Part shown: positions 1 to 64,000 of the stretch, piece after piece | Layout of the letters: each line of letters opens with the position of its first letter | How positions within the stretch are numbered: position 1 is the stretch's first letter | Assembly (NCBI RefSeq): GCF_003258605.2 | Contig: NZ_CP031264.1 | Location: 1,054,001 to 1,118,000, forward strand | Direction: 5' to 3' | Source of the DNA: Peterkaempfera bronchialis | Lineage (GTDB): Bacteria; Actinomycetota; Actinomycetes; Streptomycetales; Streptomycetaceae | Length of the DNA: 64,000 bases | Notes under the pieces: model-generated | What the model was told of the DNA's origin: nothing | The model's database searches: none | The model's input: the letters and a program-made list of their open reading frames with translations, nothing else | Translations under genes and position numbers: made by a program

Positions 1-536
1 CGCTCTGGCGCGACCAGGAGGCGCTCCCCGAGGAGCTGGTCTTCCGGGTGAACTACCTCGGCGGCGACATGCCGACCTTTGCGCTCAACTTCTCCCGGCC
101 CGGCTCCGAGGTGGTCGCCCAGTACTACACCTTCCTGCGGCTCGGCCGGGACGGCTACCGGGCCGTGCAGCAGGCGTCCCGGGACGTGGCCGGGCGGCTC
201 GCCGACGGTATCGAGGCGCTGGGCTGCTTCCGGCTGCTCACCCGGGGCGACCAGCTGCCGGTCTTCGCCTTCACCACCGCCGACGATGTCACCGCCTTCG
301 ACGTCTTCGATGTGTCGCGGCGGCTGCGCGAGCGCGGCTGGCTGGTCCCCGCGTACGCCTTCCCGGAGCATCGCGCGGACCTGTCGGTGCTGCGTATCGT
401 CTGCCGCAACGGCTTCTCGCAGGACCTCGCCGACCTGCTGCTGACCGACCTCGGCAGACTGGTCGAAGAACTGCACCACCAGCCGAAGCCGCTCCAGCAG
501 CTGGGCGTCGAGCCCCGCACGGCCTTCCACCACTGA
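1..536 (+). CDS. Glutamate decarboxylase, C-terminal part (5' end outside window)
   Basis: The reading frame is open from the window edge (first full codon at base 3) to a TGA at 534-536, about 177 residues. The text matches the C-terminal small domain of PLP-dependent group II decarboxylases of the glutamate decarboxylase type: an N-Y-L-G-G-D-M-P-T-F-x-L-N-F-S-R stretch, then F-x-L-L-T-R-G-D-x-L-P-V-F-A-F and the closing R-I-V-C-R-N-G-F segment. Such enzymes convert glutamate to 4-aminobutyrate in the cytoplasm and serve acid resistance or GABA metabolism. The PLP lysine lies upstream of the window. An M24 peptidase follows 57 bp downstream on the same strand, possibly co-transcribed. Confidence 0.88.
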   Translation, partial: LWRDQEALPEELVFRVNYLGGDMPTFALNFSRPGSEVVAQYYTFLRLGRDGYRAVQQASRDVAGRLADGIEALGCFRLLTRGDQLPVFAFTTADDVTAFDVFDVSRRLRERGWLVPAYAFPEHRADLSVLRIVCRNGFSQDLADLLLTDLGRLVEELHHQPKPLQQLGVEPRTAFHH

Positions 537-593
537 ACCACGACGCCTCCCGGCGCGGACCGCAGCCGCCCGGGAGGCCCCGGAGGCACCACC

Positions 594-1736
594 ATGTCCG
601 ACACCGACACCGGCACCCCGCCCCCCGCACCCTTCACCCGCGACGACTACGCCGCCCGGATGGCCCGCGCCGCCCGGACCGCAGCCGAGGCGGGACTGGC
701 CGGACTGGTCGTCATGCCCGGCCCCGACCTGGCCTGGCTGACCGGCTACCTGCCCACCGCGACCACCGAGCGGCTCACCCTGCTGGTGCTCGACCCCGAC
801 CGGGAGCCGACGCTGCTGGTCCCGGCCCTGGAGCAGGGCGACGCGGCGGCGGCCCCGGGCGCCGGGGCGGTCGCCATCGGCGGTTGGAAGGACGGCCAGG
901 ACCCCTACGCCGCCGCAGCGGCGCTGCTGCGCCCGGAGGGCCGCTACGGGATCTCCGACTCCTCCTGGGCCCAGCACCTGCTGGGGCTTCAGCGGGCCCT
1001 GCCGGGGACGGCGTACGCGGCGCTGAGCGAGGCGCTGCCGATGCTGCGCGCGGTCAAGGACGCGACCGAGCTGGAGCGGCTGGCGGCCGCCGGGGCCGCC
1101 GCCGACGCCGCGTACGAGGATGTGCTGAGGGTGCGCTTCGCCGGGCGGCGGGAGTCCGAGATCGCCGCAGACCTGGCGGCGCTGCTGCTGGAGCACGGGC
1201 ACAGCCAGGTCGACTTCACCGTGGTCGGCTCGGGCCCCAACGGCGCCAACCCGCACCATGAGGCGGGCGAGCGGGTGATCCGGGACGGCGACATGGTGGT
1301 GCTGGACTTCGGCGGGCTCAAGCACGGCTACGGCTCCGACACCACCCGTACGGTGCACGTCGGCGAACCCACCGCCGAGGAGCGCCGGGTGCATGACGTC
1401 GTCCGGGAGGCGCAGCAGGCCGGCTTCGAGGCGGTGCGGCCGGGGGTGGCCTGCCAGCAGGTCGACCGGGTGGCCCGGTCGGTGATCGACCAGGCCGGGT
1501 ACGGGGAGTACTTCATCCACCGCACCGGGCACGGCATCGGGGTGACCACCCATGAGCCGCCGTACCTGGTGGAGGGCGAGGAGCTGCCGCTGGTGCCGGG
1601 GATGTGCTTCTCGATCGAGCCGGGGATCTACCTCCCGGGCCGCTTCGGGGTGCGGATCGAGGACATCGTGGTCTGCACCGAGGACGGCGGCCGCCGGCTG
1701 AACGGCACGCCGCATGGGATGGCCGTGGTCGCCTAG
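594..1736 (+). CDS. M24 family metallopeptidase (Xaa-Pro aminopeptidase/prolidase type)
   Basis: 380 residues; ATG with GGAGG eleven bases upstream. Domain order is the usual one: an N-terminal creatinase-like domain (about 1-140) and a C-terminal pita-bread M24 domain (about 150-375). All five expected metal ligands are visible: D in V-L-D-F-G-G, D in S-D-T-T-R-T, H in R-T-G-H-G-I-G, E in S-I-E-P-G-I-Y and E in V-R-I-E-D-I-V. The family uses two Mn or Co ions to remove the N-terminal residue from Xaa-Pro peptides or to split dipeptides; substrate cannot be told from sequence. Cytoplasmic, no signal peptide. It converges on the beta-glucosidase gene (85 bp apart), and no clear hairpin is visible in that gap. 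Confidence 0.9.
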   Translation: MSDTDTGTPPPAPFTRDDYAARMARAARTAAEAGLAGLVVMPGPDLAWLTGYLPTATTERLTLLVLDPDREPTLLVPALEQGDAAAAPGAGAVAIGGWKDGQDPYAAAAALLRPEGRYGISDSSWAQHLLGLQRALPGTAYAALSEALPMLRAVKDATELERLAAAGAAADAAYEDVLRVRFAGRRESEIAADLAALLLEHGHSQVDFTVVGSGPNGANPHHEAGERVIRDGDMVVLDFGGLKHGYGSDTTRTVHVGEPTAEERRVHDVVREAQQAGFEAVRPGVACQQVDRVARSVIDQAGYGEYFIHRTGHGIGVTTHEPPYLVEGEELPLVPGMCFSIEPGIYLPGRFGVRIEDIVVCTEDGGRRLNGTPHGMAVVA

Positions 1737-1820
1737 CCGCGGTCGCCTGGCGGGCAGCACGGAGCCCGCACCCGGACCGGTCAGGGGGGCGGCGGGGCGC
1801 GGGCCCGTGCTGATGCTATG

Positions 1821-3263
1821 TCAGCCGCGCTGCTCGCGGCTGCGCCGCACGGTGTCGCGGTACCATTCGGCGCTCTGCTTGAGGGTGCGCCGCTGGGTGT
1901 CGTAGTCGACCCGGACCAGGCCGAAGCGCTTGTCGTAGCCGTACGCCCACTCGAAGTTGTCCATCAGGGACCAGGCGAAGTAGCCGCGGACATCGGCTCC
2001 GGCGGCGCGGGCGGCGGCGACGGCCCGGATGTGGTCGGCCAGGTAGGCGGTGCGGTCGTCGTCCTGGACGCGGCCGTCGGCGTCGGCGGTGTCGTCGAAG
2101 GCGGCGCCGTTCTCGGTGATGTAGAGCGGCAGGCCGGGGTAGTCGCGGCCGAGGCGGGTCAGCAGGTCGGTGAGGCCGCGCGGGATGATGTCCCAGCCCA
2201 TGGCGGTGACCGGCAGGTTCTGCGGGACGATGCGGGAGTAGGGCTCGCCGGAGGGCCGGGTCTCCGGCTCGCCGTCCTCCGGGGTGCCGGAGAAGACATG
2301 GCTGGAGTAGTAGTTGACGCCCAGCATGTCCAGCGGCTCCGAGATGGCCGCCAGGTCGCCGTCCTGGACGGGGATCTCGGCACCGCGCAGCGCCAGGTCG
2401 GAGATCACGTCGGCGGGGTAGCGGCCGTGGATCAGCGGGTCCAGGTAGAGCCGGGCGCCCAGCCCGTCGGCGCGGCGGGCGGCGTCCCGGTCGGCCTGGC
2501 GGTCGCTCGCGGGGTAGGCGTTGCCCATGTTGAGGGTGATGCCGAGCTGGATCGGCTCCGGGGCGGCGGCGCGCAGCCGCTGGGCGGCGAGGCCATGGCC
2601 GAGCAGCAGGTGGTGGACGGCCTTGATGGCGTCGGGGAAGTGGGTGCGGCCGGGGGCGTGCACGCCCTGGTCGTAGCCGAGCATGGCGGAGCACCAGGGC
2701 TCGTTGAGGGTGGTCCAGTGGCGGACCCGGTCGCCGAGGGCGTCCATGACCAGCTCGGCGTAGTCAGCGAAGCGGTGGGCGGTGTCACGGGTGGGCCAGC
2801 CGCCGGCGTCTTCGAGCTCCTGGGGGAGGTCCCAGTGGTAGAGGGTGATCCAGGGGAGGACGCCCTTGGCGAGGAGTTCGTCCACCAGGCGGTCGTAGAA
2901 GGCCAGGCCGGCGGCGTTGGCGGGGCCTCGGCCGCCGGGCTGGACCCGGGGCCAGGCGATGGAGAAGCGGTAGGAGTCCACGCCGAGGCCGGCGATCAGG
3001 GCGACGTCGTCGGGCATCCGGTGGTAGTGGTCGCAGGCGGTGTCGCCGTTCTCGCCGTCGACCACGGCGCCGGGGACGCGGCAGAAGGTGTCCCAGATGG
3101 AGGGGGTGCGGCCGTCCTCGGCGACGGCGCCTTCGATCTGGTACGAGGAGGTGGCCACGCCCCACAGGAAGTCGGCGGGCAGGCCGGCGGCGGCGTCCGT
3201 CGCGGCTGCGGCAGTGGCTGCGGCGTTGGCTTCGGCGGGGCGGATGTCAGTGGTGGCGTCCAT
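1821..3263 (-). CDS. GH1 beta-glucosidase
   Basis: 480 residues from the ATG at 3263, which has GAGGA seven bases upstream; an in-frame TTG four codons earlier has no such site. It shows the (beta/alpha)8 glycoside hydrolase family 1 signatures: D-F-L-W-G-V-A-T-S-S-Y-Q-I-E-G near the N-terminus, acid/base Glu188 in T-L-N-E-P and nucleophile Glu384 in Y-I-T-E-N-G. GH1 enzymes hydrolyse cellobiose and other beta-glucosides with retention. There is an Ala-rich N-terminal extension (about residues 8-28) but no export signal, so it probably acts on sugars already imported. It is the last gene of the lacI/ABC-transporter operon, 107 bp after the ATPase gene, which supports uptake of beta-linked oligosaccharides as the role of that operon. 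Confidence 0.95.
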   Translation of the reverse strand: MDATTDIRPAEANAAATAAAATDAAAGLPADFLWGVATSSYQIEGAVAEDGRTPSIWDTFCRVPGAVVDGENGDTACDHYHRMPDDVALIAGLGVDSYRFSIAWPRVQPGGRGPANAAGLAFYDRLVDELLAKGVLPWITLYHWDLPQELEDAGGWPTRDTAHRFADYAELVMDALGDRVRHWTTLNEPWCSAMLGYDQGVHAPGRTHFPDAIKAVHHLLLGHGLAAQRLRAAAPEPIQLGITLNMGNAYPASDRQADRDAARRADGLGARLYLDPLIHGRYPADVISDLALRGAEIPVQDGDLAAISEPLDMLGVNYYSSHVFSGTPEDGEPETRPSGEPYSRIVPQNLPVTAMGWDIIPRGLTDLLTRLGRDYPGLPLYITENGAAFDDTADADGRVQDDDRTAYLADHIRAVAAARAAGADVRGYFAWSLMDNFEWAYGYDKRFGLVRVDYDTQRRTLKQSAEWYRDTVRRSREQRG

Positions 3264-3370
3264 GCTTGTCCTCAAGGGTTCGGATACGGAGTGGTGGGTG
3301 TCCGGGCAGGGGTGCTGCCGTGCCCGCCCGGGGAGGAGGGCGGGGCACGGCAGCGTGGGGTGTGGGCCGG

Positions 3371-4386
<1,016 letters not shown>

Positions 4387-4390
<4 letters not shown>

Positions 4391-5385
4391 GCCCGGTCGC
4401 CCTTCTGCTCGGTGCGGACGACGGGGGTGAAGCCGGTGCGCATGCGGACCCTGCCGCCGGTGGAGCGGCCGGCGGTGCGCAGACGGGGGTTGACGAACTC
4501 GTCGATCCCGAAGTTGATCAGGGAGAGGGCGGTGCCCAGCAGGGCGATGCAGAGGCCGGCGGGGACAAACCACCACCAGGCGTTCTGGGCGAGGGCCTGG
4601 TTGTTCTGGGCCCAGAAGAGGACGGTGCCCCAGTTCCAGTTGGAGATGTTGGCGACGCCGATGAAGGAGAGGGTGATCTCGGAGAGCACGGCGAAGATGA
4701 CGGTGCCGACGAAGCCGGAGGCGATGATGGCGGTGAGGTTGGGGAGGATCTCGAAGACGATGATCCGCCAGGTGGACTCGCCGGTGGCCCGCGCGGCCTC
4801 CACATAGTCGCGGCGGCGCAGCGAGAGGGTCTGGGCGCGCAGCACCCGCGCGCCCCAGGCCCAGGCCGTGACGGAGATGACCACCGCGATGATGACGTCG
4901 CTCGCGTCCGGGAGGAAGGAGGTGATGATGATGATCAGCGGCAGTCCGGGGATGACCAGGAAGACATTGCTGAGCAGGGAGAGCAGTTCGTCGCCGAGGC
5001 CGCCGAGGAAGCCGGCGGTGACGCCGACCAGCACCGAGATCACGGTGGCGAAGAACCCGGCGACAAAGCCGACGACCAGGACTCCCCGGGTGCCGACCAG
5101 CAGTTGCGAGGCGATGTCCTCGCCGGTCTGGGTGGTGCCCAGCAGGTGCTTCCAGGACGGCGGTTGGAGGATGTCGTTGCTCATCCCGGAGGGGTCGTAG
5201 GGGGCGATCCAGGGGCCGATGACGGCCAGTACGGCGAAGATGCCGAGGATCACCAGGCCGGTCACGGCCTTGCCGTTGCGGAGGAAGGTCAGCCGGCTGC
5301 GGCGGGCGCGGGCGATGCCGCCGGCCGGATCGCCGGGCGGCGGCTCGGAGGTGGCGACGGCGGGGTCGCTGGCTTGGACGGTCAT
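4387..5385 (-). CDS. ABC importer permease, DppC/OppC type
   Basis: 332 residues, integral membrane. After a hydrophilic N-terminus, the first membrane segment (about residues 42-62) is followed by the OppC-type extracytoplasmic stretch I-A-P-Y-D-P-S-G and five further segments. The cytoplasmic EAA loop is recognisable as Y-V-E-A-A-R-A-T-G-E-S near the centre, which docks onto the ATPases. It lies 4 bp after the DppB-like permease stop and its own stop overlaps the ATPase start, so the permeases and ATPase are translationally coupled. An unusually long cytoplasmic tail (about 30 residues, basic) follows the last segment. Confidence 0.92.
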
Positions 5386-5389
5386 GGTG

Positions 5390-6370
5390 TCAGCCCTCCC
5401 GCCGGGTGCGGGGATCGAGGAACATGTAGGCCAGGTCCGCCAGCAGGTTCGCGGCGAGGACCGAGAGCGTGATGATGAGGAAGATGCCCTGCATCAGCGG
5501 GTAGTCCTTGGCACCGACCGCCTGGAGCAGCACCAGGCCGATGCCGGGGTAGGAGAAGACCATCTCCACCAGCAGGGTGCCGCCGACGATGAAGCCCAGC
5601 GAGAGCGCAAAGCCGGAGATGGAGGGCAGCACGGCGTTGCGGGCCGCGTAGGAGAACATCACCCGCCGCTCGGAGAGGCCCTTGGCGTGGGCGACGGTGA
5701 CGTAGTCCTCGGAGGAGACGGTCACCATCATGTTGCGCATGGCGAGGATCCAGGTGGCCATGGCGCTGATCACGATGGTGATGCCGGGCAGCACGGAGTG
5801 GTAGACCGCGCTGGCCACGAAGTCGAAGGACATGCTGGGGACCAGCCCGTTGTCGAACCCCTGGGCGGCCGGGAAGACATGCCAGACACCGGCGAAGAGG
5901 GCGATGGCGATCAGGCCCAGCCAGAAGTACGGGATGGCGGAGAAGAAGGTCGCGACGGGCAGCAGGCTGTCCATCCAGGAGCCGCGCCGCCAGCCGGCGA
6001 AGACGCCGAGGGTGGTCCCGAGCAGAAAGCTGATCAGCGTGGTCGTGCCCACCAGGGCCAGGGTCCACGGCAGTTGCTGGCTGATGACCTCGGAGACCGG
6101 GGTGGGAAAGAAGGTGAAGGAGAGTCCCAGGTCGCCGTGGAGCAGGTTGGACCAGTACTCGATGTACTGCTGCCAGATGCTCTTGTGCTGGTCGAGCCCG
6201 AAGAGGATGTTGAGGGAGTCGATCGCCTTGGTGGAGAGCTGTCCCTGGAAGCGCGCGATCAGCGCCTGCACCGGGTCGCCCGGCATCAGGCGCGGGATGA
6301 TGAAGTTGAGGGTGATGGCGGCCCAGGCGGTGATGAGGTAGAAGGCGATCCGCCGCAGCAGGTACTTCAT
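5390..6370 (-). CDS. ABC importer permease, DppB/OppB type
   Basis: 326 residues from the ATG at 6370, which overlaps the upstream ATPase stop (ATGA). It begins with the classical M-K-Y-L-L-R-R-I first segment, a large periplasmic-side loop (about 35-100, with L-M-P-G-D-P), and then five membrane segments. The EAA loop reads [13 protein letters not shown]. It forms the heterodimeric channel with the DppC-type permease encoded directly downstream. The larger open frame that extends to 7114 upstream is antisense to nothing real; it only runs through the ATPase gene in another frame. Confidence 0.92.
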
Positions 6371-7437
6371 GCCTGCCCCTCCGCTCCGGACTCGGTGCCG
6401 TCGTACAGCCAGCAGGCGGCCCAGTGGCCGTCCTCGGGGAGGTCGAAGCGCGGCGGCACGGTGGTGCGGCAGCGCTCCATGGCCGACGGGCAGCGCGGGT
6501 GGAAGCGGCAGCCGGCCGGGGGTGTGATCAGGCTCGGTGGTTCGCCGGGCGGGGCCTGCTGCTCGGTGCCGTCCGCGATCACCCGGTCGGGGTCCGGGGC
6601 GGAGGCGATGAGCAGCCGGGTGTAGGGGTGCGCGGGCTGCTGGGTGACGGTCTCGCTGTCTCCGCCCTCGACCATCCGGCCCGCGTACATCACCAGGGTG
6701 GTGTCGGCGAAGTAGCGGGCGGAGGCGATGTCGTGGGTGATGTAGAGGACGGCGAGCCGCAGCCGCTCCCTGAGGTCGGCGAGGAGGTTGAGCACGCCGA
6801 GCCGGATGGAGACGTCCAGCATCGAGACGGGCTCGTCGGCCAGGAGCACGGCGGGGTCGGCTGCCAGCGCACGGGCGATGGCGACCCGCTGCCGCTGGCC
6901 GCCGGAGAGTTCGTGCGGGAAGGCGTCGATATAGCGCTCGGGCGGGGTGAGCTGCACCTGGGTGAGCAGGGCGTGCAGATTCTGTTCGAGCTCGGCCCGG
7001 TCCCGGCCGGCGCGGCCGTGGATGCGCAGCGCGCGGGTGAGGTGGTAGCGGATGGTGTGGACCGGGTTGAGGGAGGCGAAGGGGTCCTGGAAGATCAGCT
7101 GGACCTTGCTGCACCAGGCGCGGAAGCGGCGGCCCCGGCCGGCCCGGGACGGCTCGCCGGCATAGCGGATCTCGCCTGCGGTGAGCGGGTACAGCTGCGC
7201 CAGCAGGCGCGCGACGGTGGACTTGCCGGAGCCCGACTCCCCCACCAGGGCGGTGACGCGCCCCCGGTGCAGTTCCAGGGAGACGTCGTCGACGGCGTGC
7301 ACGGTCCGCGCGGAGCGGGTGAGCAGTTCGCGTCCTTTGCGCTTGACCGGGAAGTGCTTGGTCACCCCGTGGGCCTCAAGGATCGCCGGCTCGTCGGGGG
7401 CTGCGGTGGCGTCCGGGGCGGTGTCGGCTATGGCCAT
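6367..7437 (-). CDS. Peptide/oligosaccharide ABC importer ATPase, DppF/OppF type
   Basis: 356 residues from ATG 7437 (GAGAG about ten bases upstream); an in-frame start 32 codons earlier would add a Pro/Thr-rich tail with no support. Walker A is G-E-S-G-S-G-K-S-T, signature L-S-G-G-Q-R-Q-R, Walker [14 protein letters not shown]-loop Y-I-T-H-D. The OppF-type C-terminal region contains C-R-F-H-P-R-C-P and C-R-T plus C-W-L-Y, the cysteine set seen in this subfamily. Gene order in this operon is binding protein, F-type ATPase, B permease, C permease, D-type ATPase, rather than the usual A-B-C-D-F. Confidence 0.93.
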
Positions 7438-7558
7438 GGCCTGGCTCTCTGTCGGTGTGGTGCTGGTCGGTCCGGTGCGGCCGGTGGGACCGGTCGGGAC
7501 CGGTGCGGCCGAGGGGGCCGGGGGCGGCGGCACAGCCGGCGCCGCCCCCGGTCACTGG

Positions 7559-9274
7559 TCAGGAAGCGGGCTGGAGGTGGAGCACCACGTCGAGGGCGTT
7601 GGGCTGGGTGGGCTGCGACGGGCCGTAGGGGTTGGAGTCGTCGGGCCAGCCGGTCCAGTGCTTGGTGCTGTACTCGGCGCCGATCGGGGCGGCGGAGGTG
7701 GGCGCCATCGGCACCTGCTCCACCATGATCTTCTGGAGCTTGTTGAGGGCGTCGGTACGGGTGGCCTCGTCCGAGGCGTTGGCGTACTGCTCCAGGGCCT
7801 TGGTGGCGTCGTCGTTCTTGAAGCGGCCGTAGTTGCCGACGGTGGCGGCCTTGCCCAGGGGCTGGTAAAGGGAGCCGTCCATGACGTTCTGGTACATGTC
7901 GTACGGGGTGGCGCCGCCGTTGGTCCAGTGCAGCACCGCGTCGAAGTCGCCGTTGTTGACGGCGGAGGTCCAGGCGTCCACGGTCTGGGTGCGGACGTCG
8001 GCGGCGATGCCGATCTTCTTCATCCCGTCCTTGATGATGGACAGCCCGGTGAGGTAGTCGGACCAGCCGGACGGGTCGGTGAGGGTGATCTTGACCGGCT
8101 TGCCGGACGGGTCCTTGAGGGTGTCGCCGTCATAGCTGAAGCCCGCGTCGGTGAGCTCCTTCTTGGCCGCGTCGACATCCACGGTGAGCTTGGCGTCCTT
8201 GTACTCGGGCGCCAGGTAGGGCGCACCGGCGGGCAGCGGGATGCCGGTCGGGTTCTCGATCTTCGGGTAGAGGGTGGCCTCGGCCTGGATGTAGATCGCC
8301 TCGCGGTCGATCACCAGGTTGATGGCGCGGCGCAGCGCCGGGTTGTCCAGCGGCTTCTTGGCGGTGTTGAACCAGAGGCCGTGGATGCCCAGCCCGGAGG
8401 GGAACCAGAGCTTGTTGTGCTGCGCGTCCTTGTTGATATAGAGCTGCTTGTAGTTCGGCATGAAGACGAAGGACCACTCGCTTGCGCCATTGGCCAGGGC
8501 CGTGGTCTGCGCGCTGTTGTCGTTGAAGGAGGTGTAGCGCAGCTCGGAGACCTTGGGCAGGTCCTTCCAGTAGCTGTCGCGGAGGGTGAGGGTGACCGTC
8601 TGCGGGGTGAAGGACTTCAGGGTGTAGGGACCGGAGCCGACCGGCTGCTGGTTGGTCCAGGTGGAGGGGTCCTTGACGGTCGACCAGATGTGCTTGGGCA
8701 CCACGAACTGGTTGAGGATCTTCGTCTGGTTGACGAACTGCGAGGAGGCAAAGGTCAGTTCGACCTGGTTGCTGCCCTTGAGGGCGACGCCCTTGAAGGG
8801 GACGGCGTTGACGTTGAGCGCCGGGGTCTGCTTCATCAGGTCGAAGGTGTAGACGACGTCCTCGGCGGAGAGGGGCTTGCCGTCGGACCACTTGACGTTG
8901 TCACGGATGGTGAAGGTGACCTTCTTGTAGTTGTCGGTCCACTCCCAGTCGGAGGCCAGCCAGGGCTTGCCCTTGTCGCTCGGGCGGACGCCGTTCATCA
9001 TCACCAGCGGCTCGTAGATCATGAAGCGGTAGCCGAGGGAGGCGCCGGCGGAGGTGCCGAGGAACGGGTTGCTGTTGTTGGCCTGGGGTCCGTTGGGCAT
9101 GCCGACGTTCAGCACGCCTCCGGAACCGCTGCTGCCCTTGCCGCTGCCGCTGCTACCGCCGGCCACCGGCCCGCTGGGGCCGGAGGAGCTGCCGCTGGTA
9201 CATCCCGCGACCAGCGCGGCGGCGGCCAGTACGGCCAGCAGGGCGGGGGCGGTCTTCTGCCGTCTACGGTGCAT
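7559..9274 (-). CDS. Extracellular solute-binding lipoprotein, SBP family 5
   Basis: 571 residues from ATG 9274 with CAGGAG seven bases upstream. Residues 1-26 are a lipoprotein signal peptide: basic R-R-R-Q-K, hydrophobic core, lipobox L-V-A-G-C with Cys26. A Gly/Ser-rich tether follows (about 27-50). The rest is the SBP_bac_5 fold used by Dpp/Opp-type importers, with the typical N-V-K-W-S-D-G-K-P-L-S-A-E-D-V motif near residue 130. It would capture ligand outside the membrane for the transporter encoded downstream (121 bp gap). The palindromic operator at 9414-9425 sits 140 bp upstream, so it is the first gene under likely LacI control. Confidence 0.93.
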   Translation of the reverse strand: MHRRRQKTAPALLAVLAAAALVAGCTSGSSSGPSGPVAGGSSGSGKGSSGSGGVLNVGMPNGPQANNSNPFLGTSAGASLGYRFMIYEPLVMMNGVRPSDKGKPWLASDWEWTDNYKKVTFTIRDNVKWSDGKPLSAEDVVYTFDLMKQTPALNVNAVPFKGVALKGSNQVELTFASSQFVNQTKILNQFVVPKHIWSTVKDPSTWTNQQPVGSGPYTLKSFTPQTVTLTLRDSYWKDLPKVSELRYTSFNDNSAQTTALANGASEWSFVFMPNYKQLYINKDAQHNKLWFPSGLGIHGLWFNTAKKPLDNPALRRAINLVIDREAIYIQAEATLYPKIENPTGIPLPAGAPYLAPEYKDAKLTVDVDAAKKELTDAGFSYDGDTLKDPSGKPVKITLTDPSGWSDYLTGLSIIKDGMKKIGIAADVRTQTVDAWTSAVNNGDFDAVLHWTNGGATPYDMYQNVMDGSLYQPLGKAATVGNYGRFKNDDATKALEQYANASDEATRTDALNKLQKIMVEQVPMAPTSAAPIGAEYSTKHWTGWPDDSNPYGPSQPTQPNALDVVLHLQPAS

Positions 9275-9413
9275 GACTGCTCCTGGAGGAGGAGGTGGGT
9301 GGAGGGACGGAGAGCTGTCCGGGTGCGATGCGGCGGCACCCGGGGTGGTGCGGGTCCGAGGGTGTCGGCGGGGGTCTCGGGCGGGGTGTCGGGCGGGGTG
9401 CTCCGCGAGATAC

Positions 9414-9425
9414 GAGAGCGCTCTC
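9414..9425. promoter_or_regulatory. LacI-family operator palindrome GAGAGCGCTCTC
   Basis: A perfect 12-bp palindrome centred on CG, in the 232-bp gap between lacI and the binding-protein gene. The core AGCGCT is characteristic of LacI-family operators, and the Streptomyces CebR site has the same core (TGGGAGCGCTCCCA). The adjacent LacI-type repressor is the obvious candidate ligand; that pairing is inference. Confidence 0.7.
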
Positions 9426-9506
9426 ATCACGCGTCTGCGAGCAGGCCCCGGGTGGGGGAGATGACGGATTGCGGTGGGCGGTGGCGGCGCCGTGGCGACT
9501 GATCGG

Positions 9507-10508
9507 CTACGGCATGGGGGCCGAGCCCCGGACGACGAGGGTGGTGGGCAGGACGAAAGGGGTGGGGGACATCGGAACCCCCTGGAGGTGGGAGAGCAGC
9601 AGCCCCGCCGCCGCCTCCCCCATCTCGCGCATCGGCTGACGGACCGTGGTCAGGCCGGGCTCGGTGTGCGAGGCGAGCGGGATGTCGTCGAAACCGATCA
9701 CCGCAACGTCCTCCGGCACCCGCCGGCCCGTCTCCCGCAAGGCGCGCAACACCCCTGCGGCGGAAAGGTCGTTGTGGGCGAAGACCGAGTCGAAGGACGT
9801 CCCGGCGGCGAGCAGCCTGTGCACCGCCGCCCGACCCGACTCCTCGGTGAAGTCGCCCTCGACGACGAGCTGCGGGTCCATGTGCAACCCTGCCGCCTCG
9901 GCCGCCTCGGCGAAGCCCACCGAGCGGTCGCGTACACAGCCGAAGCGGAGATGCCCGGTGACCACGGCGGGCCGTCGGCGGCCGAGGGCTGCCAGGTGCC
10001 GGGCGGCGGACGCTCCGCCGTCGCGGTTGGTGGTCGCGACGGACGGGAACTCCACGTGGTGGCCGCGGTCGTCGATCAACACGACCGGCAGGCCCTTGCG
10101 GTGCAGTTCGGCGATGTAGTCCAGGGTGTTCTCCGGCTCGATGACCAGCAGCCCGTCGAAGGCGCTGCCGGACACCTGGTCGGCGAAGCGGCGCAGCGAC
10201 TCCTCACCCCGGGTGCAGGTGTAGAGCAGGACGCCGTAGCCGTCCGCCTCCAGAACGTCCACGACCCCTTGCAGCACATCGCCGATCCAGGGCCAGGTCA
10301 GGGAGGGCACCAGCATGCCGACGGTGCGGGTCCGGCCACGGGCCAGACCCACCGCACGGGAGCTGGGGACGTACCCCGTCTCGGCGATCACCTCGCGGAT
10401 GCGCTGCGCGGTGTCGGCGTCCACGTCCGCCTTGCCGTTGAGCACCCGTGAGACGGTTGCCTTGCTGACACCCGCGCGGCGTGCCACGTCCGCGATGGTG
10501 ACGCGCAC
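9507..10508 (-). CDS. LacI-family transcriptional regulator of the beta-glucoside/ABC operon
   Basis: 333 residues; GTG start at 10508 with AAGGGGG about nine bases upstream. N-terminal LacI helix-turn-helix at residues 3-25 (I-A-D-V-A-R-R-A-G-V-S-K-A-T-V-S-R-V-L-N), hinge around 45-60, then a periplasmic-binding-protein-like sensor domain with F-A-H-N-D and V-A-V-I-G-F-D-D-I-P near the C-terminus. It should bind operator DNA in the absence of a sugar inducer. It is first in the set lacI, SBP, ATPase, permeases, ATPase, GH1, all on the minus strand, and probably represses this operon through the palindrome at 9414-9425. The inverted repeats at 10528-10565 lie just before its own start, suggesting autoregulation. 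Confidence 0.93.
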   Translation of the reverse strand: MRVTIADVARRAGVSKATVSRVLNGKADVDADTAQRIREVIAETGYVPSSRAVGLARGRTRTVGMLVPSLTWPWIGDVLQGVVDVLEADGYGVLLYTCTRGEESLRRFADQVSGSAFDGLLVIEPENTLDYIAELHRKGLPVVLIDDRGHHVEFPSVATTNRDGGASAARHLAALGRRRPAVVTGHLRFGCVRDRSVGFAEAAEAAGLHMDPQLVVEGDFTEESGRAAVHRLLAAGTSFDSVFAHNDLSAAGVLRALRETGRRVPEDVAVIGFDDIPLASHTEPGLTTVRQPMREMGEAAAGLLLSHLQGVPMSPTPFVLPTTLVVRGSAPMP

Positions 10509-10527
10509 GACTGCACCCCCTTGTTCC

Positions 10528-10565
10528 GGTACCGGTTCCGTAACCGGTACCGGGACCGGTTACGG
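10528..10565. promoter_or_regulatory. Two overlapping perfect 10-bp inverted repeats before lacI
   Basis: GGTACCGGTT (10528-10537) pairs with AACCGGTACC (10542-10551), loop 4 nt. CCGTAACCGG (10538-10547) pairs with CCGGTTACGG (10556-10565), loop 8 nt. The two hairpins share bases and cannot form together. They lie 20-57 nt upstream of the lacI GTG. They could be a double operator for an oligomeric repressor or alternative mRNA leader structures; the sequence alone does not decide. Confidence 0.55.
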
Positions 10566-10654
10566 AGTGAGAGTGAACCGTCTGGCGCAGCGGGCGTCAA
10601 CAGTTTGGACAGCGCTCGTCAAGCGAATTTCGCCGTGGGCGCCGGTGCCCCTGG

Positions 10655-12582
10655 TCAGGCGCCCGCCTGCATCTCCCCGAGCTGGGCGAGATAGCGCTCG
10701 GCGGCGCGCAGCTTGCGGCCGTCCGGGCCCGGTACGCGGCCGCGCAGCGCGATGATGGACGGCGCGATCCGCCGCGCCTCGGCGACGTCGTGGACCGCCC
10801 GCCAGCAGGCTTCGGCGTTGGAGGCCGCCTGGAGGGTCTCGGGGTGCTCGGGGCCGTGGGCGAGGAGCAGCTTCAGGGCGACATCCCGGTAGAGGTCGGC
10901 GGCCAGCGCCTGATGGCCGGCCAGCCGGGAGACATGGGCCCGTACCTGGCGTACATGCAGCGAGGGGGCGGCGGCGTCGCCGTGCATGGCGAACGCCTGC
11001 CGCTCCAGGACGGCGGCCAGGGCGACTGCGGTGGCGTGCTCCCCCGCGTCGGCGGCCTGGACGATCCGGCCGATGGGCTCGCGGTACTCGGCGAGGGCTG
11101 CGGCGGGGTCGGGGTCGGCGAGGGCTGCGGCGGGGTCGGCGGGGGTGGGGCGGGGGCGGGCTCGGCGGCGGGGGCTGCGGCGGGGGTGGGGGTGGGCTCG
11201 GCGGCGGGGGTGGATGCCGGGGCGGGCTCGGCCGTGGGGGCTCCGGTGGCGGGGCCTTGCGGAGGTGCACGGACGGGGGTTGGGCGGGTTGTGTGGGGAG
11301 GGAGGGCGCCGGTTTGTGCAGCGAGACCGGTGTGGTCACCGGGGCGGGGTCGCTCTTTTTCAGGGTCACGCCGGGCGTGGGCGGGAGGCGCTTGTCAAGC
11401 GAGACCGGCGGCTTGGTGGGGGCGGGGATCGAGGCGGGGTCCGGGTCCGGGGCGGAGGCGTGGGCCGGGTCGGAGGCCGAGGCCGGGCCGGAGGCGGGGA
11501 CCCGCACGGGCGCGGAGGGCGGCACGGGCCCGAGGATCGGGGCCGAGGACGGGTCGGAGGCGGGAGCGGAGGGCGGGGCGGAGGGCGGCACGGGCCCGAG
11601 GGCCGGGGCCGGGGCGGGAGTGGAGGGCGGCACGGGGGCGGCGGGGCCGGGGGCGGGGAGGGAGGGCGCGGAGGGCGGTGGAGCCCGTGGCGGTGGCGGC
11701 CCGGGGCGGCATGGCGGACATCGCCGTGGTGGTCACGGTCGTGGTCGTGGTGGTGGCCGCCGGCTCCGCGCGGCGCGCGGTGTTGCGGAAGACCGGCTGC
11801 CCCGGCCCATGCGAGGCCACCAGCAGGACATCGGGCCGCAGCACCGACTGCACCTGGTGCTGCAACTGCTCCGGCGACAGCGCCGCGCCCGCCCCCGGCT
11901 GGCCGCTGTGCAGCGCCTCCACCAGCGCCCGGGTGAAGATCCCGACGTGGTCGGGGTTCGGGCTGACCGCCGCCCACAGCGGCAGGCCCTCGGCCAGCGG
12001 TGACGGCACCGTGTGCAGCTGCGGCCAGACCATCTCGTCGGCGCTCAGGTCGGCGATCACCAGGGCGCCCCACTCCGCCGGACGCGCCCTCAGCTCGGCG
12101 GCGATCCACGGCCAGGGCAGCCCGTCGTGCCGCACCGAGGACGGCTTGGAGTCGCGCAGCGCCAGGTGCAGCCGACCGCCCCGCCGGTCGGCGATCACAT
12201 GCCCGGCAAGGTGGATCAGCACCGGCCCGGGATGCCGGGCGGCGGCCCGCAGATGGGCCAGTACCGTCTGCGGATCGGTGGCCGACGGGAGGTGGACGGC
12301 GTCGACGGCGTCGGCCGCGAGCAGCACCTGCGGGGAGACGGCGGCGAGGACCGCCGACAGGGCGGGCGCCCCCGAGGCGACCGCCTGCCGAGACCACGGC
12401 CAGCGGCCGGACGCCGCGAACCCGCCCTCCACCACCAGGATCCGGCCGCGCGGCGCCGCCGCCCGGGCCGGGTCGGTGACCGGTGGCAGTAGCGCGGTCT
12501 CCGCAGCCCGATCCGCCCGGCCCAGCGGGGACGGCACATGTGCTGTGGACTCCGACGTCGAGGTTGCCGAGCTCCCCGTCAC
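10655..12582 (-). CDS. Degenerate caspase/CHAT-fold-like protein with Pro-rich linker, apparent frameshifts
   Basis: Not one continuous frame. Frame A (12582 to about 11700) gives about 295 residues resembling a caspase-like fold: a central strand with H-L-A-G-H and a following strand L-V-I-A-D-L-S-A-D where an active enzyme would carry Cys. Frame B (about 11720 to 11200) encodes a Pro/Ala-rich linker with four V-[ST]-L-x-K motifs. Frame C (about 11160 to the TGA at 10655) gives a helical tail of about 165 residues with H-P-E-T-L-Q-A-A-S-N-A, like TPR-type tails. Frame changes fall inside GC-rich low-complexity DNA, so sequencing indels are as likely as true mutation. The start (GTG 12582) lacks a strong ribosome site. 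The N-terminal domain aligns with the product at 25569-26405. Function unknown. Confidence 0.6.
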
Positions 12583-12772
12583 CGCAGGTCACCGTCCTGT
12601 CCCGCTGCTGCCGCCGCGTCCGTCCGCTGCACGGCGCCGATCGCCGTCCCCGGTTGCGTCACTTTATGGCGTCGCCGGTTGATCGGCCATCCGGCGCCCC
12701 GCTGCGGCCGGGGTGGTGAACGTTTCTCCGATGCCATGCGTACGTAAAGAAGTGACGGAAGGTCAGCACCGG

Positions 12773-15700
12773 CTATGCCTGCTCCATCAGGTCGCGGAGC
12801 AGCGAGACGGTCTCCGGTTCGAGGTCGCGGGAGGCGTGGCGGCTGGTGGCGTCGAGCCGGTTGACCGCTTTCAGCAGTTGTTCGCGGGCGCCGGCGGAGG
12901 CGTAGATGTAGAGCAGGTCGCGGTGGAGGAGTTCGGCGTCGGGGGCGACCGCGAGGCCCCGGTATGCCGCCGCCTCGGCGCTGCGGAAGTCGCCGTGCTG
13001 GAGGCGGCGGGCGGCCAGTTCATGGGCGGTGTCCAGGACGGCGGCGACCATGTCCTGGCGGAAGGGCTCGGCCCAGCCGTACGCACCCCGGGGCACCTCG
13101 GCGAACGGGGCGCCGCGCACCAGGGCCAGGGCGTGTGCCAGCGCGGCGTCGGCGGCGGGGCTGGTGCTGCGCATACCGCGTCGGTAGAGGCTGCGGAAGT
13201 CGTCCCAGTCGCAGGTGACGGCCGGGGAGAAGGCATGCGCGCCGCTGCCGTCAGCGGGCAGGAAGGCCCTGCCCTCCGGGTCCTGGCCCAGCCAGTCGCG
13301 CAGCCGGTCCACGGCGGAGGCCAGTTCCCGGGCGGCGTGTTCGGCGGCCTCGGGGTCGCGGTGTACGGCGCCGGGGTGGAGGACCAGGTCGAGCGCCCGC
13401 TGGTCGCTGCCCGGGTTGAGGGCGAGGTAGGCGGCCGTCTCGGTGAGGCGGCCACCGGCGGCCGGGTCCAGCGGGCCGTGGGCGCCGAGCACGTCCACCG
13501 GGCCGAGCAGCCGCACCCGGGGGGCGGTGCGGACCGTGTGGGCGCGGGTCGAGCGCAGGATGGCCAGCAGGTCCTCGGCGTCGGTGCGGACGGGGCGGGA
13601 GGCGGCGGCGGGAGCCGGAGTCGGGGTCGGAGTCGGGGTCGGAGCGGGGACGGGGACGGGAGTGGGCTCCGGGGTCGCGGCGGGGGCGGCGTGGCCGTTG
13701 ACCCGCTGGACGGGCGTGCTCTCCCGGGGGTCGGATATGCGTGGGTCCGGCCGGGTCGGGGTGGCGGCCGTGCCACGTGCGGGGGTGACGGGGTCGACAC
13801 CGGCGAAGGCGCTGGTCCCGGTGGCGACCACGGGCCGGGCGGCCGGCAGGGCCGGGCGGACGGCGGCGGCACCGGCCCGGCCGAGGCCGTTGACATGGGC
13901 GGTCGCGGTGGCGGTGGCCGTCGCGGTCAGGGTGGCCGTCGCGGTGGCGGTGGCAGGGGCCGGGGCGGGGCTGTCGGCGCCCCGGTCGATCATCGGCCAC
14001 TGCTCGGGGTCGGGCTCCGGCCCCTCGACGGTCCAGGACGGTGCGGGGTACTGCTCATCGCTGCCCGAGGTGTGCATCAGCTCACCCCAGTAGCGGTACT
14101 GCTGGTCCGACAGCCGCTGGAGTTCGACGGTGAGGCCCAGCCCGGGGAGTGCCGTGGGCCCGGCGGTGGAGAGGGTCCACCGGGCGACCGGGCCGCTGCC
14201 GCGCCCCGGCGCCTGGGTCACCACGGCCACGCAGGTGCGGGGACGGGCGTCCAGCAGTCGGCCCAGCTCGGCGGGGGTGGCCCCCTCCGGGGGGTGGCCG
14301 CAGAGCACGATCTCCGGGGTCCAGGCGTCGTCGGCGCGGCCCCGGCTGCGGGCGTCGCGGGGGTGTGCGGCGCCGGCGGTGAGCAGTGCGGAGCGGGCGG
14401 TGGTGTCGCGCGCGGCGAGTTCGCCGAGTGCCGCCTCCAGGCTGCCGTGGCGGCGTACCCGCTCCGTCGCGCTCTCGGCGACGGGCAGGTCCGGGGCGAC
14501 GTCGACCAGGTGCATATGCAGCCGGTCGGCGAACGGGCTGTGGGCCAGTTCCAGCGCGAGGGCGCGCAGGACCGACCGCACGTCATCGGGGCTGCCGGCG
14601 AGGTGGAGCAGCCGTACCGCCTCCAGGTCCACCAGGACCGCGCCACCGTCCGGGGCCGAACCCAGGCCGACCAGGCCCGGGTAGGGCGCCGGGACGGCGG
14701 CGGCTTCGGCGGCGGGGAGCAGGTCGGGGGCGTCCGGGGGGCACCACCAGGAGGTGGAGGCATGGGCGGCCCGGAAGGGGGCGATCGGCGTGGCGGGGAC
14801 GGAGAGGTGGAGTTCGACCGTGTGGTCCGGGGTGATCCGGACGGCCGTGACGGCGGGCAGCCGCTTGGAGCCGCTGATCGCGTTGCGGGCCAGGGTGCGC
14901 AGGGCACGGTCGGCCAGGTCGAGTCCGGCGGCGTCCTGGCGGGCCCTCAGTTCGGCTTCGAAGGCGGCGACCGGGGGCGGCGGCAGGGCGATGCGGTGGC
15001 GGGGGCGGCGGCGCTGCTGCTGCCGGCCGCGCCGGGTGGCGACGGTACCGACCAGCAGGGCCGCGAGCAGCACGGTGACCCCGGAGGCCGTGAGGGCGGC
15101 GCTGTAGTCGCTGCTGGGGACGGCGGCGGACTGCTCGCCCCCGGCGGGCACCGGGGCGGAGTCGCTCTGCTGGGTGGGGAAGGGGGTGGCGGCGACCGGT
15201 GCCGAGTCGGCCGGAGGCGGGGTGGCCGGAGCGGAGGTGGCCGGGGCCGGACTGCTCGGGCGCGGCGGGGCGCTCGGGGGCGGCGTCGTCACGGGCACCG
15301 CTGTCACGGGCGGGGTGGTCGCCGGCGGGGTGGCGTGCTGCGCGCCGGGGATCTTCAGCACCATGCCCGGGGCGATGACGTTGGGGTCGGTGAGCCGTTC
15401 CCCGTCCGGCGCCCGCACCCCCTTGTTGGCGGCGTACAGCTCGGGCCAGGAGTCCGAGTCGCCCAGTTCGCGCTGCGCGATCTGCGACAGGGTGTCGCCC
15501 TGCCGGACGGTGACCGTCTCATGGTGGGTCTGGTGGTGCGGCCTGGGCTGGGCCTCATGGTGGGCGGCCGTGCCGTCGCCGTCCGGTGCGGCGTCCTGCG
15601 GCATCAGCAGCCGCCAGCCGGGGTGGATGGGCCGGTCGGCCTCGAACCGGCGGCCCTGGTCGTCCATCACCCGGCCGTCGTTGAGCCGGGCGATCTCCTG

Positions 15701-16354
15701 CCACCGCTCCCCGGAGCCGAGCTGCCGCTCGGCGATCGACCAGAGGCTGTCGGCGGGCCGGGCGTCGCGGACGGTGTAGACGGGCCGGTCCGCGGTGGGG
15801 GCCGCCGACACGGCGGCCCGGGGTGCGGGCGCGGCGGTCAGCGCGGCATGCTGCGGCGCGGCGGTGAGCGCCGCCGGGGCGTGGGCCGGGGTGGCGGCGA
15901 ACGCCCCTCCGGCGGCGGGCAGCACCGCGAGGACGGCGCCGACCAGCCCGGCGGCGGCGCGCTGGCTCCAGCCGAGGGTGGGGATGCGCCGGGCCACCCG
16001 GCCGCGCAGCTGCGCCGGTATCTCCACCAGGACGGAGAGCGCAAAGCAGAGCCAGGCCACCCAGCCGACCACCACCAGCGCCCACAGGAAGAGCCGGCCG
16101 TCGTCGGGTCGGGTGAGCAGGTCGAGGACGCCGCCGGTGGGCGTGCCCATGTCGGCGACGGCGCGTGTGCCGAGCAGCAGCAGCGCGGGTACGCCCGCCA
16201 GCAGCGCCGCCAGGACGACCAGCGCCCCCAGCGCTCCGGCGGCGGACCGGAGTCTCCCCCGGCGGCGGCCGGGTCCGCCCCGGCCGCGCGGGGGGACGGG
16301 TGCGGGCGCGCTGTGACGCGCCGGTCGGTGGACTTCCGCTCGTGGGGCGGTCAT
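12773..16354 (-). CDS. LysM-domain membrane protein with C-terminal BTAD (SARP-type) module
   Basis: 1193 residues. Three membrane segments near the N-terminus (about 38-62, 90-113, 131-152), then two LysM-like modules (about 195-255 and 282-340, the second with R-Q-G-D-T-L-S-Q-I-A and A-P-G-M-V-L-K-I-P), a Pro/Thr-rich stretch, a fourth segment (about 425-442), a long cytoplasmic middle, and from about 948 a winged-helix-like plus bacterial transcriptional activator domain with helical repeats (C-D-W-D-D-F to the end). LysM binds peptidoglycan or chitin-like glycans; BTAD belongs to SARP/AfsR regulators. Its start overlaps the TadG-like stop by one base (TGATG), so it is the last gene of the tad operon. 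A wall-sensing regulator or assembly scaffold is a reasonable guess. Confidence 0.85.
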   Translation of the reverse strand: MTAPRAEVHRPARHSAPAPVPPRGRGGPGRRRGRLRSAAGALGALVVLAALLAGVPALLLLGTRAVADMGTPTGGVLDLLTRPDDGRLFLWALVVVGWVAWLCFALSVLVEIPAQLRGRVARRIPTLGWSQRAAAGLVGAVLAVLPAAGGAFAATPAHAPAALTAAPQHAALTAAPAPRAAVSAAPTADRPVYTVRDARPADSLWSIAERQLGSGERWQEIARLNDGRVMDDQGRRFEADRPIHPGWRLLMPQDAAPDGDGTAAHHEAQPRPHHQTHHETVTVRQGDTLSQIAQRELGDSDSWPELYAANKGVRAPDGERLTDPNVIAPGMVLKIPGAQHATPPATTPPVTAVPVTTPPPSAPPRPSSPAPATSAPATPPPADSAPVAATPFPTQQSDSAPVPAGGEQSAAVPSSDYSAALTASGVTVLLAALLVGTVATRRGRQQQRRRPRHRIALPPPPVAAFEAELRARQDAAGLDLADRALRTLARNAISGSKRLPAVTAVRITPDHTVELHLSVPATPIAPFRAAHASTSWWCPPDAPDLLPAAEAAAVPAPYPGLVGLGSAPDGGAVLVDLEAVRLLHLAGSPDDVRSVLRALALELAHSPFADRLHMHLVDVAPDLPVAESATERVRRHGSLEAALGELAARDTTARSALLTAGAAHPRDARSRGRADDAWTPEIVLCGHPPEGATPAELGRLLDARPRTCVAVVTQAPGRGSGPVARWTLSTAGPTALPGLGLTVELQRLSDQQYRYWGELMHTSGSDEQYPAPSWTVEGPEPDPEQWPMIDRGADSPAPAPATATATATLTATATATATAHVNGLGRAGAAAVRPALPAARPVVATGTSAFAGVDPVTPARGTAATPTRPDPRISDPRESTPVQRVNGHAAPAATPEPTPVPVPAPTPTPTPTPAPAAASRPVRTDAEDLLAILRSTRAHTVRTAPRVRLLGPVDVLGAHGPLDPAAGGRLTETAAYLALNPGSDQRALDLVLHPGAVHRDPEAAEHAARELASAVDRLRDWLGQDPEGRAFLPADGSGAHAFSPAVTCDWDDFRSLYRRGMRSTSPAADAALAHALALVRGAPFAEVPRGAYGWAEPFRQDMVAAVLDTAHELAARRLQHGDFRSAEAAAYRGLAVAPDAELLHRDLLYIYASAGAREQLLKAVNRLDATSRHASRDLEPETVSLLRDLMEQA

Positions 16355-16788
16355 CAGCCCTGTTCCGCCTTTCGGACGCCGCGCACCAGGCTGGCCCTGC
16401 CCTCGCCGTGCACGGTCATGCTGCCGATACCGATCACGCCCAGCAGGGCGGTGTCGTACGTGCCGTCCACGGTGACGTGGATGGTCCTGCCGTCGGCCGC
16501 CACCACGGCGTTGCCGTGCACGCCGTTGGCCGCCAGGTACTGCTGCGCCGCCGACCGGGCGGCGGCGGGGTCGACCACCGGCGGTCCGCCGGAGAGCGCG
16601 GCGCCGGTGTCGAGCTGCTGCCCGGCCGCGCGGGCCGCCTCCTGGGCGAGGGCGTCGGCGTTCTCGATGGCGCGCAGCCGCCCGCCGCAGTCGATGACGA
16701 TGCCCACGACGGCCAGCAGGCCGACGGCGCAGATCGCCACGAAGACCGACACCGATCCGCGGTCCGACCGCGCCGCACTCCTCAGCAC
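16354..16788 (-). CDS. TadG-like pilus/secretion locus membrane protein
   Basis: 144 residues. Short basic N-terminus with D-R-G-S-V-S-V-F-V-A, one membrane segment (about 14-34) and an extracytoplasmic domain, the layout of TadE/TadG-like pseudopilins; I-D-C-G-G-R and the Ala-rich helix after it are typical of the Flp locus TadG N-domain. Much shorter than proteobacterial TadG because the von Willebrand domain is absent, as is usual in actinomycetes. 16 bp after the TadE/F-like gene and one base overlap with the LysM-BTAD gene. Confidence 0.8.
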   Translation of the reverse strand: MLRSAARSDRGSVSVFVAICAVGLLAVVGIVIDCGGRLRAIENADALAQEAARAAGQQLDTGAALSGGPPVVDPAAARSAAQQYLAANGVHGNAVVAADGRTIHVTVDGTYDTALLGVIGIGSMTVHGEGRASLVRGVRKAEQG

Positions 16789-16804
16789 TGCTCCGATCCC
16801 CTCC

Positions 16805-17242
16805 TCAGCGTCCTCGGTAGCGGTCCACGACCGAGGTGAACCGGCCGGTCATGGTCCGGGAGCCCGGCAGGCCGTTCAGCAGCAGGTCGTTCAGCGGCAC
16901 GGTGCACCGCACCACCGCCGTCACCTGGCCGGTCTCCCCCAGCGGCACGCTGAAGCGGCCGGTGTCGACCTCGACCCGGGTGGAGCCGCAGTGCACCCCC
17001 TGCTGCTTCAGCGTCTCCTCGGCCGCGCTGTGCGCGGCCTGCCGTGCGGTCTCCGCCGTACGGGCCAGCGAGGCGCTGCGCGCCGCCGCCCGGGCCGCCG
17101 CGTCGACGGTGCCGCCGGCCGTCTGGAGACGGCCGGCGGCGATGGCGAGCAGCACGAAGAGCAGCACGGCGGGCACGATGATGGCGGCCTCCAGGGCCAC
17201 GCTGCCCTCCTCGTGCCGGTCGCCGCCGTCGGCGCTGCTCAC
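16805..17242 (-). CDS. TadE-family pseudopilin-like protein (TadF-like)
   Basis: 145 residues from GTG 17242 with AGGAGG eight bases upstream; the start overlaps the preceding stop by 4 bp (GTGA). E-E-G-S-V-A-L-E-A-A-I-I-V-P-A-V is the TadE-like processing and hydrophobic segment (Glu five residues after the Gly), followed by one membrane helix and an extracytoplasmic domain with two Cys that may form a disulfide. TadE and TadF are minor pseudopilins needed for Flp pilus assembly. The open frame extends upstream through the neighbouring gene but without a start signal. Confidence 0.82.
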   Translation of the reverse strand: MSSADGGDRHEEGSVALEAAIIVPAVLLFVLLAIAAGRLQTAGGTVDAAARAAARSASLARTAETARQAAHSAAEETLKQQGVHCGSTRVEVDTGRFSVPLGETGQVTAVVRCTVPLNDLLLNGLPGSRTMTGRFTSVVDRYRGR

Positions 17243-17661
17243 GGTGTCGCCTCCTGGGGTACGAACCGCTCCCGGGGCGCGGTCACATGTTGGGTGATCA
17301 GCTGCCCGGACAGGCCGGGCAGCAGGGACTGGGCGCGTACGGTGACGCTGATCCGGATCTCGGTGTCGGTGCTGCCCGCCGCCGAGACCTGTGGGTCGGA
17401 GATCGCCGTACCGGCCCGGTCCAGGAACGTGCGCGCCCTGGCCGTGCCGTCGGCGGGCGCGGCGTTCAGCAGGCGGCCCGCCTCGGCGCCCTCCCGGGCG
17501 GCGGTGAGCGCCACCTGGCGGGCGTACCACCACAGCGAAGCCTGGACGACGAGCAGCACCATGGTCAGCACGACCGGGAAGACGATGGCCAGGCTGATGC
17601 TCATGGACCCGTCGTCCCGCCGGGCGGGCCGCCCGCGCCGTCGGAGGGCGGAGGGGGTCAC
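17239..17661 (-). CDS. TadE-like pseudopilin
   Basis: 140 residues; GTG at 17661 overlaps the stop of the pilin-like gene by 4 bp. R-R-D-D-G-S-M-S-I-S-L-A-I-V-F-P-V-V is the TadE prepilin-like stretch, followed by one membrane segment (about 21-42) and W-W-Y-A-R-Q-V-A-L-T-A-A-R-E-G-A-E-A-G-R, the conserved amphipathic helix of TadE proteins. The rest is an extracytoplasmic beta-rich domain. In other Tad systems such proteins are cleaved by the prepilin peptidase TadV/CpaA, which is not encoded in this window. Confidence 0.84.
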   Translation of the reverse strand: MTPSALRRRGRPARRDDGSMSISLAIVFPVVLTMVLLVVQASLWWYARQVALTAAREGAEAGRLLNAAPADGTARARTFLDRAGTAISDPQVSAAGSTDTEIRISVTVRAQSLLPGLSGQLITQHVTAPRERFVPQEATP

Positions 17662-17909
17662 TTGTCGGCGGGGATCTTCGCGGTCACATTGTCGGCGAGC
17701 GTGGTCAGCGCCAGCACCACGCCGCCCGCGACCGCGACCAGGGCGATGATGGCGAGCGCGAGTTCGATGCTGATGGCCCCGCGGTCGCCCTCGCGGACGG
17801 CCCGGCGGGTGCGGTCCACGCGGTGGCGGAGGAGGTGAACGCCCAGCAGCAGGGGCAGCAGCGCGGTCACGGCGGTCAGACCGCTGAGGTGCTTGAGATG
17901 GTGCTTCAT
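17658..17909 (-). CDS. Small Flp-pilin-like membrane protein
   Basis: 83 residues. A long basic leader (about 1-43, with an extra hydrophobic run at 9-24) precedes D-R-G-A-I-S-I-E-L-A-L-A-I-I-A-L-V-A-V, where Gly followed by Glu at mature position +5 and a hydrophobic helix match a class III/type IV prepilin site. The mature product would be about 40 residues, close to Flp pilins. It is located between tadC and tadE, where the Flp subunit gene is usual in actinomycete loci. Being the main pilus subunit is inferred; Flp's Glu-Tyr pair is Glu-Leu here. Confidence 0.78.
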   Translation of the reverse strand: MKHHLKHLSGLTAVTALLPLLLGVHLLRHRVDRTRRAVREGDRGAISIELALAIIALVAVAGGVVLALTTLADNVTAKIPADK

Positions 17910-17955
17910 GTGATGACTCCCGGTTCGGCAGGGGCTGCGGAGCGGCTGAGGGGGT

Positions 17956-18843
17956 TCAGCCGCTGTTGAGCATCTGGTACAGGGCGGGGAACGCGATCAG
18001 GGCGGTCATCAGCATCGTCAGCGCCGAGCCGGGGGCCACCATCCGCTCGCTGTCGGTGTTGGCCCGGGCCAGGTCCTCGGCGAGCAGTTCGGACCGCAGG
18101 GACTTGGCGCGGGCGCGCAGGGTGTCGTAGACGGCGGCGCCGTCGGTGCCGGAGATGCGCATGATGTCGGCGACGTCCTGGAGCGGGGTCAGGCCCAGTT
18201 CGGCGGCGAGCGCCTCCAGTCCGTCCCACGGGGGCAGCCGGTCGGTGGCAGCCCGGTCGAGGGCGTCGGAGAGCCGCCGGAAGACGGCGCCCCGGCCGAC
18301 GGCGGCCGCCCGGATCAGGGAGTCCGCCGGGCCGCAGTCGGCCGCCCGCTCCAGGGCGACCAGTTCCAGGTAGGAGGCGATGGCGTGCAGATACTCGACG
18401 CGCGCCTCCTTGGCCTCGCCGCGCACCACGCCGTCCGGTACCAGCCAGAGCAGCGCGGCCAGTACCGGTCCGGCGAGGGCGGGCAGGATCAACGGCAGGG
18501 CGACGTCCAGCATGGCCGCCAGCGCCCCCAGATAGGCGGGCAGCAGCAGCCCGAGCAGCGCGAAGAGCAGCTTGTGCACCATGAAACGCGCCGGGGTGCG
18601 GCCGATCAGGGACAGCTCGCGGTGCGGGATGCGCGCCCCGGGGAGGGTGGTGAGCCGTTCGCCCAGCCGGTCGTACCAGGCCGGTTGGGCGGTCGCCGCA
18701 CCCGGCCGGTCGCGCGCCGGGGTGCGGTGCAGCCGGTCCAGCGCGGGTCCGAGGTCGGGCGGCGCGGGGCGCAGCTCGGAGACCAGCAGGGCGACCCCGG
18801 CTGCGGCGCCGGCCCCGGCCAGCACGGCCCAGGGGGAGATCAT
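17956..18843 (-). CDS. TadC-type type II/IV secretion F-domain membrane protein
   Basis: 295 residues from ATG 18843, overlapping the TadB stop (ATGA). Membrane segments at the N-terminus, in the middle (about 95-140) and at the C-terminus, with a cytoplasmic T2SSF domain (about 145-265) containing E-L-V-A-L-E-R-A and the helical G-T-D-G-A-A-V-Y-D-T-L-R-A-R-A stretch typical of TadC. With TadB it forms the inner membrane platform that the ATPase TadA drives. 46 bp separate it from the pilin-like gene, the largest gap in this part of the operon. Confidence 0.88.
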   Translation of the reverse strand: MISPWAVLAGAGAAAGVALLVSELRPAPPDLGPALDRLHRTPARDRPGAATAQPAWYDRLGERLTTLPGARIPHRELSLIGRTPARFMVHKLLFALLGLLLPAYLGALAAMLDVALPLILPALAGPVLAALLWLVPDGVVRGEAKEARVEYLHAIASYLELVALERAADCGPADSLIRAAAVGRGAVFRRLSDALDRAATDRLPPWDGLEALAAELGLTPLQDVADIMRISGTDGAAVYDTLRARAKSLRSELLAEDLARANTDSERMVAPGSALTMLMTALIAFPALYQMLNSG

Positions 18844-19823
18844 CGCGACTCCTTGCCGGTCGTCAGCGGGGCGGCGGCCTCGGCCGGCTCGGACCCGGGC
18901 TCGGGCTCGGGGTCGGCGTCCGGCCGGGGGGCTCCGACGCGGCTGCGCCGGTCGGGCTCCAGCAGGCGGGGCAGCGGCGGGTGGGACGCCAGGTTGCGCA
19001 TCCAGAGGACGACGCCGATGAAGGCGACGGCCAGCACCGCCAGCACCAGCTGCCCGAGGGCGGTGCTGTAGGGGGCGGTGTAGTGGCGGTTGAAGGAACC
19101 GACCACCACCACGCCGAGGATGATGGTGACCAGCCAGCGCACGGTGGTGCGGTGCTTGGCCCGGTCGGCCTCGATGGCCCGGCGCTGCCGCACCTCCTCG
19201 CGTACCGACTCGGCCATGTCGGCGAGCGCCCGGGCGAGCCCCGGGCCCCGGTCGGAGGCCCGCAGCACCAGCGCGGCGAGCACCTTGTCGACGGTGGCGT
19301 CGCAGAGCTGGTCGGCGAAGGCGCGCAGCGCGTCCTCCGGCCGCCAGCGGGCCTGCAACCGGGAGGCCAGATCGGCGAGTTCGTCCTCCAGCAGCGCGGG
19401 CGCGGTACGGCGGCTGGTGACGATGGCCTGCTCCAGGCCGACGCCGAGCAGCAGCACATCGGCGAGGCGCTGGGTCCACTCGGCGAGCGCCTCCAGCTTC
19501 TCCACCCGGTGGGTGTGCGAGCGGGTGGTGTCGAAGAGCCAGGGGATGCCGAAGACCGCGACGGGGACCAGCAGCACGGTCAGCGGGACTCCGCTGAAGA
19601 GCCACATCAGCGGCCCACCGACGGCCGAGCCCGCGACCTGGATCCGGCGCAGGCGCAGGGTGCGCGGGTCGGCGGTGCCGGGGGCGCCGTACCAGAGGGT
19701 GCGCAGCCGCAGGGCGAGCGGGCTGGGGGCGGCGGCCTCGGGGCGGTCGCTGCCGATGAGCCCGGCGACCAGGCCGACCAGCCCGGCGGCCACCGCCGCT
19801 CCGCAGACGACATAGAGCAGCAT
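18840..19823 (-). CDS. TadB-type type II/IV secretion F-domain membrane protein
   Basis: 327 residues; ATG 19823 overlaps the TadA stop by one base. N-terminal membrane segments (about 4-24 and 62-95), a T2SSF domain (E-W-T-Q-R-L-A-D-V-L-L-L-G-V-G-L-E-Q-A-I at about 130-150), two membrane segments (about 247-300) and a 35-residue Pro/Glu-rich tail. Partner of TadC in the membrane platform. The tail is rich in D-P-E-P-E-P repeats and lacks an obvious fold. Confidence 0.88.
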   Translation of the reverse strand: MLLYVVCGAAVAAGLVGLVAGLIGSDRPEAAAPSPLALRLRTLWYGAPGTADPRTLRLRRIQVAGSAVGGPLMWLFSGVPLTVLLVPVAVFGIPWLFDTTRSHTHRVEKLEALAEWTQRLADVLLLGVGLEQAIVTSRRTAPALLEDELADLASRLQARWRPEDALRAFADQLCDATVDKVLAALVLRASDRGPGLARALADMAESVREEVRQRRAIEADRAKHRTTVRWLVTIILGVVVVGSFNRHYTAPYSTALGQLVLAVLAVAFIGVVLWMRNLASHPPLPRLLEPDRRSRVGAPRPDADPEPEPGSEPAEAAAPLTTGKESR

Positions 19824-21409
19824 CAGACCCGCCCTCCGATCCGCAGGTCCAGGGGTGCGCCCCAGGCGCCGTACGGGGATTGCAGCATCCGGGCGTCGAA
19901 GCCGACCCGGCGCAGGTCGTCCAGGCAGGAGGGCGGGGTGTGCGGGACGGCGCGGGGCTCGGCGTCGCGCGGGCCGAAGACGGTGTTCATGGCGGGCCGG
20001 CCGCTCTCGCCGAGCCCGACCACCTCCAGGACATGGGAGACGAAGCGGTGGCGGCGACCGCCGACGGCGGTCTCGTCGACCATCGCCACATGGACGACGA
20101 AGTCGACGGCGTTGGCGGTGAGCCGGTAGGCCAGGGTGTCGGTCATATGGGCGCCGTACTCCAGGCAGAGTTCGGCGATGCGGTCCACCACCATGTGCGG
20201 GCCACGGGCGTGCAGGGTGCACATGGAGCCGCCCTCGCCGTTGGTCATCACCCGCAGCATGGGGACGACCTCGGAGGAGCGGACCTCGCCGACGATGATC
20301 CGGGAGAGGGTCATCCGCAGGGCGGCGGGGATGAGTTCACCGATGGTCAGCTCGCCGGCGATGCGTCCGTCGACGCGTTCGCCGTTGCCCTCCCGGGCCT
20401 CCATGGGGACGACCTGGCGCAGGTGGCCGAGCGTGTGCAGCCACAGCTCGTACTCGCTCTCCAGGGTGCCCACCCGCTCGTCCGGCGGGATCTCCCCGGC
20501 CATGGCGCGCAGCAGGCTGGTCTTGCCGACGCCCTGGGTGCCGGTGATCATCACATTCTTGCGGGCCCGGATCGCGGCGGACAGGAACGCGGCCAGGGTG
20601 GTGTCCACGCTGCCCAGCCCGACCAGGTCGCGCAGGGTCGCGGAGGCCACCCGGTGGCGCCGGATCGCCACATACGGGCGGGGGGTGACCTCGGTCAGCG
20701 CCTGGAGGCGCATCCCGCCCTCCAGCCGCAGGGCGAGGGTGGGGCTGGCGGTGGAGAGGCTGCGCTCGCCGCCGCCGTGCTGGCGGGCCAGGTCCTGGAG
20801 GAGTTCGACCAGCTCGGTGTCGCTGTCGGCGACCGGGGGGACCTGGCGCAGCGGCTGGTGGACCCGGGACACCCAGACGTCGTCGCAGCCGTTGATGAGG
20901 ATGTTCTCGATCTCGGGGTCGTCCAGGTAGGGCTGGAGGCGGCCCGCGCGGAACAGCAGGTCGTAGACGGCCTCGGCGAGGGCGCGGTCCTGCTCGCGGG
21001 TGGGCGGCACGCCGTGCGCCTGGGCGTGGGCGTCCGACCAGCGGGCGACGGCCTCCTCGATCAGCGCCCGGCCGCGCTGGCGGCGGGTGGCGCCGTCCAC
21101 CCCGGGGGTGCGGGCCAGCTGCTCGTGCAGCTCGGCGGCGACCTGCCGCTTGAGTTCACGGGCGACCTGCGGGTCCACGGCGGGGGCGATGCCGTACCGG
21201 GCCGGGCCAACGCCGGGGCCCGGGCCTGGGCCTGGGCCTGGGCCTGGGCCTGGGCCGACCGGGGGCCTGACCAGGTCGGCGGGCAGCTGGGCGGCGGTGG
21301 CCGAGGCGGTGGGATGCGGCTGGGGGCCGCCGTAGGGGTGGCCGTTGACGGGTGGGATCGCCACCGGGAAGGCGTCGGCGGGGCGGCCGTGCAGGGGCTT
21401 ACCGCGCAC
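19823..21409 (-). CDS. TadA/CpaF-type secretion ATPase
   Basis: 528 residues from GTG 21409 with GGAGGAGG about seven bases upstream, overlapping the CpaE-like stop by 11 bp. After an unstructured N-terminus with a (Pro-Gly)n run (about 53-66), the CpaF fold covers about 100-480: Walker A G-T-Q-G-V-G-K-T-S, Walker B-like R-I-I-V-G-E-V-R, and the His-box region T-L-H-A-R. A hexameric cytoplasmic motor for Flp pilus assembly or Tad secretion. It is the best-conserved member of the locus. The open frame runs far upstream through the cpaE-like gene but has no credible start there. Confidence 0.93.
   Translation of the reverse strand: MRGKPLHGRPADAFPVAIPPVNGHPYGGPQPHPTASATAAQLPADLVRPPVGPGPGPGPGPGPGPGVGPARYGIAPAVDPQVARELKRQVAAELHEQLARTPGVDGATRRQRGRALIEEAVARWSDAHAQAHGVPPTREQDRALAEAVYDLLFRAGRLQPYLDDPEIENILINGCDDVWVSRVHQPLRQVPPVADSDTELVELLQDLARQHGGGERSLSTASPTLALRLEGGMRLQALTEVTPRPYVAIRRHRVASATLRDLVGLGSVDTTLAAFLSAAIRARKNVMITGTQGVGKTSLLRAMAGEIPPDERVGTLESEYELWLHTLGHLRQVVPMEAREGNGERVDGRIAGELTIGELIPAALRMTLSRIIVGEVRSSEVVPMLRVMTNGEGGSMCTLHARGPHMVVDRIAELCLEYGAHMTDTLAYRLTANAVDFVVHVAMVDETAVGGRRHRFVSHVLEVVGLGESGRPAMNTVFGPRDAEPRAVPHTPPSCLDDLRRVGFDARMLQSPYGAWGAPLDLRIGGRV
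21216..21256 (-). repeat. Hexanucleotide repeat GGGCCT in tadA, encoding Pro-Gly run
   Basis: About six tandem copies of a 6-bp unit, read on the coding strand as alternating Pro and Gly in the N-terminal linker of TadA. Copy number could vary by slippage without shifting the frame. Confidence 0.85.
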
Positions 21410-22982
21410 GGAGCACCTCCTCCCCCTGGTCGTTCCCGGTGGCGGGACCGACCGGGCCGGGGAACGGCGCGGGCGGCGCGGGCTGCGGAGCCGCCGGGCC
21501 GGGGAACGGTGGGCGTGGGGCAAATGGCTGCTGCTCGCCGCCGGTGTCGAACGCCCTTCCCGGAGGCGGCGGTTGAACACCCGGCACGGGAGCGGCAAAC
21601 GGGCCGGTGGAGGCGGGCGACGGCGGGCGCGGCGCAAACTGCTGCTGCTCGCCACCGAGGTCGAACGCCCTTCCCGGAGGCGGCGGTTGAACACCCGGCA
21701 CGGGAGCGGCAAACGGGCCGGTGGAGGCGGGCGACGGCGGGCGTGGGGCAAATGGCTGCTGCTCGCCACCGGGGGCGGGGGCCGCAACGGTGAAGGGGGC
21801 GAACGCCCCTCCTGGAGGTTGGGCACCCGGCACCGGAGCACCGAACTGACCAGCAGCAGCGGGCGACGGCGGGCGTGGGGCGAAGGGCTGCCGGTCGCCG
21901 GCGGCGGCGGGGACGGTGAAGGGGTCGAACGCCCGTCCCGGAGGCGGCGGTTGAACACCTGGCACGGGAGCGGCGAACGGGCCCGGTAACGGACCGGCGG
22001 CACCGGGGCCGGGCGAGGGCGCGGGCGTCCCCATGGGCCGACCGCCGGGATGCGGTGCCGGGAACGGTTCCGGGGCCGTGGCCGGGTACTGCGAGCCCGG
22101 GAAGGCGCCGGGCGCGGGCGGCTGCGGGGCGAGGCCGGCCAGGGGCGTGCCCGGCCCCGGGGCGGCGGCGCTCTGCGGTCCGCCCTCGGCCTGCGGGGCG
22201 AGCCGTACCCGCCGCCGCCCGACCAGCACGCGCACCTCGTCGGCGGCCGACCGGGCCGCCCGCATCAGCCCGGAGCGCACAAACCGCCGGTCGCTGCTCT
22301 CCCCGCCGTCGGAGAGCACCCGGGCGGTCCCCGGCGCATACGGCAGCAGCCCCAGCACGGGCACACCCAACTCGCGGGAGACATCGGCGGCCGGGTACGG
22401 CCCCTCCTGGATCAGCAGCATCCCCAGGGCGTCGGACCCGGTGCCGGAGCTGTCCAGGTCCTCCCGGAGCGCGGCCAGTCGCGGGCGGGCGGCGCTCAGT
22501 CCGCGCAGGGTGTTGCGTACGGTGACCAGCACGGCGTCGGCGCGGCGGACGAGGGCGGCGCTCGGCCCGTACGCGCCGGAGCGGCCGAGGTCGAGGATGA
22601 CGTCGTAGCCGTGCGGCTCCAGCGCGTGGAACGCCTCGATCAGCGGTTCCCAGGTGTAGGCGAGGCCGACCGCCTGGGCGGGGTCGGTGAGGCCGGGCAG
22701 CAGCAGGCGGTCGGCGGTGCCGCCGGGTGACAGGTCGACCAGCTGGTCCCACAGCTCCTCGGTGAGTCGGCCGCGCCGGTCGGCGACGGCCAGGTTGCGC
22801 AGCCCGTACACCGCCTCGATGCGGCCCTCCAGCGCGCCCGCGAGCACGGCGCCGCCGTCCGGGTCGCACTCGGCGAGCAGCACCCGGCGGCCCTCCGCCA
22901 GCGGCCAGGCGAACAGCAGGGCGAGGGCGGAGGTGGTCGCCCCGGGTGCGCCCGGGGTACCGGCTACCGCGATCACCGCCAT
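21399..22982 (-). CDS. CpaE/TadZ-like MinD-family ATPase with proline-rich repeat tail
   Basis: 527 residues. Residues about 1-270 form a ParA/MinD-like domain; the nucleotide motif reads A-G-T-P-G-A-P-G-A-T-T-S, i.e. the deviant Walker A without its lysines, and the switch-like D-V-I-L-D-L-G-R is present. CpaE/TadZ proteins position the Tad apparatus; many are poor ATPases. The remaining 250 residues are Pro/Gly/Ala-rich with the motif F-A-P-R-P-P-S-P repeated, encoded by 114-bp tandem copies (21521-21748 and partial flanks). ATG at 22982 overlaps the CpaB stop (TGATG). Confidence 0.85.
   Translation of the reverse strand: MAVIAVAGTPGAPGATTSALALLFAWPLAEGRRVLLAECDPDGGAVLAGALEGRIEAVYGLRNLAVADRRGRLTEELWDQLVDLSPGGTADRLLLPGLTDPAQAVGLAYTWEPLIEAFHALEPHGYDVILDLGRSGAYGPSAALVRRADAVLVTVRNTLRGLSAARPRLAALREDLDSSGTGSDALGMLLIQEGPYPAADVSRELGVPVLGLLPYAPGTARVLSDGGESSDRRFVRSGLMRAARSAADEVRVLVGRRRVRLAPQAEGGPQSAAAPGPGTPLAGLAPQPPAPGAFPGSQYPATAPEPFPAPHPGGRPMGTPAPSPGPGAAGPLPGPFAAPVPGVQPPPPGRAFDPFTVPAAAGDRQPFAPRPPSPAAAGQFGAPVPGAQPPGGAFAPFTVAAPAPGGEQQPFAPRPPSPASTGPFAAPVPGVQPPPPGRAFDLGGEQQQFAPRPPSPASTGPFAAPVPGVQPPPPGRAFDTGGEQQPFAPRPPFPGPAAPQPAPPAPFPGPVGPATGNDQGEEVLRAR
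21521..21748 (-). repeat. 114-bp tandem repeat in cpaE-like tail (two near-identical copies plus partial third)
   Basis: Copies start at 21521 and 21635, and a partial third at 21749. Each encodes 38 residues including V-P-G-V-Q-P-P-P-P-G-R-A-F-D and Q-Q-x-F-A-P-R-P-P. Further diverged copies continue to about 22000. A whole-codon unit keeps the frame open. Confidence 0.85.
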
Positions 22983-23719
22983 CAGCCGCCGCTCCTCTGC
23001 GAGGTGGAGGCGAGGATCACCTGGAATTTGCCGCCGGCCACGGTCTCGGCCAGCCGGGGCCCGTCCGCCTCGTCGACGGCCATGTCGACCACCACGGTGC
23101 CGTCGGTGTCGGCGCCGCCGACGGTGACCACGGTGGCGGTGAAGGTCTGGGACCGGGGCGCGGTGTCGCCGCCCTGGGTGGAGTCCGGGGTGGAGACCAC
23201 GATGACCTGCCGCCCGGGTTTGAGGGCGGTGGCGGGCAGTTGGGTGCGTTTGGCGGCGACGCCGACGATCTGCTGGCCGGGCCGCACGATCAGCTTGTCG
23301 ATGACATCGGCCTTGGTGAGCAGCGAGCCGCGCTTGAGGTCGTTGGTGGCGCGCATGCCCACCGCCCGGTCGAGGTCGGCGCCGTCCAGCGGGTGCAGTG
23401 CGGGGTCGCCGGCGATCCGGGCCACGGTGAGGTCGGCGGCGGTGAGCTGCTGTCCGGCGGGTACATCGCGGGCGAGGGCGAGCACGGCGACGCGTTCACC
23501 GGTGGCGCTGTAGAGGGCGGCGCCGCCCAGGCCGCCGGCGGCGATCAGCGCGACGGACAGGGCGAGCACGGCCGGACGCCGGCGGCGGGCGCGCAGCGCC
23601 CGGGGCGGTGCGACCGCGACCGGCCGGTCCAGCACGGCCCGTTCGGACGGCCGCCCGGGGTCGGCCGGGGTCGGCGGTGGCGGGGACGCCAGCTGCGACG
23701 GGAATGCCCTGTTCTCCAC
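22982..23719 (-). CDS. CpaB/RcpC-like SAF-domain pilus assembly protein
   Basis: 245 residues from GTG 23719 (AAGG about nine bases upstream). Pro-rich cytoplasmic N-terminus, one membrane segment (about 49-70), then an SAF domain (about 78-145: V-P-A-G-Q-Q-L-T-A-A-D-L-T and K-R-G-S-L-L-T) and an RcpC-like C-domain (Q-I-V-G-V-A and V-D-M-A-V-D). In gram-negative Tad systems CpaB links to the outer-membrane secretin; in actinomycetes its partner is unknown. A 91-bp gap separates it from the secreted protein gene. Confidence 0.85.
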   Translation of the reverse strand: MENRAFPSQLASPPPPTPADPGRPSERAVLDRPVAVAPPRALRARRRRPAVLALSVALIAAGGLGGAALYSATGERVAVLALARDVPAGQQLTAADLTVARIAGDPALHPLDGADLDRAVGMRATNDLKRGSLLTKADVIDKLIVRPGQQIVGVAAKRTQLPATALKPGRQVIVVSTPDSTQGGDTAPRSQTFTATVVTVGGADTDGTVVVDMAVDEADGPRLAETVAGGKFQVILASTSQRSGG

Positions 23720-23810
23720 CCGACTGTGCCTTCCATGCGTGGCGCCCGTGCCTGTCGGCCGGTGCGCGCGACGTGCGTTGGTGCGGAGCGGTGGTGCGGT
23801 GCAGCGCTGG

Positions 23811-24755
23811 TCAGTTGAGGACCTGTACCTCGGCGACGCGCAGCTGGAGCAGGTTGCTCTCGACGGTGTAGTCGTCGATGGGGTCGATCGGCCGCACCCC
23901 GCTGCCGTCGATGGTGGCCTCGATGTACCAGTGCAGGGTGGCGGTGACGGTGAACCGCTCGTCGGGCTGCCCGCCGGAGGACTTGGTGTAGCGGTAGCCG
24001 CAGTCGGGGGACCGGGCGCTGCCGTACGCGGCCTTGTACGGGGTACCGGGACCGTCGCAGTAGGTGGAGGCCGAGCTGTCCCCCATGTGCCACTCGACCC
24101 GCTTGAGGGTCGCCCTGGCGGTGACGGCGACCCCGCCCGCCCGTGCGGTCGCGCTGGGGTGGTCGAAGGTGCCCGGGTCGCGGTCGTACCAGAGCCAGAT
24201 CGGCAGGCCGACCAGCAGGGTGCCCTTCTCGCCGGGCGCGGTGTGCAGGGTCGGCGGGTGGAAGGGGATCTCCCTGACGGCCTGCGCGGCCAGTTCGGCC
24301 GGGCTCGGCGGGGGCGGTGCACCCGGAGCCGTGGCGGCCCAGAGCGGCTGGCCGCCGCCGAGGGTGCCGTCCACGTAGCAGAGGCGGTCGTACACGGCGC
24401 CGCCGTTCGCCGGGTCGTGGCCTAGCCAGGCCGGGTCGTCGGCCGGCGGCTGGGGGGTGGACTCCTTCCAGTAGCAGCCGTCGCTGCTGTTGAACCAGGC
24501 CCCGTCCCGGGTGCAGGGCACCTGCTCGCCGTTCCAGGAGCAGGTCTGCCCGCCGCCGGAGCCGCTGCCGCTGCCGCCGGAGGAACCGCTGCCGGGGGAG
24601 CCCGGGTCCTGGGCGACCACGCAGATCCCGTTGTTGTGGCACTCCTCCAGACCTCCGCCGCCGCCCGAGTCGGCGGCGGCCGGACCCGTGCCCGCGACCA
24701 GGGCGCCGAGGAGCAGCGCCGCACAGGCGGCGGTCCGCCGCGACGCCCTCAGCAT
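23811..24755 (-). CDS. Secreted protein of the tad locus, function unknown
   Basis: 314 residues. Signal peptide about 1-28 (A-A-C-A-A-L-L-L-G core, cleavage near A-A-A-D). A Gly/Ser-rich segment (about 52-68) follows a small Cys-bearing region; C-S-W-N-G-E-Q-V-P-C and the later D-C-G-Y-R-Y suggest disulfides. The C-terminal half (about 150-314) is beta-rich with W-L-W-Y-D-R-D, resembling conserved secreted ATP/GTP-binding-locus proteins found near streptomycete tad genes, but I cannot assign a family. The start overlaps the lipoprotein stop by 7 bp, so it is translated with the locus and may be a surface component. Confidence 0.82.
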   Translation of the reverse strand: MLRASRRTAACAALLLGALVAGTGPAAADSGGGGGLEECHNNGICVVAQDPGSPGSGSSGGSGSGSGGGQTCSWNGEQVPCTRDGAWFNSSDGCYWKESTPQPPADDPAWLGHDPANGGAVYDRLCYVDGTLGGGQPLWAATAPGAPPPPSPAELAAQAVREIPFHPPTLHTAPGEKGTLLVGLPIWLWYDRDPGTFDHPSATARAGGVAVTARATLKRVEWHMGDSSASTYCDGPGTPYKAAYGSARSPDCGYRYTKSSGGQPDERFTVTATLHWYIEATIDGSGVRPIDPIDDYTVESNLLQLRVAEVQVLN

Positions 24756-25435
24756 GTCCGCTCCGTCTCGGGCTTGAGCTCGGTGATCAGCCAGCCCTGG
24801 TCGGTGTGGCGGGCGGTGGCCGTCACCATGTACCGGCTGAGCCGCTGCTTCGGGTCCCTGATCTGCTTGGTACGCGCGTCGGCCTGGTGCCACTCCCGGA
24901 CGTCGAGGCAGTCCTCGACGGTCGCGGTCTGCGGGGTGGCGTCCAGGTCCAGTGCGACGACCCTCGCATCGCTGCGGGGGCGTCCCTGCATCACCATGCC
25001 GGCCTCCCGGAGGCGGTAGACGTTGGCCAGGGAGTCGCTGAGGGCCTGCCCGGTGGAGAAGAGGCCGATCCCGACGCCCGACTTGGAGGTGTTGGCGAAG
25101 GCCGTGATCCGGGCCTCCCACCAGCTGGTGTAGCGGGCCAGCACCTGATGGGCGGCGGCGCCCTTGGCGCCGCTGTCCGGTACGGCGGGCTGCGGCGGGC
25201 GCTGGGTCGTCTCGGCCGCCGATGGAGCGGCGGAGGTCTGCGGGCGGCTGCCGAGGCGGTCCACGGGGGAGCCGTCGGAGCCGGAGCCCGCACAGGCCGT
25301 CAGCAGCAGGGTGGCTGGAAGCAGCAGTGCCAGGAGTGCCGTCGGGGATGGCCGGAACCCGACTCCGCTCCCCCGCCCTCCTCCGGTCCGGCGGTCGGCC
25401 GCCGGAGGGCGTAACGCGTGCTCATGTCGTCGCAT
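24749..25435 (-). CDS. Lipoprotein at the head of the tad operon, function unknown
   Basis: 228 residues from ATG 25435, chosen because GAGGGGGG lies six bases upstream; an in-frame ATG at 25453 is possible. Residues about 27-51 form a lipoprotein signal with lipobox L-L-T-A-C. The mature part begins with a Ser/Pro-rich tether and continues with an alpha+beta domain of about 130 residues (L-A-R-Y-T-S-W-W, D-C-L-D-V-R-E-W, W-L-I-T-E-L), the look of an NTF2-like or Mce-associated-type accessory fold. First gene of the coupled tad set. Confidence 0.8.
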   Translation of the reverse strand: MRRHEHALRPPAADRRTGGGRGSGVGFRPSPTALLALLLPATLLLTACAGSGSDGSPVDRLGSRPQTSAAPSAAETTQRPPQPAVPDSGAKGAAAHQVLARYTSWWEARITAFANTSKSGVGIGLFSTGQALSDSLANVYRLREAGMVMQGRPRSDARVVALDLDATPQTATVEDCLDVREWHQADARTKQIRDPKQRLSRYMVTATARHTDQGWLITELKPETERTC

Positions 25436-25568
25436 GGGCCCCCCTCGCCGCATTCCGACCCACGTGTGCCAGTGGTCAGCAGAATATGCCTGTCGGACCG
25501 TCATGTCCGCTGTAGGGCCGAATCTTCGTCGTCCCGTCAGCTTCCGGCAATACCAAGGGTCACTGAGA

Positions 25569-26405
25569 CTACGCAGAGGGTGGGCGGCTTGGGGAGTCCT
25601 TCCGCCCGAGAACAGCAAGGAGTTCCCCGGAAAGCGGCATTCCGGACAGCTTGCCTCGCAGCGCAGCCGGATTGCGCAACAGGAGCCGCCCGCCTGCGGA
25701 CGGCACTACCATGCGCGCCCCCGTGCGCCCCTGTGCGCCCAGCTGTTCGCAGACCGCCGGGTGCAGATCCGCCGGGGAGACCGCCGCCGGAAGGCCCGGT
25801 ACGCCCTGCTGCACCAGCCGCACCACCGCCTCGGCGAACGAGCCGTCGCCGCCCGGCACCGTGGCACCGCGCCCCCGCCGACCCGGCACCCAGGGCGCCA
25901 CCCGGCCCCAGAGCGGAACCCGGGAGTGGTCCAGCAGTTCGGCCGGGCCGCCGCCCTCGCGGCCCAGCGCCTCCCACACCTCCCGGTCGACCACCGCGTC
26001 CACCAGCAGCAGCGTCTCGGCGTGCCCGCCGTGGACCATGGCGCTCACCACCCAGTCCCAGGCCAGCCCGCGCCGGTAGGCGTTCTCCCGGGTGCTGCCG
26101 GCGGTGACCAGCGCCAGCCGCCGCAGCCGGGGATCGGCGACCAGCCGTCCCAGCAGGCAGACCACCAGGAACCGGCCCTCGCGCCCGGCCGCCTCCTGAA
26201 CGGCCGTCAGCATGGTGTTGGCCTCCGCGTCCGGCGGCACCAGCACCGTACGGCCGGGTTCGGGGACCCCGTCGTACCAGGCCCCGGGCAGCGCCCCGGC
26301 CAGCAGTCCGGCACCCCGGCCGGCGTCTGCGGACCCCGCGAGGGCACGCTCGTTCCCGCACTCCGCACCTATCACGACCAGATCCGCTGCCAGGCTCCCG
26401 CCCAC
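25569..26405 (-). CDS. Degenerate caspase-like protein, paralogue of the product at 10655-12582
   Basis: 278 residues from GTG 26405 with GAGGAGGGG eight bases before it. Opens with A-D-L-V-V-I-G-A-E-C-G; central strand L-V-V-C-L-L-G-R-L-V-A-D; then H-G-G-H-A-E-T-L-L-L-V-D-A-V-V-D. By eye it aligns with few gaps over about 180 residues to the N-terminal part of the product at 10655-12582 (shared W-x-W-[IV], V-[AI]-D, E-x-W/V-W, P-L-W-x-x-V-[SA]-P, final R-N). In caspase/CHAT folds His and Cys would follow these strands; Cys is absent in both, so an inactive (pseudo-protease) domain is plausible. 133 bp upstream of the tad operon start, same strand. Confidence 0.72.
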   Translation of the reverse strand: MGGSLAADLVVIGAECGNERALAGSADAGRGAGLLAGALPGAWYDGVPEPGRTVLVPPDAEANTMLTAVQEAAGREGRFLVVCLLGRLVADPRLRRLALVTAGSTRENAYRRGLAWDWVVSAMVHGGHAETLLLVDAVVDREVWEALGREGGGPAELLDHSRVPLWGRVAPWVPGRRGRGATVPGGDGSFAEAVVRLVQQGVPGLPAAVSPADLHPAVCEQLGAQGRTGARMVVPSAGGRLLLRNPAALRGKLSGMPLSGELLAVLGRKDSPSRPPSA

Positions 26406-26551
26406 GGCCCCTCCTCGCTGCTGCTCCCACTGTGGCGCACGACGGCGCCGTACGGGGGCCGGACGGCGGTGCCCGCGTACGCCGGACCTCAGCCGGGGGC
26501 GCGGCGGGGCACGGCGGCGCAGTGGGGCGCGGCGGGGCGCGGTGGCGGCGG

Positions 26552-27325
26552 TCACCCCACCGGGACCGGGCGGACCCCCATCGCATTGCGCTTCGCCGGC
26601 AGCCGCAACCGCACCATCCGCCGCCACCCGTGGGCCGCCTCGTAGAGGTAGAGCAGATGGAGGCCGGCGGCCAGCGCGGCCCGCTGCGGTCGGGGCCAGC
26701 CCAGGATGTCCCCCATCCGGCGCATGACGGCCAGTCCGACGTCGCGGTGGGTGCGGATCTCGACCCGGGCGGTCTGCCGCAGCAGCGCCCGGATGGCGCG
26801 GCTGTGCCCCTGGTCGGCGAAGCGCAGCAGTTCCTCCTGGCAGTAGGCCAGATGGTTGGCCTCGTCCGCCGAGATCAGGCGGACCGCCCGGCCGATCTCC
26901 GGATGGTCGCCGAGGACCCGGGCCAGCAGCCGCATCTCCTCGGCGGCCCGCTGCTCGGTGACCCGGCTGTGGACCAGATAGGTGATGACGTCGCGGTCGT
27001 CGAGCGGGCGGTCGGAGCGCAGCCGCTCATGCAGCAGCCCGATGCCCTGCCGCTCCAGCAGCATGCAGTAGTCGGTGTCGGGTGGGACGGGCACCGGCTC
27101 CAGCCCCCGTCTGCGGAGCAGTTGGGCGAAGATCCGGCCGTGTTTGCGCTCGTCGGCGCCATGGCGGGCGATCTTGGGTGCCAGCTCCTGGTCCTTGACC
27201 AGGGCGGCGATGCGTTCGTTCTCCCACCCGCCTTGGTTCTCGTCCTGCGCGGCGATGCTGCAGAAGAGCCGGTATGCCTCGTCGCTGTCGTGGATGGAGC
27301 GGAAGAGAGTGCGCACGGTGAGCAT
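26552..27325 (-). CDS. Ferritin-like (rubrerythrin-type) di-iron protein
   Basis: 257 residues from ATG 27325 (GAGAGG eight bases upstream; a GTG three codons earlier is also possible). Four-helix bundle with two E-x-x-H pairs: A-D-E-R-K-H-G-R about residue 62 and D-E-A-N-H-L about 162, plus W-E-N-E-R and T-E-Q-R-A-A-E-E helices that can supply the remaining Glu ligands. Such proteins bind di-iron centres and act in oxidation or peroxide scavenging; the substrate is unknown. The C-terminal 60 residues are basic (K-R-N-A-M-G). Divergent from the MBL-fold gene. Confidence 0.8.
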   Translation of the reverse strand: MLTVRTLFRSIHDSDEAYRLFCSIAAQDENQGGWENERIAALVKDQELAPKIARHGADERKHGRIFAQLLRRRGLEPVPVPPDTDYCMLLERQGIGLLHERLRSDRPLDDRDVITYLVHSRVTEQRAAEEMRLLARVLGDHPEIGRAVRLISADEANHLAYCQEELLRFADQGHSRAIRALLRQTARVEIRTHRDVGLAVMRRMGDILGWPRPQRAALAAGLHLLYLYEAAHGWRRMVRLRLPAKRNAMGVRPVPVG

Positions 27326-27752
27326 GGCAACCACCTCTCGGACGGCGCGTCACTCGACGGCGGCGCCGGAGCCGGGGCCTGCTCCATACGGGCGGACACC
27401 CGGTGGCGGTGGTACGGACCGGCAGCCACTCGCATCGTAGCGGCAAGGGGTCCGCCCCGCCCGCGCAGCGGCTTCGGGCGGGCGTCGGGCAGCTGTTTCC
27501 GGCGGGCGTCGGCCGAGCCGGGGACAGGAGCTGGGCGGGTTGCGGGGATTGTGGTGGTTTGCAGTGTTTATGGCTGGTTGCGGGGCTTGCGGAGGGCTGC
27601 GGAAGGTACGGGTTGCGTCCCTTCCGTCAACCTGCGTCACTCGCGCCGTCCCCGGGTAGTCTGCGGTGGAGACGGTCGGCGTACGGTCGCGGTCGGGCAG
27701 CGGGGCCGTCCGCCGCTCCGGATCGCGTCCGACCCCCGACCGAGGAGGCGCC
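27326..27752. other. 427-bp divergent intergenic region
   Basis: Separates the ferritin-like gene (-) from the MBL hydrolase gene (+). A short inverted repeat GGAAGG/CCTTCC lies at about 27601-27625. No gene with actinomycete codon bias is visible; promoters for both neighbours presumably lie here, but no convincing -35/-10 pair can be called. Confidence 0.5.
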
Positions 27753-29018
27753 GTGCCCGGCTCCACCCCGTGGTTCTCCCGGCCCACCGGCCTGTCCCGC
27801 CTCCCCGGGGCCGACCGGGTCCGCTCCCTGCCCGGCGCCGCACTGCGGCGGCTGCGGCCGGCGGCCTTCGGCGCCGAACCCTCCGGTGCCCGGCTGGAAC
27901 GCATCCTGCGGTCACCCCACTTCGTGGACGGCGCCTTTCGCAACCCGGTGCCCACCCGCCGGCTGGTGACCGGTTCGCCGCTGCCCGGGCTGCGGGCGAT
28001 CCTGACCGCCGACCGGTCGCGCAGGGTTCCGGCCGCCGCGGTGCCGCTGCGCCGGCTGACCGCCGCGGACTTCGCCGAGCCGCCCGCCTCCGGCCTGCGG
28101 ACGACCTGGATCGGGCATGCCACGGTCTTTGTCGAGATCGACGGCCGCCGGGTGCTGATCGACCCGGTGTGGGGTGAGCGCTGCTCCCCTTTCGCCAGCT
28201 TCGGGCCCCGGCGTCTGCACCCGGTGCCGGTACCGCTGAGCGAACTGGGGCCGGTCGATGTGGTGGTGGTCTCCCATGACCACTACGACCACCTGGACAT
28301 GGGGACGGTGCGGGCGCTGATCGACACGAAGGCGGTCTTCGCGGTGCCGCTGGGCGTCGGCGCCCACCTGGAGCACTGGGGGGTGCCGCAGCGGCGGATC
28401 GTGGAGCTGGACTGGTGGGAGTCGGCGGAGGTGGCGGGCCTGACGCTCACCGCGACCCCGGCCCGCCACTACTGCAGCCGGGGCCCGCGCACCAGCCCCC
28501 ATCTGCTCTGGGCGTCCTGGGTGGTCGCCGGTCCGGAGCACCGGGTGTTCCACAGCGGCGACACCGGGTACTTCCCGGGCTTCGCGGAGATCGGCGAACG
28601 GCTGGGGCCGTTCGACGCGACGATGGTGCAGATCGGGGCGTACAGCGACTTCTGGCCCGAGGTGCATATGACGCCCGAGGAGGGCGTACGGGCGCACCAG
28701 GAGTTGCGGGGCGCCGTGCTGCTGCCGATCCACTGGGGCACCTTCGACCTGGCGCCGCATCCGTGGGAGGAGCCTGCGGAGCGCTCGGTGGCGGCGGCGC
28801 GGGCCGCCGGGGCCGTACTGGTGGCGCCGCGCCCCGGTGACCCCCTGGAACCGGCCGACCCCCCGGCACTGCAACTGTGGTGGCGGGCGGTGGCAGCGGT
28901 CCCGCAGGGCGCGGAGCAGCCGGCGCACGGCGCACCGCTGCCGGAGCGGGCGGAGACGGCGGGTACCACGCCCCCGCCCGAGGAGGGCACCGTCCAGCCG
29001 GACGGCGTCCCGGTCTGA
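27753..29018 (+). CDS. MBL-fold metallohydrolase (NAPE-PLD/UlaG-like)
   Basis: 421 residues from GTG 27753 with GAGGAGG seven bases upstream. N-terminal 130 residues are a basic extension; the metallo-beta-lactamase fold follows with T-W-I-G-H-A-T, the zinc motif S-H-D-H-Y-D-H-L-D, H-Y-C-S-R-G, F-H-S-G-D-T-G-Y and final I-H-W-G-T-F. The order and spacing match the N-acyl-phosphatidylethanolamine phospholipase D-like group (D-P-V-W-x-x-R-x-S-P and W-A-S-W-V). Such enzymes hydrolyse phosphodiesters or related esters; the substrate is not predictable. The last 50 residues are Pro/Glu-rich. Followed by a strong terminator at 29031-29071. Confidence 0.9.
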   Translation: MPGSTPWFSRPTGLSRLPGADRVRSLPGAALRRLRPAAFGAEPSGARLERILRSPHFVDGAFRNPVPTRRLVTGSPLPGLRAILTADRSRRVPAAAVPLRRLTAADFAEPPASGLRTTWIGHATVFVEIDGRRVLIDPVWGERCSPFASFGPRRLHPVPVPLSELGPVDVVVVSHDHYDHLDMGTVRALIDTKAVFAVPLGVGAHLEHWGVPQRRIVELDWWESAEVAGLTLTATPARHYCSRGPRTSPHLLWASWVVAGPEHRVFHSGDTGYFPGFAEIGERLGPFDATMVQIGAYSDFWPEVHMTPEEGVRAHQELRGAVLLPIHWGTFDLAPHPWEEPAERSVAAARAAGAVLVAPRPGDPLEPADPPALQLWWRAVAAVPQGAEQPAHGAPLPERAETAGTTPPPEEGTVQPDGVPV

Positions 29019-29030
29019 GGCTCCTGAGGC

Positions 29031-29071
29031 CCGAGGCCCGAGCCCGCGAGCAAGCGGGGCTCGGGCCTCGG
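29031..29071 (+). terminator. Hairpin terminator after the MBL-fold gene
   Basis: A 15-bp perfect stem: CCGAGGCCCGAGCCC (29031-29045) pairs with its complement at 29057-29071, loop 11 nt, starting 12 bp after the stop codon. No U-tract, as is usual in GC-rich actinomycetes. Confidence 0.8.
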
Positions 29072-29244
29072 TCCGTTTGCGGGCTGTCCCCTTTCACCGG
29101 CTGTTTCACCGGCTGCGGGCCCGATGGACGCCCCCCGGTACTGCCTCCGCGCCTGCCCGCCGCCGCCTTCCCGCTGGCGCGCGGGCGCCGCCATGCGGTG
29201 TGATGGCCCGCGGAGTCGTACAGCACCATCAGGAGGAGACGCCC

Positions 29245-30213
29245 ATGACAGCCCCCGCCCCGGAGACGCCCCCGGGCATCGTCGGCCAGGACGCGGACGC
29301 CCCATCGGCCATGCCGCCGACGAAGCCGCGCATCAGCGGCGCCGTATGGGGCGCCCTCGCCATCGTCTACGTCGTCTGGGGCTCGACCTACCTGGGCATC
29401 CGGATCGCGGTGGAGACCATGCCGCCGTTCCTCTCCGCTGCGGCCCGCTTCCTGGTGGCGGGGGCGCTGCTGGCCGGGCTGGTGGCCTGGCGGCAGGGCC
29501 CGGCCGCGCTGCGGGCCACCCCGCGCCAGCTCGGCTCCGCCGCCCTGGTCGGCCTGCTGCTCCTGCTCGGCGGCAACGGCCTGGTGGTACTCGCCGAGAC
29601 CTCGGTGCCGTCCGGGCTCACGGCGCTGCTGATCGCGGTGGTCCCCGTCTGGGTGGTGCTGCTCCGCACCGCCTCCGGCGACCGTCCCCGGACGGCGACC
29701 TTCGGCGGGGTGCTGCTGGGCCTGGTGGGCCTGCTGGTACTGACCGTGCCCGGCCTCAGCGGCGAGGTGAAGCTCGGCGGCCTGGTCACCGTGATCGCGG
29801 CCACCCTGATGTGGTCGACCGGCTCCTTCTCCGCCGCCCGCATCCCCATGCCCGCCAACCCCTTCGCCACCAGCGCCTATGAGATGGTCGCGGGCGGACT
29901 CGGCTGCCTGCTGCTCGGACTGGCCCGGGGCGAGCAGCACGGCCTGGACCTGGCGGCGGTCTCCACCCGCTCCTGGCTGGCCCTGGCGTACCTGGTGGTC
30001 TTCGGCTCCCTGGTGGCCTTCACCGCCTACGCCTGGCTGCTGCACTCGGCACCACTGTCCCTGGTCGCCACCTACGCCTACGTCAACCCGGTGGTGGCCG
30101 TCTTCCTGGGGTGGCTGGTCCTCAGCGAGCCCCTCTCCTGGCCGATCCTGCTGGGCGGCGCCATCGTGGTGGCCGGAGTCTGCGTGGTGGTCAGCACCGA
30201 ACGGCGGCACTGA
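29245..30213 (+). CDS. EamA/DMT-family exporter
   Basis: 322 residues; ATG 29245 preceded by AGGAGGAG. Ten predicted membrane segments in two EamA repeats: first repeat from I-Y-V-V-W-G-S-T-Y-L-G-I-R (about 40-55) to about 175, second from L-M-W-S-T-G-S-F to the end with Y-A-Y-V-N-P-V-V-A-V-F-L-G. The T-Y-L-G-I-R motif and P-x-F/A-A-R-F helix are typical of RhaT/YdcZ-type metabolite exporters. Substrate unknown. Forms a plus-strand pair with the S9 peptidase gene, 84 bp on, which probably has its own signals. Confidence 0.92.
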   Translation: MTAPAPETPPGIVGQDADAPSAMPPTKPRISGAVWGALAIVYVVWGSTYLGIRIAVETMPPFLSAAARFLVAGALLAGLVAWRQGPAALRATPRQLGSAALVGLLLLLGGNGLVVLAETSVPSGLTALLIAVVPVWVVLLRTASGDRPRTATFGGVLLGLVGLLVLTVPGLSGEVKLGGLVTVIAATLMWSTGSFSAARIPMPANPFATSAYEMVAGGLGCLLLGLARGEQHGLDLAAVSTRSWLALAYLVVFGSLVAFTAYAWLLHSAPLSLVATYAYVNPVVAVFLGWLVLSEPLSWPILLGGAIVVAGVCVVVSTERRH

Positions 30214-30297
30214 GCCCCCGCGCATTCGCGGAGGGATGAGCCGCACACCCCGTCGGGCTCTGGTGCGCGGCCGGAGTGGGATAGCAGGATGATCGGC

Positions 30298-32334
30298 ATG
30301 CACGACACCACTGCCTTCCACGACCTGGCCGCGTTCACCGCACTGCCCCGGGTCTCCTCCCTGGCGCTCTCCCCGGACGGAACCCGTCTGGTGACGGCCG
30401 TTCAGGACCTGGCCGCCGACGGCACCCGCTACATCGGGGCGCTCTGGGAGGTCGACCCCGCCGGAGTGCGCCCCGCTCGCCGGCTCACCCGGTCCGGAAG
30501 CGGCGAGTCCGCACCCCGCTTCCTCCCCGACGGCACCCTGCTCTTCCTCTCCGCCCGGCCGGACACCGACCCCGGCGAGGGCGAGGAGGACCGCAAGGAG
30601 GCCGCCCTCTGGTCGCTTCCGGCCAGCGGCGGCGAGGCCGCACCGCTGCTGGCCCGGCCCGGTGGCATCCATGCCTACGCGGTGGCGACCGGGACGGACC
30701 GGATCGCCCTGGTCGCCTCCCTGCTGCCGGGCGCCGAGGACACCGCGCAGGACGCCGCGCTGCGCAAGGCCCGCGAGAAGGCCAAGGTGACGGCGATCCT
30801 GCATGAGTCCTCGATGATCCGCCACTGGGACAACGACCTCGGGCCGGACATCCCGCACCTCTTCACGGTGGCCGGGGCGGGCACCGAGCCGTCGGCGCCG
30901 ATCGACTGCGGCGCGGGCAGCACCCTGGGCATCTCCGGCGCCGCCCTCTCCCCCGACGGCTCACTGGCCGCCTACACGGTCCTCACCGGTACGCGCCCGG
31001 ACGAGCTGCGCTACGCGGTCGTGGTGTCGGACGCCGCCACCGGCAAGCAGCTGCGCACCGTCGAGGCACCGGACGCCGAGTTCTCCTCCCCCGCCTTCAC
31101 CCCGGACGGACGCCATCTGGTCTGCGTCCGGGCGCAGCGCATCACCTGGGAGCAGAGCGGTGACCAGACCCTCTGGCTGGTCGACGCCACCGACGGCCAG
31201 GACACCGGCCGCGACCTGCTGCCCGGTTTCGACCAGTGGCCGGGCGACCCCGTGGTCTCTCCCCTGCCGAGCGGGGACGGCTCCCCGGTGGTCTTCTTCA
31301 CCGCCGCCGAGGGCGGCCGGGAACCGGTCTTCCGGGTCTCGGCCGGCAGTGGCGACGTCGTCCGGCTGACCGCCTCCGGCGCCTACACGGACGTGGTTGC
31401 CGCACCCGACGGCGCCACCCTCTACGCGCTGCGGTCCGCCGTGGACAGCGCACCCGCCCCGGTCCGACTGGACGCGGCCACTCCCGACCAGCAGCCCGAG
31501 CCGCTGCCGTGCCCAGGCGCGGTGGGCGAGCTGCCCGGCACGCTGACCGAGGTCTTCACCTCGGCCGAGGACGGCACCCCGCTGCGTGCCTGGCTGGTGC
31601 TGCCGCGCGAAGCCTCCGCCGAGGCGCCGGCGCCGCTGCTGCTCTGGGTGCACGGCGGCCCGCAGAGCAGCTGGAACTCCTGGACCTGGCGGTGGAATCC
31701 GTGGGTGGCCGCAGCGGCCGGGTACGCGGTGCTGCTGCCCGATCCGGCGCTCTCCACCGGCTACGGGCAGCGGATGCACCAGCGCGGCTGGGGCGACTGG
31801 GGCGGCGCACCCTACCGGGATGTCCTGGCGCTGACCGACGCCGCGCTGGACCGGGACGACCTGGACGCCGACCGCACCGCGATGATGGGCGGCTCCTTCG
31901 GCGGCTACATGGCGAACTGGATCGCCACCCAGACCGACCGGTTCAGGGCCATCGTCACCCACGCCAGTCTGTGGAACCTGCCCGCCTTCGCCGCCACCAC
32001 CGACTTCGCCCCGTACTGGATGCGCCACCACGGCGACCCGCTGGAGCGCACCGAGCGCTACCAGCGGTACTCCCCGCATCTGCGGGTGGCCTCGATCACC
32101 ACGCCGATGCTGGTGGTCCACGGTGACAAGGACTACCGGGTGCCGATCGGCGAGGCGCTGTCGCTCTGGAGCGATCTGACCCGCTTCGAGGTGCCGGCGA
32201 AATTCCTGTACTTCCCGGATGAGGGGCATTGGGTGGTGAAGCCCAACAACAGTCGGCTCTGGTACGCCACCGTGCTGAGCTTTCTGGCCCATCATGTGCT
32301 CGGCGAGGAGTGGCGCCGCCCCGAGTTGGTCTGA
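30298..32334 (+). CDS. S9 family prolyl oligopeptidase / acylaminoacyl-peptidase
   Basis: 678 residues from ATG 30298 (AGGA eight bases upstream); ATG 30289 in frame is the alternative. N-terminal beta-propeller (about 1-400, repeats with S-P-D-G and T-P-D-G) covers a C-terminal alpha/beta hydrolase domain (about 420-678). Triad: Ser533 in G-G-S-F-G-G-Y, Asp610 in H-G-D-K-D-Y-R-V-P, His644 in D-E-G-H-W; oxyanion motif H-G-G-P. Cytosolic peptidase that trims short peptides or acylated N-termini. No signal peptide. A VOC-family scrap follows directly after the stop. Confidence 0.94.
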   Translation: MHDTTAFHDLAAFTALPRVSSLALSPDGTRLVTAVQDLAADGTRYIGALWEVDPAGVRPARRLTRSGSGESAPRFLPDGTLLFLSARPDTDPGEGEEDRKEAALWSLPASGGEAAPLLARPGGIHAYAVATGTDRIALVASLLPGAEDTAQDAALRKAREKAKVTAILHESSMIRHWDNDLGPDIPHLFTVAGAGTEPSAPIDCGAGSTLGISGAALSPDGSLAAYTVLTGTRPDELRYAVVVSDAATGKQLRTVEAPDAEFSSPAFTPDGRHLVCVRAQRITWEQSGDQTLWLVDATDGQDTGRDLLPGFDQWPGDPVVSPLPSGDGSPVVFFTAAEGGREPVFRVSAGSGDVVRLTASGAYTDVVAAPDGATLYALRSAVDSAPAPVRLDAATPDQQPEPLPCPGAVGELPGTLTEVFTSAEDGTPLRAWLVLPREASAEAPAPLLLWVHGGPQSSWNSWTWRWNPWVAAAAGYAVLLPDPALSTGYGQRMHQRGWGDWGGAPYRDVLALTDAALDRDDLDADRTAMMGGSFGGYMANWIATQTDRFRAIVTHASLWNLPAFAATTDFAPYWMRHHGDPLERTERYQRYSPHLRVASITTPMLVVHGDKDYRVPIGEALSLWSDLTRFEVPAKFLYFPDEGHWVVKPNNSRLWYATVLSFLAHHVLGEEWRRPELV

Positions 32335-32345
32335 CGCCGCCGCTG

Positions 32346-32438
32346 GGCGCGGTCAAGCCGGAATACCAGCCGGGCGGTGACAGGTGGCGGGTCTTCGCCG
32401 ACCCGGCTGGGCATCCCTTCTGGCTGACCGGGAGCTGA
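32346..32438 (+). pseudogene. Remnant: C-terminus of a VOC/glyoxalase-like protein
   Basis: An in-frame stretch of about 30 codons ending at the TGA 32436-32438 reads ...Y-Q-P-G-G-D-R-W-R-V-F-A-D-P-A-G-H-P-F-W-L, the closing strand signature of VOC (vicinal oxygen chelate) proteins. No VOC N-terminus precedes it; upstream sequence belongs to the S9 peptidase. It therefore looks like the surviving 3' end of a deleted gene. Confidence 0.6.
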
Positions 32439-32479
32439 CGTCAGGAAGCCGATGAACGCCTCGGCGGGGCCCATCGCAC

Positions 32480-33430
32480 TTATGAGGTCGGGCTGGGGCG
32501 GTGTTGGCGGCGGCGGGCCAGGGACCAGGCGCCCTGCTGGGCGAGCAGGGTGGCGCTGCCGGCCAGCACGATGCCGACCAGGTTGAGGCCGAGCTGTCCC
32601 GCCGAGCCGGCCGCCTGGTGGAGGTCGCGGTAGCCGAGCGCCAGGGCGGCGTTGGCCGCCGCCGGGACGGTGGTGACCGAGATCGCCACGCCCACCAGGG
32701 CGCCGGACTTGGCGGAGGTGAGCGAGAGCACCCCGGCGATCCCTGCCAGCAGGGCGACCACGAGGGAGACCCAGTCGGGGTTCCAGATGAAGGAGGTGTT
32801 GGGCCGCTTGGCCTCGAACAGCTCCCGGCTGAAGAGGCCGAGAGCGTCCATCAGCTGGGCGAAGCCCACCGTAAGTACCGTCGCCACCGCAAAGCCCACC
32901 AGCAGGGCCTGCAAGGACCTCCAGGCCAGCGACGGGCGGCGCTGCACCAGGGCGACGCAGATACCGGCCAGCGGGCCGAACTCCGGCCCGACCACCATCG
33001 CGCCCACCACCAGGATCGCGCTGTCCAGCATCGCGCCGCAGGCCGCCAGCATGGTCGCCACGGCGAGGAAGGCCAGGAACGTCACCGAGAGGCTGGACTC
33101 CTCGTGGGTGGCCTCGGTGACCTCCTCCCAGACCAGCGCGTCCGCGCCCGCCCCGGGGGCGGCGGCCTCCGCCTGGTCCGCCGAGCGGGAGACGGAGAGG
33201 TCCACCTGGTCGGCGACGATCGCCCCCCGGTCGGCGAGCCCGCACGCCTTCAGCTCCGCCAGCAGCTCGTCGGCGGCCTCCCGGGCCACATCGCAGAGCA
33301 CCAGGTCGCCCGGCGGGCGGCGGGCGGCGCCCGGGAGCACCACGACATGGGTGACGCCGACCGAGGCGGCCAGGCAGTCCTGTACTCGGTCCGCCAGGTC
33401 TGCGGGCACGATCAGGCGTAGATGCAGCAC
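32480..33430 (-). CDS. DUF389 membrane protein
   Basis: 316 residues from GTG 33430 (GGAG five bases before it). A soluble N-domain of about 120 residues (L-H-L-R-L-I-V-P start) is followed by the DUF389 region: six membrane segments beginning with S-V-T-F-L-A-F-L-A-V-A-T-M and the diagnostic G-A-M-V-V-G-P-E-F-G-P-L. The family is widespread and its role is unknown. The region upstream of its start is a block of tandem repeats (33484-34070), so its promoter would have to lie in or near that block. Confidence 0.9.
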   Translation of the reverse strand: MLHLRLIVPADLADRVQDCLAASVGVTHVVVLPGAARRPPGDLVLCDVAREAADELLAELKACGLADRGAIVADQVDLSVSRSADQAEAAAPGAGADALVWEEVTEATHEESSLSVTFLAFLAVATMLAACGAMLDSAILVVGAMVVGPEFGPLAGICVALVQRRPSLAWRSLQALLVGFAVATVLTVGFAQLMDALGLFSRELFEAKRPNTSFIWNPDWVSLVVALLAGIAGVLSLTSAKSGALVGVAISVTTVPAAANAALALGYRDLHQAAGSAGQLGLNLVGIVLAGSATLLAQQGAWSLARRRQHRPSPTS

Positions 33431-33483
33431 ATCAGCTCCAGCGGTGGACGGGCCGGGGCCCGCTCGGTGATCACCCCTCAACC

Positions 33484-34070
33484 TACTGTGGCCGGTGGCG
33501 AGGCGTCCTGGTACGGGCAACTGCCAGGCGGAGGGCCACCCTCGTACCGGGGTTGTACGGGGGCGGCCCACCAACGGCGACCAGATGGGCGTGCCAGGGC
33601 GGCAAGCGGGGCAAAGACCCGCGGGCGCGGCGCTGGCCGGTGGGGAGGCGTCCTGGTGCGGGCAGCTGCCAGGCGGCGGGCCGCCCCCCGTGCCGGGGTT
33701 GTACGGGGGCGGCCCGCCGACGGCGACCAGATGGGCGTGCCAGGGCGGCAAGCGAGGCAAAGGCCGGCGGGTGCGGCGCTGGCCGGTGGCGAGGCGTCCT
33801 GGTGCGGGCAGCTGCCAGGCGGAGGGCCCCCTCGTACCGGGGCTGTACGGGGGCGGTTCGCCAACACAGGATGGGCGTGCCAGGGCGGCAAGCGAGGCAA
33901 AGGCCGGCGGGTGCGGCGCTGGCCGGTGGCGAGGCGTCCTGGTGCGGGCAGCTGCCAGGCGGAGGGCCCCCTCGTACCGGGGCTGTACGGGGGCGGTTCG
34001 CCAACACAGGATGGGCGTGCCAGGGCGGCAAGCGGGACAAAGACCGGCGGGCGCGGCGCTGGCCGGTGCC
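33484..34070. repeat. Tandem repeat block, four 140-146 bp units
   Basis: The marker GCCGGTGG begins at 33491, 33636, 33782 and 33922 with a partial copy at 34062. Each unit contains GAGGCGTCCTGG, a paired GTAC-containing segment (TACCGGGG...TGTACGGGGG) and ATGGGCGTGCCAGGGCGGCAAGC. Units 3 and 4 are nearly identical at 140 bp; units 1 and 2 carry small insertions. Long open frames exist on both strands but have no consistent codon bias or start. Fills the 664-bp gap between the DUF389 and DUF6493 genes. Confidence 0.85.
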
Positions 34071-34094
34071 GGGGCGGGCGCGGGCGTGGGTGGC

Positions 34095-36950
34095 TCAGGT
34101 TTCCGGGGAGAGGGCGTCGCGGAGTTGGCGGGCCTCCTTGACCAGGCGGGCGGAGCCGGGGCGGGCCGCCAGCGCGGACACCTCCGGTAGGGCGCCCCGG
34201 GCGCCGCTGCGGCGGGCGCAGTCCCCGGCGATCGACAGCAGGTCGCCGGTGCCGCGTACCGGCGGACCGGTGAGCAGGCCGGGCAGCGCGGCCGCGAGCA
34301 CCGACCAGACGGTGCCATAGGCGCCGGTGCGGGAGGCGGTGCGCAGTGCGTCGGAGAGCCGGTTGGGCTTGACGGCCCCGAGCGCCACCAGTTCGGCGAG
34401 CCGCCTGCCGAGCAGGTCGCCGTCGAGGTCGCCGCGCGCCGCCAGGACCAGCAGCGCGTCCACCGCCGCCGCACGGTCCTCGGCGAAGCGGGCGCCGAGT
34501 CCATAGCCGACGGCCAGGTGCACGGCCTCGCCCGCCGGGCCGCCCGCCTCGGCGAGCAGCGGCAGCAGGCCGGCCGCACCGCGTTCGTCCTGGTCGGCTC
34601 CGGCCACGAAGCGGCGCAGGCAGCGGGCCGCGACCACCTCGCGGAGGTGCGGCAGGACGGCGGGCCAGTGGTCGACGGCGCCGGACCATCCCCAGGTGGC
34701 CAGGGACTCGCTGCCCCGGGGACCGGCCGTCCGCAGCAGGACGGCGAGCGGTTCGGCGAGCGGGACGGGGGCACCGATCGCGGGGAGGTACAGCAGGATG
34801 CGGCGGTCGTCCGGTTGGGGCGGTCGGCTCGACGGGTCGCCCTGGGCCCGTGCCCGGACGACGGACGGGACGGTGGGGCCTCCGGCGTGCAGCCACTGGG
34901 CCAGCTGCTGGCCGTGGGGGGAGGTGAGCGCGTCGGCGGCGGCCACGGTGCCCGGTGTCGCGTCCGGGGTCAGCCGGAGCAGCGCCTGGGAGAAGTCCAC
35001 CTCGCCCGGGGTCGCGCCCGCCTGCTCGTAGACCTGGAGTCGGCGGACGAGTTCGGCCGGGTCCAGGGCACCGGTGGAGAGGGTCGGGGTGGCCAGCAGG
35101 AAGGGCGGGGCGTTCTCACCGGTGATCTGCCAGGCGGCCTCGATGAGGCGGGCGCCCAGCACCTTGCCGAAGATGGTCTGGTGGCCGCGGAACGGCAACC
35201 GGCGGCCCTGGTGCGCGGCCTGGAGGTCGGTGCCGGAGTGCCGGCCCAGCACGGCCAGCGCCACATAGGCGATGTCGGCCGGGCCGCAGTCGCCCCAGCC
35301 GTTCCCGCTGTCCCAGGTCAGCCACCGCTCCTTGGGCAGCACGGGTTCCAGCGCGGCGGCGAGTGCCTGGCGGTCGCGGTGGGCGTGGCGGACCAGACCG
35401 TCCAGGGCCCGCTCGAAGGCGGCGACGCCGGAGTGGGTGGCCAGCATGGCGGCGACCTCCTCGGCCACCTCGGCCGGGGTGGCCGGGGGCGGCGGAAGCG
35501 GCTGCGGTTCGGGGGCGGGCGGCAGCAGGTCGGCGGGTTCGTCGGCGGCAGCGGTGGGGGCGGCGCCGAGGAGGACGGCGGCGCGGGTGTGGTGCACCGG
35601 GTCCAGCCCCTCGGCGGCGGCGCGGAGTTCGGACAGTACGCCGTCACCGGCCCGGCCGAGGTGACGGGCTATCAGGTTGAGGGCGCGCTCCTGGATCGTG
35701 GTGTCCTCGTGGCCCAGCGCGTCGGCGGCGGCCAGGACCGCGTCGGCGGCCCGGCCCGGCTCGCGGCGGGCGACCCGGTCGAGCCAGGACAGCTGACTCC
35801 GTACCAGCTTCTTCTCGCTGCGGAAGAGCACGGCGCGGGAGGTCTCGGCGAGGTATTCCGGGTCGAGGCGGCCGTCCGTGTCCAGCGCGGTCAGCACCTG
35901 CTGGGCGTGGGCCGCCACCGTGGAGTGGGCGTCCGGTAGCAGCCGGACATAGGTCTGCGCGTGGGCGGCCTGCTCGTCGGGGGTGAGGTCAAGGGCCTCC
36001 AGGATGGCGAGGAAGCCGCGCAGGTCGCCGGGGCTGCCGCCGCGCAGCAGCCGGGAGAGGCAGCGGTCGATGAGGTCGGCGCGGTCCAGCACCCCGTCGG
36101 CGGCGAGCCGGGCGAGGGCGCCGAACCAGGTGTCCTCGACGGCCGTGCCCTGCCAGGACTGGCCCAGGGCGCCGCCGATGTCGGGGAGGTCGAAGAGGCG
36201 CGGCGCGAGCACCGGCAGGTAGCTGTCGGCCCGCAGCCGGTCCAGGAGGGTCCTGCCCTTCGGGAGCGCCTCGACCCCGGGTCCGGGGCGGCGCTGGGCG
36301 TGCCCCCAGGTGCGGTTCTCGACCCAGCGGGTGACAAAGGCGTCGGAGGTCGGTACGGGGCTGCCGGTGATCCTCAGCAGGTATTCGACAAACGGGTACT
36401 CGCTCCAGCCCCAGAGGGTGTCCCTGCGGTCGGCGAGCCGCTGGGCGACGGCCGCCTGCCACTCCGGCTCCTGCGCCGTGAAGACCTCGATGAGCGGGCG
36501 GAAGGCGAAGTCCGCCAGCGCCTCGCGGGCACCGGCGCTGATCCACTGGGCGGCTGCTGCGGCCCCGGTGTTGCAGCCGGTACCGGCGACCAGCAGCGCG
36601 GCCTCGCGGTAATCGGTGCGTCGGCCCCACTCCTCACGCAGTTCCCGCCGCAGCTCCCTGAGCCGGGGCAGGCAGGCACGCCGCGCGGCCGGGTCGAGCT
36701 CCCGGAGCAGCGCCGGGACCTCGGCCGGGGCCCCGAGACGCACCGCCCGGAAGAGCCGGTCCTGCGGTGTCTCGGCAGGCACGACCCCGTCGGCGGCACC
36801 ACGGGCGACCACCTGGGCGAGGGCCCCGGCGACCCGGGAGAGCAGCCGGTTCGCGGCCCGCCCGGGCCGCCCGGGCCGCTCGCGCGACTCGGGTCGTTCG
36901 GTGCGCCCGTCGGTGGCGGGCTGCGGCTCGGTGACGGTCGGGCTGCTCAT
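34095..36950 (-). CDS. DUF6493-type HEAT-like repeat protein
   Basis: 951 residues from ATG 36950 (GAGG six bases upstream), overlapping the SWIM gene stop (ATGA). Almost entirely alpha-helical with HEAT-like pairs; the N-terminal part has L-R-E-L-R-R-E-L-R and G-T-G-C-N-T-G-A-A-A-A-A-Q-W-I, typical of the streptomycete family annotated DUF6493. No catalytic motif or membrane segment is visible. The tight coupling with a SWIM-domain protein is conserved in relatives as far as I recall, so the two probably act together. Family assignment is from memory. Confidence 0.82.
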   Translation of the reverse strand: MSSPTVTEPQPATDGRTERPESRERPGRPGRAANRLLSRVAGALAQVVARGAADGVVPAETPQDRLFRAVRLGAPAEVPALLRELDPAARRACLPRLRELRRELREEWGRRTDYREAALLVAGTGCNTGAAAAAQWISAGAREALADFAFRPLIEVFTAQEPEWQAAVAQRLADRRDTLWGWSEYPFVEYLLRITGSPVPTSDAFVTRWVENRTWGHAQRRPGPGVEALPKGRTLLDRLRADSYLPVLAPRLFDLPDIGGALGQSWQGTAVEDTWFGALARLAADGVLDRADLIDRCLSRLLRGGSPGDLRGFLAILEALDLTPDEQAAHAQTYVRLLPDAHSTVAAHAQQVLTALDTDGRLDPEYLAETSRAVLFRSEKKLVRSQLSWLDRVARREPGRAADAVLAAADALGHEDTTIQERALNLIARHLGRAGDGVLSELRAAAEGLDPVHHTRAAVLLGAAPTAAADEPADLLPPAPEPQPLPPPPATPAEVAEEVAAMLATHSGVAAFERALDGLVRHAHRDRQALAAALEPVLPKERWLTWDSGNGWGDCGPADIAYVALAVLGRHSGTDLQAAHQGRRLPFRGHQTIFGKVLGARLIEAAWQITGENAPPFLLATPTLSTGALDPAELVRRLQVYEQAGATPGEVDFSQALLRLTPDATPGTVAAADALTSPHGQQLAQWLHAGGPTVPSVVRARAQGDPSSRPPQPDDRRILLYLPAIGAPVPLAEPLAVLLRTAGPRGSESLATWGWSGAVDHWPAVLPHLREVVAARCLRRFVAGADQDERGAAGLLPLLAEAGGPAGEAVHLAVGYGLGARFAEDRAAAVDALLVLAARGDLDGDLLGRRLAELVALGAVKPNRLSDALRTASRTGAYGTVWSVLAAALPGLLTGPPVRGTGDLLSIAGDCARRSGARGALPEVSALAARPGSARLVKEARQLRDALSPET

Positions 36951-38371
36951 CGGGCGCCTCCTCGGGCAACGGCGCCGACGGCGGGACGCGCGGCGGGCGC
37001 AGCCGGGACGGCCGAGCGGCGCAGGATGCGGACGGCGAGGGCGTGTTTGCAGGGCCCGCGCCCTCCCCGGTACTTGGCCCACCAGAGGCAGGTGCAGCTG
37101 AGCCGCCCGCCCTCGGCGCGGACCCGGTGGTGGTGGTCGTCGACGGTGACGGTGGCCATGGTGTCGTCGTCCAGGCGTACGGCGCCGGCGTCCAGCAGCG
37201 CGCGGGCGCCCCGCAGCCGGGGGTTGTGCCGCTCCGCCCGGTCGGCGTCATAGGGCAGCTCACGGTGGAAGTAGGCGGCCTCGGCGGTGTCGTAGCCGAT
37301 CCGGCCGGCCGTGCCGAGCCGGGTGAGCGCGGCCCGTACCCGCTCCGGGGTCAGCCCGGACTGCGCGGCCAGGTCGGCCAGGTCGATCCGGGGCTCCCAG
37401 GCCAGCAGCACCGAGACCAGCTCGGCGTCCTCGGCGGCCTCGTCGGTGGCCAGCGCGTCCAGTACCGCGCCCTCGCCGGAGAAGCCCCGGGAGGCGTCCG
37501 GGGAGAGGGTGAGGGTGAGCCGCATGCCGGGCAGCTCCACCTCCCAGGCGGCTGCGGCGGGTGCGCAGCCGGCGGTGGCCGGCGGCCCGTACACCCGCAG
37601 CGCCACCGCGTGCCGCAGCACCCGCTGGAGGGCGGCCAGCCGCTCCGGGCCGGGCAGGCAGACGGCGCCGGGCACCGGGCGGGTGGTCGGCCGCAGCGTA
37701 CGGCCGGCGGGCACCACCCACTGGGCGCCGCGCGCCGCTCCGCGTCCGCCGCCGCGCGGCAGCGTACGCAGGAACCGGACCGCCTCGGCCGCGTCCAGCT
37801 CGGCCCGCAGGTCGAAGGCGGCGGCGATCACCTGGGTCTCGGCGAAGCCGCGCAGCCAGCGGTCGGGCAGCGGCACCTTCTTCTCCACCACCGGACCGTC
37901 GAAGGTGGTGACGGTGAGTTCGTCCGGACCGACCTGGAGGTGCAGCGGGTCGGCGGAGCCGATGCGGGCCAGCGACTCGCGCAGCGGGTTGTTGACGTCG
38001 ACATTGGTGGTGCCGTGGCCGATGTCGTCGCCGTCCAGACCGCCGGTGAGCACGTCCAGCCGGGCGTAGACGCCGCAGCAGCCGGAGAAGGACTCAAAGC
38101 GCAGCCGGTCGCCGTTGCCGGTGACCACGGGGTCGAGGGAGGCGGGCAGCCGTTGCTGGTAGTAGCGGGCGGCGGCCACGTCGGCGACCGCGAGCAGCGC
38201 GGAGGCGGCGGCTTCCGGGTGCGTCAGAAAGCCGCTGAAGAAGCTGGGGTGGGCCATGCCGCCCGCAGGCGTGGCGCCACCGGAGGTCTCCAGGGCGAGG
38301 CTGCTGCCGGTGGCCTCGCGGCGGACTGCGGACGGGCGGAGGTAGGCGTATGCCTGTACGGCTTGCGTCAT
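36947..38371 (-). CDS. SWIM zinc-finger family protein
   Basis: 474 residues from ATG 38371. The SWIM motif C-T-C-L-W-W-x9-C-K-H lies at about residues 425-443 and should bind one zinc for DNA or protein contact. The N-terminal 250 residues contain a conserved-looking F-S-G-C-C-G-V-Y-A-R segment; the middle is winged-helix-like (G-L-T-P-E-R-V-R-A-A-L-T-R-L). Start overlaps nothing upstream; a 274-bp divergent region separates it from the HTH-MurA gene. Forms a translationally coupled pair with the DUF6493 gene. Confidence 0.88.
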   Translation of the reverse strand: MTQAVQAYAYLRPSAVRREATGSSLALETSGGATPAGGMAHPSFFSGFLTHPEAAASALLAVADVAAARYYQQRLPASLDPVVTGNGDRLRFESFSGCCGVYARLDVLTGGLDGDDIGHGTTNVDVNNPLRESLARIGSADPLHLQVGPDELTVTTFDGPVVEKKVPLPDRWLRGFAETQVIAAAFDLRAELDAAEAVRFLRTLPRGGGRGAARGAQWVVPAGRTLRPTTRPVPGAVCLPGPERLAALQRVLRHAVALRVYGPPATAGCAPAAAAWEVELPGMRLTLTLSPDASRGFSGEGAVLDALATDEAAEDAELVSVLLAWEPRIDLADLAAQSGLTPERVRAALTRLGTAGRIGYDTAEAAYFHRELPYDADRAERHNPRLRGARALLDAGAVRLDDDTMATVTVDDHHHRVRAEGGRLSCTCLWWAKYRGGRGPCKHALAVRILRRSAVPAAPAARPAVGAVARGGAR

Positions 38372-38618
38372 GGCTACGACCGTAGGGACCACCACTGACA
38401 ATCCGTCGGCGCGCGGCTGTTCCCCTGCGCGGTCCCGGCGGCCGGGAGGCTCGTTTCCGCTTGCACCGGGACCGCGCCGGCCGCGCTCGGGGGAACCGCG
38501 GCCGGTCCTGAGCCTTGCACCTCCGATGGGGCATATGCCAGCGGTTGAGGGATTTCCACACAAAGCGCCACCCCTGGTTCGCCACCCCTGACCCGGCGCC
38601 ACCCCCTGCCAGGTCCGC

Positions 38619-38634
38619 ATCTCAGATGTGAGAT
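38619..38634. promoter_or_regulatory. Inverted repeat ATCTCA-N4-TGAGAT upstream of HTH-MurA gene
   Basis: Perfect 6-bp arms with a 4-bp spacer, ending 11 bp before the chosen GTG start. Its position between promoter and start and the XRE domain in the encoded protein make an autoregulatory operator plausible. No strong ribosome site is visible before the GTG, so this mRNA may be leaderless or initiate near this element. Confidence 0.55.
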
Positions 38635-38645
38635 ACGGTTCTCCT

Positions 38646-40175
38646 GTGACAGATGACTACCTCGCTCGCATCGGCAGGCTCATCCGGGACGCCCGCAAGC
38701 ACCGGGGCTGGACCCAACTGCAACTTGCGGAGGCGCTGGCCACCAGCCAGAGTGCGGTCAACCGCATCGAGCGCGGCGGCCAGAACATCAGCCTTGATAT
38801 GATCGCCCGCATCGGCGAGGCGCTGGACAGCGAGATCGTCTCCCTCGGCTATGCCGGGCCGATGCATCTGCGGGTGGTCGGCGGGCGGCGGCTGTCGGGC
38901 AGCATCGACGTCAAGACCAGCAAGAACGCCTGTGTCGCGCTGCTCTGCGCCGCGCTGCTCAACTCGGGGCGCACCACCCTGCGCCGGGTCGCCCGGATCG
39001 AGGAGGTCTACCGGATCCTGGAGGTGCTCGCCTCCATCGGGGTGCGCACCCGGTGGATCAACGGCGGCCGGGACCTGGAGATCGACCCGCCCGAGCAGCT
39101 GCGGCTGGCCGAGATGGACACCGACGCGGCCCGCCGGACCCGCAGCGTCATCATGTTCCTCGGCCCGCTGATGCACCGCGCCGACCGCTTCCGCATCCCG
39201 TACGCGGGCGGCTGCGACCTGGGCACCCGCACCGTTCAGCCGCACGTCAGCGCGCTGCGCCACTTCGGCCTGGAGATCACCGCGACCGGCGGCATCTACC
39301 ACGCCGAGGTCGACCGCAGCGTCTCCCCGGACCGCCCCATCGTGCTGACCGAGCGCGGCGACACCGTCACCGAGAACGCCCTGCTGGCGGCGGCCCGCCA
39401 CCACGGGGTGACGGTGATCCGCAACGCCAGCTCCAACTACATGGTCCAGGACCTCTGCTTCTTCCTGGAGCAGCTGGGCGTCAAGGTCGAGGGCATCGGC
39501 TCCACCACGCTGACCGTGCACGGCGTGCCGAGGATCGACCGGGACGTGGACTACTGGCCGTCGGAGGACCCGGTGGAGGCGATGAGCCTGCTGGCCGCCG
39601 CCGTGGTCACCTCCTCGGAGCTGACGATCCGCCGGGTGCCCATCGAGTTCCTGGAGATCGAGCTGGCGGTACTGGAGGAGATGGGCCTGGACCACGAGCG
39701 GGGCGGCGAGTACACGGCCGACAACGGCCGCACCCGGCTGGTGGACCTGACGGTGCGCCCGTCCAAGCTGCGCTCCCCCATCGACAAGATCCACCCGATG
39801 CCCTTCCCCGGCCTCAACATCGACAATGTGCCGTTCTTCGCGGCCATCGCGGCGACCGCGCAGGGTTCCACCCTGATCCACGACTGGGTCTACGACAACC
39901 GGGCCATCTACCTGACCGAGCTGACCAGGCTCGGCGCGGCCGTCAAGCTGCTGGACCCGCACCGGGTGCTGGTGGAGGGCCCGACGCGGTGGCGCGCGGC
40001 GGAGATGATGTGCCCGCCCGCGCTGCGGCCGGCGGTGGTGGTGCTGCTGGCGATGATGGCGGCGGAGGGCACCTCGGTGCTGCGCAACGTCTATGTGATC
40101 AACCGCGGCTATGAGGAGCTGGCAGAGCGGCTGAACTCGGTCGGCGCGCAGATCGAGATCTTCCGCGACATCTGA
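38646..40175 (+). CDS. MurA-like enolpyruvyl transferase with N-terminal XRE helix-turn-helix
   Basis: 509 residues from GTG 38646; an upstream GTG (38628) would add six residues but falls inside the inverted repeat. Residues about 8-62 are an XRE HTH (W-T-Q-L-Q-L-A-E-A-L-A-T-S-Q-S-A-V-N-R-I-E). Residues 75-509 are the MurA/EPSP-synthase double barrel, with the PEP-binding Cys190 in A-G-G-C-D-L-G-T-R, K-T-S-K-N-A near the start, and a Lys-rich M-P-F-P-G-L-N-I loop. MurA transfers enolpyruvate from PEP to UDP-GlcNAc in peptidoglycan synthesis. The family with this fusion is a second, conserved MurA of streptomycetes; catalytic role versus regulatory role is not settled by sequence. Confidence 0.93.
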   Translation: MTDDYLARIGRLIRDARKHRGWTQLQLAEALATSQSAVNRIERGGQNISLDMIARIGEALDSEIVSLGYAGPMHLRVVGGRRLSGSIDVKTSKNACVALLCAALLNSGRTTLRRVARIEEVYRILEVLASIGVRTRWINGGRDLEIDPPEQLRLAEMDTDAARRTRSVIMFLGPLMHRADRFRIPYAGGCDLGTRTVQPHVSALRHFGLEITATGGIYHAEVDRSVSPDRPIVLTERGDTVTENALLAAARHHGVTVIRNASSNYMVQDLCFFLEQLGVKVEGIGSTTLTVHGVPRIDRDVDYWPSEDPVEAMSLLAAAVVTSSELTIRRVPIEFLEIELAVLEEMGLDHERGGEYTADNGRTRLVDLTVRPSKLRSPIDKIHPMPFPGLNIDNVPFFAAIAATAQGSTLIHDWVYDNRAIYLTELTRLGAAVKLLDPHRVLVEGPTRWRAAEMMCPPALRPAVVVLLAMMAAEGTSVLRNVYVINRGYEELAERLNSVGAQIEIFRDI

Positions 40176-40181
40176 GCCGGA

Positions 40182-40213
40182 AGCTGTGCCCCGCCCGCAG
40201 GCGGGGCACAGCT
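40182..40213. terminator. Bidirectional hairpin terminator
   Basis: 14-bp perfect stem AGCTGTGCCCCGCC (40182-40195) and its complement (40200-40213) with loop CGCA, between the convergent HTH-MurA and EamA genes. Confidence 0.88.
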
Positions 40214-40246
40214 GTCATCACGTACCCGGTACAGGCCGTGGGCGCC

Positions 40247-41218
40247 TTACGACGAGGGACCCGCCACGCCGATGCCCTCGGCCGACGGCCTGCCGCCGCC
40301 GCCGCGCTCCGCCCTGGCCAGCACTACGATGCCGGACAGCAGCAGCGCGGTCCCCGCCAGCGCGGCCGGGGTGAGCCGCTCGTCGAAGACCACGACCCCC
40401 AGCGCCAGGGCCGCCAGCGGCTCCAGCATCATCAGCACCGACACGGTGGTCGCCCGGACCACGGTCGCGGCGGCGAAGAAGAGCCCGTACGCCAGCGCGG
40501 AGGGCACCGCGCCCAGATAGCCGAGCAGCAGCAGCGAACGCTCCAGGTGCGCCCCGGTCGGCAGCAGCCCGCCGCCCGCGCAGACCGGCAGCAGCAGCCC
40601 CGCGCCGACCACGAACCCGGCAAGCGCGGCATCGTACGGCTCACCGCTCCCGGCCGAGCCACGGCGGTGCTGGCCCAGCAGGTTGACCGACGCGCAACCC
40701 GCGGCGGAGAGCAGCGCACAGAGGAAGCCCGCCAGCGGCGCGCGGCCGGAGGCCGCCCCGCCGGAGCCGCCGAGGGCGAGCAGCAGCAGCCCGGCCACGG
40801 CCAGCGCCACCGTGAGCCCGCCGGCCCGGCCGAGGCGTTCGCCCAGCAGCAGGCGGGCGCCGACGGCGGTGAGGACCGGGACCGCGCCCATGGTGGCGGC
40901 GGTCCCCACGGCCAGCCCGGCGAGGTCCACGGCGGCCAGGTAGGAGGTCTGGAACACCGCCATGCCGAGGCCGACGGCGAGCAGCTGCGGCCGCAGCACC
41001 CGGCGGACGGCCCGCGAGCCGAGGCCCAGCAGCGGCCGGGCGGCCAGCAGCAGGACCGCGCCGAGGGCGAACCGCCAGAACGAGACGGCCAGCGGGCCGA
41101 GCCCGCTGATCCGGTACAGGGCGGTGGCGGCGGCACCGGCGGTGCCCCAGGTGGCGGCGGCGACGGTGGCGTAGAGGAGGCCCCGCCCGACGGGCAGGGC
41201 GGCGTGCGAATGCGCCAT
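40247..41218 (-). CDS. EamA/DMT-family transporter
   Basis: 323 residues with ten predicted membrane segments in two EamA repeats. First segment A-T-V-A-A-A-T-W-G-T-A-G; R-F-A-L-G-A helix after it; second repeat L-L-G-Y-L-G-A-V-P-S-A-L-A-Y-G-L-F-F. It resembles RhtA/YddG-like exporters. The product of 29245-30213 is the same superfamily but not a close copy. Ends with a hydrophilic Gly-rich tail. ATG at 41218 with GGAG ten bases upstream. Confidence 0.9.
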   Translation of the reverse strand: MAHSHAALPVGRGLLYATVAAATWGTAGAAATALYRISGLGPLAVSFWRFALGAVLLLAARPLLGLGSRAVRRVLRPQLLAVGLGMAVFQTSYLAAVDLAGLAVGTAATMGAVPVLTAVGARLLLGERLGRAGGLTVALAVAGLLLLALGGSGGAASGRAPLAGFLCALLSAAGCASVNLLGQHRRGSAGSGEPYDAALAGFVVGAGLLLPVCAGGGLLPTGAHLERSLLLLGYLGAVPSALAYGLFFAAATVVRATTVSVLMMLEPLAALALGVVVFDERLTPAALAGTALLLSGIVVLARAERGGGGRPSAEGIGVAGPSS

Positions 41219-41578
41219 GGTGGAGGTCTCCAGGAGGTGATGGGCGCTTGCCTGCGGGTCCTGGGCGGCGGGCAGCGGCCATCGGCACGGCGGCGGCCGG
41301 AGGGCCGTTCACGCCGGGCGGGGACGCGGAGCGTCCGGGTGCGGCCCGCCTAGCGGGCCGGCGGGGGGAGAACGCCGTGGAGAGCCATGGACGCCAGCGT
41401 ACAGGCCGTCGCCGAGGGGTCGGCGAGGCCCCGTCCCGGCGTCGCGACCCGTCCCGCGACCAAGAACACGTTCCACTCGCTGACCTGCCCGCCGACCCCC
41501 GCGCATCGGTGTCCGCATGAGGACCAGGGGTCATACCGGGGCGGACCGGCCGTCTGCGACGATGGCGAAGTGACAGAC
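41219..41578. other. 360-bp divergent intergenic region
   Basis: Lies between the EamA gene (-) and the thioesterase gene (+). Open frames here are short and continuations of neighbours; nothing supports a gene. Promoters for both flanking genes should lie here. Confidence 0.45.
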
Positions 41579-42484
41579 ATGACCGACCAGTCGGCGGAGG
41601 CCGGAGCGCTGGGCGGCACCTTCCCGGAGCTGCTGCGGCTCGACGAGATAGACGAGAACCTGTTCCGTGGCCGCTGCCACGCCGGAGCCCCGCTGCGGGC
41701 GTTCGGCGGCCAGGTCGCCGCGCAGGCGCTCACGGCAGCGGGCCGGACCGTCGGCGCCGACCGCGCGGTGCATTCGCTGCACGGCTACTTCATCCGCCCC
41801 GGCGACCCCCGCCGCCCCATCGTCTACCAGGTCGACCGGGTACGCGACGGCCGCTCCTACACCACCCGGCGGATCACCGCCGTGCAGCGCGGCGAGGCCA
41901 TCTTCACCCTCTCCGCGTCCTTCAAGGAGCCGGAGAAGAGCGCCGAGCGCCAGCGCACCGCGCCTGCCGTGCCCTCCCCGGCGGAGCTGCCCGACCCCTA
42001 TCTCGCCTGGGCCGAGGCGGACCCGGAGGGGTATGCGCGGTCGACGGTGTCCCGCACCCTCCAGATGCGCTTTGTGCCGGACGACTCCCCCGGGCTGCCG
42101 CCCGAGGACCCGGGGATGCCCCAGCAGTTCGTCTGGCTGCGGGCCGCCTCGCCGCTGCCCGCCGACGAACCGCTGCTCCATGTCTGCGCCCTCACCTACC
42201 TCTCCGACCTCACCCTGGCCTCCACCACCGCCATGCACCTCCAGCCGCCGCGCTTCCGGCGCACCGAGCCGCCTCGGCTGACCCTGGCCTCGCTGGACCA
42301 CGCGATGTGGTTCCACCGGCCGTTCCGGGCGGACGAGTGGCTGCTCTTCGCCCAGCGGAGTCCGTCCTCCTCGGACGGGCGCGGGCTGGCCATCGGCGAG
42401 TTCTACGACGCCGGGGGCGCGCTGGTCGCCTCGGCGGTGCAGGAGGCACTGGTCCGCGAGCGCCGGGAGGCGCCGGGCGGTTGA
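41579..42484 (+). CDS. Acyl-CoA thioesterase II (TesB type)
   Basis: 301 residues from ATG 41579 (GAAG eight bases upstream); GTG 41570 in frame is the alternative. Double hot-dog fold: first half with F-R-G-R-C and R-x-F-G-G-Q-V-A-A-Q-A-L, H-S-L-H-G-Y-F-I-R-P-G-D; second half with L-T-Y-L-S-D-L, D-H-A-M-W-F-H-R-P-F-R and G-R-G-L-A-I-G-E-F-Y. The Asp-Gln-Thr region of TesB is represented by S-L-D-H-A-M. It hydrolyses acyl-CoA esters in the cytoplasm. Length is close to the usual 285-300. Confidence 0.92.
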   Translation: MTDQSAEAGALGGTFPELLRLDEIDENLFRGRCHAGAPLRAFGGQVAAQALTAAGRTVGADRAVHSLHGYFIRPGDPRRPIVYQVDRVRDGRSYTTRRITAVQRGEAIFTLSASFKEPEKSAERQRTAPAVPSPAELPDPYLAWAEADPEGYARSTVSRTLQMRFVPDDSPGLPPEDPGMPQQFVWLRAASPLPADEPLLHVCALTYLSDLTLASTTAMHLQPPRFRRTEPPRLTLASLDHAMWFHRPFRADEWLLFAQRSPSSSDGRGLAIGEFYDAGGALVASAVQEALVRERREAPGG

Positions 42485-42638
42485 GTTTTCCGCGCCGGGC
42501 GTTTGAACGCTCGGGCGCCGGGCTCCGTATAGAGGGATGACGGCCGGTCCACCGGGCCCCGCCGAGGCCCGTCGGAGGGAGCGCCGGGCGAGGGGCCGTC
42601 AGGCCTCCGCCCCCGGTTCCCGTACCGACCGCCTTTCC

Positions 42639-42692
42639 GATGTCCGAGTCCGGTGTCCGAGTCCGATGTCCAAGCCCGATGTCCGAGCCCGC
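42639..42692 (+). repeat. Tandem 12-14 bp repeat (GATGTCCGAGTCC type)
   Basis: Four imperfect copies of GATGTCCGAGYCC directly upstream of the Rieske gene, within the possible leader of its mRNA. Some reading frames open through them, but the SD-supported ATG at 42736 is downstream. Confidence 0.6.
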
Positions 42693-42735
42693 AGGCGCAT
42701 CCGGCCGGCGGCCTCCTGTCCTCCCGGAGTCCCTG

Positions 42736-43323
42736 ATGACCCTCACCCACCCCATCACCGAGGCCACCGCAGCCACCGCAACCGCCGAGGGGTCCGGGCA
42801 GCGGCCCGCCTGCGCCTGTGCCTCCCCCGCCGCCGAGGCGGGCGTGCCGCGCCGCACCGCGATGCTCGCGAGTATCGGCCTGGCGGCGGCGCTGGCCGCA
42901 GGCTGTGCCGCCGGTGGCTCCTCCGTGTCGTCGGCGGTCGAGCCGGGCGAGGCGCAGGGCGGCACGCAGGGCGGCCCCCAGGGCGGCGCGGACCAGGGCT
43001 CGGCACCCGCGACCGAAGGCGCCGGAGGCGCCGAAGCCGGCCGGGCGCTGGTGAAGGTCTCGGAGGTACCGGTCGGCGGCGGTGTGGTGGTCGACAAGAA
43101 GTACGTGGTGACGCAGCCGGAGCAGGGCCGGTTCAAGGCGTTCTCCGCGATCTGCACCCATGCGGGCTGCCCGGTGAACGCCGTCTCCGGAGGCACCATC
43201 AACTGCCCGTGCCACGGCAGCCGGTTCGCCATCGCGGACGGCTCGGTGGCGGGCGGCCCGGCCCCCTCCGGCCTGGCGCCGCAGAACATCACCGTGAGCG
43301 GCGACACCGTACGCCTCGCCTGA
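42736..43323 (+). CDS. Secreted Rieske [2Fe-2S] protein, Tat/lipoprotein type
   Basis: 195 residues from ATG 42736 with CGGAG six bases upstream; earlier in-frame starts would only translate the 12-14 bp repeats. R-R-T-A-M-L-A-S-I-G and L-A-A-G-C form a Tat-like signal with lipobox around residues 35-56. After a Gly/Gln-rich tether, the Rieske domain carries both cluster motifs, C-T-H-A-G-C (two residues from H) and C-P-C-H-G-S. Typical actinomycete stand-alone Rieske proteins are anchored outside and transfer electrons to an unknown partner. Hairpin after the stop at 43326-43348. Confidence 0.9.
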   Translation: MTLTHPITEATAATATAEGSGQRPACACASPAAEAGVPRRTAMLASIGLAAALAAGCAAGGSSVSSAVEPGEAQGGTQGGPQGGADQGSAPATEGAGGAEAGRALVKVSEVPVGGGVVVDKKYVVTQPEQGRFKAFSAICTHAGCPVNAVSGGTINCPCHGSRFAIADGSVAGGPAPSGLAPQNITVSGDTVRLA

Positions 43324-43325
43324 CG

Positions 43326-43348
43326 CCGCGCTCCGGCGGGGAGCGCGG
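43326..43348 (+). terminator. Hairpin terminator after Rieske gene
   Basis: 9-bp stem CCGCGCTCC/GGAGCGCGG with a 5-nt loop, beginning 3 bp after the stop codon. Confidence 0.65.
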
Positions 43349-43411
43349 CCCCGGAATCCGCGACCGGATGCGTGTTCCCCGCTGTCGCAGGGGCGGGATA
43401 CGCTCCTGGGC

Positions 43412-44263
43412 GTGACAACGGCAACGAATCCCCCCGGCTGGTACCCCGACCCCCATGGCGCACCCGGGCTGCGCTGGTGGGACGGTTCCCGGTGGACCGA
43501 GCACACCCACGCCGGCACCGACGCAGGCGGCATTCCCCCGCAGCAGGGCCCGCAGGACTCCTCCTCTCCCTGGGAGATCCCGATCGAGGGTGCCCACGAC
43601 GCCGACCGCATCCGGCGCCAGGTGCAGCAGAAGGCCGGCGTGGGGCCGGTCTCGGGCGGCGGCGGCACCCTCTTCAGCGAACCGGTGCTGGTGGTCAACC
43701 AGAAGACCAAGCTGATCGAGCTGGCCGCGGAGTACTCGGTCTTCGACCAGAACGGCACTCCCATCGGGTCGGTGGCCGAGATCGGCCAGAGCGCGCTGCG
43801 CAAGGTCGTGCGCTTCATGACCAGCTGGGACCAGTTCCTCACCCACCGGCTGGAGGTGCGCGACGCCGCCGGGCAGCCCGTGATGCTGCTGACCCGTCCG
43901 GCGAAGCTGATCAAGTCGCGGGTGCTGGTGGCCCGGCCGGACGGCAGCCAGCTCGGCGAGATCGTCCAGCAGAACGCGATCGGGAAGATCAACTTCGCGC
44001 TGATGGTGGACGGCCGGCAGATCGGCGCCATCAAGGCGGAGAACTGGCGTGCCTGGAACTTCGCCATCACCGACCACACCGACACCGAGGTCGCCCGCAT
44101 CACCAAGACCTTCGAGGGCCTGGCGCGGACCCTCTTCACCACCGCCGACAACTATGTGGTGCAGATCCACCGCCCGCTGGCCGACCCGCTGCTGAGCATG
44201 GTCGTGGCCTCGGCGCTCACCGTGGACACCGCCCTCAAGCAGGACAGTCGGGGCCTGGGCTGA
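43412..44263 (+). CDS. LURP-one-related/scramblase-like protein with DUF2510 N-terminus
   Basis: 283 residues; GTG 43412. The first 35 residues are a DUF2510 motif (P-P-G-W-Y-P-D-P, L-R-W-W-D-G-S-R-W-T), often found on actinobacterial membrane-associated proteins. Residues about 85-275 form the LOR/scramblase beta-barrel fold with a hydrophobic core helix near the C-terminus (P-L-L-S-M-V-V-A-S-A-L). Family members are described as phospholipid scramblase-related; activity in bacteria is unproven. Separated by a hairpin from the TetR gene. Confidence 0.85.
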   Translation: MTTATNPPGWYPDPHGAPGLRWWDGSRWTEHTHAGTDAGGIPPQQGPQDSSSPWEIPIEGAHDADRIRRQVQQKAGVGPVSGGGGTLFSEPVLVVNQKTKLIELAAEYSVFDQNGTPIGSVAEIGQSALRKVVRFMTSWDQFLTHRLEVRDAAGQPVMLLTRPAKLIKSRVLVARPDGSQLGEIVQQNAIGKINFALMVDGRQIGAIKAENWRAWNFAITDHTDTEVARITKTFEGLARTLFTTADNYVVQIHRPLADPLLSMVVASALTVDTALKQDSRGLG

Positions 44264-44269
44264 GACGGC

Positions 44270-44313
44270 GGGGCGGCCCGCGAGGACCGGATTTCGATCA
44301 ACCGGGCCGCCCC
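44270..44313 (+). terminator. Hairpin terminator after the LURP-one-like gene
   Basis: 11-bp stem GGGGCGGCCCG (44270-44280) and its complement (44303-44313) with a 22-nt loop. Confidence 0.6.
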
Positions 44314-44336
44314 ACCCGCCCACTCCGGCCAAAAGA

Positions 44337-44346
44337 CCTGATCAGG
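44337..44346. promoter_or_regulatory. Palindrome CCTGATCAGG before tetR
   Basis: Perfect 10-bp palindrome 32 bp upstream of the TetR-type ATG, a usual place for an autoregulatory operator. Short enough to arise by chance. Confidence 0.35.
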
Positions 44347-44378
44347 CGGCATACTGCTGCAACATCGTTCCCCGTATC

Positions 44379-45005
44379 ATGAGGCTTGTGTCCAAGGTTG
44401 ACCTGTCGCCGCGGCCGGTCGAGGCGATGTCCCCACGCCAGCTGGAACGACGTCGGAACCTCATCGCGGCTGCCCTCTCCCTGGTGACCGAGATCGGCGT
44501 CGAGAGACTGCAGATGAAGCAGGTAAGCGAGCGCTCCGGGGTGGCACTGGGGACGGCGTACCGCTACTTCTCCTCCAAGGACCACCTGCTCGCCGCTGCC
44601 ATCGCCGACTGGCACCGGTTGCTGCTCGCCGACATCGTGGCCGAGCTGCGCGGCCCGAGAGCCCCCACGGCGGTGGCCGACCGGGTGGTCCGCTATGTGA
44701 ACCACGGCATGCGCGCATACCAGCGTCAGCCGCAGCTCGCCCATCTGCTGGTCTCGGTCGCCGCCTCCACCGATCCATTCGCCAGCGAGGCGCTGCACAG
44801 CATGGCCCGCGCCGACCGGGAGGCCCTGCTGGCGGTGATGCCGGATGTGCCGGCGTCGGTGCGGGACGTGGTCCAGCACATCGTGGGCAATGTCTGGCAG
44901 GGCGAGCTCACCTCATGGGTGACCGGCCGCACCACGCTGCGGGACGCCCGGCGGCGCCTGGAGGACGTGGTCCGGCTGGTGCTCACGCCGTACCACGCGG
45001 CGTAG
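44379..45005 (+). CDS. TetR-family transcriptional regulator
   Basis: 208 residues from ATG 44379. HTH at about residues 22-66 (R-R-N-L-I-A-A-A-L-S-L and S-G-V-A-L-G-T-A-Y-R-Y-F-S-S-K). The helical ligand-binding half begins around residue 80 and resembles KstR-like regulators of lipid metabolism in length and in the K-D-H-L-L-A-A-A context; the ligand cannot be named. Convergent with the rpsR gene, with a hairpin between them. Confidence 0.88.
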   Translation: MRLVSKVDLSPRPVEAMSPRQLERRRNLIAAALSLVTEIGVERLQMKQVSERSGVALGTAYRYFSSKDHLLAAAIADWHRLLLADIVAELRGPRAPTAVADRVVRYVNHGMRAYQRQPQLAHLLVSVAASTDPFASEALHSMARADREALLAVMPDVPASVRDVVQHIVGNVWQGELTSWVTGRTTLRDARRRLEDVVRLVLTPYHAA

Positions 45006-45071
45006 CCCGGGGTCGGCGAGCCCGGCGCGGCCGAGCCCGGCGCGGCTGGCGAGCCCAGCGCAGCAAGGGAA

Positions 45072-45120
45072 CGGGCCGCGCCGGTCGGAGCCCCCACGAC
45101 GTCCGTTCCGGCGCGGCCCG
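45072..45120. terminator. Bidirectional hairpin terminator between tetR and rpsR
   Basis: 13-bp stem CGGGCCGCGCCGG (45072-45084) with its complement (45108-45120) and a 23-nt loop, in the convergent gap. A set of short direct repeats (GCGAGCCCGGCGCGGC type) lies just before it at 45010-45060. Confidence 0.7.
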
Positions 45121-45178
45121 CGACGGCACCCTCCACCGACCACGGGCGGAGGGGGCCGGGTCCGGGTGGCCCGCCGCG

Positions 45179-45424
45179 CTAGCGCGGCGCTCCGTTCGCG
45201 TACGGGAGCAGTGCCATCTCCCGGGCGTTCTTGATGGCGCGCGCCATGGCGCGCTGCTGCTGGACCGTCAGCCGGGTGACCCGGCGGCTGCGGATCTTGC
45301 CCCGGTCGGAGATGAACCTCCGCAGCAGGTCGGTGTCCTTGTAGTCGATGTACTCGATTCCGGCCGCAAGAAGCGGATTGGGCTTGGGACGGCGGTCCTT
45401 GGCGGCGGTACGGCGGGGCGGCAT
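45179..45424 (-). CDS. rpsR: 30S ribosomal protein S18, alternative paralogue
   Basis: 81 residues, normal length for S18, with the conserved [19 protein letters not shown] and [17 protein letters not shown]. No zinc-binding cysteines. Actinomycetes carry a second, zinc-free S18 expressed under zinc shortage; the cobW-like and zinc-free S14/L28 genes upstream place this one in that operon. 64 bp after cobW. Confidence 0.95.
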
Positions 45425-45488
45425 GGGCGGGGAGGGGTCCTCTCGGTGTCGGCGTCGGTGTCGGCGGGGCGGCCGGGCGGCGGTGCGG

Positions 45489-46676
45489 TCAGGCGACCGG
45501 GTCGAGCAGGTCGCCGAAGGCGTCGGGCAGGGACTTCCAGGCGTCCTCGCCGCCGACCAGCTCCTCGTCCGTCAGCAGGCAGGAGTCCAGCAGGTCGACC
45601 AGGCCGCCGCTGTCCAGTCCCTCGGCGGTGAAGGAGAGCTGCTGCACCCGGTCGCCGTGGACGGCGTGCCAGTCCAGGGCGGCGGCGGCCCGGCGGACCG
45701 GGGGGAACAGCTCCCAGGCGGCGTCGGGCAGCGCGGCCAGCCAGGGCCCGCACTCCTCCACCGCCAGGTTGGCCCCGGCGGCGTCCCAGGCGAGCATCAG
45801 GCCGGGCCGGTTGGCCAGCCAGAAGCGGCCCCGGCTGCGGTGGGCGGCGGGCACCAGCTGCTCCAGCGCGTCATGCAGCCGCGCCGGGTGGAGCGGCCGG
45901 CGGCGCTCCCAGACCAGGGTGGCGACCCCGGCCTCGTCCCGCTCCTGGGGGAGCAGCGCCAGTGCGGGGTTGACCCGGTCGCGGGCGGCGGCCACATCGA
46001 ACCCCGCCAGGGCGGCGCGGGCCAGGGCGCCGGTACCGAGCCGGGCCGACCTGGCCGCCGGGTTGAGCTGCCGCAGGGCGGCCAGCCCGGCGTGCAGTTC
46101 GGCGGAGCCGGCCGCCGCTCCGGCGCGCGGCACAGCGAGCACAGTGGCGTACTCGATCTGGTGGGCCAGCGCCTCGGCGCGGGTGCGCTCGTCCTCGGGC
46201 GCGGTCTGCTGGCCGTGCTCGGCCAGCAGGTCGGGCACCGCCAGGTCGGGCAGCAGATGCAGCGGGTCGACCGCCGCCACCACACCGGCGATCTCCAGCA
46301 GCTCGCCGGTCTCCCGGCCGCCGACCTCGGAACCGGCGATCACCTCGGCGGCGGGGTGCGGGTCGGTGCCGCCCCAGAGTTCGACGATGGCGAGGCGGTG
46401 GCTGCCGGAGTCGGCGATCCGCACCAGTTCGGGGAGCAGGTCCTCGCGCAGGGCGCAGCAGGGGCAGTCGTTGGTCAGCGGCGCGTACGCCGACCGGTGC
46501 GGCCCGGCGGCGTCGCGCACCTCGCGGCGGACCTGGCCGTGCGGGGCCTCGGAGAGGTCGTGGTGGAGGACGATGGCGCGGTCGGTGCCGTCCAGCAGCT
46601 CCTGGACGGCGGCACGACGCGCCTCGGCGTGGACGCCGGCCACCACCACGACGGGCAGCAGGGTGTCCGGGGGCAT
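45489..46676 (-). CDS. CobW/G3E-family zinc-homeostasis protein lacking a P-loop
   Basis: 395 residues; ATG 46676 with GAGGAGG nine bases upstream. The overall layout is CobW: N-terminal GTPase-like half with C-P-C-C-A-L-R (the C-x-C-C metal motif) at about residue 70, and a C-terminal CobW_C half. The usual Walker A G-x-x-G-A-G-K-T is replaced by A-G-V-H-A-E-A-R-R, so nucleotide binding looks impaired. Related actinomycete proteins with the same loss exist as far as I recall. Zinc chaperone or allocation role is inferred from the Zur-box operon. Confidence 0.88.
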
Positions 46677-46690
46677 GCGGATCGCCTCCT

Positions 46691-46996
46691 CTACCAGCTG
46701 GACTTGCGGACGCCGGGCAGGAACCCGGCGTGGGCCTGGTTGCGCAGATTGATCCGGGAGAGGCCGAAGGCACGCAGATAGCCGCGCGGGCGGCCGTCCA
46801 CGGAGTCGCGGTTGCGCAGCCGGGTGCGGCTGGCGTCGCGCGGCTGGCGGTCCAGTTCGCGGCGGGCGGCGGTCCGCTCGGCCTCGCCGGTGCGCGGGTC
46901 CGCCAGGATGCGCTTGAGTTCGGCGCGGCGCTCGGCGTACCTGGCCACCACGGCCAGCCGCCGGTCATTCTTGGCGATCTTGCTCTTCTTGGCCAT
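46691..46996 (-). CDS. rpsN: 30S ribosomal protein S14, zinc-free paralogue
   Basis: 101 residues, the long C-minus form: [11 protein letters not shown] start, no C-x-x-C pairs, and closing [16 protein letters not shown]. It replaces the zinc-binding S14 under zinc limitation. ATG overlaps the L28 stop by one base. Confidence 0.95.
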
Positions 46997-47232
46997 CAGA
47001 TACTCCCGCCGCGAGCGCGGATACGGGCCACCGCGGCCTCCACGCCGATCCGGTCGACGGTCTTGAGGCCCTTGGTGCTGAGGGTGAGCCGGATGTGGCG
47101 GCGCTCGCTGGGCAGCCAGTAGCGGCGGGTCTGGATGTTGGGGTCGAAGCGGCGGCGGGTGCGGCGGTGCGAGTGGGAGATCGCATTGCCGAAGCCCGGC
47201 TTGCGGCCGGTGAGCTGGCAGTGGGCGGACAC
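46996..47232 (-). CDS. rpmB: 50S ribosomal protein L28, zinc-free paralogue
   Basis: 78 residues from GTG 47232. Conserved [22 protein letters not shown]; the C-x-x-C pair of the zinc form is reduced to a single early Cys. First gene of the operon after the Zur-like box; its start is about 90 bp downstream of that box. Confidence 0.95.
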
Positions 47233-47321
47233 GGGTCCTCCGGGTCGTTCGGGTCCCGTGGGCGGGCAGGGGTGCGCACGGGGTGCCGTCCGGGCGGTGT
47301 CCCGGCGGCACTCCCCACTAT

Positions 47322-47336
47322 AGAAAATGGTTTTCA
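47322..47336. promoter_or_regulatory. Zur box AGAAAATGGTTTTCA
   Basis: 15-bp near-palindrome matching the actinobacterial Zur consensus (TGAAAATGATTTTCA type) at 13 of 15 positions by eye. AT-rich in a very GC-rich setting, directly upstream of rpmB-rpsN-cobW-rpsR, the classical Zur regulon members. Confidence 0.85.
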
Positions 47337-47362
47337 AAATCGCCAGCCCCGCCCACCGCCGC

Positions 47363-47836
47363 TCAGCCGCGCGGGTCCCTGGTGGTCATCCGCGCCTTGC
47401 GCAGCGCGGCGTGCAGCCGCCTCGGGTCGGTGAGCAGTCCGCTGCCGTCCGGCGGGATCAGCCAGTGCAGCGGTCCATACGTCTGGCTCGGCAGCGGCAC
47501 CCGCAGCCGACCGCCCCGGCCGGCCACCGTCACGCCGATCGGTCGCGGCCCGAACCCGGCCCAGCACTCGGCCGAGCCGGTCGGCACCAGCACGCTCACC
47601 ATCGCCTCCGGGACACAGACCAGCGCCGGGCCGACGGCCCCGGCGTAGCGCAGCATGTCCAGCGCTTCCAGGCCCAGCGGGATGCGGGCGTGCACCACGT
47701 CCCAGGCCAGGCCGATCGCCAGGGCCGCCGCGCCGTCCGGACTGCCGTCCCACTCCGCCAGCGCCACCCCCGGTACGGGCGCGGCGCGCAGCAGCCAGCC
47801 GACGGCGCTGACCGCTCCGGATGTCCCTCCCGCCAT
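47363..47836 (-). CDS. Hypothetical protein, primase/polymerase-like streptomycete family
   Basis: 157 residues; ATG 47836, without a clear ribosome site. Sequence has [19 protein letters not shown] and W-L-I-P-P-D-G-S-G, reminiscent of the bifunctional primase/polymerase N-domain fragments often next to XRE/DUF5753 genes, but it is too short to call. Just downstream of the XRE gene (49 bp), same strand. Confidence 0.6.
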
Positions 47837-47885
47837 GGACCCGAGCGTACGGGCATTGCTGCGCGGCGCAGTTCCAGATTGCGCC

Positions 47886-48770
47886 CTATTGCGAATCTTC
47901 TGCCGTGCGCGGCAGTTGCTGCGGCAGCGCGGGCCCGGCGGACAGCTCGGCCATCACCCCGGCCACGATCCGGCGGGCCGCCGGACCATAGGCGGCGGCG
48001 CCGGCGTGCCGCTCGAAGACCTGCTCGTAGAGCGCCACTTCACGCCGGTCGGTGAGGTTGAGTTCGGCGCTCCAGGTCTCGACCTGCACCAGCCGGTCGT
48101 CGAAGATCCAGAAGGGGTGCAGCGGCATCAGCGGCAGCGGCGCCCCGTCGGGGATCACCCCGAACCGCAGATTGCCCAGCGAACCGACCGCCAGCAGCCG
48201 GTCCAGCTGGCCCCGGTGCACCTCCACCGGGCAGACCCGGGTGCGCAGCGCCGCCGTGGTCAGCACGAAGTGGAACTCCTTCCCCGACTCGTACAGGGCC
48301 CGCTGACGCTCCATCCGGACCCGCACCGCCGCGCCCCCGTCGTCGGGCGTGCCGCGCAGCGCGCACAGCTGGGCGAAGAGGTGCCGGGCGTACTCGGCGG
48401 TCTGGAGCAGTCCCGGCACCACACCGGTCTCGAAGGCGCGCAGCAGCCGGGTCCTGGAGTCCAGTTCGACGGCGACCCGCTGGCGCGGGGCGTGCCCGGC
48501 CCGCAGCGAGCGGCGCCAGGAGACATAGTGGCTGTCCAGCGCATGCAGCCGGGCGGCGAGGTCCTCGGCGGCGTCGGGGGCGCCCACCGCCTTCGCCCAG
48601 GCCGCGATGTCCGCCTCGGAGGGCGTCTGCCTGCCGTGCTCGATCCGGGAGACCTTGGAGGCGGCCCAGCCGAGGTCGGCGGCGAGCTCCTTGCCGTTGA
48701 GACCGGCCTCCCGGCGCAGCCGGTGCAGCCAGCCGCCGAGCATCTCGCGCTCGCGTTGAAAGTCCGTCAT
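47886..48770 (-). CDS. XRE-family regulator with DUF5753 domain
   Basis: 294 residues from ATG 48770 with AGGAG seven bases upstream. HTH at about residues 14-60 (L-N-G-K-E-L-A-A-D-L-G-W-A-A-S-K-V-S-R-I-E), then the DUF5753 sensor-like domain (about 100-275: P-G-L-L-Q-T-A-E-Y-A-R, E-F-H-F-V-L-T-T-A-A-L, F-D-D-R-L-V-Q-V-E-T). Streptomycetes encode dozens of such regulators, usually paired with a small protein. Its pair here is the 69-residue gene 37 bp upstream. Confidence 0.93.
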   Translation of the reverse strand: MTDFQREREMLGGWLHRLRREAGLNGKELAADLGWAASKVSRIEHGRQTPSEADIAAWAKAVGAPDAAEDLAARLHALDSHYVSWRRSLRAGHAPRQRVAVELDSRTRLLRAFETGVVPGLLQTAEYARHLFAQLCALRGTPDDGGAAVRVRMERQRALYESGKEFHFVLTTAALRTRVCPVEVHRGQLDRLLAVGSLGNLRFGVIPDGAPLPLMPLHPFWIFDDRLVQVETWSAELNLTDRREVALYEQVFERHAGAAAYGPAARRIVAGVMAELSAGPALPQQLPRTAEDSQ

Positions 48771-48807
48771 GGCGACGCTCCTGACTGCCGGCCGGCCCGG
48801 CTCGGGG

Positions 48808-49017
48808 CTACCCGTCTCTGTCACTGCCCGGGGCGAAGGCCAGCAGTTCCCGGGGGATCTCCACCGCGGTCTCCCCCGGCAGCAGGTCCCGCAGCTGGGC
48901 GACCGTACCGGGGTCGGTGACCCGGTAGCCCTGGACGACCAGGGTGCCTCGGTCGGTGGCGTACAGGGTGGGGCAGTTGCCGTCGGTGGAGGTGGTTCCG
49001 AGGAGGGTGAGCTGCAT
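48808..49017 (-). CDS. Small partner protein of XRE/DUF5753 regulator
   Basis: 69 residues from ATG 49017 with AAGGA nine bases upstream. D-G-N-C-P-T-L-Y-A-T-D-R-G-T-L-V-V-Q-G-Y-R-V-T-D and V-E-I-P-R-E-L-L are the hallmarks of a small streptomycete family found beside XRE/DUF5753 genes. Cytoplasmic; function unknown. Not a DUF397 protein. Confidence 0.85.
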   Translation of the reverse strand: MQLTLLGTTSTDGNCPTLYATDRGTLVVQGYRVTDPGTVAQLRDLLPGETAVEIPRELLAFAPGSDRDG

Positions 49018-49049
49018 GGATGGCGGTTCCTTGACGGTGGCCCATACAG

Positions 49050-49073
49050 CAATTGCCGGCTGCCAACAATTGC
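49050..49073. promoter_or_regulatory. Direct repeats CAATTGC spaced 17 bp upstream of the XRE-partner operon
   Basis: CAATTGC occurs at 49050-49056 and 49067-49073, AT-richer than the surroundings and 33-56 bp upstream of the small gene start. Likely promoter/operator zone for the small gene and the XRE gene. Confidence 0.45.
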
Positions 49074-49290
49074 TAACACCGCTCCGGTACGGTGCGCAAC
49101 CGATCCTGACACGGTGTGAGGTGCGAAGGGGCGCAGGCAGGGCGGATGACCCGGGTGTCACCACTGCGCTCCGGCGCGAACGCCGTTGAGGCGCGCTCCC
49201 TTTGCGCATCGGCACCACCCCCGCCGACCCCAGGGGGGCGGGCGGTGAGGGCGAAGGGGGCGGCCGGCGCTGAGCGGTCGTATGCACCGC

Positions 49291-49503
49291 CTAGCGCTGC
49301 GGGACGTCCTTGACGAACACGATGCCGTCGCTGTCCGCCAGATGGGCCGGGTCGAGCGGGGCGTAGCCGAACCAGGGGGATACGCGGGGCGCGGGCCGCG
49401 TGCCGCCGAGGGCGGCAGCCAACCGGGCGCGGTCGATGACGCGGCGGTCCTCCGGGAGCGCGTACAGCAGTCCTTCGACGGTGTCCGGCGGCGGCGTGTC
49501 CAC
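49291..49503 (-). CDS. Hypothetical protein
   Basis: 70 residues from GTG 49503; ATG 49539 in frame is an alternative but would overlap the divergent gene. Codon third positions are almost all G or C, which supports coding. No known family recognised; features include a E-D-R-R-V-I-D-R-A-R-L-A helix and closing F-V-K-D-V-P-Q-R. Divergent and only 14 bp from the truncated MerR-type gene. Confidence 0.5.
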   Translation of the reverse strand: MDTPPPDTVEGLLYALPEDRRVIDRARLAAALGGTRPAPRVSPWFGYAPLDPAHLADSDGIVFVKDVPQR

Positions 49504-49517
49504 TCCCTGGTGCCGCA

Positions 49518-49874
49518 GTGTCCGGGCCCGGCCGCACATTCATCGGGCCGCTGGCGGGGAAGCTCGGAATCCGGCCCGCGACGCTGCGCGCATGGGAGCG
49601 CGCCGGGCTGGTGCGCCCGCGCCGCGACCCGCTGACCGGGTACCGCGTCTACGACGAGGCCGACGTACGGGACGCCCGGCTGGCCCACCAGCTCAGGCGG
49701 GGCGGCTATCTGCTGGAGCAGATCGCCCCGCTGATCGCCCAGGTGCGGGCGGCCGGCGGGCTGGAACCGCTGGAGGCCGCACTCTGCGACTGGCACGGTC
49801 GGCTGTCCGCCCGGGGGCGGGCGATGCTGACCGGGGCCGCAGAGCTGAAGGCGTACCTCCGAGAACGCGGATGA
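49518..49874 (+). CDS. TioE/MerR-type regulator, truncated (C-terminal HTH half)
   Basis: 118 residues, GTG start at 49518. HTH of MerR/TioE type (I-R-P-A-T-L-R-A-W-E-R-A-G-L-V-R-P-R-R-D-P-L-T-G-Y-R-V-Y, about 16-43), then Q-L-R-R-G-G-Y-L-L-E-Q-I-A and the R-L-x-A-R-G-R-A-M-L tail. Recalled full-length TioE-like proteins are about twice as long and have two HTH units; only the second is here. Too little space exists upstream for a promoter besides the divergent 49291-49503 gene. Confidence 0.65.
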   Translation: MSGPGRTFIGPLAGKLGIRPATLRAWERAGLVRPRRDPLTGYRVYDEADVRDARLAHQLRRGGYLLEQIAPLIAQVRAAGGLEPLEAALCDWHGRLSARGRAMLTGAAELKAYLRERG

Positions 49875-49974
49875 GACGTCGGCCGCCAACCGGGGGGGTG
49901 GCGCCGGTACAAGTGCCCGGTGCTGCCGTGGAGGATCTTCCGCGCGAGGGTGGTCCTCGGCCCCCGGGGCGCGC

Positions 49975-51240
49975 TCAGCCTGCCGAGAGGTCGCGGGCCA
50001 GGGCCTCGCCGACCCGCTCCAGAAGCGGGCCGGCCTCGGCGATGCTGCGGGCCGGGTCGGGCTGAAGGGCGGTCAGGGCGTAGACCCGGAGGAAGCCGGC
50101 GGCCTCCGACTGGGCTGCGGTGAGGTCGAACCGCCCGCAGACGGCGACCACCGGCAGGCCGTGGCGGCGGGCGGCCTCGGCCACGCCGAGCGGGGCCTTG
50201 CCGTGCAGGGTCTGCCGGTCCAGCGCCCCCTCACCGGTGACCACCAGCGTGGCCTGCTCCAGGGCGTGCGCAAAGCCCAGCACCTCCAGCAGCACCTCGA
50301 TGCCGGGCCGCCGTACGGCGCCCAGCGCGGCCATCGCCCCGTAGCCGGCCCCGCCCGCCGCCCCGGCGCCGGGCAGCTCGGCCGCGCGGGCGGCACCCGG
50401 CCCGGCGGCCCGGCCGAGGACGTCCGCGAACCGGGCCAGCCCCGCCTCCAGCCGGGCGACGTCCCCGGGCCCGGCGCCCTTCTGCGGCCCGTACACGGCC
50501 GCCGCGCCCTTCTCCCCGAGCAGCGGGTTGTCCACATCCGAGGCGAGCACCAGCCCGGTGTCGGCCAGCCGGGCGACGTCCCCGGGCCCGGCGCCCTTCT
50601 GCGGCCCGTACACGGCCGCCGCGCCCTTCTCCCCGAGCAGCGGGTTGTCCACATCCGAGGCGAGCACCAGCCCGGTGTCGGCCAGCCGGGCGTCCAGGCC
50701 GGACAGGTCGATGCGGTCGAGCGCCGCAAGGCCGCCCCCACCGGGCGGCAGCGGGTGGCCGGCCGCATCCAGGAGGCGGGCGCCCAGCGCGGTGAGCAGA
50801 CCGGCGCCGCCGTCCGTGGAGGCGCTGCCGCCGACGCCGAGCACCACCGTGCGGGCCCCGGCGTCGAGCGCGGCGCGGATCAGCTCCCCGGTGCCGTGGG
50901 TGCCCGCGCGCAGCGGTTCCGGACGGCCGCCGGGCAGCCTGCGCAACCCGGACGCCTCGGCCATCTCGACCACGGCGGTCTCTCCGCGCAGCGCGAAGGC
51001 GGCCCGTACCGGATCGCCCAGCGGCCCGGCCACCACCGCCTCCCGGCGCGCGAAGCCGGCCGCCACGGCGGCGTCCACGGTGCCGTCGCCGCCGTCGGCG
51101 ACCGGGAGCAGGGTGACCGCGATGCCCGGCTCGGCCCGCCGCAGCCCGGCGGCGAGGTGCCGGGCCACCTCGACGGCGGTCAGCGACCCCTTGAACTTGT
51201 CGGGGGCGAGCAGCAGATGCAGCGGGCGGGCGGGGCTCAC
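49975..51240 (-). CDS. Glycerate kinase with internal 39-residue duplication
   Basis: 421 residues; the family is usually about 380. Starts L-L-L-A-P-D-K-F-K-G-S-L-T-A, with G-V-G-G-S-A-S-T-D-G-G and G-E-G-A-L-D-R-Q-T. Phosphorylates glycerate in photorespiratory-type or allantoin/glyoxylate pathways. Residues about 190-267 are a perfect tandem copy of 39 residues (A-D-T-G-L-V-L-A-S-D-V-D-N-P-L-L-G-E), encoded by 50451-50684. Removing one copy gives a normal-length enzyme, so the duplication is probably recent and may inactivate the protein, or be an assembly artefact. Confidence 0.92.
   Translation of the reverse strand: MSPARPLHLLLAPDKFKGSLTAVEVARHLAAGLRRAEPGIAVTLLPVADGGDGTVDAAVAAGFARREAVVAGPLGDPVRAAFALRGETAVVEMAEASGLRRLPGGRPEPLRAGTHGTGELIRAALDAGARTVVLGVGGSASTDGGAGLLTALGARLLDAAGHPLPPGGGGLAALDRIDLSGLDARLADTGLVLASDVDNPLLGEKGAAAVYGPQKGAGPGDVARLADTGLVLASDVDNPLLGEKGAAAVYGPQKGAGPGDVARLEAGLARFADVLGRAAGPGAARAAELPGAGAAGGAGYGAMAALGAVRRPGIEVLLEVLGFAHALEQATLVVTGEGALDRQTLHGKAPLGVAEAARRHGLPVVAVCGRFDLTAAQSEAAGFLRVYALTALQPDPARSIAEAGPLLERVGEALARDLSAG
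50451..50684 (-). repeat. Perfect 117-bp tandem duplication inside glycerate kinase gene
   Basis: Copy A 50451-50567, copy B 50568-50684, identical at every base by inspection. 117 is divisible by three, so the frame is kept. Confidence 0.95.
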
Positions 51241-51374
51241 GGTCGTCCTTCCGGTCCTGCGGTACGGCGGCGACCGGCGTCGGGGCGCCGGTGCGTGCCA
51301 CCCTGCCAGGTGACCGGGCCCGGCGCACCGGGCAACGGTGGGGCGGGCAACGGTAGGGCAAGCAACGGCGGCGC

Positions 51375-52406
51375 TCAGGCGGGGGCGGCGGAGGCCACTG
51401 CGGGGATCACGGCGGCGCCATAGGCGTCGATGGTCGACTCCACGGCGTCATGCATGGCGTAGACGGCGAACTGGTCCACGCCCAGCGAGCGCAGCTGCTC
51501 CAGCCTGGCGATCTGCGCCTCGGGCGGGCCGATCAGGCAGAAGCGGTCCACGATCCCGTCCGGGACAAAGGCGGTGTCGGGGTTTCCGGCCCGCCCGTGG
51601 TGGCTGTAGTCATAGCCGTGGCGCTCCTTGATATAGGCGGTCAGCGCCTCGGGGACCATCGCGGAGTGTTCGCCGTAGCGGGCGACCAGGTCGGCGACAT
51701 GGTTGCCGACCATGCCGCCGAACCAGCGGCACTGCTCGCGGGCGTGGGCGAGGGCGGCGGGCGAGTCGTCGGCGGTGACATAGGCGGGGGCGGCGACGCA
51801 GACGGTGACCGAACCGGGGTCGCGGCCGGCCTCGGCGGCGGCGGTGCGCACCGCCTTGACCATCCACTCGGTGAGGTAGGGGTCGGCGAGTTGCAGGATG
51901 AAGCCGTCGGCCTGACGGCCGGCCAGCGCAAGCGCCTTGGGCCCGTACGCGGCCATCCAGACCGGCAGCGAGGCGCCGGGCCGCACCCAGGGCAGCCGCA
52001 TGGTGGTGGCGTCGACCTCGGCCTCGCGGCCCTCGGCCAGCTCCTTGATGGCGTGCATGGCCTCGCCGAGGCGGGCCAGGGTGGCGGGGCGGCGTCCGGC
52101 CACCCGCATCGCGGAGTCGCCCCGGCCGATGCCGCAGACGGTGCGGTTGCCGTACAGGTCGTTGAGGGTGGCGAAGAGGGAGGCGGTCACCTCCCAGGTG
52201 CGGGTGCCCGGGTTGGTGACCATCGGGCCGACGGTGAGCCGCTCGGTCTCCGCCAGGATGCGGCTGTAGAGGACAAAGGGCTCCTGCCAGAGCACGCAGG
52301 AGTCAAAGGTCCAGCCGTGGCTGAAGCCCGCCCGCTCCGCGCGTTTCATCCGCTCGATGAGCAGCTGCGCGGGCGGGTCGGTCTGGAGCACAAGGCCGAT
52401 GTCCAC
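51375..52406 (-). CDS. LLM-class F420-type oxidoreductase
   Basis: 343 residues from GTG 52406 with AGGAGG seven bases upstream. Luciferase-like monooxygenase barrel with G-R-G-D-S-A-M and V-W-M-A-A-Y-G-P-K, resembling the TIGR03842 family that accompanies dihydropyrimidinase genes. Uses F420 or FMN to reduce or oxidise an organic substrate. Gap of 100 bp to the hydantoinase gene; probably acts on the same pathway. Confidence 0.9.
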   Translation of the reverse strand: MDIGLVLQTDPPAQLLIERMKRAERAGFSHGWTFDSCVLWQEPFVLYSRILAETERLTVGPMVTNPGTRTWEVTASLFATLNDLYGNRTVCGIGRGDSAMRVAGRRPATLARLGEAMHAIKELAEGREAEVDATTMRLPWVRPGASLPVWMAAYGPKALALAGRQADGFILQLADPYLTEWMVKAVRTAAAEAGRDPGSVTVCVAAPAYVTADDSPAALAHAREQCRWFGGMVGNHVADLVARYGEHSAMVPEALTAYIKERHGYDYSHHGRAGNPDTAFVPDGIVDRFCLIGPPEAQIARLEQLRSLGVDQFAVYAMHDAVESTIDAYGAAVIPAVASAAPA

Positions 52407-52506
52407 GGGGTCCTCCTGGGAGGTACGGGATCGCCGGGCCGCCCGGCGGCCGGGCCCGCGAGGGGTCCGGCGGCCGGGCGCGGTCGGCGATGCGTGGCGG
52501 CTGGGG

Positions 52507-53907
52507 TCAGCCGAGGTACTGGCAGGTGGCGCGCGCCAGATGGCGGCCGTGTCCGGCCCGGCCGAGGTAGCGGCCGCCGTCCACGATGACGGTGCCCCGG
52601 GAGAGCACGGTGCGGGCCCGGCCGGTGACCTGCCTGCCCTCGTAGGGCGAGTAGTCGACGTTCATATGGTGGGTGGCGGCGGAGAGGGTCTGCTCGGCGG
52701 CGGGGTCGTAGACGACGAGGTCGGCGTCGGAGCCGGGGGCGATGGTGCCCTTGCGGGGGTACAGGCCGAACATCCGGGCCGGGGTGGCGCAGGCGATGTC
52801 GATCCAGCGGCGGCGGGAGATCCGGCCCTCGACCACGGCCTGGTGGAGCAGGTCCATCCGGCTCTCCACCCCGGGCAGGCCGTTGGGGATCTTGGAGAAG
52901 TCGCCACGGCCGAGCTCCTTCTGCCCGGCGAAGCAGAAGGGGCAGTGGTCGGTGGAGACCACCTGGAGGTCGCCGGTGCGCAGACCCTTCCACAGCTCGG
53001 CCTGGTGCTCCCGGGGCCGCAGCGGGGTGGAGCAGACGTACTTGGCGCCCTCGAAGCCGGGCTCGGCGAGGTTGTCGGTGGAGAGGAAGAGGTACTGGGG
53101 GCAGGTCTCGCCGAAGACGGGGAGGCCCTGGCGGCGGGCGGTGGCCAGCTCGGCGACGGCGGAGGCGGCGGAGACATGGACCACATAGAGCGGCGCCCCG
53201 GCGACCCGGGCGAGCGCGATGGCCCGGTGGGTGGCCTCGGCCTCCAGCACCTCGCGGCGGACCTCGCCGTGGTACCGGGGGTCGGTCTGCCCGGCGGCGA
53301 GCGCCTGCTCCACCAGGACGTCGATGGCGATGCCGTTCTCCGCGTGCATCATGATCAGCCCGCCGTTGGCGGCGCCCCGCTGCATGGCCCGCAGGATGCG
53401 TCCGTCGTCGCTGTAGAAGACGCCGGGGTAGGCCATGAAGAGCTTGAAGGAGGTGACACCCTCCGCTACCAGGGCGTCCATCTCCTTGAGGGAGTCCTCG
53501 CGGACGTCGGAGAGGATCATATGGAAGCCGTAGTCGATGGCGCAGTTGCCCTCGGCCTTGGCGTGCCAGGCGTCCAGTCCCTCGCGGAGCGAGCCGCCCA
53601 CCGACTGGATGGCGAAGTCCACGATGGTGGTGGTGCCGCCCCAGGCTGCGGCCCGGGTACCGGTCTCGAAGGTGTCGGAGGCATAGGTGCCGCCGAAGGG
53701 CATCTCCATATGGGTGTGGGCGTCCACGCCCCCCGGGATCACATAGTGGCCGGTGGCGTCGATCTCGGTGTCGGCGGTCCAGCCGGCGGCCACCGTGCTG
53801 CCGCTCGCGGCGAGGGCGACGACCTGCTCGCCCTCGATCAGCACATCGGCCTTGACCTCCTCGGCGGCGGTGATGACGAGTCCGCCGCGAATGACGGTGC
53901 GGGTCAC
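52507..53907 (-). CDS. Dihydropyrimidinase / D-hydantoinase
   Basis: 466 residues; GTG 53907 overlaps the aminotransferase stop by 4 bp. Amidohydrolase barrel with metal ligands H-T-H (about 64-66), carbamylated Lys in S-F-K-L-F-M-A-Y, H in M-M-H-A-E-N, H in V-V-H-V-S, and D in S-T-D-H-C-P-F. Hydrolyses 5,6-dihydropyrimidines to N-carbamyl-beta-amino acids, the second step of reductive pyrimidine breakdown. Cytoplasmic. Confidence 0.94.
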   Translation of the reverse strand: MTRTVIRGGLVITAAEEVKADVLIEGEQVVALAASGSTVAAGWTADTEIDATGHYVIPGGVDAHTHMEMPFGGTYASDTFETGTRAAAWGGTTTIVDFAIQSVGGSLREGLDAWHAKAEGNCAIDYGFHMILSDVREDSLKEMDALVAEGVTSFKLFMAYPGVFYSDDGRILRAMQRGAANGGLIMMHAENGIAIDVLVEQALAAGQTDPRYHGEVRREVLEAEATHRAIALARVAGAPLYVVHVSAASAVAELATARRQGLPVFGETCPQYLFLSTDNLAEPGFEGAKYVCSTPLRPREHQAELWKGLRTGDLQVVSTDHCPFCFAGQKELGRGDFSKIPNGLPGVESRMDLLHQAVVEGRISRRRWIDIACATPARMFGLYPRKGTIAPGSDADLVVYDPAAEQTLSAATHHMNVDYSPYEGRQVTGRARTVLSRGTVIVDGGRYLGRAGHGRHLARATCQYLG

Positions 53908-55361
53908 TGGCCCTGCTCCTTTCCGCCCACGGTGTGCTGGGCCTGACGGAGTGCCTGGACGAGGAGGCCGGCGCCCTGCTCGGCCTCGGCCGGGGTGAGC
54001 GAGAGCGGCGGCGCGATGCGCAGCGCATTGCCCTGCCGTCCGCCCTTGCCGATGAGGACGCCCAGCTCACGGGCGTACTCCAGGGTGGCCGTGGCGGCCT
54101 GCGGGGAGGGGCTGCCGTCGCGTTCCACCAGTTCCACGCCGATCATCAGCCCTCGGCCGCGCACCTCCCGGACGATGGGCAGCTCCTCGGCGGCGGAGCG
54201 CAGCCGGTTGAGCAGCAGCGCTCCGGTGGCGCGGGCGTTGCCCTGGAGGTCGTGCTCCCGCAGGTACCGCAGGTTGGCGAGGGCGCCGGCGGTGGTGATC
54301 GGGCTGCCGCCGAAGGTGGAGATGGAGTTGGCGCCCAGGCAGTCCATCACCTCGGCGCGGGCGACGACGCCGCCCATGGAGAGGCCGTTGCCGATGCCCT
54401 TGGCGAAGGTCAGCAGGTCGGGCGGCCCGGCGGCGCCATGGGCCTGCCAGCCCCAGAAGTGGTCGCCGGTACGGCCCCAGCCGGTCTGCACCTCGTCGGT
54501 GATCCACAGGATGCCGTGCCGGTCCAGCACCTCCTTGAAGGCGGCGTAGAGGCCGTCCGGGCCGGAGGTGAAGCCGCCGACGCCCTGGATCGGTTCGGCG
54601 ATCAGCGCGGCGACGGTACCCTCGGCCTGACCGAGTACGTCCTCCAGGTCGGCGACGCAGGCGGCGGTGAAGTCCTCGTCGGAGAGGTGCGCAAAGGGGC
54701 CCCGGGTGCGGACCCCGCCGTGGACGTAGAGGGTCTGCAACGGGGAGAGGCTGGTGGGCGACCAGGAGGTGTTGCCGGTGATGCCCACGGTGCTGAAGGA
54801 GCGGCCGTGGTAGCTGTTGCGCATCGCCAGCACCTGGTTGGACCGCCGGAACGCGGTCGCCAGCAGCAGCGCGGCGTCATTGGCCTCGGTGCCGGAGGTG
54901 GTGAAGAAGACCTTGGCGTCGGGGATGCCGGAGAGTTCGGCGATCTGCTCGGCCAGCTCCACCATGGGCGTGGAGAGGTAGAGCGTGGAGGTGTGCAGGA
55001 TCCGCCCGGCCTGCTCCGCGACGGCCTTGGTGACCTCGGGCAGGGCATGGGCGGTCATGGTGGTGAGGATGCCGCCGAAGAAGTCCAGGTAGCGGCGGCC
55101 CTCGGCGTCCCAGACATGGCGGCCCTCGCCGTGGGTGAGCTCGATCGGCTCCCGGTAGTAGGTCGCCAGCCAGGAGGGGGTGACCGCGCGGTGGCGGGCC
55201 AGCAGGGCGCGGTGCGGGCCTGCGGGCGGGGGGTGGGCGGCGTCGGGGCCGGCGGTGTGCGGGTCGGCGGGGTGCGGGTCGGCGGTGTGGGGGTCGGCGG
55301 TGTGGGGGTCGGCGGTGTGGGGGCTGGTGGCGTTCATACGGCTCGGCTGCCCCTTCGTCAT
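53904..55361 (-). CDS. Class III aminotransferase (beta-alanine/4-aminobutyrate type)
   Basis: 485 residues with ATG 55361, which overlaps the nitrilase-family stop (ATGA); ATG 55337 is the alternative. PLP-fold type I: T-T-S-G-T-E-A-N-D-A, Y-H-G-R-S, T-D-E-V-Q-T-G-W-G-R-T-G and the PLP Lys in T-F-A-K-G-I-G-N-G. The product probably transaminates beta-alanine from ureidopropionase. Residues about 14-45 are a His-Asp-Pro repeat extension (H-T-A-D-P) with no counterpart in the family and encoded by 15-bp tandem DNA (55251-55330). Confidence 0.93.
   Translation of the reverse strand: MTKGQPSRMNATSPHTADPHTADPHTADPHPADPHTAGPDAAHPPPAGPHRALLARHRAVTPSWLATYYREPIELTHGEGRHVWDAEGRRYLDFFGGILTTMTAHALPEVTKAVAEQAGRILHTSTLYLSTPMVELAEQIAELSGIPDAKVFFTTSGTEANDAALLLATAFRRSNQVLAMRNSYHGRSFSTVGITGNTSWSPTSLSPLQTLYVHGGVRTRGPFAHLSDEDFTAACVADLEDVLGQAEGTVAALIAEPIQGVGGFTSGPDGLYAAFKEVLDRHGILWITDEVQTGWGRTGDHFWGWQAHGAAGPPDLLTFAKGIGNGLSMGGVVARAEVMDCLGANSISTFGGSPITTAGALANLRYLREHDLQGNARATGALLLNRLRSAAEELPIVREVRGRGLMIGVELVERDGSPSPQAATATLEYARELGVLIGKGGRQGNALRIAPPLSLTPAEAEQGAGLLVQALRQAQHTVGGKEQGQ
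55251..55330 (-). repeat. 15-bp tandem repeats encoding H-T-A-D-P in the aminotransferase N-terminus
   Basis: About five copies of a 15-bp unit, read as H-T-A-D-P or variants. Copy number changes keep the frame. Confidence 0.8.
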
Positions 55362-56200
55362 GCCTCGGTGAGCGGCCCGTACGCGTCGGGCCGGCGGTCG
55401 CGGTAGAAGGCCCAGCCCTGGCGGACCTCCTGGATCAGGTCGAGGTCCAGGTCGCGGACGACCAGCTCCTCGTCCTTGTCGGAGGCCACCTCGCCGACGA
55501 ACCGGCCACGCGGGTCCACGAAGTAGGAGGAGCCGTAGAAGTCGTTGTCGCCGTACTCCTCGACGCCGACCCGGTTGATGGCGGCGATGAAGTACTCGTT
55601 GGCGACGGCGGCGGCGGGCTGCTCCAGCTGCCACAGGTACTGGGAGAGGGAGCGGCTGGTGGCGGAGGGGTTGTACACGATCTCGGCACCGGCCAGGCCC
55701 AGGGCACGCCACCCCTCGGGGAAGTGCCGGTCGTAGCAGATGTAGACGCCGACCCTGCCGACGGCGGTCTCGAAGACCGGCCAGCCGAGGTTGCCGGGCC
55801 TGAAGTAGAACTTCTCCCAGAACCCCTTGACCTGAGGGATGTGGTGCTTGCGGTACTTGCCCAGGTACGAGCCGTCGGCGTCGATGACGGCGGCGGTGTT
55901 GTAGCAGAAGCCCGACTGCTCGATCTCGTACACCGGCACCACCAGGACCAGGGAGAGCTCCTTGGCGAGCGCCTGCATCCGCACCACGGTCGGGCCGTCC
56001 GGGACGGGCTCGGCCCACCGGTAGTGCTCCTCGTCCTGCACCTGGCAGAAGTAGGGCGCGTTGAAGACCTCCTGGAAGCCCATGATGCGGGCCCCCTGTG
56101 CGGCGGCCTCCCGGGCGTACCGCTCATGCGTATCGATCATGGAATTGCGGTCGCCCGTCCACTTGGTCTGGACAAGGGCGGCGCGGACGATCCTGGACAC
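55358..56200 (-). CDS. Beta-ureidopropionase-type carbon-nitrogen hydrolase
   Basis: 280 residues; GTG 56200. Nitrilase superfamily with the Glu-Lys-Cys triad Glu44 (F-Q-E), Lys118 (Y-R-K-H-H) and Cys155 (V-Y-I-C-Y-D-R-H-F-P-E). Members with this neighbourhood cleave N-carbamyl-beta-alanine to beta-alanine, CO2 and ammonia. First gene of the pyrimidine catabolic set; a candidate operator palindrome sits 74 bp upstream. Confidence 0.93.
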   Translation of the reverse strand: MSRIVRAALVQTKWTGDRNSMIDTHERYAREAAAQGARIMGFQEVFNAPYFCQVQDEEHYRWAEPVPDGPTVVRMQALAKELSLVLVVPVYEIEQSGFCYNTAAVIDADGSYLGKYRKHHIPQVKGFWEKFYFRPGNLGWPVFETAVGRVGVYICYDRHFPEGWRALGLAGAEIVYNPSATSRSLSQYLWQLEQPAAAVANEYFIAAINRVGVEEYGDNDFYGSSYFVDPRGRFVGEVASDKDEELVVRDLDLDLIQEVRQGWAFYRDRRPDAYGPLTEA

Positions 56201-56273
56201 GAGGCCCCCTCAACTCCACCGACCGCCGAGCGGGCGGCGGTTTGCTGGTCGGGTAGTGCGCAGCGGTGCGGAT

Positions 56274-56285
56274 CTACGTGCGTAG
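56274..56285. promoter_or_regulatory. Palindrome CTACGTGCGTAG
   Basis: Arms CTACG and CGTAG around TG, located 74-85 bp upstream of the nitrilase start, where a regulator of the pyrimidine genes could bind. No regulator gene of this pathway is in the window. Confidence 0.45.
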
Positions 56286-56455
56286 ACGCTAGGGCGGACG
56301 ACCTGGGGATGGCAATACGCCCGTCGCAACCGAGAGAAGACGATCACGTTGGCCACCTCCGTGACCACTCCCCATTCGAGTGAATTCAGAATATGTCCGG
56401 CTCCTGCCCGGCCGCCAGCATCGTCGCACCGCACGGCGGACCGCCCGCCGGACGC

Positions 56456-56486
56456 GATGCGGGCCCGGCCGAGCCGGGCCCGCATC
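56456..56486 (-). terminator. Hairpin terminator after the L,D-transpeptidase gene
   Basis: 14-bp perfect stem GATGCGGGCCCGGC (56456-56469) with its complement (56473-56486), loop of 3 nt. It lies 22 bp beyond the stop codon. Confidence 0.85.
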
Positions 56487-56507
56487 CTGAGGTGCTGTGA
56501 GGGGGTG

Positions 56508-57155
56508 TCAGGGGCCGACGGGGCCGCCGCTCCGGCCGGTGCCCTGGACGATCACGATGTCGCCGGGGCGGCTGAAGTTGTAGAACCACTCCGCGTCGGC
56601 CACGCTCAGGTGGATGCAGCCGTGCGAGATGTCCTCCGAGCCGATCGTGTGGTCCCACGGCGCACCGTGCACGAAGAGCCCGCCGGAGGTGAGCCGCACG
56701 GCCCAGGGGACCTGGAGGTCGTAGTAGTCCGGGCTGTCCGGGTCGCAGGTGATGCGGGCGCTGCACGAGGTCATCTCGATGACCGCGTCCTTGCCGAGCA
56801 CCCGGTAGGTACCCGACGGGGTGCGGAACCTCGGCTGGCCGAAGCCCACCGGGAAGACCGCCACCGTCTTGCCGTCCACGGTGGCCCGCAGTTGGTGGGT
56901 GGCGGCGTCGATCGTCGTCACGTGCGACGTGGCGTACTCGGTGCTGCCGCTGCGGTCCGTCCCGCTCGACGCCGCCGCCGGGGTGGACGCCGCCGCCGGG
57001 GCCGCCGCCGTCCCGCCGCTGCCTCGGGAACCGGCGGCGGAGTGCCCGCCGGTGGCCGCGACCGCCGCTCCTGCCCCTGCCGTGAGCACGGTGGCCAGCG
57101 CGCTGGCCACGACGGCGCACCGCAGTGCGCGAAGCCGTTCTCTGGTCATCCTCAT
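56508..57155 (-). CDS. L,D-transpeptidase (YkuD domain)
   Basis: 215 residues with ATG 57155; ATG 57149 is two codons later. Signal peptide about 1-35 (A-V-V-A-S-A-L-A-T-V-L core). YkuD domain about 75-210 with H-G-A-P-W and the catalytic S-H-G-C-I-H-L (His178, Cys180). Forms 3-3 cross-links in peptidoglycan or attaches proteins to it, outside the membrane. Single domain, no peptidoglycan-binding module visible. Confidence 0.93.
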   Translation of the reverse strand: MRMTRERLRALRCAVVASALATVLTAGAGAAVAATGGHSAAGSRGSGGTAAAPAAASTPAAASSGTDRSGSTEYATSHVTTIDAATHQLRATVDGKTVAVFPVGFGQPRFRTPSGTYRVLGKDAVIEMTSCSARITCDPDSPDYYDLQVPWAVRLTSGGLFVHGAPWDHTIGSEDISHGCIHLSVADAEWFYNFSRPGDIVIVQGTGRSGGPVGP

Positions 57156-57664
57156 CACCACCCGTGGTTCTGGCGGCCGGCCGCCGACTGTCCCTGCGAC
57201 GCTGCCGCCGATGCCTGCCTGGTCGGTTCACTGGCGAGAGATGGTCGGGTGTGAGCGCTCCTGTGCGGGCGGGGCCCTGCCTATGGAGCGGGACAGCGTG
57301 GGGAGGTCTTCACCCTCCGGGTCGGTTCTCAAGCTGACCGTACGCGACCTCCGGTACCCCCGCATCACGGAGCCACCCGAGCCCGACGGCCGCCGCACAC
57401 CACCCCCGCACTCCACGGCATGGCGACCATCGCCGAGCCCTCGCCCCGGCGGCTCGGCCGAACGCCCGCTGACGCACCGTCAGCGAAGCCTTTCGGGCGC
57501 GGGCTTGACACATGCGGTGATCCGCCGACCGCTCCAAGCCGCTGCCACGGTCGAAATCGGCCGGGGACGACCCCGCCCGCCATGCGCCCGCCGCTTCCTG
57601 GACATCCCCTGTGGGCTCGTTCGCCCTACTCCGGGGCGGCTGCCATCGCCCCACCCTCGGCGTT

Positions 57665-57705
57665 CGAAAGTTTCGGTCACCTTTCCGAAAGTGGCCGAAA
57701 GTTCG
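57665..57705. promoter_or_regulatory. Cluster of CGAAAG-type palindromes (xylanolytic-type elements)
   Basis: CGAAAGTTTCG (57665-57675) is a perfect 11-bp palindrome; CTTTCCGAAAG (57681-57691) and CGAAAGTTCG (57696-57705) follow with 21-bp-scale spacing, and TTTCGAAA occurs again near 57782. From memory, CGAAA-N-TTTCG-like sites precede xylanase and xylobiose-uptake genes in Streptomyces. Confidence 0.55.
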
Positions 57706-57860
57706 TGTTGCGTAAAGCCGCAGGTGGCGGATGGTGTGGCCGGTTTCCGCCCATCCGCCCGGCTTGAGGGGCCGTCGCACGTTTCGAAAGAGGGCCAGAA
57801 CAGCCAACCTGAGTGGTCCATGTCCCACGTGTTGTCATGCTCTGGACCCCTTCCTAATCT

Positions 57861-57874
57861 TGGGAGCACTCCCA
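57861..57874. promoter_or_regulatory. CebR-type operator TGGGAGCACTCCCA
   Basis: Matches the Streptomyces CebR consensus TGGGAGCGCTCCCA at 13 of 14 positions, 130 bp upstream of the glucuronoyl esterase start. CebR represses cellulolytic genes until cello-oligosaccharide is present. Confidence 0.75.
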
Positions 57875-58003
57875 ACCTCTTTGGCACCTCTGCCAGGCAC
57901 GATCTGCGACCCCCGACTGGCTGGTACCGGCCGGTGCCTGACCGCATGTCGACCGGGCGGGGTCCGTTCCCGTCGACCGCGCGTCTTCCTCTGGAGGTCC
58001 CCC

Positions 58004-59836
58004 ATGCACTTTCTTCGGTATCGATATCGGCCCCAGGTGTGGGTAGCCACAGCCCTGGTGGCCGTGGTGAGCCTGGCAACCCCTCTTCTCGCCCCGCAGG
58101 CGGGTGCCGCCGACAGATCTGTCGCCGCCGCGCTGGCGGGGTCCGCCGTCGAAAACGACGGCGCCGACTGTGCCGTCTCCAACGGCTCTTCAGCGTCCAC
58201 CTCCATGCTTCCCGACCCCTTCAAGAAGCTGAACGGCACGCGGATCTCCACCAAGTCCGACTGGCGGTGCCGCCGGGCTGAGATCAAGGATCTGGCGGAG
58301 AAGTCCATCTATGGTCCGAAGCCCGCGAAGCCTGCCAGCGTCACGGGAACGGTCTCGTCCAGCAACATCACGGTGAATGTGACGGACCAGGGGAAGAGCA
58401 GCAGCTTCTCGGCGACCGTCAGCCTGCCGAGTGGTTCCGGTCCTTTCCCGGCCATCATCGTCCTGGGCGGGCTCGGCGCGGACACGGCCACCATCAAGGC
58501 AGCCGGTGTCGCCATCATCAGCTACGACCCCTACACGGTCGGGCGTGAGGGCACGGCGCGGAACAACAAGCAGGGCGCCTTCTACAGCATCTACGGCCCC
58601 ACCAGCAGCACAGGGCTGCTGATGGCCTGGTCCTGGGGCGTGAGCCGGATCATCGACGTCATCCAGCAGTCGGGCGGCAACGTCCTCAAGGCGGATGCGA
58701 CCGGCGTCACCGGATGCTCGCGGTTCGGCAAGGGCGCCATCGTGGCCGGCGCGTTCGACCAGCGCGTCGCGCTGACCATGCCGATCGAGTCGGGTTCCGG
58801 CGGTGTTCCGATCCTCCGAGGGATTCCCGGAGAGAACGGCGCCCAGCCGCTGAGCAGCGCCTACACGGAGCAGCCGTGGCTGGGCGACGCGTTCAACTCC
58901 TACACGGGCAACCCGAACGCGCTGCCGGTGGACACCCACGAGGTCGTGGCCATGGTCGCGCCGCGAGGTCTCTTCATCATGGAGAACCCTGCCGTCGACT
59001 GGCTGGCCGCCAAGTCGGGAAGCGTGGCGGCCCTGGGTGGAGCCGAGGTCTACAAGGCGCTCGGCGTGGCGAGCAACATCACCTACTGGTCCGACGTCCA
59101 GGACGGGACCCACTGCGCTGTCCGGCCCGAGTGGAAGACCCCGCTGCAGCAGAACATCCAGAAGTTCCTGCTGGGCACGGGCAACGGCTCCGGTGTGATC
59201 AGGATCGCCCCCAGCAAGTCCGGCAACCTGGCCTCGTGGCGGGACTGGCAGACTCCGACCCTGAGCGACGACGGTGGCAGCACCACCGGAGGTAGCACGG
59301 CAGGCACCACGGCCGGCACCACCGCGGGCACGACCAGCGGCACCTCGTCCGGTACGACCAGCGGCACCTCCGCAGGCACCACGGCCGGCACGACCAGCGG
59401 CACCTCCGCCGGTACGACCAGCGGCACCACGGCCGGCACGACCAGCGGCACCACCGCCGGTACGACCGCAGGCACGACCAGCGGCACCACGGCCGGCACC
59501 ACCGGAGGCAGCACGGGCGGCACCGGCACCAACGGCACCTGCACCGCCACCTACCAGACCATCAGCAGCTGGCCCGGCGGACTCCAGGGCGAGGTGTCGG
59601 TCCGCAACAACGGCACCAGCACGCTCAACAGCTGGACCGTCGGTATGACCCTGGCCTCCGGCCAGACCATCAGCAGCCTCTGGAACGGCGTGAACAGCGG
59701 GACCAGCGGATCCATCACCGTGCGAAACAGCCCCTACAACGGCACCATCACGGCCAACGGCACCACCACCTTCGGCTGGACCGCCACCGGCAGCTCCGCC
59801 GCCGCGCCCAGCAACATCACCTGCACCAGCGCCTGA
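58004..59836 (+). CDS. Secreted CE15 glucuronoyl esterase with CBM2-like module
   Basis: 610 residues; ATG 58004 with GGAGG seven bases upstream. Signal peptide about 1-36. Catalytic alpha/beta hydrolase domain about 40-415 with the CE15 triad Ser239 in G-C-S-R-F-G-K, Glu262 in P-I-E-S-G-S-G and His370 in D-G-T-H-C. It would cleave ester links between glucuronoxylan and lignin. A Gly/Ser/Thr linker (about 425-510, G-T-T-S and G-T-T-A repeats) leads to a family 2-type carbohydrate-binding domain with terminal Cys pair (about 512-610). Regulatory boxes of CebR and CGAAAG type lie upstream. Followed by a strong terminator. Confidence 0.94.
   Translation: MHFLRYRYRPQVWVATALVAVVSLATPLLAPQAGAADRSVAAALAGSAVENDGADCAVSNGSSASTSMLPDPFKKLNGTRISTKSDWRCRRAEIKDLAEKSIYGPKPAKPASVTGTVSSSNITVNVTDQGKSSSFSATVSLPSGSGPFPAIIVLGGLGADTATIKAAGVAIISYDPYTVGREGTARNNKQGAFYSIYGPTSSTGLLMAWSWGVSRIIDVIQQSGGNVLKADATGVTGCSRFGKGAIVAGAFDQRVALTMPIESGSGGVPILRGIPGENGAQPLSSAYTEQPWLGDAFNSYTGNPNALPVDTHEVVAMVAPRGLFIMENPAVDWLAAKSGSVAALGGAEVYKALGVASNITYWSDVQDGTHCAVRPEWKTPLQQNIQKFLLGTGNGSGVIRIAPSKSGNLASWRDWQTPTLSDDGGSTTGGSTAGTTAGTTAGTTSGTSSGTTSGTSAGTTAGTTSGTSAGTTSGTTAGTTSGTTAGTTAGTTSGTTAGTTGGSTGGTGTNGTCTATYQTISSWPGGLQGEVSVRNNGTSTLNSWTVGMTLASGQTISSLWNGVNSGTSGSITVRNSPYNGTITANGTTTFGWTATGSSAAAPSNITCTSA
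59278..59520 (+). repeat. 12-bp-type repeats encoding the Gly/Ser/Thr linker of the esterase
   Basis: Irregular tandem units such as GGCACCACGGCC and GGTACGACCAGC encode G-T-T-[AS] repeats. Linker length can drift without frameshift. Confidence 0.75.
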
Positions 59837-59859
59837 TCTCCCCCAGCACACGCCCCACC

Positions 59860-59900
59860 GTTCCCGCCCCGGCAGCCATGCACCACGCCGGGGCGGGAAC
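59860..59900 (+). terminator. Hairpin terminator after the glucuronoyl esterase gene
   Basis: 14-bp perfect stem GTTCCCGCCCCGGC (59860-59873) with its complement (59887-59900), loop 13 nt, 23 bp after the stop. Confidence 0.88.
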
Positions 59901-60058
59901 GCTGCGTTTACCGGTCTCGACCTTCACTCCATCGGGTGGTTTCGGGATATATCGCCTTGCTGTACTCGCCTAGGGGCCTACCGTCCGACGCTCATCGACC
60001 GCTCGGATTTCACAGGCTTGTCAGGACCGTTTAACAACGCTCTGGAAGGCTTTCCCCC

Positions 60059-60307
60059 ATGGCAGAGAACCGGAACCGCGATTCGCACCTCACCCTGGTC
60101 GCCCCTGCGACGGTGTCCGCAGGGGGCGGCGCCCTCCGGCGCGCGGGCGTCGGCTTCCCGCTCCCCCGCCGCCATCGTCGGCTGCTCGCGACCACCGGCA
60201 CCACGGCGGCGGTGCTGCTGGGCGCCCTCTCCGCCGGGACGGCCCTGGAGAGCCTGCACGGCAGCCCGGCCGACGCCTCGGCGGCGGCCCCGGTCACCGC
60301 CCGCTGA
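60059..60307 (+). CDS. Small membrane protein, function unknown
   Basis: 82 residues from ATG 60059 (GGAAGG about nine bases upstream). GC-rich third positions support coding. One membrane segment near residues 46-64 (T-A-A-V-L-L-G-A-L-S-A-G) after a basic stretch P-R-R-H-R-R. Ends 8 bp before the stop of the JetA/JetB fusion, which is convergent. It occupies the place where jetC would follow in a complete Wadjet operon. Confidence 0.55.
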   Translation: MAENRNRDSHLTLVAPATVSAGGGALRRAGVGFPLPRRHRRLLATTGTTAAVLLGALSAGTALESLHGSPADASAAAPVTAR

Positions 60308-60315
60308 CTCGGGGA

Positions 60316-61983
60316 TCAGCCCAGGTCGGCCAGGATCAGCTGCGGGGTCCGGCGGGCATGGCGGCCCGGCCGTCCCTCCTCGGTGTCCGCCGGGGGCGCA
60401 TAGCGGGCAGCCGGGGCCAGCAGCACCCAGCCGGAGGTGGCGGCGCCGCGCGCCCCGCGCACATCGGTGGCCGTACGCGCCCCGGCCTCGGGACTCCGCT
60501 CGGCCCGCTCCGTGTCGGCGCGGACCGGACCGGCCGGCGCCATCAGGTGCATCCGGTGCAGCAGGTCCAGGACGTCGCGGCGGAGCGCCGACCGGTCGCT
60601 GAGGTACCCGGCCTGCCAGCCCGCCCGGCCGCCGTACTCGTCGGCGATGTCGCCGAGCGCCCCGTCGATGGCCGCGTCCGGCACCGGCACCCCGATCACC
60701 GGTCCCACCGCCGTCCGGGAGACGGGGTCGCCCGGCACCGGACGCAACTGCTCCACCAGCCGCTCCGCCAGCAGCAGCGCCGCCCGCGCGGGTGAGCCCG
60801 CGCCGGGCGGCTCCAGGTCGGAGAGTTCGTCGGCCGGGTCCAGCAGCGCCACGCCCTCGGCCCGGATCTCGACCTCCAGGCCGAGGAAGTCGGCGAAGGA
60901 CTCCCCCTCGCGGCGCTGCCGGGTACGCAGCCAGCCGCGCTCGCGGTCGGTCAGCTCGTCCAGCAGCACCACGGGTGTCTCGGCGAGCCGCCGCCGCACA
61001 TAGATCCGCTCCCCGCCCGGCCCCGGGTCGGCGGCGCGGCGCACCAGGTCCGCCCCGTCCCGGCTGCCGGCCAGCGGGCCGGCCACCAGCAGCCGGGCCA
61101 CGGCGTGGTCCACCACGGTCTCGCCGTCCCGCTCGACCATGATCTGACGATCGGTCAGCGCTGCCAGGGCGTCGGCCAGCTGAGGATCGGCGACCGCTTC
61201 GGGCTCCAGGCCCGCCCCGGCCGCAGCTTCCCGGATGGCCTCCCGGACGGCTTCGCCCAGCTCGGCCGACGGCAGCCGGGCGGGGACGTCCGGCAGCACC
61301 GAGAGGGCCAGCGCCAGGCAGGCGTAGGAGCGGGGGGTGAACAGCGCACCATCGCCGGGGCGGCGGAGGCCGCGTCCGCAGCCGCTGCCCAGCCCCGCCT
61401 TGAAGAGCCGGGCGCCGGTGTCGTCCACCAGCAGCCGGTAGCCGAGGAACCGTCCGAACCGCAGGGCCAGCGCCTCCGCGTGGCGGCGTATCTGCGGCAG
61501 ACTGCCCGCCCATGGACCGGCGGCGGTGATCAGCGGGTGGGCCAGCAGCAGCCTGGCCGCCGCCCGCCGCTCCGCGCTCTCCGAGTCGTCCCGGCCGCCG
61601 CCCGCCGCCGGGCGGAGCGGCCGGGCGTGGCGGGGGTTGCGGGCTGCCGTCCCGGCCCGCTGCGGACTGGGCACGGGGAGGTGCGCGGCCCGGCCGCGCG
61701 GGCTGCGGGCCGCGCCGTCGCGCAGCGCCGCCGGGACGGGGGCGGGGGCGGTCGGGCCGTGCCACCAGCTGGTGTGGGCGGGCACGGCGGTACCGGGGCT
61801 GTCCGGGGCGATGCCCAGGTGCCGGGCGCCGTACAGGCCGAACGCTGCGGCGAACAGGTCGTGCGCGCCCTCGGGGTCGGCCACCTCGAACCAGCGGGCG
61901 AGCCGCCGCAGGTCCTCCGGCGTGGTCTCGCTCTCCAGCCCGGTCGGCTGCATCACGTCCCCCGCCTGCCCGTACTCGTCCAT
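60316..61983 (-). CDS. Wadjet remnant: JetA C-terminal scrap fused to JetB (DUF2398)
   Basis: 555 residues. Residues about 17-90 match the C-terminal tail of JetA (DUF2397) with L-R-R-L-A-R-W-F, A-F-G-L-Y-G-A-R-H-L and T-S-W-W; residues about 135-550 match JetB (DUF2398/TIGR02678) with R-R-A-A-A-R-L-L-L-A-H-P-L-I, G-Y-R-L-L-V-D, F-T-P-R-S-Y-A-C-L-A-L and D-R-E-R-G-W-L. The join looks like a frameshift or deletion. JetB is a kleisin-like partner in the Wadjet type II anti-plasmid machine (JetA-D); the condensin-like JetC and the nuclease JetD are absent here, so an active system is not expected. Family assignment from recalled conserved text. Confidence 0.72.
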   Translation of the reverse strand: MDEYGQAGDVMQPTGLESETTPEDLRRLARWFEVADPEGAHDLFAAAFGLYGARHLGIAPDSPGTAVPAHTSWWHGPTAPAPVPAALRDGAARSPRGRAAHLPVPSPQRAGTAARNPRHARPLRPAAGGGRDDSESAERRAAARLLLAHPLITAAGPWAGSLPQIRRHAEALALRFGRFLGYRLLVDDTGARLFKAGLGSGCGRGLRRPGDGALFTPRSYACLALALSVLPDVPARLPSAELGEAVREAIREAAAGAGLEPEAVADPQLADALAALTDRQIMVERDGETVVDHAVARLLVAGPLAGSRDGADLVRRAADPGPGGERIYVRRRLAETPVVLLDELTDRERGWLRTRQRREGESFADFLGLEVEIRAEGVALLDPADELSDLEPPGAGSPARAALLLAERLVEQLRPVPGDPVSRTAVGPVIGVPVPDAAIDGALGDIADEYGGRAGWQAGYLSDRSALRRDVLDLLHRMHLMAPAGPVRADTERAERSPEAGARTATDVRGARGAATSGWVLLAPAARYAPPADTEEGRPGRHARRTPQLILADLG

Positions 61984-62089
61984 CGCGGGTCAGCCTAGGG
62001 GCAATGACGGTGACTTAGCGACCTCCGGCGGGGGCGGCCGGAGCCTGCTCCGCAGGCCGGCGGGCGGTGCCCGGCCGCAGCCGCCCGCC

Positions 62090-62395
62090 GTCAGCCGCGC
62101 TGCGCGCGGGCGAGGGAGGCATCCACCTCATCGCGGCGGGCCAGCGAGGGCTGCGCAGCCGCACGCGGGTGACGGGCGCAGCCCGGCATAGCCGAGACGC
62201 CGAAGGCCGACCGTCAGCCGCGCTGCGCGCGGGCGAGGAAGGCATCCACCTCATCGCGGCGGGCCAGCGAAGGCTGCGCAGCCGCACACGGGTGGCGGGC
62301 CGAGCCCGGCCGCAGCCGCCCGCCGTCAGCCGCGCTGCGCGCGGGCGAGGAAGGCGTCCACCTCATCGCGGCGGGCCAGCGAAGGCTGGGCGCCC
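62090..62395 (-). repeat. Three copies of the rbsK 3' end in tandem
   Basis: The sequence beginning GTCAGCCGCGCTGCGCGCGG occurs at 62090, 62213 and 62325 (spacings 123 and 112 bp). The third is the true end of rbsK. The first two each repeat the last codons (R-R-D-E-V-D-A-F-L-A-R) including a stop. Between the copies are divergent GC-rich linkers; a further short element C-C-C-G-G-C-C-G-C-A-G precedes copies 1 and 3. Covers the 342-bp gap between the JetA/JetB fusion and rbsK. Confidence 0.85.
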
Positions 62396-63231
62396 GGGCG
62401 GGTGGTGCTGATGGCGGCGGCGGCGCAGGCCCAGCGGGCGGCCTGTTCGAGGGTGCTGCCCTCGGCGAGTGCGACGGCGAGCGCGCCGCAGAAGGAGTCG
62501 CCGGCCGCCGTGGTGTCCACGGGCCGGACGGTGAAGGCCGGGATGTGCAGCTGGGCGGTGCCTTCGAGGAGCAGCACCCCGTCGGCGCCGAGGGTGACGA
62601 TCACGGCGCCCATGCCGGTCAGCTTGCGGGCGGCGGCGGCCACGTCGTCGAGTGTCGCGGGTACGGAGGTGCCGGTGAGGGCGGCCAGCTCCGTGCGGTT
62701 GGGGACCAGCACATCCACCCGGGGCGGCGGGACGGCGCCGGTGACGGCGGGGGCCGGGTTGTAGACCACGGTGCCGCCGGCCAGGCGTGCGGCCGCGTGG
62801 TTGGCCTCGTCCGGGACCTCCTGCTGGAGGACGGTGACCCGGGCTCGCCGCAGCAGGTCGGCGGCGGCCTCGCAGTCGGCGGCGGAGAGGCGGGAGTTGG
62901 CGCCGGGGCTGACGACGATGGCGTTCTCGCCTGCCGGGTCGACGGAGATCAGCGCGCGGCCGGTGGGTACGCCGGGCGTGCGGACGATGTGCGTGGTCTC
63001 CACGCCCTCGCTGCGGGCCGCGCCGAGCATGATGTCGGCCGCGTCGTCGTCGCCGACCCGGCCGACGAAGGAGACCTGCCCTCCGAGCCGGGCTGCGGCG
63101 ACCGCCTGGTTGGCGCCCTTGCCGCCGGGGTGCTGGGCGATGTCCCCGCCGAGCACGGTCTCGCCGGGCACCGGGTGCTTGGGTACCGGGGTGACAAGGT
63201 CCAGGTTGAGGCTTCCGACGACTGCGATCAC
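62326..63231 (-). CDS. rbsK: Ribokinase
   Basis: 301 residues from GTG 63231 with GGAGG about seven bases upstream; GTGA overlap with the upstream regulator gene. PfkB fold: V-V-G-S-L-N-L-D, G-G-K-G-A-N-Q-A, and the anion hole D-T-T-A-A-G-D-S-F with the catalytic Asp. Phosphorylates ribose to ribose-5-phosphate in the cytoplasm. Its C-terminus (R-R-D-E-V-D-A-F-L-A-R) is copied twice downstream. Confidence 0.94.
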   Translation of the reverse strand: MIAVVGSLNLDLVTPVPKHPVPGETVLGGDIAQHPGGKGANQAVAAARLGGQVSFVGRVGDDDAADIMLGAARSEGVETTHIVRTPGVPTGRALISVDPAGENAIVVSPGANSRLSAADCEAAADLLRRARVTVLQQEVPDEANHAAARLAGGTVVYNPAPAVTGAVPPPRVDVLVPNRTELAALTGTSVPATLDDVAAAARKLTGMGAVIVTLGADGVLLLEGTAQLHIPAFTVRPVDTTAAGDSFCGALAVALAEGSTLEQAARWACAAAAISTTRPGAQPSLARRDEVDAFLARAQRG

Positions 63232-64000
63232 TGGTCTTCCTCCGTGGTGCGGGTACTGCCGGCGTCCCGGGCCGGGGTGGCGGGGGACGCGCTGGAGGCG
63301 CGTATGACGAGTGCGGGGGCGAGCCGGATCGCCCGGTGCGGTCCGGTCCGCTCTCCGGCCAGGCGCCGGTCGAGCAGTCGGGCGGCCTCGGCGGCCAGTT
63401 CGCCGACGGGCTGCCGGACGGTGGTCAGGGCCGGGTCGGCGAGGCTGGTGATGAGGATGTCGTCGAACCCGGTGACGGCGACCTCGCCCGGGACGTCCGC
63501 GCCGAGCTGCTGGAGGCGTTGCAGCGCGCCGAGCGCGATCAGGTCGTTGGCGCAGACCACGGCGTCCGGGCGGGAGGGCCAGATCCGGTCGACCGCCGCT
63601 CGTCCCCACTCGACGGAGAAGTCGCCGAGTTCGACGCGGTCGGCCCCCTGCGGGTCCAGGGCCGTGACGCCCGCCTTGTAGGCGGCGTGCCGCTCGACGG
63701 CCGCCGAGGCGGTTCCGGCCGCGCCCAGGAAGCAGATGCGGCGGCGGCCGGTGGCGGCGAGGTGGTCCAGTACGAGCGCCATGCCGGCGGCGTTGTCGAC
63801 GGCGACCGAGTCGGCGGCGCCGGGGCCGCAGCCACGGTCCAGCAGCACCAGCGGGACCCGGGTCGCGGCGGTCATCACCGTGTCCCGGCTGTGGCTCTCG
63901 TCGACGGGGATGACCAGCAGGGCGTCGACCTGCCGGTCCAGCAGGGCGGCTATCCGGGCCGCTTCGATGGCGGGGTCGTCGTCGCAGTCGGCGAGCAGTA
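63228..64000 (-). CDS. LacI-family regulator, C-terminal part (5' end outside window), probably RbsR
   Basis: About 257 residues visible; the frame stays open to the window edge, so the HTH lies beyond 64000. Periplasmic-binding-like core with D-A-L-L-V-I-P-V-D-E, V-D-N-A-A-G, C-F-L-G-A-A-G, V-C-A-N-D and V-A-V-T-G-F-D-D-I. The stop overlaps the rbsK start by 4 bp. Likely represses ribose genes. Confidence 0.92.
   Translation of the reverse strand, partial: LLADCDDDPAIEAARIAALLDRQVDALLVIPVDESHSRDTVMTAATRVPLVLLDRGCGPGAADSVAVDNAAGMALVLDHLAATGRRRICFLGAAGTASAAVERHAAYKAGVTALDPQGADRVELGDFSVEWGRAAVDRIWPSRPDAVVCANDLIALGALQRLQQLGADVPGEVAVTGFDDILITSLADPALTTVRQPVGELAAEAARLLDRRLAGERTGPHRAIRLAPALVIRASSASPATPARDAGSTRTTEEDQ

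Follow-up and report, generated by a model that had tools for sequence, protein, structure and literature searches.

Two genes encoding caspase-fold proteins that have lost the catalytic cysteine bracket the tad pilus operon of Peterkaempfera bronchialis, and this tad-bracketing pair of pseudo-caspases is real, well conserved and apparently undescribed. In the window, a 64,000-nt stretch of NZ_CP031264.1, the minus strand carries both genes, here termed A (the tail gene) and B (the head gene), together with the entire tad operon. We assign a probability of roughly 0.55 to the reading in which A and B are inactive caspase-fold proteins from an EACC1-type lineage that have become dedicated Tad accessory parts, working as adaptors or switches. 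It thus seems that a bacterial pilus has put a death-enzyme fold to new use. The bacterial caspase-fold pseudoenzymes known so far come chiefly from conflict systems and from phototrophs and related bacteria. Bacterial pseudo-caspases as such are not new, but the tad setting is unreported in the literature searched, in which no tad-linked caspase was found, in agreement with the first-pass annotation, where the pair was held not to be a described module. What emerges is a family of Streptomycetaceae pseudo-caspases that Pfam does not model and that has become fixed on either side of a pilus operon. Tad pili have been little studied in mycelial actinobacteria, and A and B become new candidate regulators for them; the role of dead bacterial caspases becomes testable in culturable Streptacidiphilus and Kitasatospora.

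In order of transcription, the locus begins with B (25569–26405), a single-domain pseudo-caspase of 278 aa whose C-terminal tail is conserved, followed by a probable lipoprotein (24749–25435), which is also the conserved first gene in tad loci without B, a SAF/CpaB-like tad protein (22982–24322, ORF limits, true start uncertain), a CpaE/TadZ-like ATPase (21399–22982, ORF limits), the TadA/CpaF secretion ATPase (T2SSE; 19823–22003, ORF limits), TadB (T2SSF; 18840–20222, ORF limits) and TadC, with T2SSF in its C-terminal part (17956–19605, ORF limits, true start later). The tail half comprises a small pilin-like protein (17658–17909), a putative Flp pilin judging by its prepilin-type site G|AISIE, then TadE (17239–17661), a TadG-like protein (16354–16788) and a membrane LysM protein with a BTAD domain (LysM-BTAD, 12773–16354), the last core gene before A. 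Twelve same-strand tad genes had been counted here at first; the shared strand holds, while the number is approximate, the genes recognised being those from the lipoprotein to LysM-BTAD. This core gene set and its order are those of actinobacterial Tad/Flp loci, from which the locus differs in that other sampled Streptomycetaceae tad loci lack caspase-fold genes. LysM-BTAD, with apparent membrane segments, recurs 3' of the pilin genes in most sampled Streptomycetaceae tad locus types, and no role for it is described in the literature searched.

B starts with GTG at 26405, preceded by a GGAGG-like site, and ends at 25569. A starts at 12582, and its open frame (11395–12582), which holds the N-terminal pseudo-caspase domain (11770–12450) and the start of a proline-rich linker, closes at 11395; the C-terminal TPR-like domain resumes in another frame (11122 to 10655). 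The gene at 10655–12582 is thus real, as annotated at first, but not uninterrupted, its frame being broken inside the proline-rich linker of the window copy. Over 110 residues, the TPR-like domain shares 88% identity with its counterpart in the nearest relative, whose A gene runs uninterrupted through 600 codons; in other genomes, too, A is encoded in long open frames. Since the relatives' frames are open, the break is either recent and true or an artefact of sequencing through a linker of very high GC content. Read by eye, neither A nor B has an apparent membrane segment.

The association of the pair with tad is conserved well beyond the window. In a scan of 200 sampled Streptomycetaceae genomes (E < 1e-30 for B orthologs, E < 1e-60 for A orthologs), B orthologs were present in 76 and A orthologs in 75, all within the 76 that carry B. 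A matching TadA was found in 76/76 B-bearing genomes; in each of the 69 where one contig holds all three genes, it is flanked by A and B, the genes of the remainder being split across contigs. Likewise, the 36 named genomes reached through A all carry B as well; they belong to Kitasatospora, Streptacidiphilus, records labelled Streptomyces and one labelled Saccharothrix, and the nearest relatives of the window are Peterkaempfera griseoplana and Streptacidiphilus sp. ASG 303. The linkage of A and B with the tad locus, and their co-occurrence with it, are conserved. The first-pass annotation had placed the two genes on either side of the operon and had staked its claim on their co-occurrence with tad loci in related genomes; both points are borne out, with B at the head and A at the tail.

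An unlikely alternative, albeit one with evidence in its favor, is that A and B are housekeeping pseudo-caspases whose position on either side of a vertically inherited tad cluster is incidental, and that do no work there. Vertical inheritance itself agrees with such a history, as does the looser placement of A, which lies at a median of 11.4 kb from TadA and up to 28 kb away; many Kitasatospora tolerate several kb of inserted genes between LysM-BTAD and A, and that A is not always beside the operon counts also against an adaptor role. The closest relatives of A are, furthermore, tad-free. These features have to be set against co-occurrence in 75 of 76 genomes and a bracketing that persists at deep divergence in several genera, with B identity falling to about 50%. 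B, moreover, lies shortly ahead of the first tad gene, at a median of 5.2 kb and never more than 6.3 kb from TadA, and four divergent tad loci, with TadA ~70% identical, retain a B-type head gene, A being undetected in them.

Other arrangements were seen. One genome (G016) has a single gene of the divergent head type, placed where A sits. At profile sensitivity and over the fetched stretches, no A or B relative was found within the locus in 18 other regions around more distant TadA, the one exception nearby being a genus with a stand-alone relative ~18 kb from the locus; in another genome (G012) the contig starts at TadA and the head of the locus lies outside the sequence. Additional tad loci or distant ones in several Streptomycetaceae genomes (for instance, those of G120, G139, G142 and G237) tend to lie close to the ends of replicons or on small contigs, and begin with a lipoprotein followed by a secreted-looking protein, with no pseudo-caspases. 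In a Kitasatospora strain, an intact caspase (DCCYSG) preceded by a small EACC1-like gene lies between LysM-BTAD and A (L152, about 3868–5637, matching the G015 region). An active caspase as a linked partner of A was considered on this account and set aside as coincidence, the arrangement being confined to a single strain and located within an insertion.

Several comparisons point to a common origin for the N-terminal domain of A and for B. A single BLASTP comparison aligned 194 residues of the two at 29% identity (E 4e-11), and the motif pairs originally matched by eye fall within this alignment; profiles built for each from its own orthologs agree (98.6% probability, E 1e-15, 211 columns). 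On these alignments the two are paralogs of shared descent, as first proposed. In a phylogenetic tree, A groups with a clade of pseudo-caspases with TPRs that is usually found away from tad and that elsewhere in the Streptomycetaceae, most sampled Streptomyces included, stands alone with no tad genes near. B forms a separate, tad-bound clade, which joins the divergent head genes with moderate support (84/71). A and B fall in different branches, so the tree gives no support to the pair having arisen by tandem duplication at the tad locus; instead, separate branches of a single family would have come to occupy its opposite ends. In a profile search of 346 genomes of the class, the family was seen in Streptomycetaceae only. 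A-like proteins without tad linkage occur in other genera, and their neighbors include none widely shared across genera and none that is tad-like in Streptomyces. Many sampled Streptomyces (e.g., L228–L236) carry a stand-alone pseudo-caspase, usually single-copy, that matches no Pfam caspase model and often ends in a TPR-like tail.

A caspase-type fold (clan CD) is supported for both proteins by predicted structures and by sequence profiles. The AlphaFold model of the A domain, computed from an alignment with 40 other rows, has a mean pLDDT of 87.7 and a pTM of 0.87; that of B, whose alignment shared A-family rows, is less confident (pLDDT 72.0). Among the Foldseek matches listed, all of those for A and all but one of those for B are caspases, paracaspases, metacaspases, legumains or GSU0716 (3bij, a bacterial structure). 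The best VIA-align match is metacaspase 4 for A (Z 14.6, 189 residues, rmsd 3.1) and MALT1 for B (Z 16.2, 195 residues, rmsd 3.3), and the fold matches also include the protease-like domain of c-FLIP (3h13, Z 13.5). Independent profiles concur: against five bacterial caspase-family sequences, four with the catalytic Cys and one with Arg in its place, the A-only profile scored 95.9% (E 5.6e-9) and the B-only profile 96.5% (E 1e-9), and an HMM from six caspases only (those five and one more) recovered 44 of 44 fetched A proteins. The NCBIfam model for the EACC1-associated caspase (NF047832) matched A with 54 bits (E 1.5e-14) and B with 27 bits (E 2.8e-6); since its curated membership cut-off is 140 bits, it represents, by sequence, the nearest named family, of which neither protein is a member. 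Pfam gave no match to A or B, PF00656 (Peptidase_C14) included; PHROGs and PADLOC scans yielded nothing useful, PADLOC having no match, and a profile search of PDB sequences returned chance matches only. The initial label had been caspase/CHAT-like. Its caspase half is upheld, the two models sharing the expected fold, and its CHAT half seems unneeded, with CHAT absent among the fold matches listed and an EACC1-associated caspase as the nearest family.

Alignment to the caspase motif GHG...DCC[YF]SG locates the catalytic positions. In A, the catalytic-His position holds His (His84 of the domain; 12199–12201) in 40/41 orthologs and Gln in the other, and the catalytic-Cys position holds Ser (Ser136; 12043–12045) in 40/41 and Thr in one. 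In B, the window copy carries Arg (26145–26147) and Val (25992–25994) at these positions, where 32/34 orthologs have Gln and two Arg, and 32/34 have Val and two Ala, respectively. The His-Cys dyad of an active caspase or orthocaspase is absent from both proteins, which are caspase p20 domains with a substituted dyad and, in the broad sense, pseudo-orthocaspases. The loss of Cys noted in the first-pass annotation is confirmed across dozens of orthologs; its treatment of the His calls for correction, because A keeps this residue (HLAGH) together with a conserved Ser at the place of the Cys.

The His-Ser pair of A, the other point counted against an adaptor role in that it may betray residual catalysis, bears on a distinctly improbable alternative, in which A would be an active serine-type caspase-like hydrolase (His84-Ser136) that cleaves or primes one of the Tad components, with B, itself dead, regulating it much as c-FLIP regulates caspase-8. 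The near-invariance of both residues in A orthologs would fit such an enzyme, given that both dyad positions are variable in tad-free relatives; so would the codon of the Ser, always AGC/AGT and one step from the Cys codons TGC/TGT, and the match to the c-FLIP protease-like domain. Yet the conserved pair, while suggestive of retained chemistry, is not significant by itself, because 68 of the 227 columns of A are equally conserved and chance alone would make two chosen positions both this invariant about 1 time in 10. Furthermore, A has lost the SG that follows the Cys of active bacterial caspases, and a Cys-to-Ser change usually inactivates caspases.

We give still less credence to a role in conflict, whereby A and B would act as decoys for, or dominant-negative partners of, the active EACC1-type caspases of the cell, stationed at the pilus as a structure through which phages enter or contact is made. 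The homology of A and B to the EACC1-associated caspase family fits this reading, the genome encodes two caspases above the NF047832 cut-off, one adjoining an EACC1 gene, and inactive caspase domains are common in bacterial conflict systems (PMC7159879). Against it, no EACC1 gene lies beside A or B, the only one over cut-off being elsewhere in the genome, PADLOC finds no match, and the pair is conserved lineage-wide with tad instead of being patchy. Least credible of all is a hetero-pair in which A, as a His-Ser hydrolase, and dead B tie the contact or assembly state of the pilus to a proteolytic signal, which, if true, would make the pair a bacterial counterpart of caspase-8:c-FLIP linked to a surface appendage.

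A non-proteolytic role, with the caspase-fold domains serving as peptide-binding or dimerising modules, seems the most likely. Under the accessory-part reading favored here, A and B would derive from actinobacterial caspases of the EACC1-associated type, would belong to a single lineage of Streptomycetaceae Tad loci and would serve as cytoplasmic adaptors or switches that do not catalyse. Their caspase-fold domains may bind one another or the peptide tails of Tad proteins, and the TPR domain of A, carried on the proline-rich linker, could dock on the cytoplasmic BTAD of LysM-BTAD, or on CpaE/TadA, such docking gating or placing pilus assembly. c-FLIP(L) is a catalytically dead caspase-8 paralog in animals, and A and B resemble it in fold and as dead caspase paralogs; no active partner is identified at the tad locus, however, and the parallel in function is by analogy only. 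Together with pseudo-orthocaspases and the inactive caspases of conflict systems, c-FLIP offers a precedent for a role of this kind (PMC6426788; PMC7159879). The EACC1-associated caspase (NF047832; 'System 4', PMC7159879) is likewise actinobacterial, shows caspase-core homology to A and B and, like A, places its caspase at the N-terminus, ahead of a variable C-terminal region. In contrast, A and B score far below its cut-off, have lost the Cys, lack an EACC1 partner and are fixed at a pilus locus. Bacterial pseudo-orthocaspases share the caspase p20 fold and a substituted His-Cys dyad, and their Phe-Ser variants carry C-terminal TPRs (PMC6426788). They are, however, mainly cyanobacterial and alphaproteobacterial and most often Tyr-Ser, that survey counting only 3 of 636 actinobacterial sequences (PMC6426788), whereas here the pairs are Gln-Val in B and His-Ser in A, with no Pfam caspase match.

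Two minor observations concern the genome and the window at large. Only one convincing prepilin peptidase (A24) is encoded in the genome, at a site distant from the tad operon (G000:C1:4306703, L220), and a similar protein is seemingly encoded inside the tad locus of G016; that A substitutes for a missing prepilin peptidase is not supported, one A24 peptidase gene being present elsewhere in the genome. Lastly, positions 60316–61983 of the window encode a DUF2398 protein whose N-terminus carries a DUF2397 piece.

What the first reader, a model, noticed from the sequence alone, without database searches (positions are those of the whole stretch)
60316..61983. Decayed Wadjet type II locus: JetA tail fused in frame to JetB, JetC and JetD gone
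The protein joins a JetA-like C-terminus (A-F-G-L-Y-G-A-R-H-L, S-W-W) to a nearly complete JetB-like DUF2398 body. In a normal operon these are separate adjacent genes followed by the SMC-like jetC and the TOPRIM-type jetD. Here convergent plus-strand genes follow at once. It is either a relic of an anti-plasmid island or a JetB reused alone.
Basis: partly seen in the sequence, partly recalled or inferred. Interest (0 to 1): 0.72.

Follow-up and report, generated by a model that had tools for sequence, protein, structure and literature searches.

The report
Conserved leftover of a Wadjet operon
A gene that looks born from a deletion inside an anti-plasmid "Wadjet" machine, fusing a scrap of one subunit to a whole second subunit, has been kept by a whole group of soil bacteria without the machine's motor or nuclease, which suggests it has taken on a new job.

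Summary
The ORF is real: 555 aa, a JetA-derived segment (DUF2397 positions 301-397 of 483) joined in frame to a complete JetB (DUF2398 1-361 of 363). The JetA part is the middle of that protein, not its tail. No jetC or jetD lies nearby or elsewhere in the window's genome.

It is not decaying. The same fusion is in 3 of 3 genomes of the window's genus, and 61 of 61 sampled genomes of the Kitasatospora genus match it, 56 in one checked open frame. It shows purifying selection, forms one clade (97/96) and has its own invariant residues. Streptomyces sp. SCUT-3 carries a broken jetA-jetB-jetC remnant beside the same xth-like gene, so the fusion probably arose by deletion inside a resident type II Wadjet operon.

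A small membrane-type protein (54-90 aa) is encoded convergently next to it; in a 61-genome family sample its strong matches fall in exactly the 12 genomes with the fusion.

Best reading: an exapted KITE protein freed from its SMC motor. Function is inferred; structure predictions were too weak to help.

The parts
60316..61983 (-). fused JetA-middle/JetB gene, 555 aa plus stop
   Evidence: orthologues
61918..61983 (-). N-terminal tail (residues 1-22), starting MDEYGQ (M[DE]xxEY-like in most relatives); no JetA match
61621..61917 (-). JetA-derived middle segment (residues 23-121), with FGLYGARHLG and SWWHGP
61558..61620 (-). variable linker (residues 122-142)
60397..61557 (-). JetB/DUF2398 body (residues 143-529); tandem winged-helix KITE fold expected from the family
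   Evidence: fold inferred, models weak
60319..60396 (-). C-terminal tail (residues 530-555) with a GRH[SA]R motif shared by most relatives
61992..61998 (-). CTAGGCT, -10-like element ending 8 nt before the ATG; fits a leaderless transcript (inference)
60059..60307 (+). 82-aa protein with RHRR followed by one hydrophobic stretch, convergent with the fusion; conserved neighbour

Best explanation
A type II Wadjet operon sat near an xth-like (exodeoxyribonuclease III) gene in an ancestor of this lineage. A deletion removed jetC, jetD and both ends of jetA and left, in frame, the middle of the kleisin JetA fused to the KITE subunit JetB. The product cannot build a Wadjet machine: no ATPase motor, no nuclease, and the kleisin parts expected to grip the SMC neck and cap are gone. 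I propose that the kept JetA stretch is the one that JetB grips, so that it now docks in cis and makes a self-contained tandem winged-helix protein. This has been exapted as a chromosomal DNA- or protein-binding factor, probably together with the small membrane-anchored protein encoded convergently beside it. Shown: fusion, conservation, selection, single clade, absence of jetC/jetD, same-site remnant in SCUT-3, co-occurrence with the small gene. Inferred: the deletion route, cis docking, winged-helix function, partnership with the small protein.
For: Fusion domains. Same fusion in 3 of 3 genomes of the genus. In the Kitasatospora genus 61 of 61 genomes match and 56 of 61 are in one open frame. 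No jetC/jetD beside any of the 22 fused loci scanned. Of 12 fused genomes, 9 have no jetC or jetD over cut-off and 3 have both elsewhere. JetB dN/dS 0.18-0.41 in 10 pairs, third codon positions changing about 2 to 5 times as often as first or second. Fused JetBs form one clade 97/96, SCUT-3 sister 89/82. SCUT-3: jetA, jetB and head-less jetC pieces next to the xth-like gene, no jetD. Of 144 columns invariant in 8 separate JetBs, 51 are kept, 65 partly kept and 28 lost in 19 fused sequences; 39 columns are invariant only in the fused form. Promoter-like element in 48 of 61 loci. Small gene strongly matched in exactly the 12 fused genomes of 61. Kleisin logic: PMC7617805 and PMC7055376 (passages and one section).
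Against: No functional data. Structure models are weak (mean pLDDT 48.7 and 56.3), so cis docking is untested. The SCUT-3 placement is only 89/82 on a long branch, and only one genome of its genus is held. The small gene and the fusion are restricted to the same two genera, so their co-occurrence may be shared ancestry only. The KITE dimer was reported not to bind DNA in one JetABC structure (PMC10586767, passages), which weakens the DNA-binding part. One Kitasatospora copy (G111) has its two parts in different frames, and one copy in the window's genus (G002) has its conserved ATG out of frame.
Confidence: 0.6

Rival explanations
1. It is still a defence component: a stand-alone adaptor or inhibitor that modulates other Wadjet systems or incoming Wadjet-bearing elements, for example as a self-capped decoy of JetB.
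For: Both parts come from Wadjet; 3 of 12 fused genomes hold jetC and jetD elsewhere, one of them (G040, L057) in an operon of the closely related clade.
Against: 9 of 12 fused genomes have no jetC or jetD over cut-off, yet the gene is matched in every Kitasatospora genome sampled; defence genes are rarely so stably inherited (general knowledge).
Confidence: 0.2
2. A subunit of another SMC complex: the fused KITE-kleisin piece associates with the chromosomal SMC of the host.
For: KITE proteins normally serve SMC complexes (PMC10586767, PMC7055376, passages).
Against: The JetA segment lacks the N-terminal and C-terminal parts that in kleisins bind SMC neck and cap (PMC7617805, passages).
Confidence: 0.1
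3. A decaying relic that happens to be open in this genome.
For: jetC and jetD are gone; SCUT-3 shows real decay at the same site.
Against: 61 of 61 Kitasatospora genomes match, 56 in one open frame; dN/dS well below 1 for JetB; conserved start and promoter-like element.
Confidence: 0.05

Closest known systems
Type II Wadjet (JetA2/JetB2/JetC/JetD), e.g. Neobacillus vireti Wadjet-II JetABC, PDB 9qe0/9qe1
   Same: JetB body and a middle piece of JetA are homologous (weak profile hits to 9qe0 JetA 312-390 E 0.017 and JetB E 0.12).
   Different: One fused protein; JetA ends, JetC motor and JetD nuclease absent; different conservation pattern.
MAGE proteins (derived from the KITE subunit Nse3 of Smc5/6)
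   Same: Same kind of evolutionary story: a KITE subunit used outside its SMC complex (PMC7055376, section 21 read).
   Different: Eukaryotic, arose by duplication, not fused to a kleisin piece (last point recalled); no family relation claimed.
Orphan ScpB-like proteins of archaea
   Same: KITE proteins without a working kleisin partner, proposed to act on DNA (PMC7055376, section 21).
   Different: ScpB family, separate gene, ScpA and Smc still present in the cell.
OapA_N motif (PF08525), for the small neighbour
   Same: 11 of 15 small proteins match weakly, best E 7.8e-4.
   Different: The small proteins end after the hydrophobic stretch and a short tail; the window's own member has no match.

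Membership tests
Wadjet type II system | complete JetA (kleisin) | tested here: not met
   only DUF2397 positions 301-397 of 483
Wadjet type II system | JetB (KITE) present | tested here: met
   DUF2398 1-361/363, E 1e-54
Wadjet type II system | JetC SMC-like ATPase | tested here: not met
   no TIGR02680 match over cut-off in the genome; best 22.4 bits vs 462.85
Wadjet type II system | JetD nuclease | tested here: not met
   no TIGR02679 match in the genome
DUF2398/JetB protein family | score over Pfam gathering threshold | tested here: met
   186.5 vs 26.9 bits
DUF2398/JetB protein family | NCBIfam TIGR02678 curated cut-off | tested here: not met
   86.1 vs 124.65 bits
DUF2397/JetA protein family | score over Pfam gathering threshold | tested here: met
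   59.2 vs 28.5 bits, partial coverage
DUF2397/JetA protein family | NCBIfam TIGR02677 curated cut-off | tested here: not met
   36.8 vs 165.85 bits
KITE proteins | tandem winged-helix fold | tested here: inconclusive
   JetB of 9qe0 ranks first by VIA-align for both models (Z 7.4, rmsd 17.0, 182 aligned; Z 7.7, rmsd 16.9, 183 aligned) but tied with unrelated winged helices; Foldseek has nothing at E <= 0.001
KITE proteins | binds a kleisin segment | not testable with these tools
   needs a structure or a binding assay
OapA_N (small neighbour) | Pfam motif match | tested here: inconclusive
   11 of 15 members at E <= 0.1, best 7.8e-4; none for the window's copy

The most novel reading that the evidence does not exclude
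A bacterial counterpart of the MAGE story: an SMC accessory (KITE) subunit, locked to the stump of its own kleisin, has escaped its DNA-extruding machine and become a core protein of a whole bacterial genus and of a neighbouring genus. It forms a two-part module with a small membrane-anchored protein, tethering DNA or a protein partner to the membrane.
Probability: 0.3. Interest if true: 0.85.

Novelty: new variant of a known kind. Interest (0 to 1): 0.6.

Why it matters
Immune systems are usually seen as gained and lost. This would be a clear case of one being dismantled and a fragment kept as a core gene. It also gives a natural, minimal KITE-kleisin construct with which to ask what KITE subunits do without an SMC motor, a question raised in the literature seen (PMC7055376, section 21). 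Defence-annotation models for JetA2 and JetB2 match the fused proteins (19 of 19 members), so naive gene-level calls could report Wadjet parts across Kitasatospora.

Tried and rejected
Decay was tested by frame, selection and distribution and rejected for this lineage. G044's apparent frame change is an N-run; G061 and G113 also have N-runs, and G089 and G093 are cut by contig ends. A class-wide sample of 60 genomes gave 7 with a match at E <= 1e-20; only in the window's own genome does one match span JetA segment and JetB. A viral contig scan found no relative.

Structure: AlphaFold2 on the whole protein (pLDDT 48.7) and on the JetB part alone (56.3), 11 rows each; Foldseek gave nothing at E <= 0.001. 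I draw no mechanism from these models.

Papers: no paper in the library holds DUF2397, DUF2398, TIGR02677 or TIGR02678, "9QE0", Wadjet + type II + Kitasatospora, or Kitasatospora + kleisin. A search for Wadjet with exaptation, fusion or pseudogene words listed 12 of 3,150 papers, none with Wadjet, so it settles little; Wadjet + orphan + incomplete gave 8 papers, seen as a listing only. That the fusion is undescribed rests on these searches only, and the library lacks most subscription journals. PMC12287153 was seen in passages only and not used for the argument.

Full report
What is there. The minus-strand ORF 60316-61983 encodes 555 aa without a stop. Residues 143-529 match DUF2398 (JetB) over its whole length (E 1e-54) and residues 23-121 match DUF2397 (JetA) positions 301-397 of 483 (E 4.4e-16); PADLOC's JetB2 and JetA2 models agree. 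The chimera therefore holds a middle piece of JetA and a complete JetB. Aligned with JetAs from complete operons, the kept piece runs from about DLLRLAxWF through AAFGLYGARHLG and SWWxGP to RGRAA. Everything after it in complete JetAs, a stretch that looks like a winged-helix domain by its helix and beta-wing pattern (my reading), is missing, as are the N-terminal parts.

No machine around it. Separate jetA-jetB-jetC-jetD sets were found in 7 loci (L054-L060: six in other genera and one, L057, in a Kitasatospora genome, where the jetC matches fall in two pieces; L061 ends inside jetC at its contig end), but none beside the 22 fused loci scanned. Genome-wide, jetC (TIGR02680) and jetD (TIGR02679) exceed their cut-offs in 3 of 12 fused genomes (G035, G040, G052), at other places, and in none of the other 9, including the window's genome.

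Conserved, not decaying. The fusion is in 3 of 3 genomes of the window's genus, counting the window's own. In a family sample of 61 genomes, 29 have some match; 12 are the fused form (3 of the window's genus, 9 of 9 of genus g14) and the other 17 are separate, distant or broken JetB/JetA matches. Genus g14 is Kitasatospora by its named members: 9 of 10 named loci from the GTDB contig collection, among them K. aureofaciens, K. purpeofusca and K. indigofera, are identical over 900 nt to g14 loci. A sample of 61 genomes of that genus matches in 61 of 61. I checked frames: 56 of 61 carry the JetA segment and JetB in one open frame; two are cut by contig ends, two by N-runs, and one (G111) has the two parts in different frames. 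Of the 21 loci first compared with the window, 20 are in one frame, and the twenty-first (G044) has an N-run. In G002 the conserved ATG is out of frame with the rest; this may be an assembly error or another start.

Selection. In ten pairs, Nei-Gojobori dN/dS of the JetB part is 0.18-0.41 and of the whole gene 0.29-0.42. For the 50-70 codon JetA part it is 0.19-0.59 in nine pairs and 1.31 in one with dS 0.05. Neighbouring genes give 0.09-0.83. Substitutions at third codon positions of JetB are about 2 to 5 times those at first or second positions. Of 144 columns invariant in 8 separate JetBs, 51 are kept in the 19 fused sequences, 65 partly kept and 28 lost, and 39 further columns are invariant (>= 95%) only in the fused set. 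Of the 28 lost columns 20 lie at residues 208-288 of the window protein; of the 39 new ones 25 lie at 364-483. Loss of old and gain of new constraints is what a change of function would leave (inference).

Origin. A tree of 41 JetB sequences puts the 20 fused ones in one clade (97/96), with the JetB of Streptomyces sp. SCUT-3 as sister (89/82, long branch), and the other JetBs, those of complete operons among them, outside (the fused copies of G002 and G044 were left out because of the start and N-run problems). In SCUT-3 the locus holds jetA and jetB in pieces in different frames, jetC pieces covering only about positions 253-914 of 1356 (no ATPase head), and no jetD in the genome. It lies next to a gene 70-75% identical to the xth-like gene that lies upstream of the fusion in Kitasatospora, in the same orientation (the ExoIII name rests on my reading of the sequence, no family search was run). 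Two Kitasatospora genomes (L050, L051) and two genomes of the window's genus (L043, L044) share a sterol-desaturase-like gene beside the fusion (name by my reading). So one chromosomal site and one fusion event is the simplest account; the deletion itself is inferred.

Expression. In 48 of 61 loci with the JetA segment (64 loci scanned) a TA[GCA]NCT element lies 5-11 nt before an in-frame ATG; three more have it before an out-of-frame ATG. Its distance suits a leaderless transcript, common in actinobacteria (general knowledge). I ran no chance estimate for this count.

A partner. Convergent with the fusion lies a small protein (54-90 aa by my choice of starts) with an F-P-L-P-x-R-H-R-R block followed by a hydrophobic stretch. 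It was found in 69 of 81 loci (a redundant set; 4 of the 12 misses had under 65 nt of downstream sequence), with 8-328 bp between the stop codons in the 19 loci measured. In the 61-genome family sample a profile of it matches strongly (E <= 7.2e-18) in exactly the 12 fused genomes and in none of the other 49, apart from three marginal hits (E 4e-4 to 9e-4) in G041, G050 and G053; SCUT-3 has no match. In G040 it lies about 4 kb from the fusion on the same contig; in G060 it is on another contig, the fusion there ending at a contig end. Both genes may simply be shared by descent, so a functional link is a lead, not a result.

How it may work. [quoted passage not shown] The fusion kept only a middle stretch and the KITE. 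I infer that this stretch sits in the KITE's own groove. KITE subunits have been reused before: Nse3 gave rise to the MAGE family, and archaeal ScpB-like orphans were proposed to act on DNA (PMC7055376, section 21). Against simple DNA binding, the KITE dimer was not part of the DNA contact in one JetABC structure (PMC10586767, passages). Wadjet is common in actinobacteria, 42% of genomes in one survey (PMC10482375, passages), so raw material is plentiful; the word Kitasatospora does not occur in that paper's main text.

Verdict. Partly confirmed observation; origin right, decay wrong. A conserved, probably exapted, Wadjet-derived KITE fusion with a possible membrane partner. Function unproven.

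Noticed in passing
window 60059-60307: 82-aa membrane-type protein gene convergent with the fusion; lineage-specific small family with no firm Pfam match.
   Followed up: yes
window 62069-62388: Tandem repeat, 123-bp unit, 2.8 copies, that looks like repeated copies of the 3' end of the neighbouring ribokinase-like gene (62326-63231).
   Followed up: partly
L062 7500-13200 (Streptomyces sp. SCUT-3): Broken jetA-jetB-jetC remnant without ATPase heads or jetD beside the xth-like gene.
   Followed up: yes
L057, L064, L066 (genomes G040, G035, G052): jetC and jetD over cut-off at another place in three genomes that also hold the fusion.
   Followed up: partly
window 57731-59836: Glucuronoyl-esterase-like protein with a CBM2 domain and a repetitive Thr/Gly-rich linker (repeats 59280-59524).
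   Followed up: no
window 52507-56200: Minus-strand cluster of a hydantoinase-like gene, class III aminotransferase and carbon-nitrogen hydrolase, possibly pyrimidine catabolism (first name by my reading, the other two).
   Followed up: no
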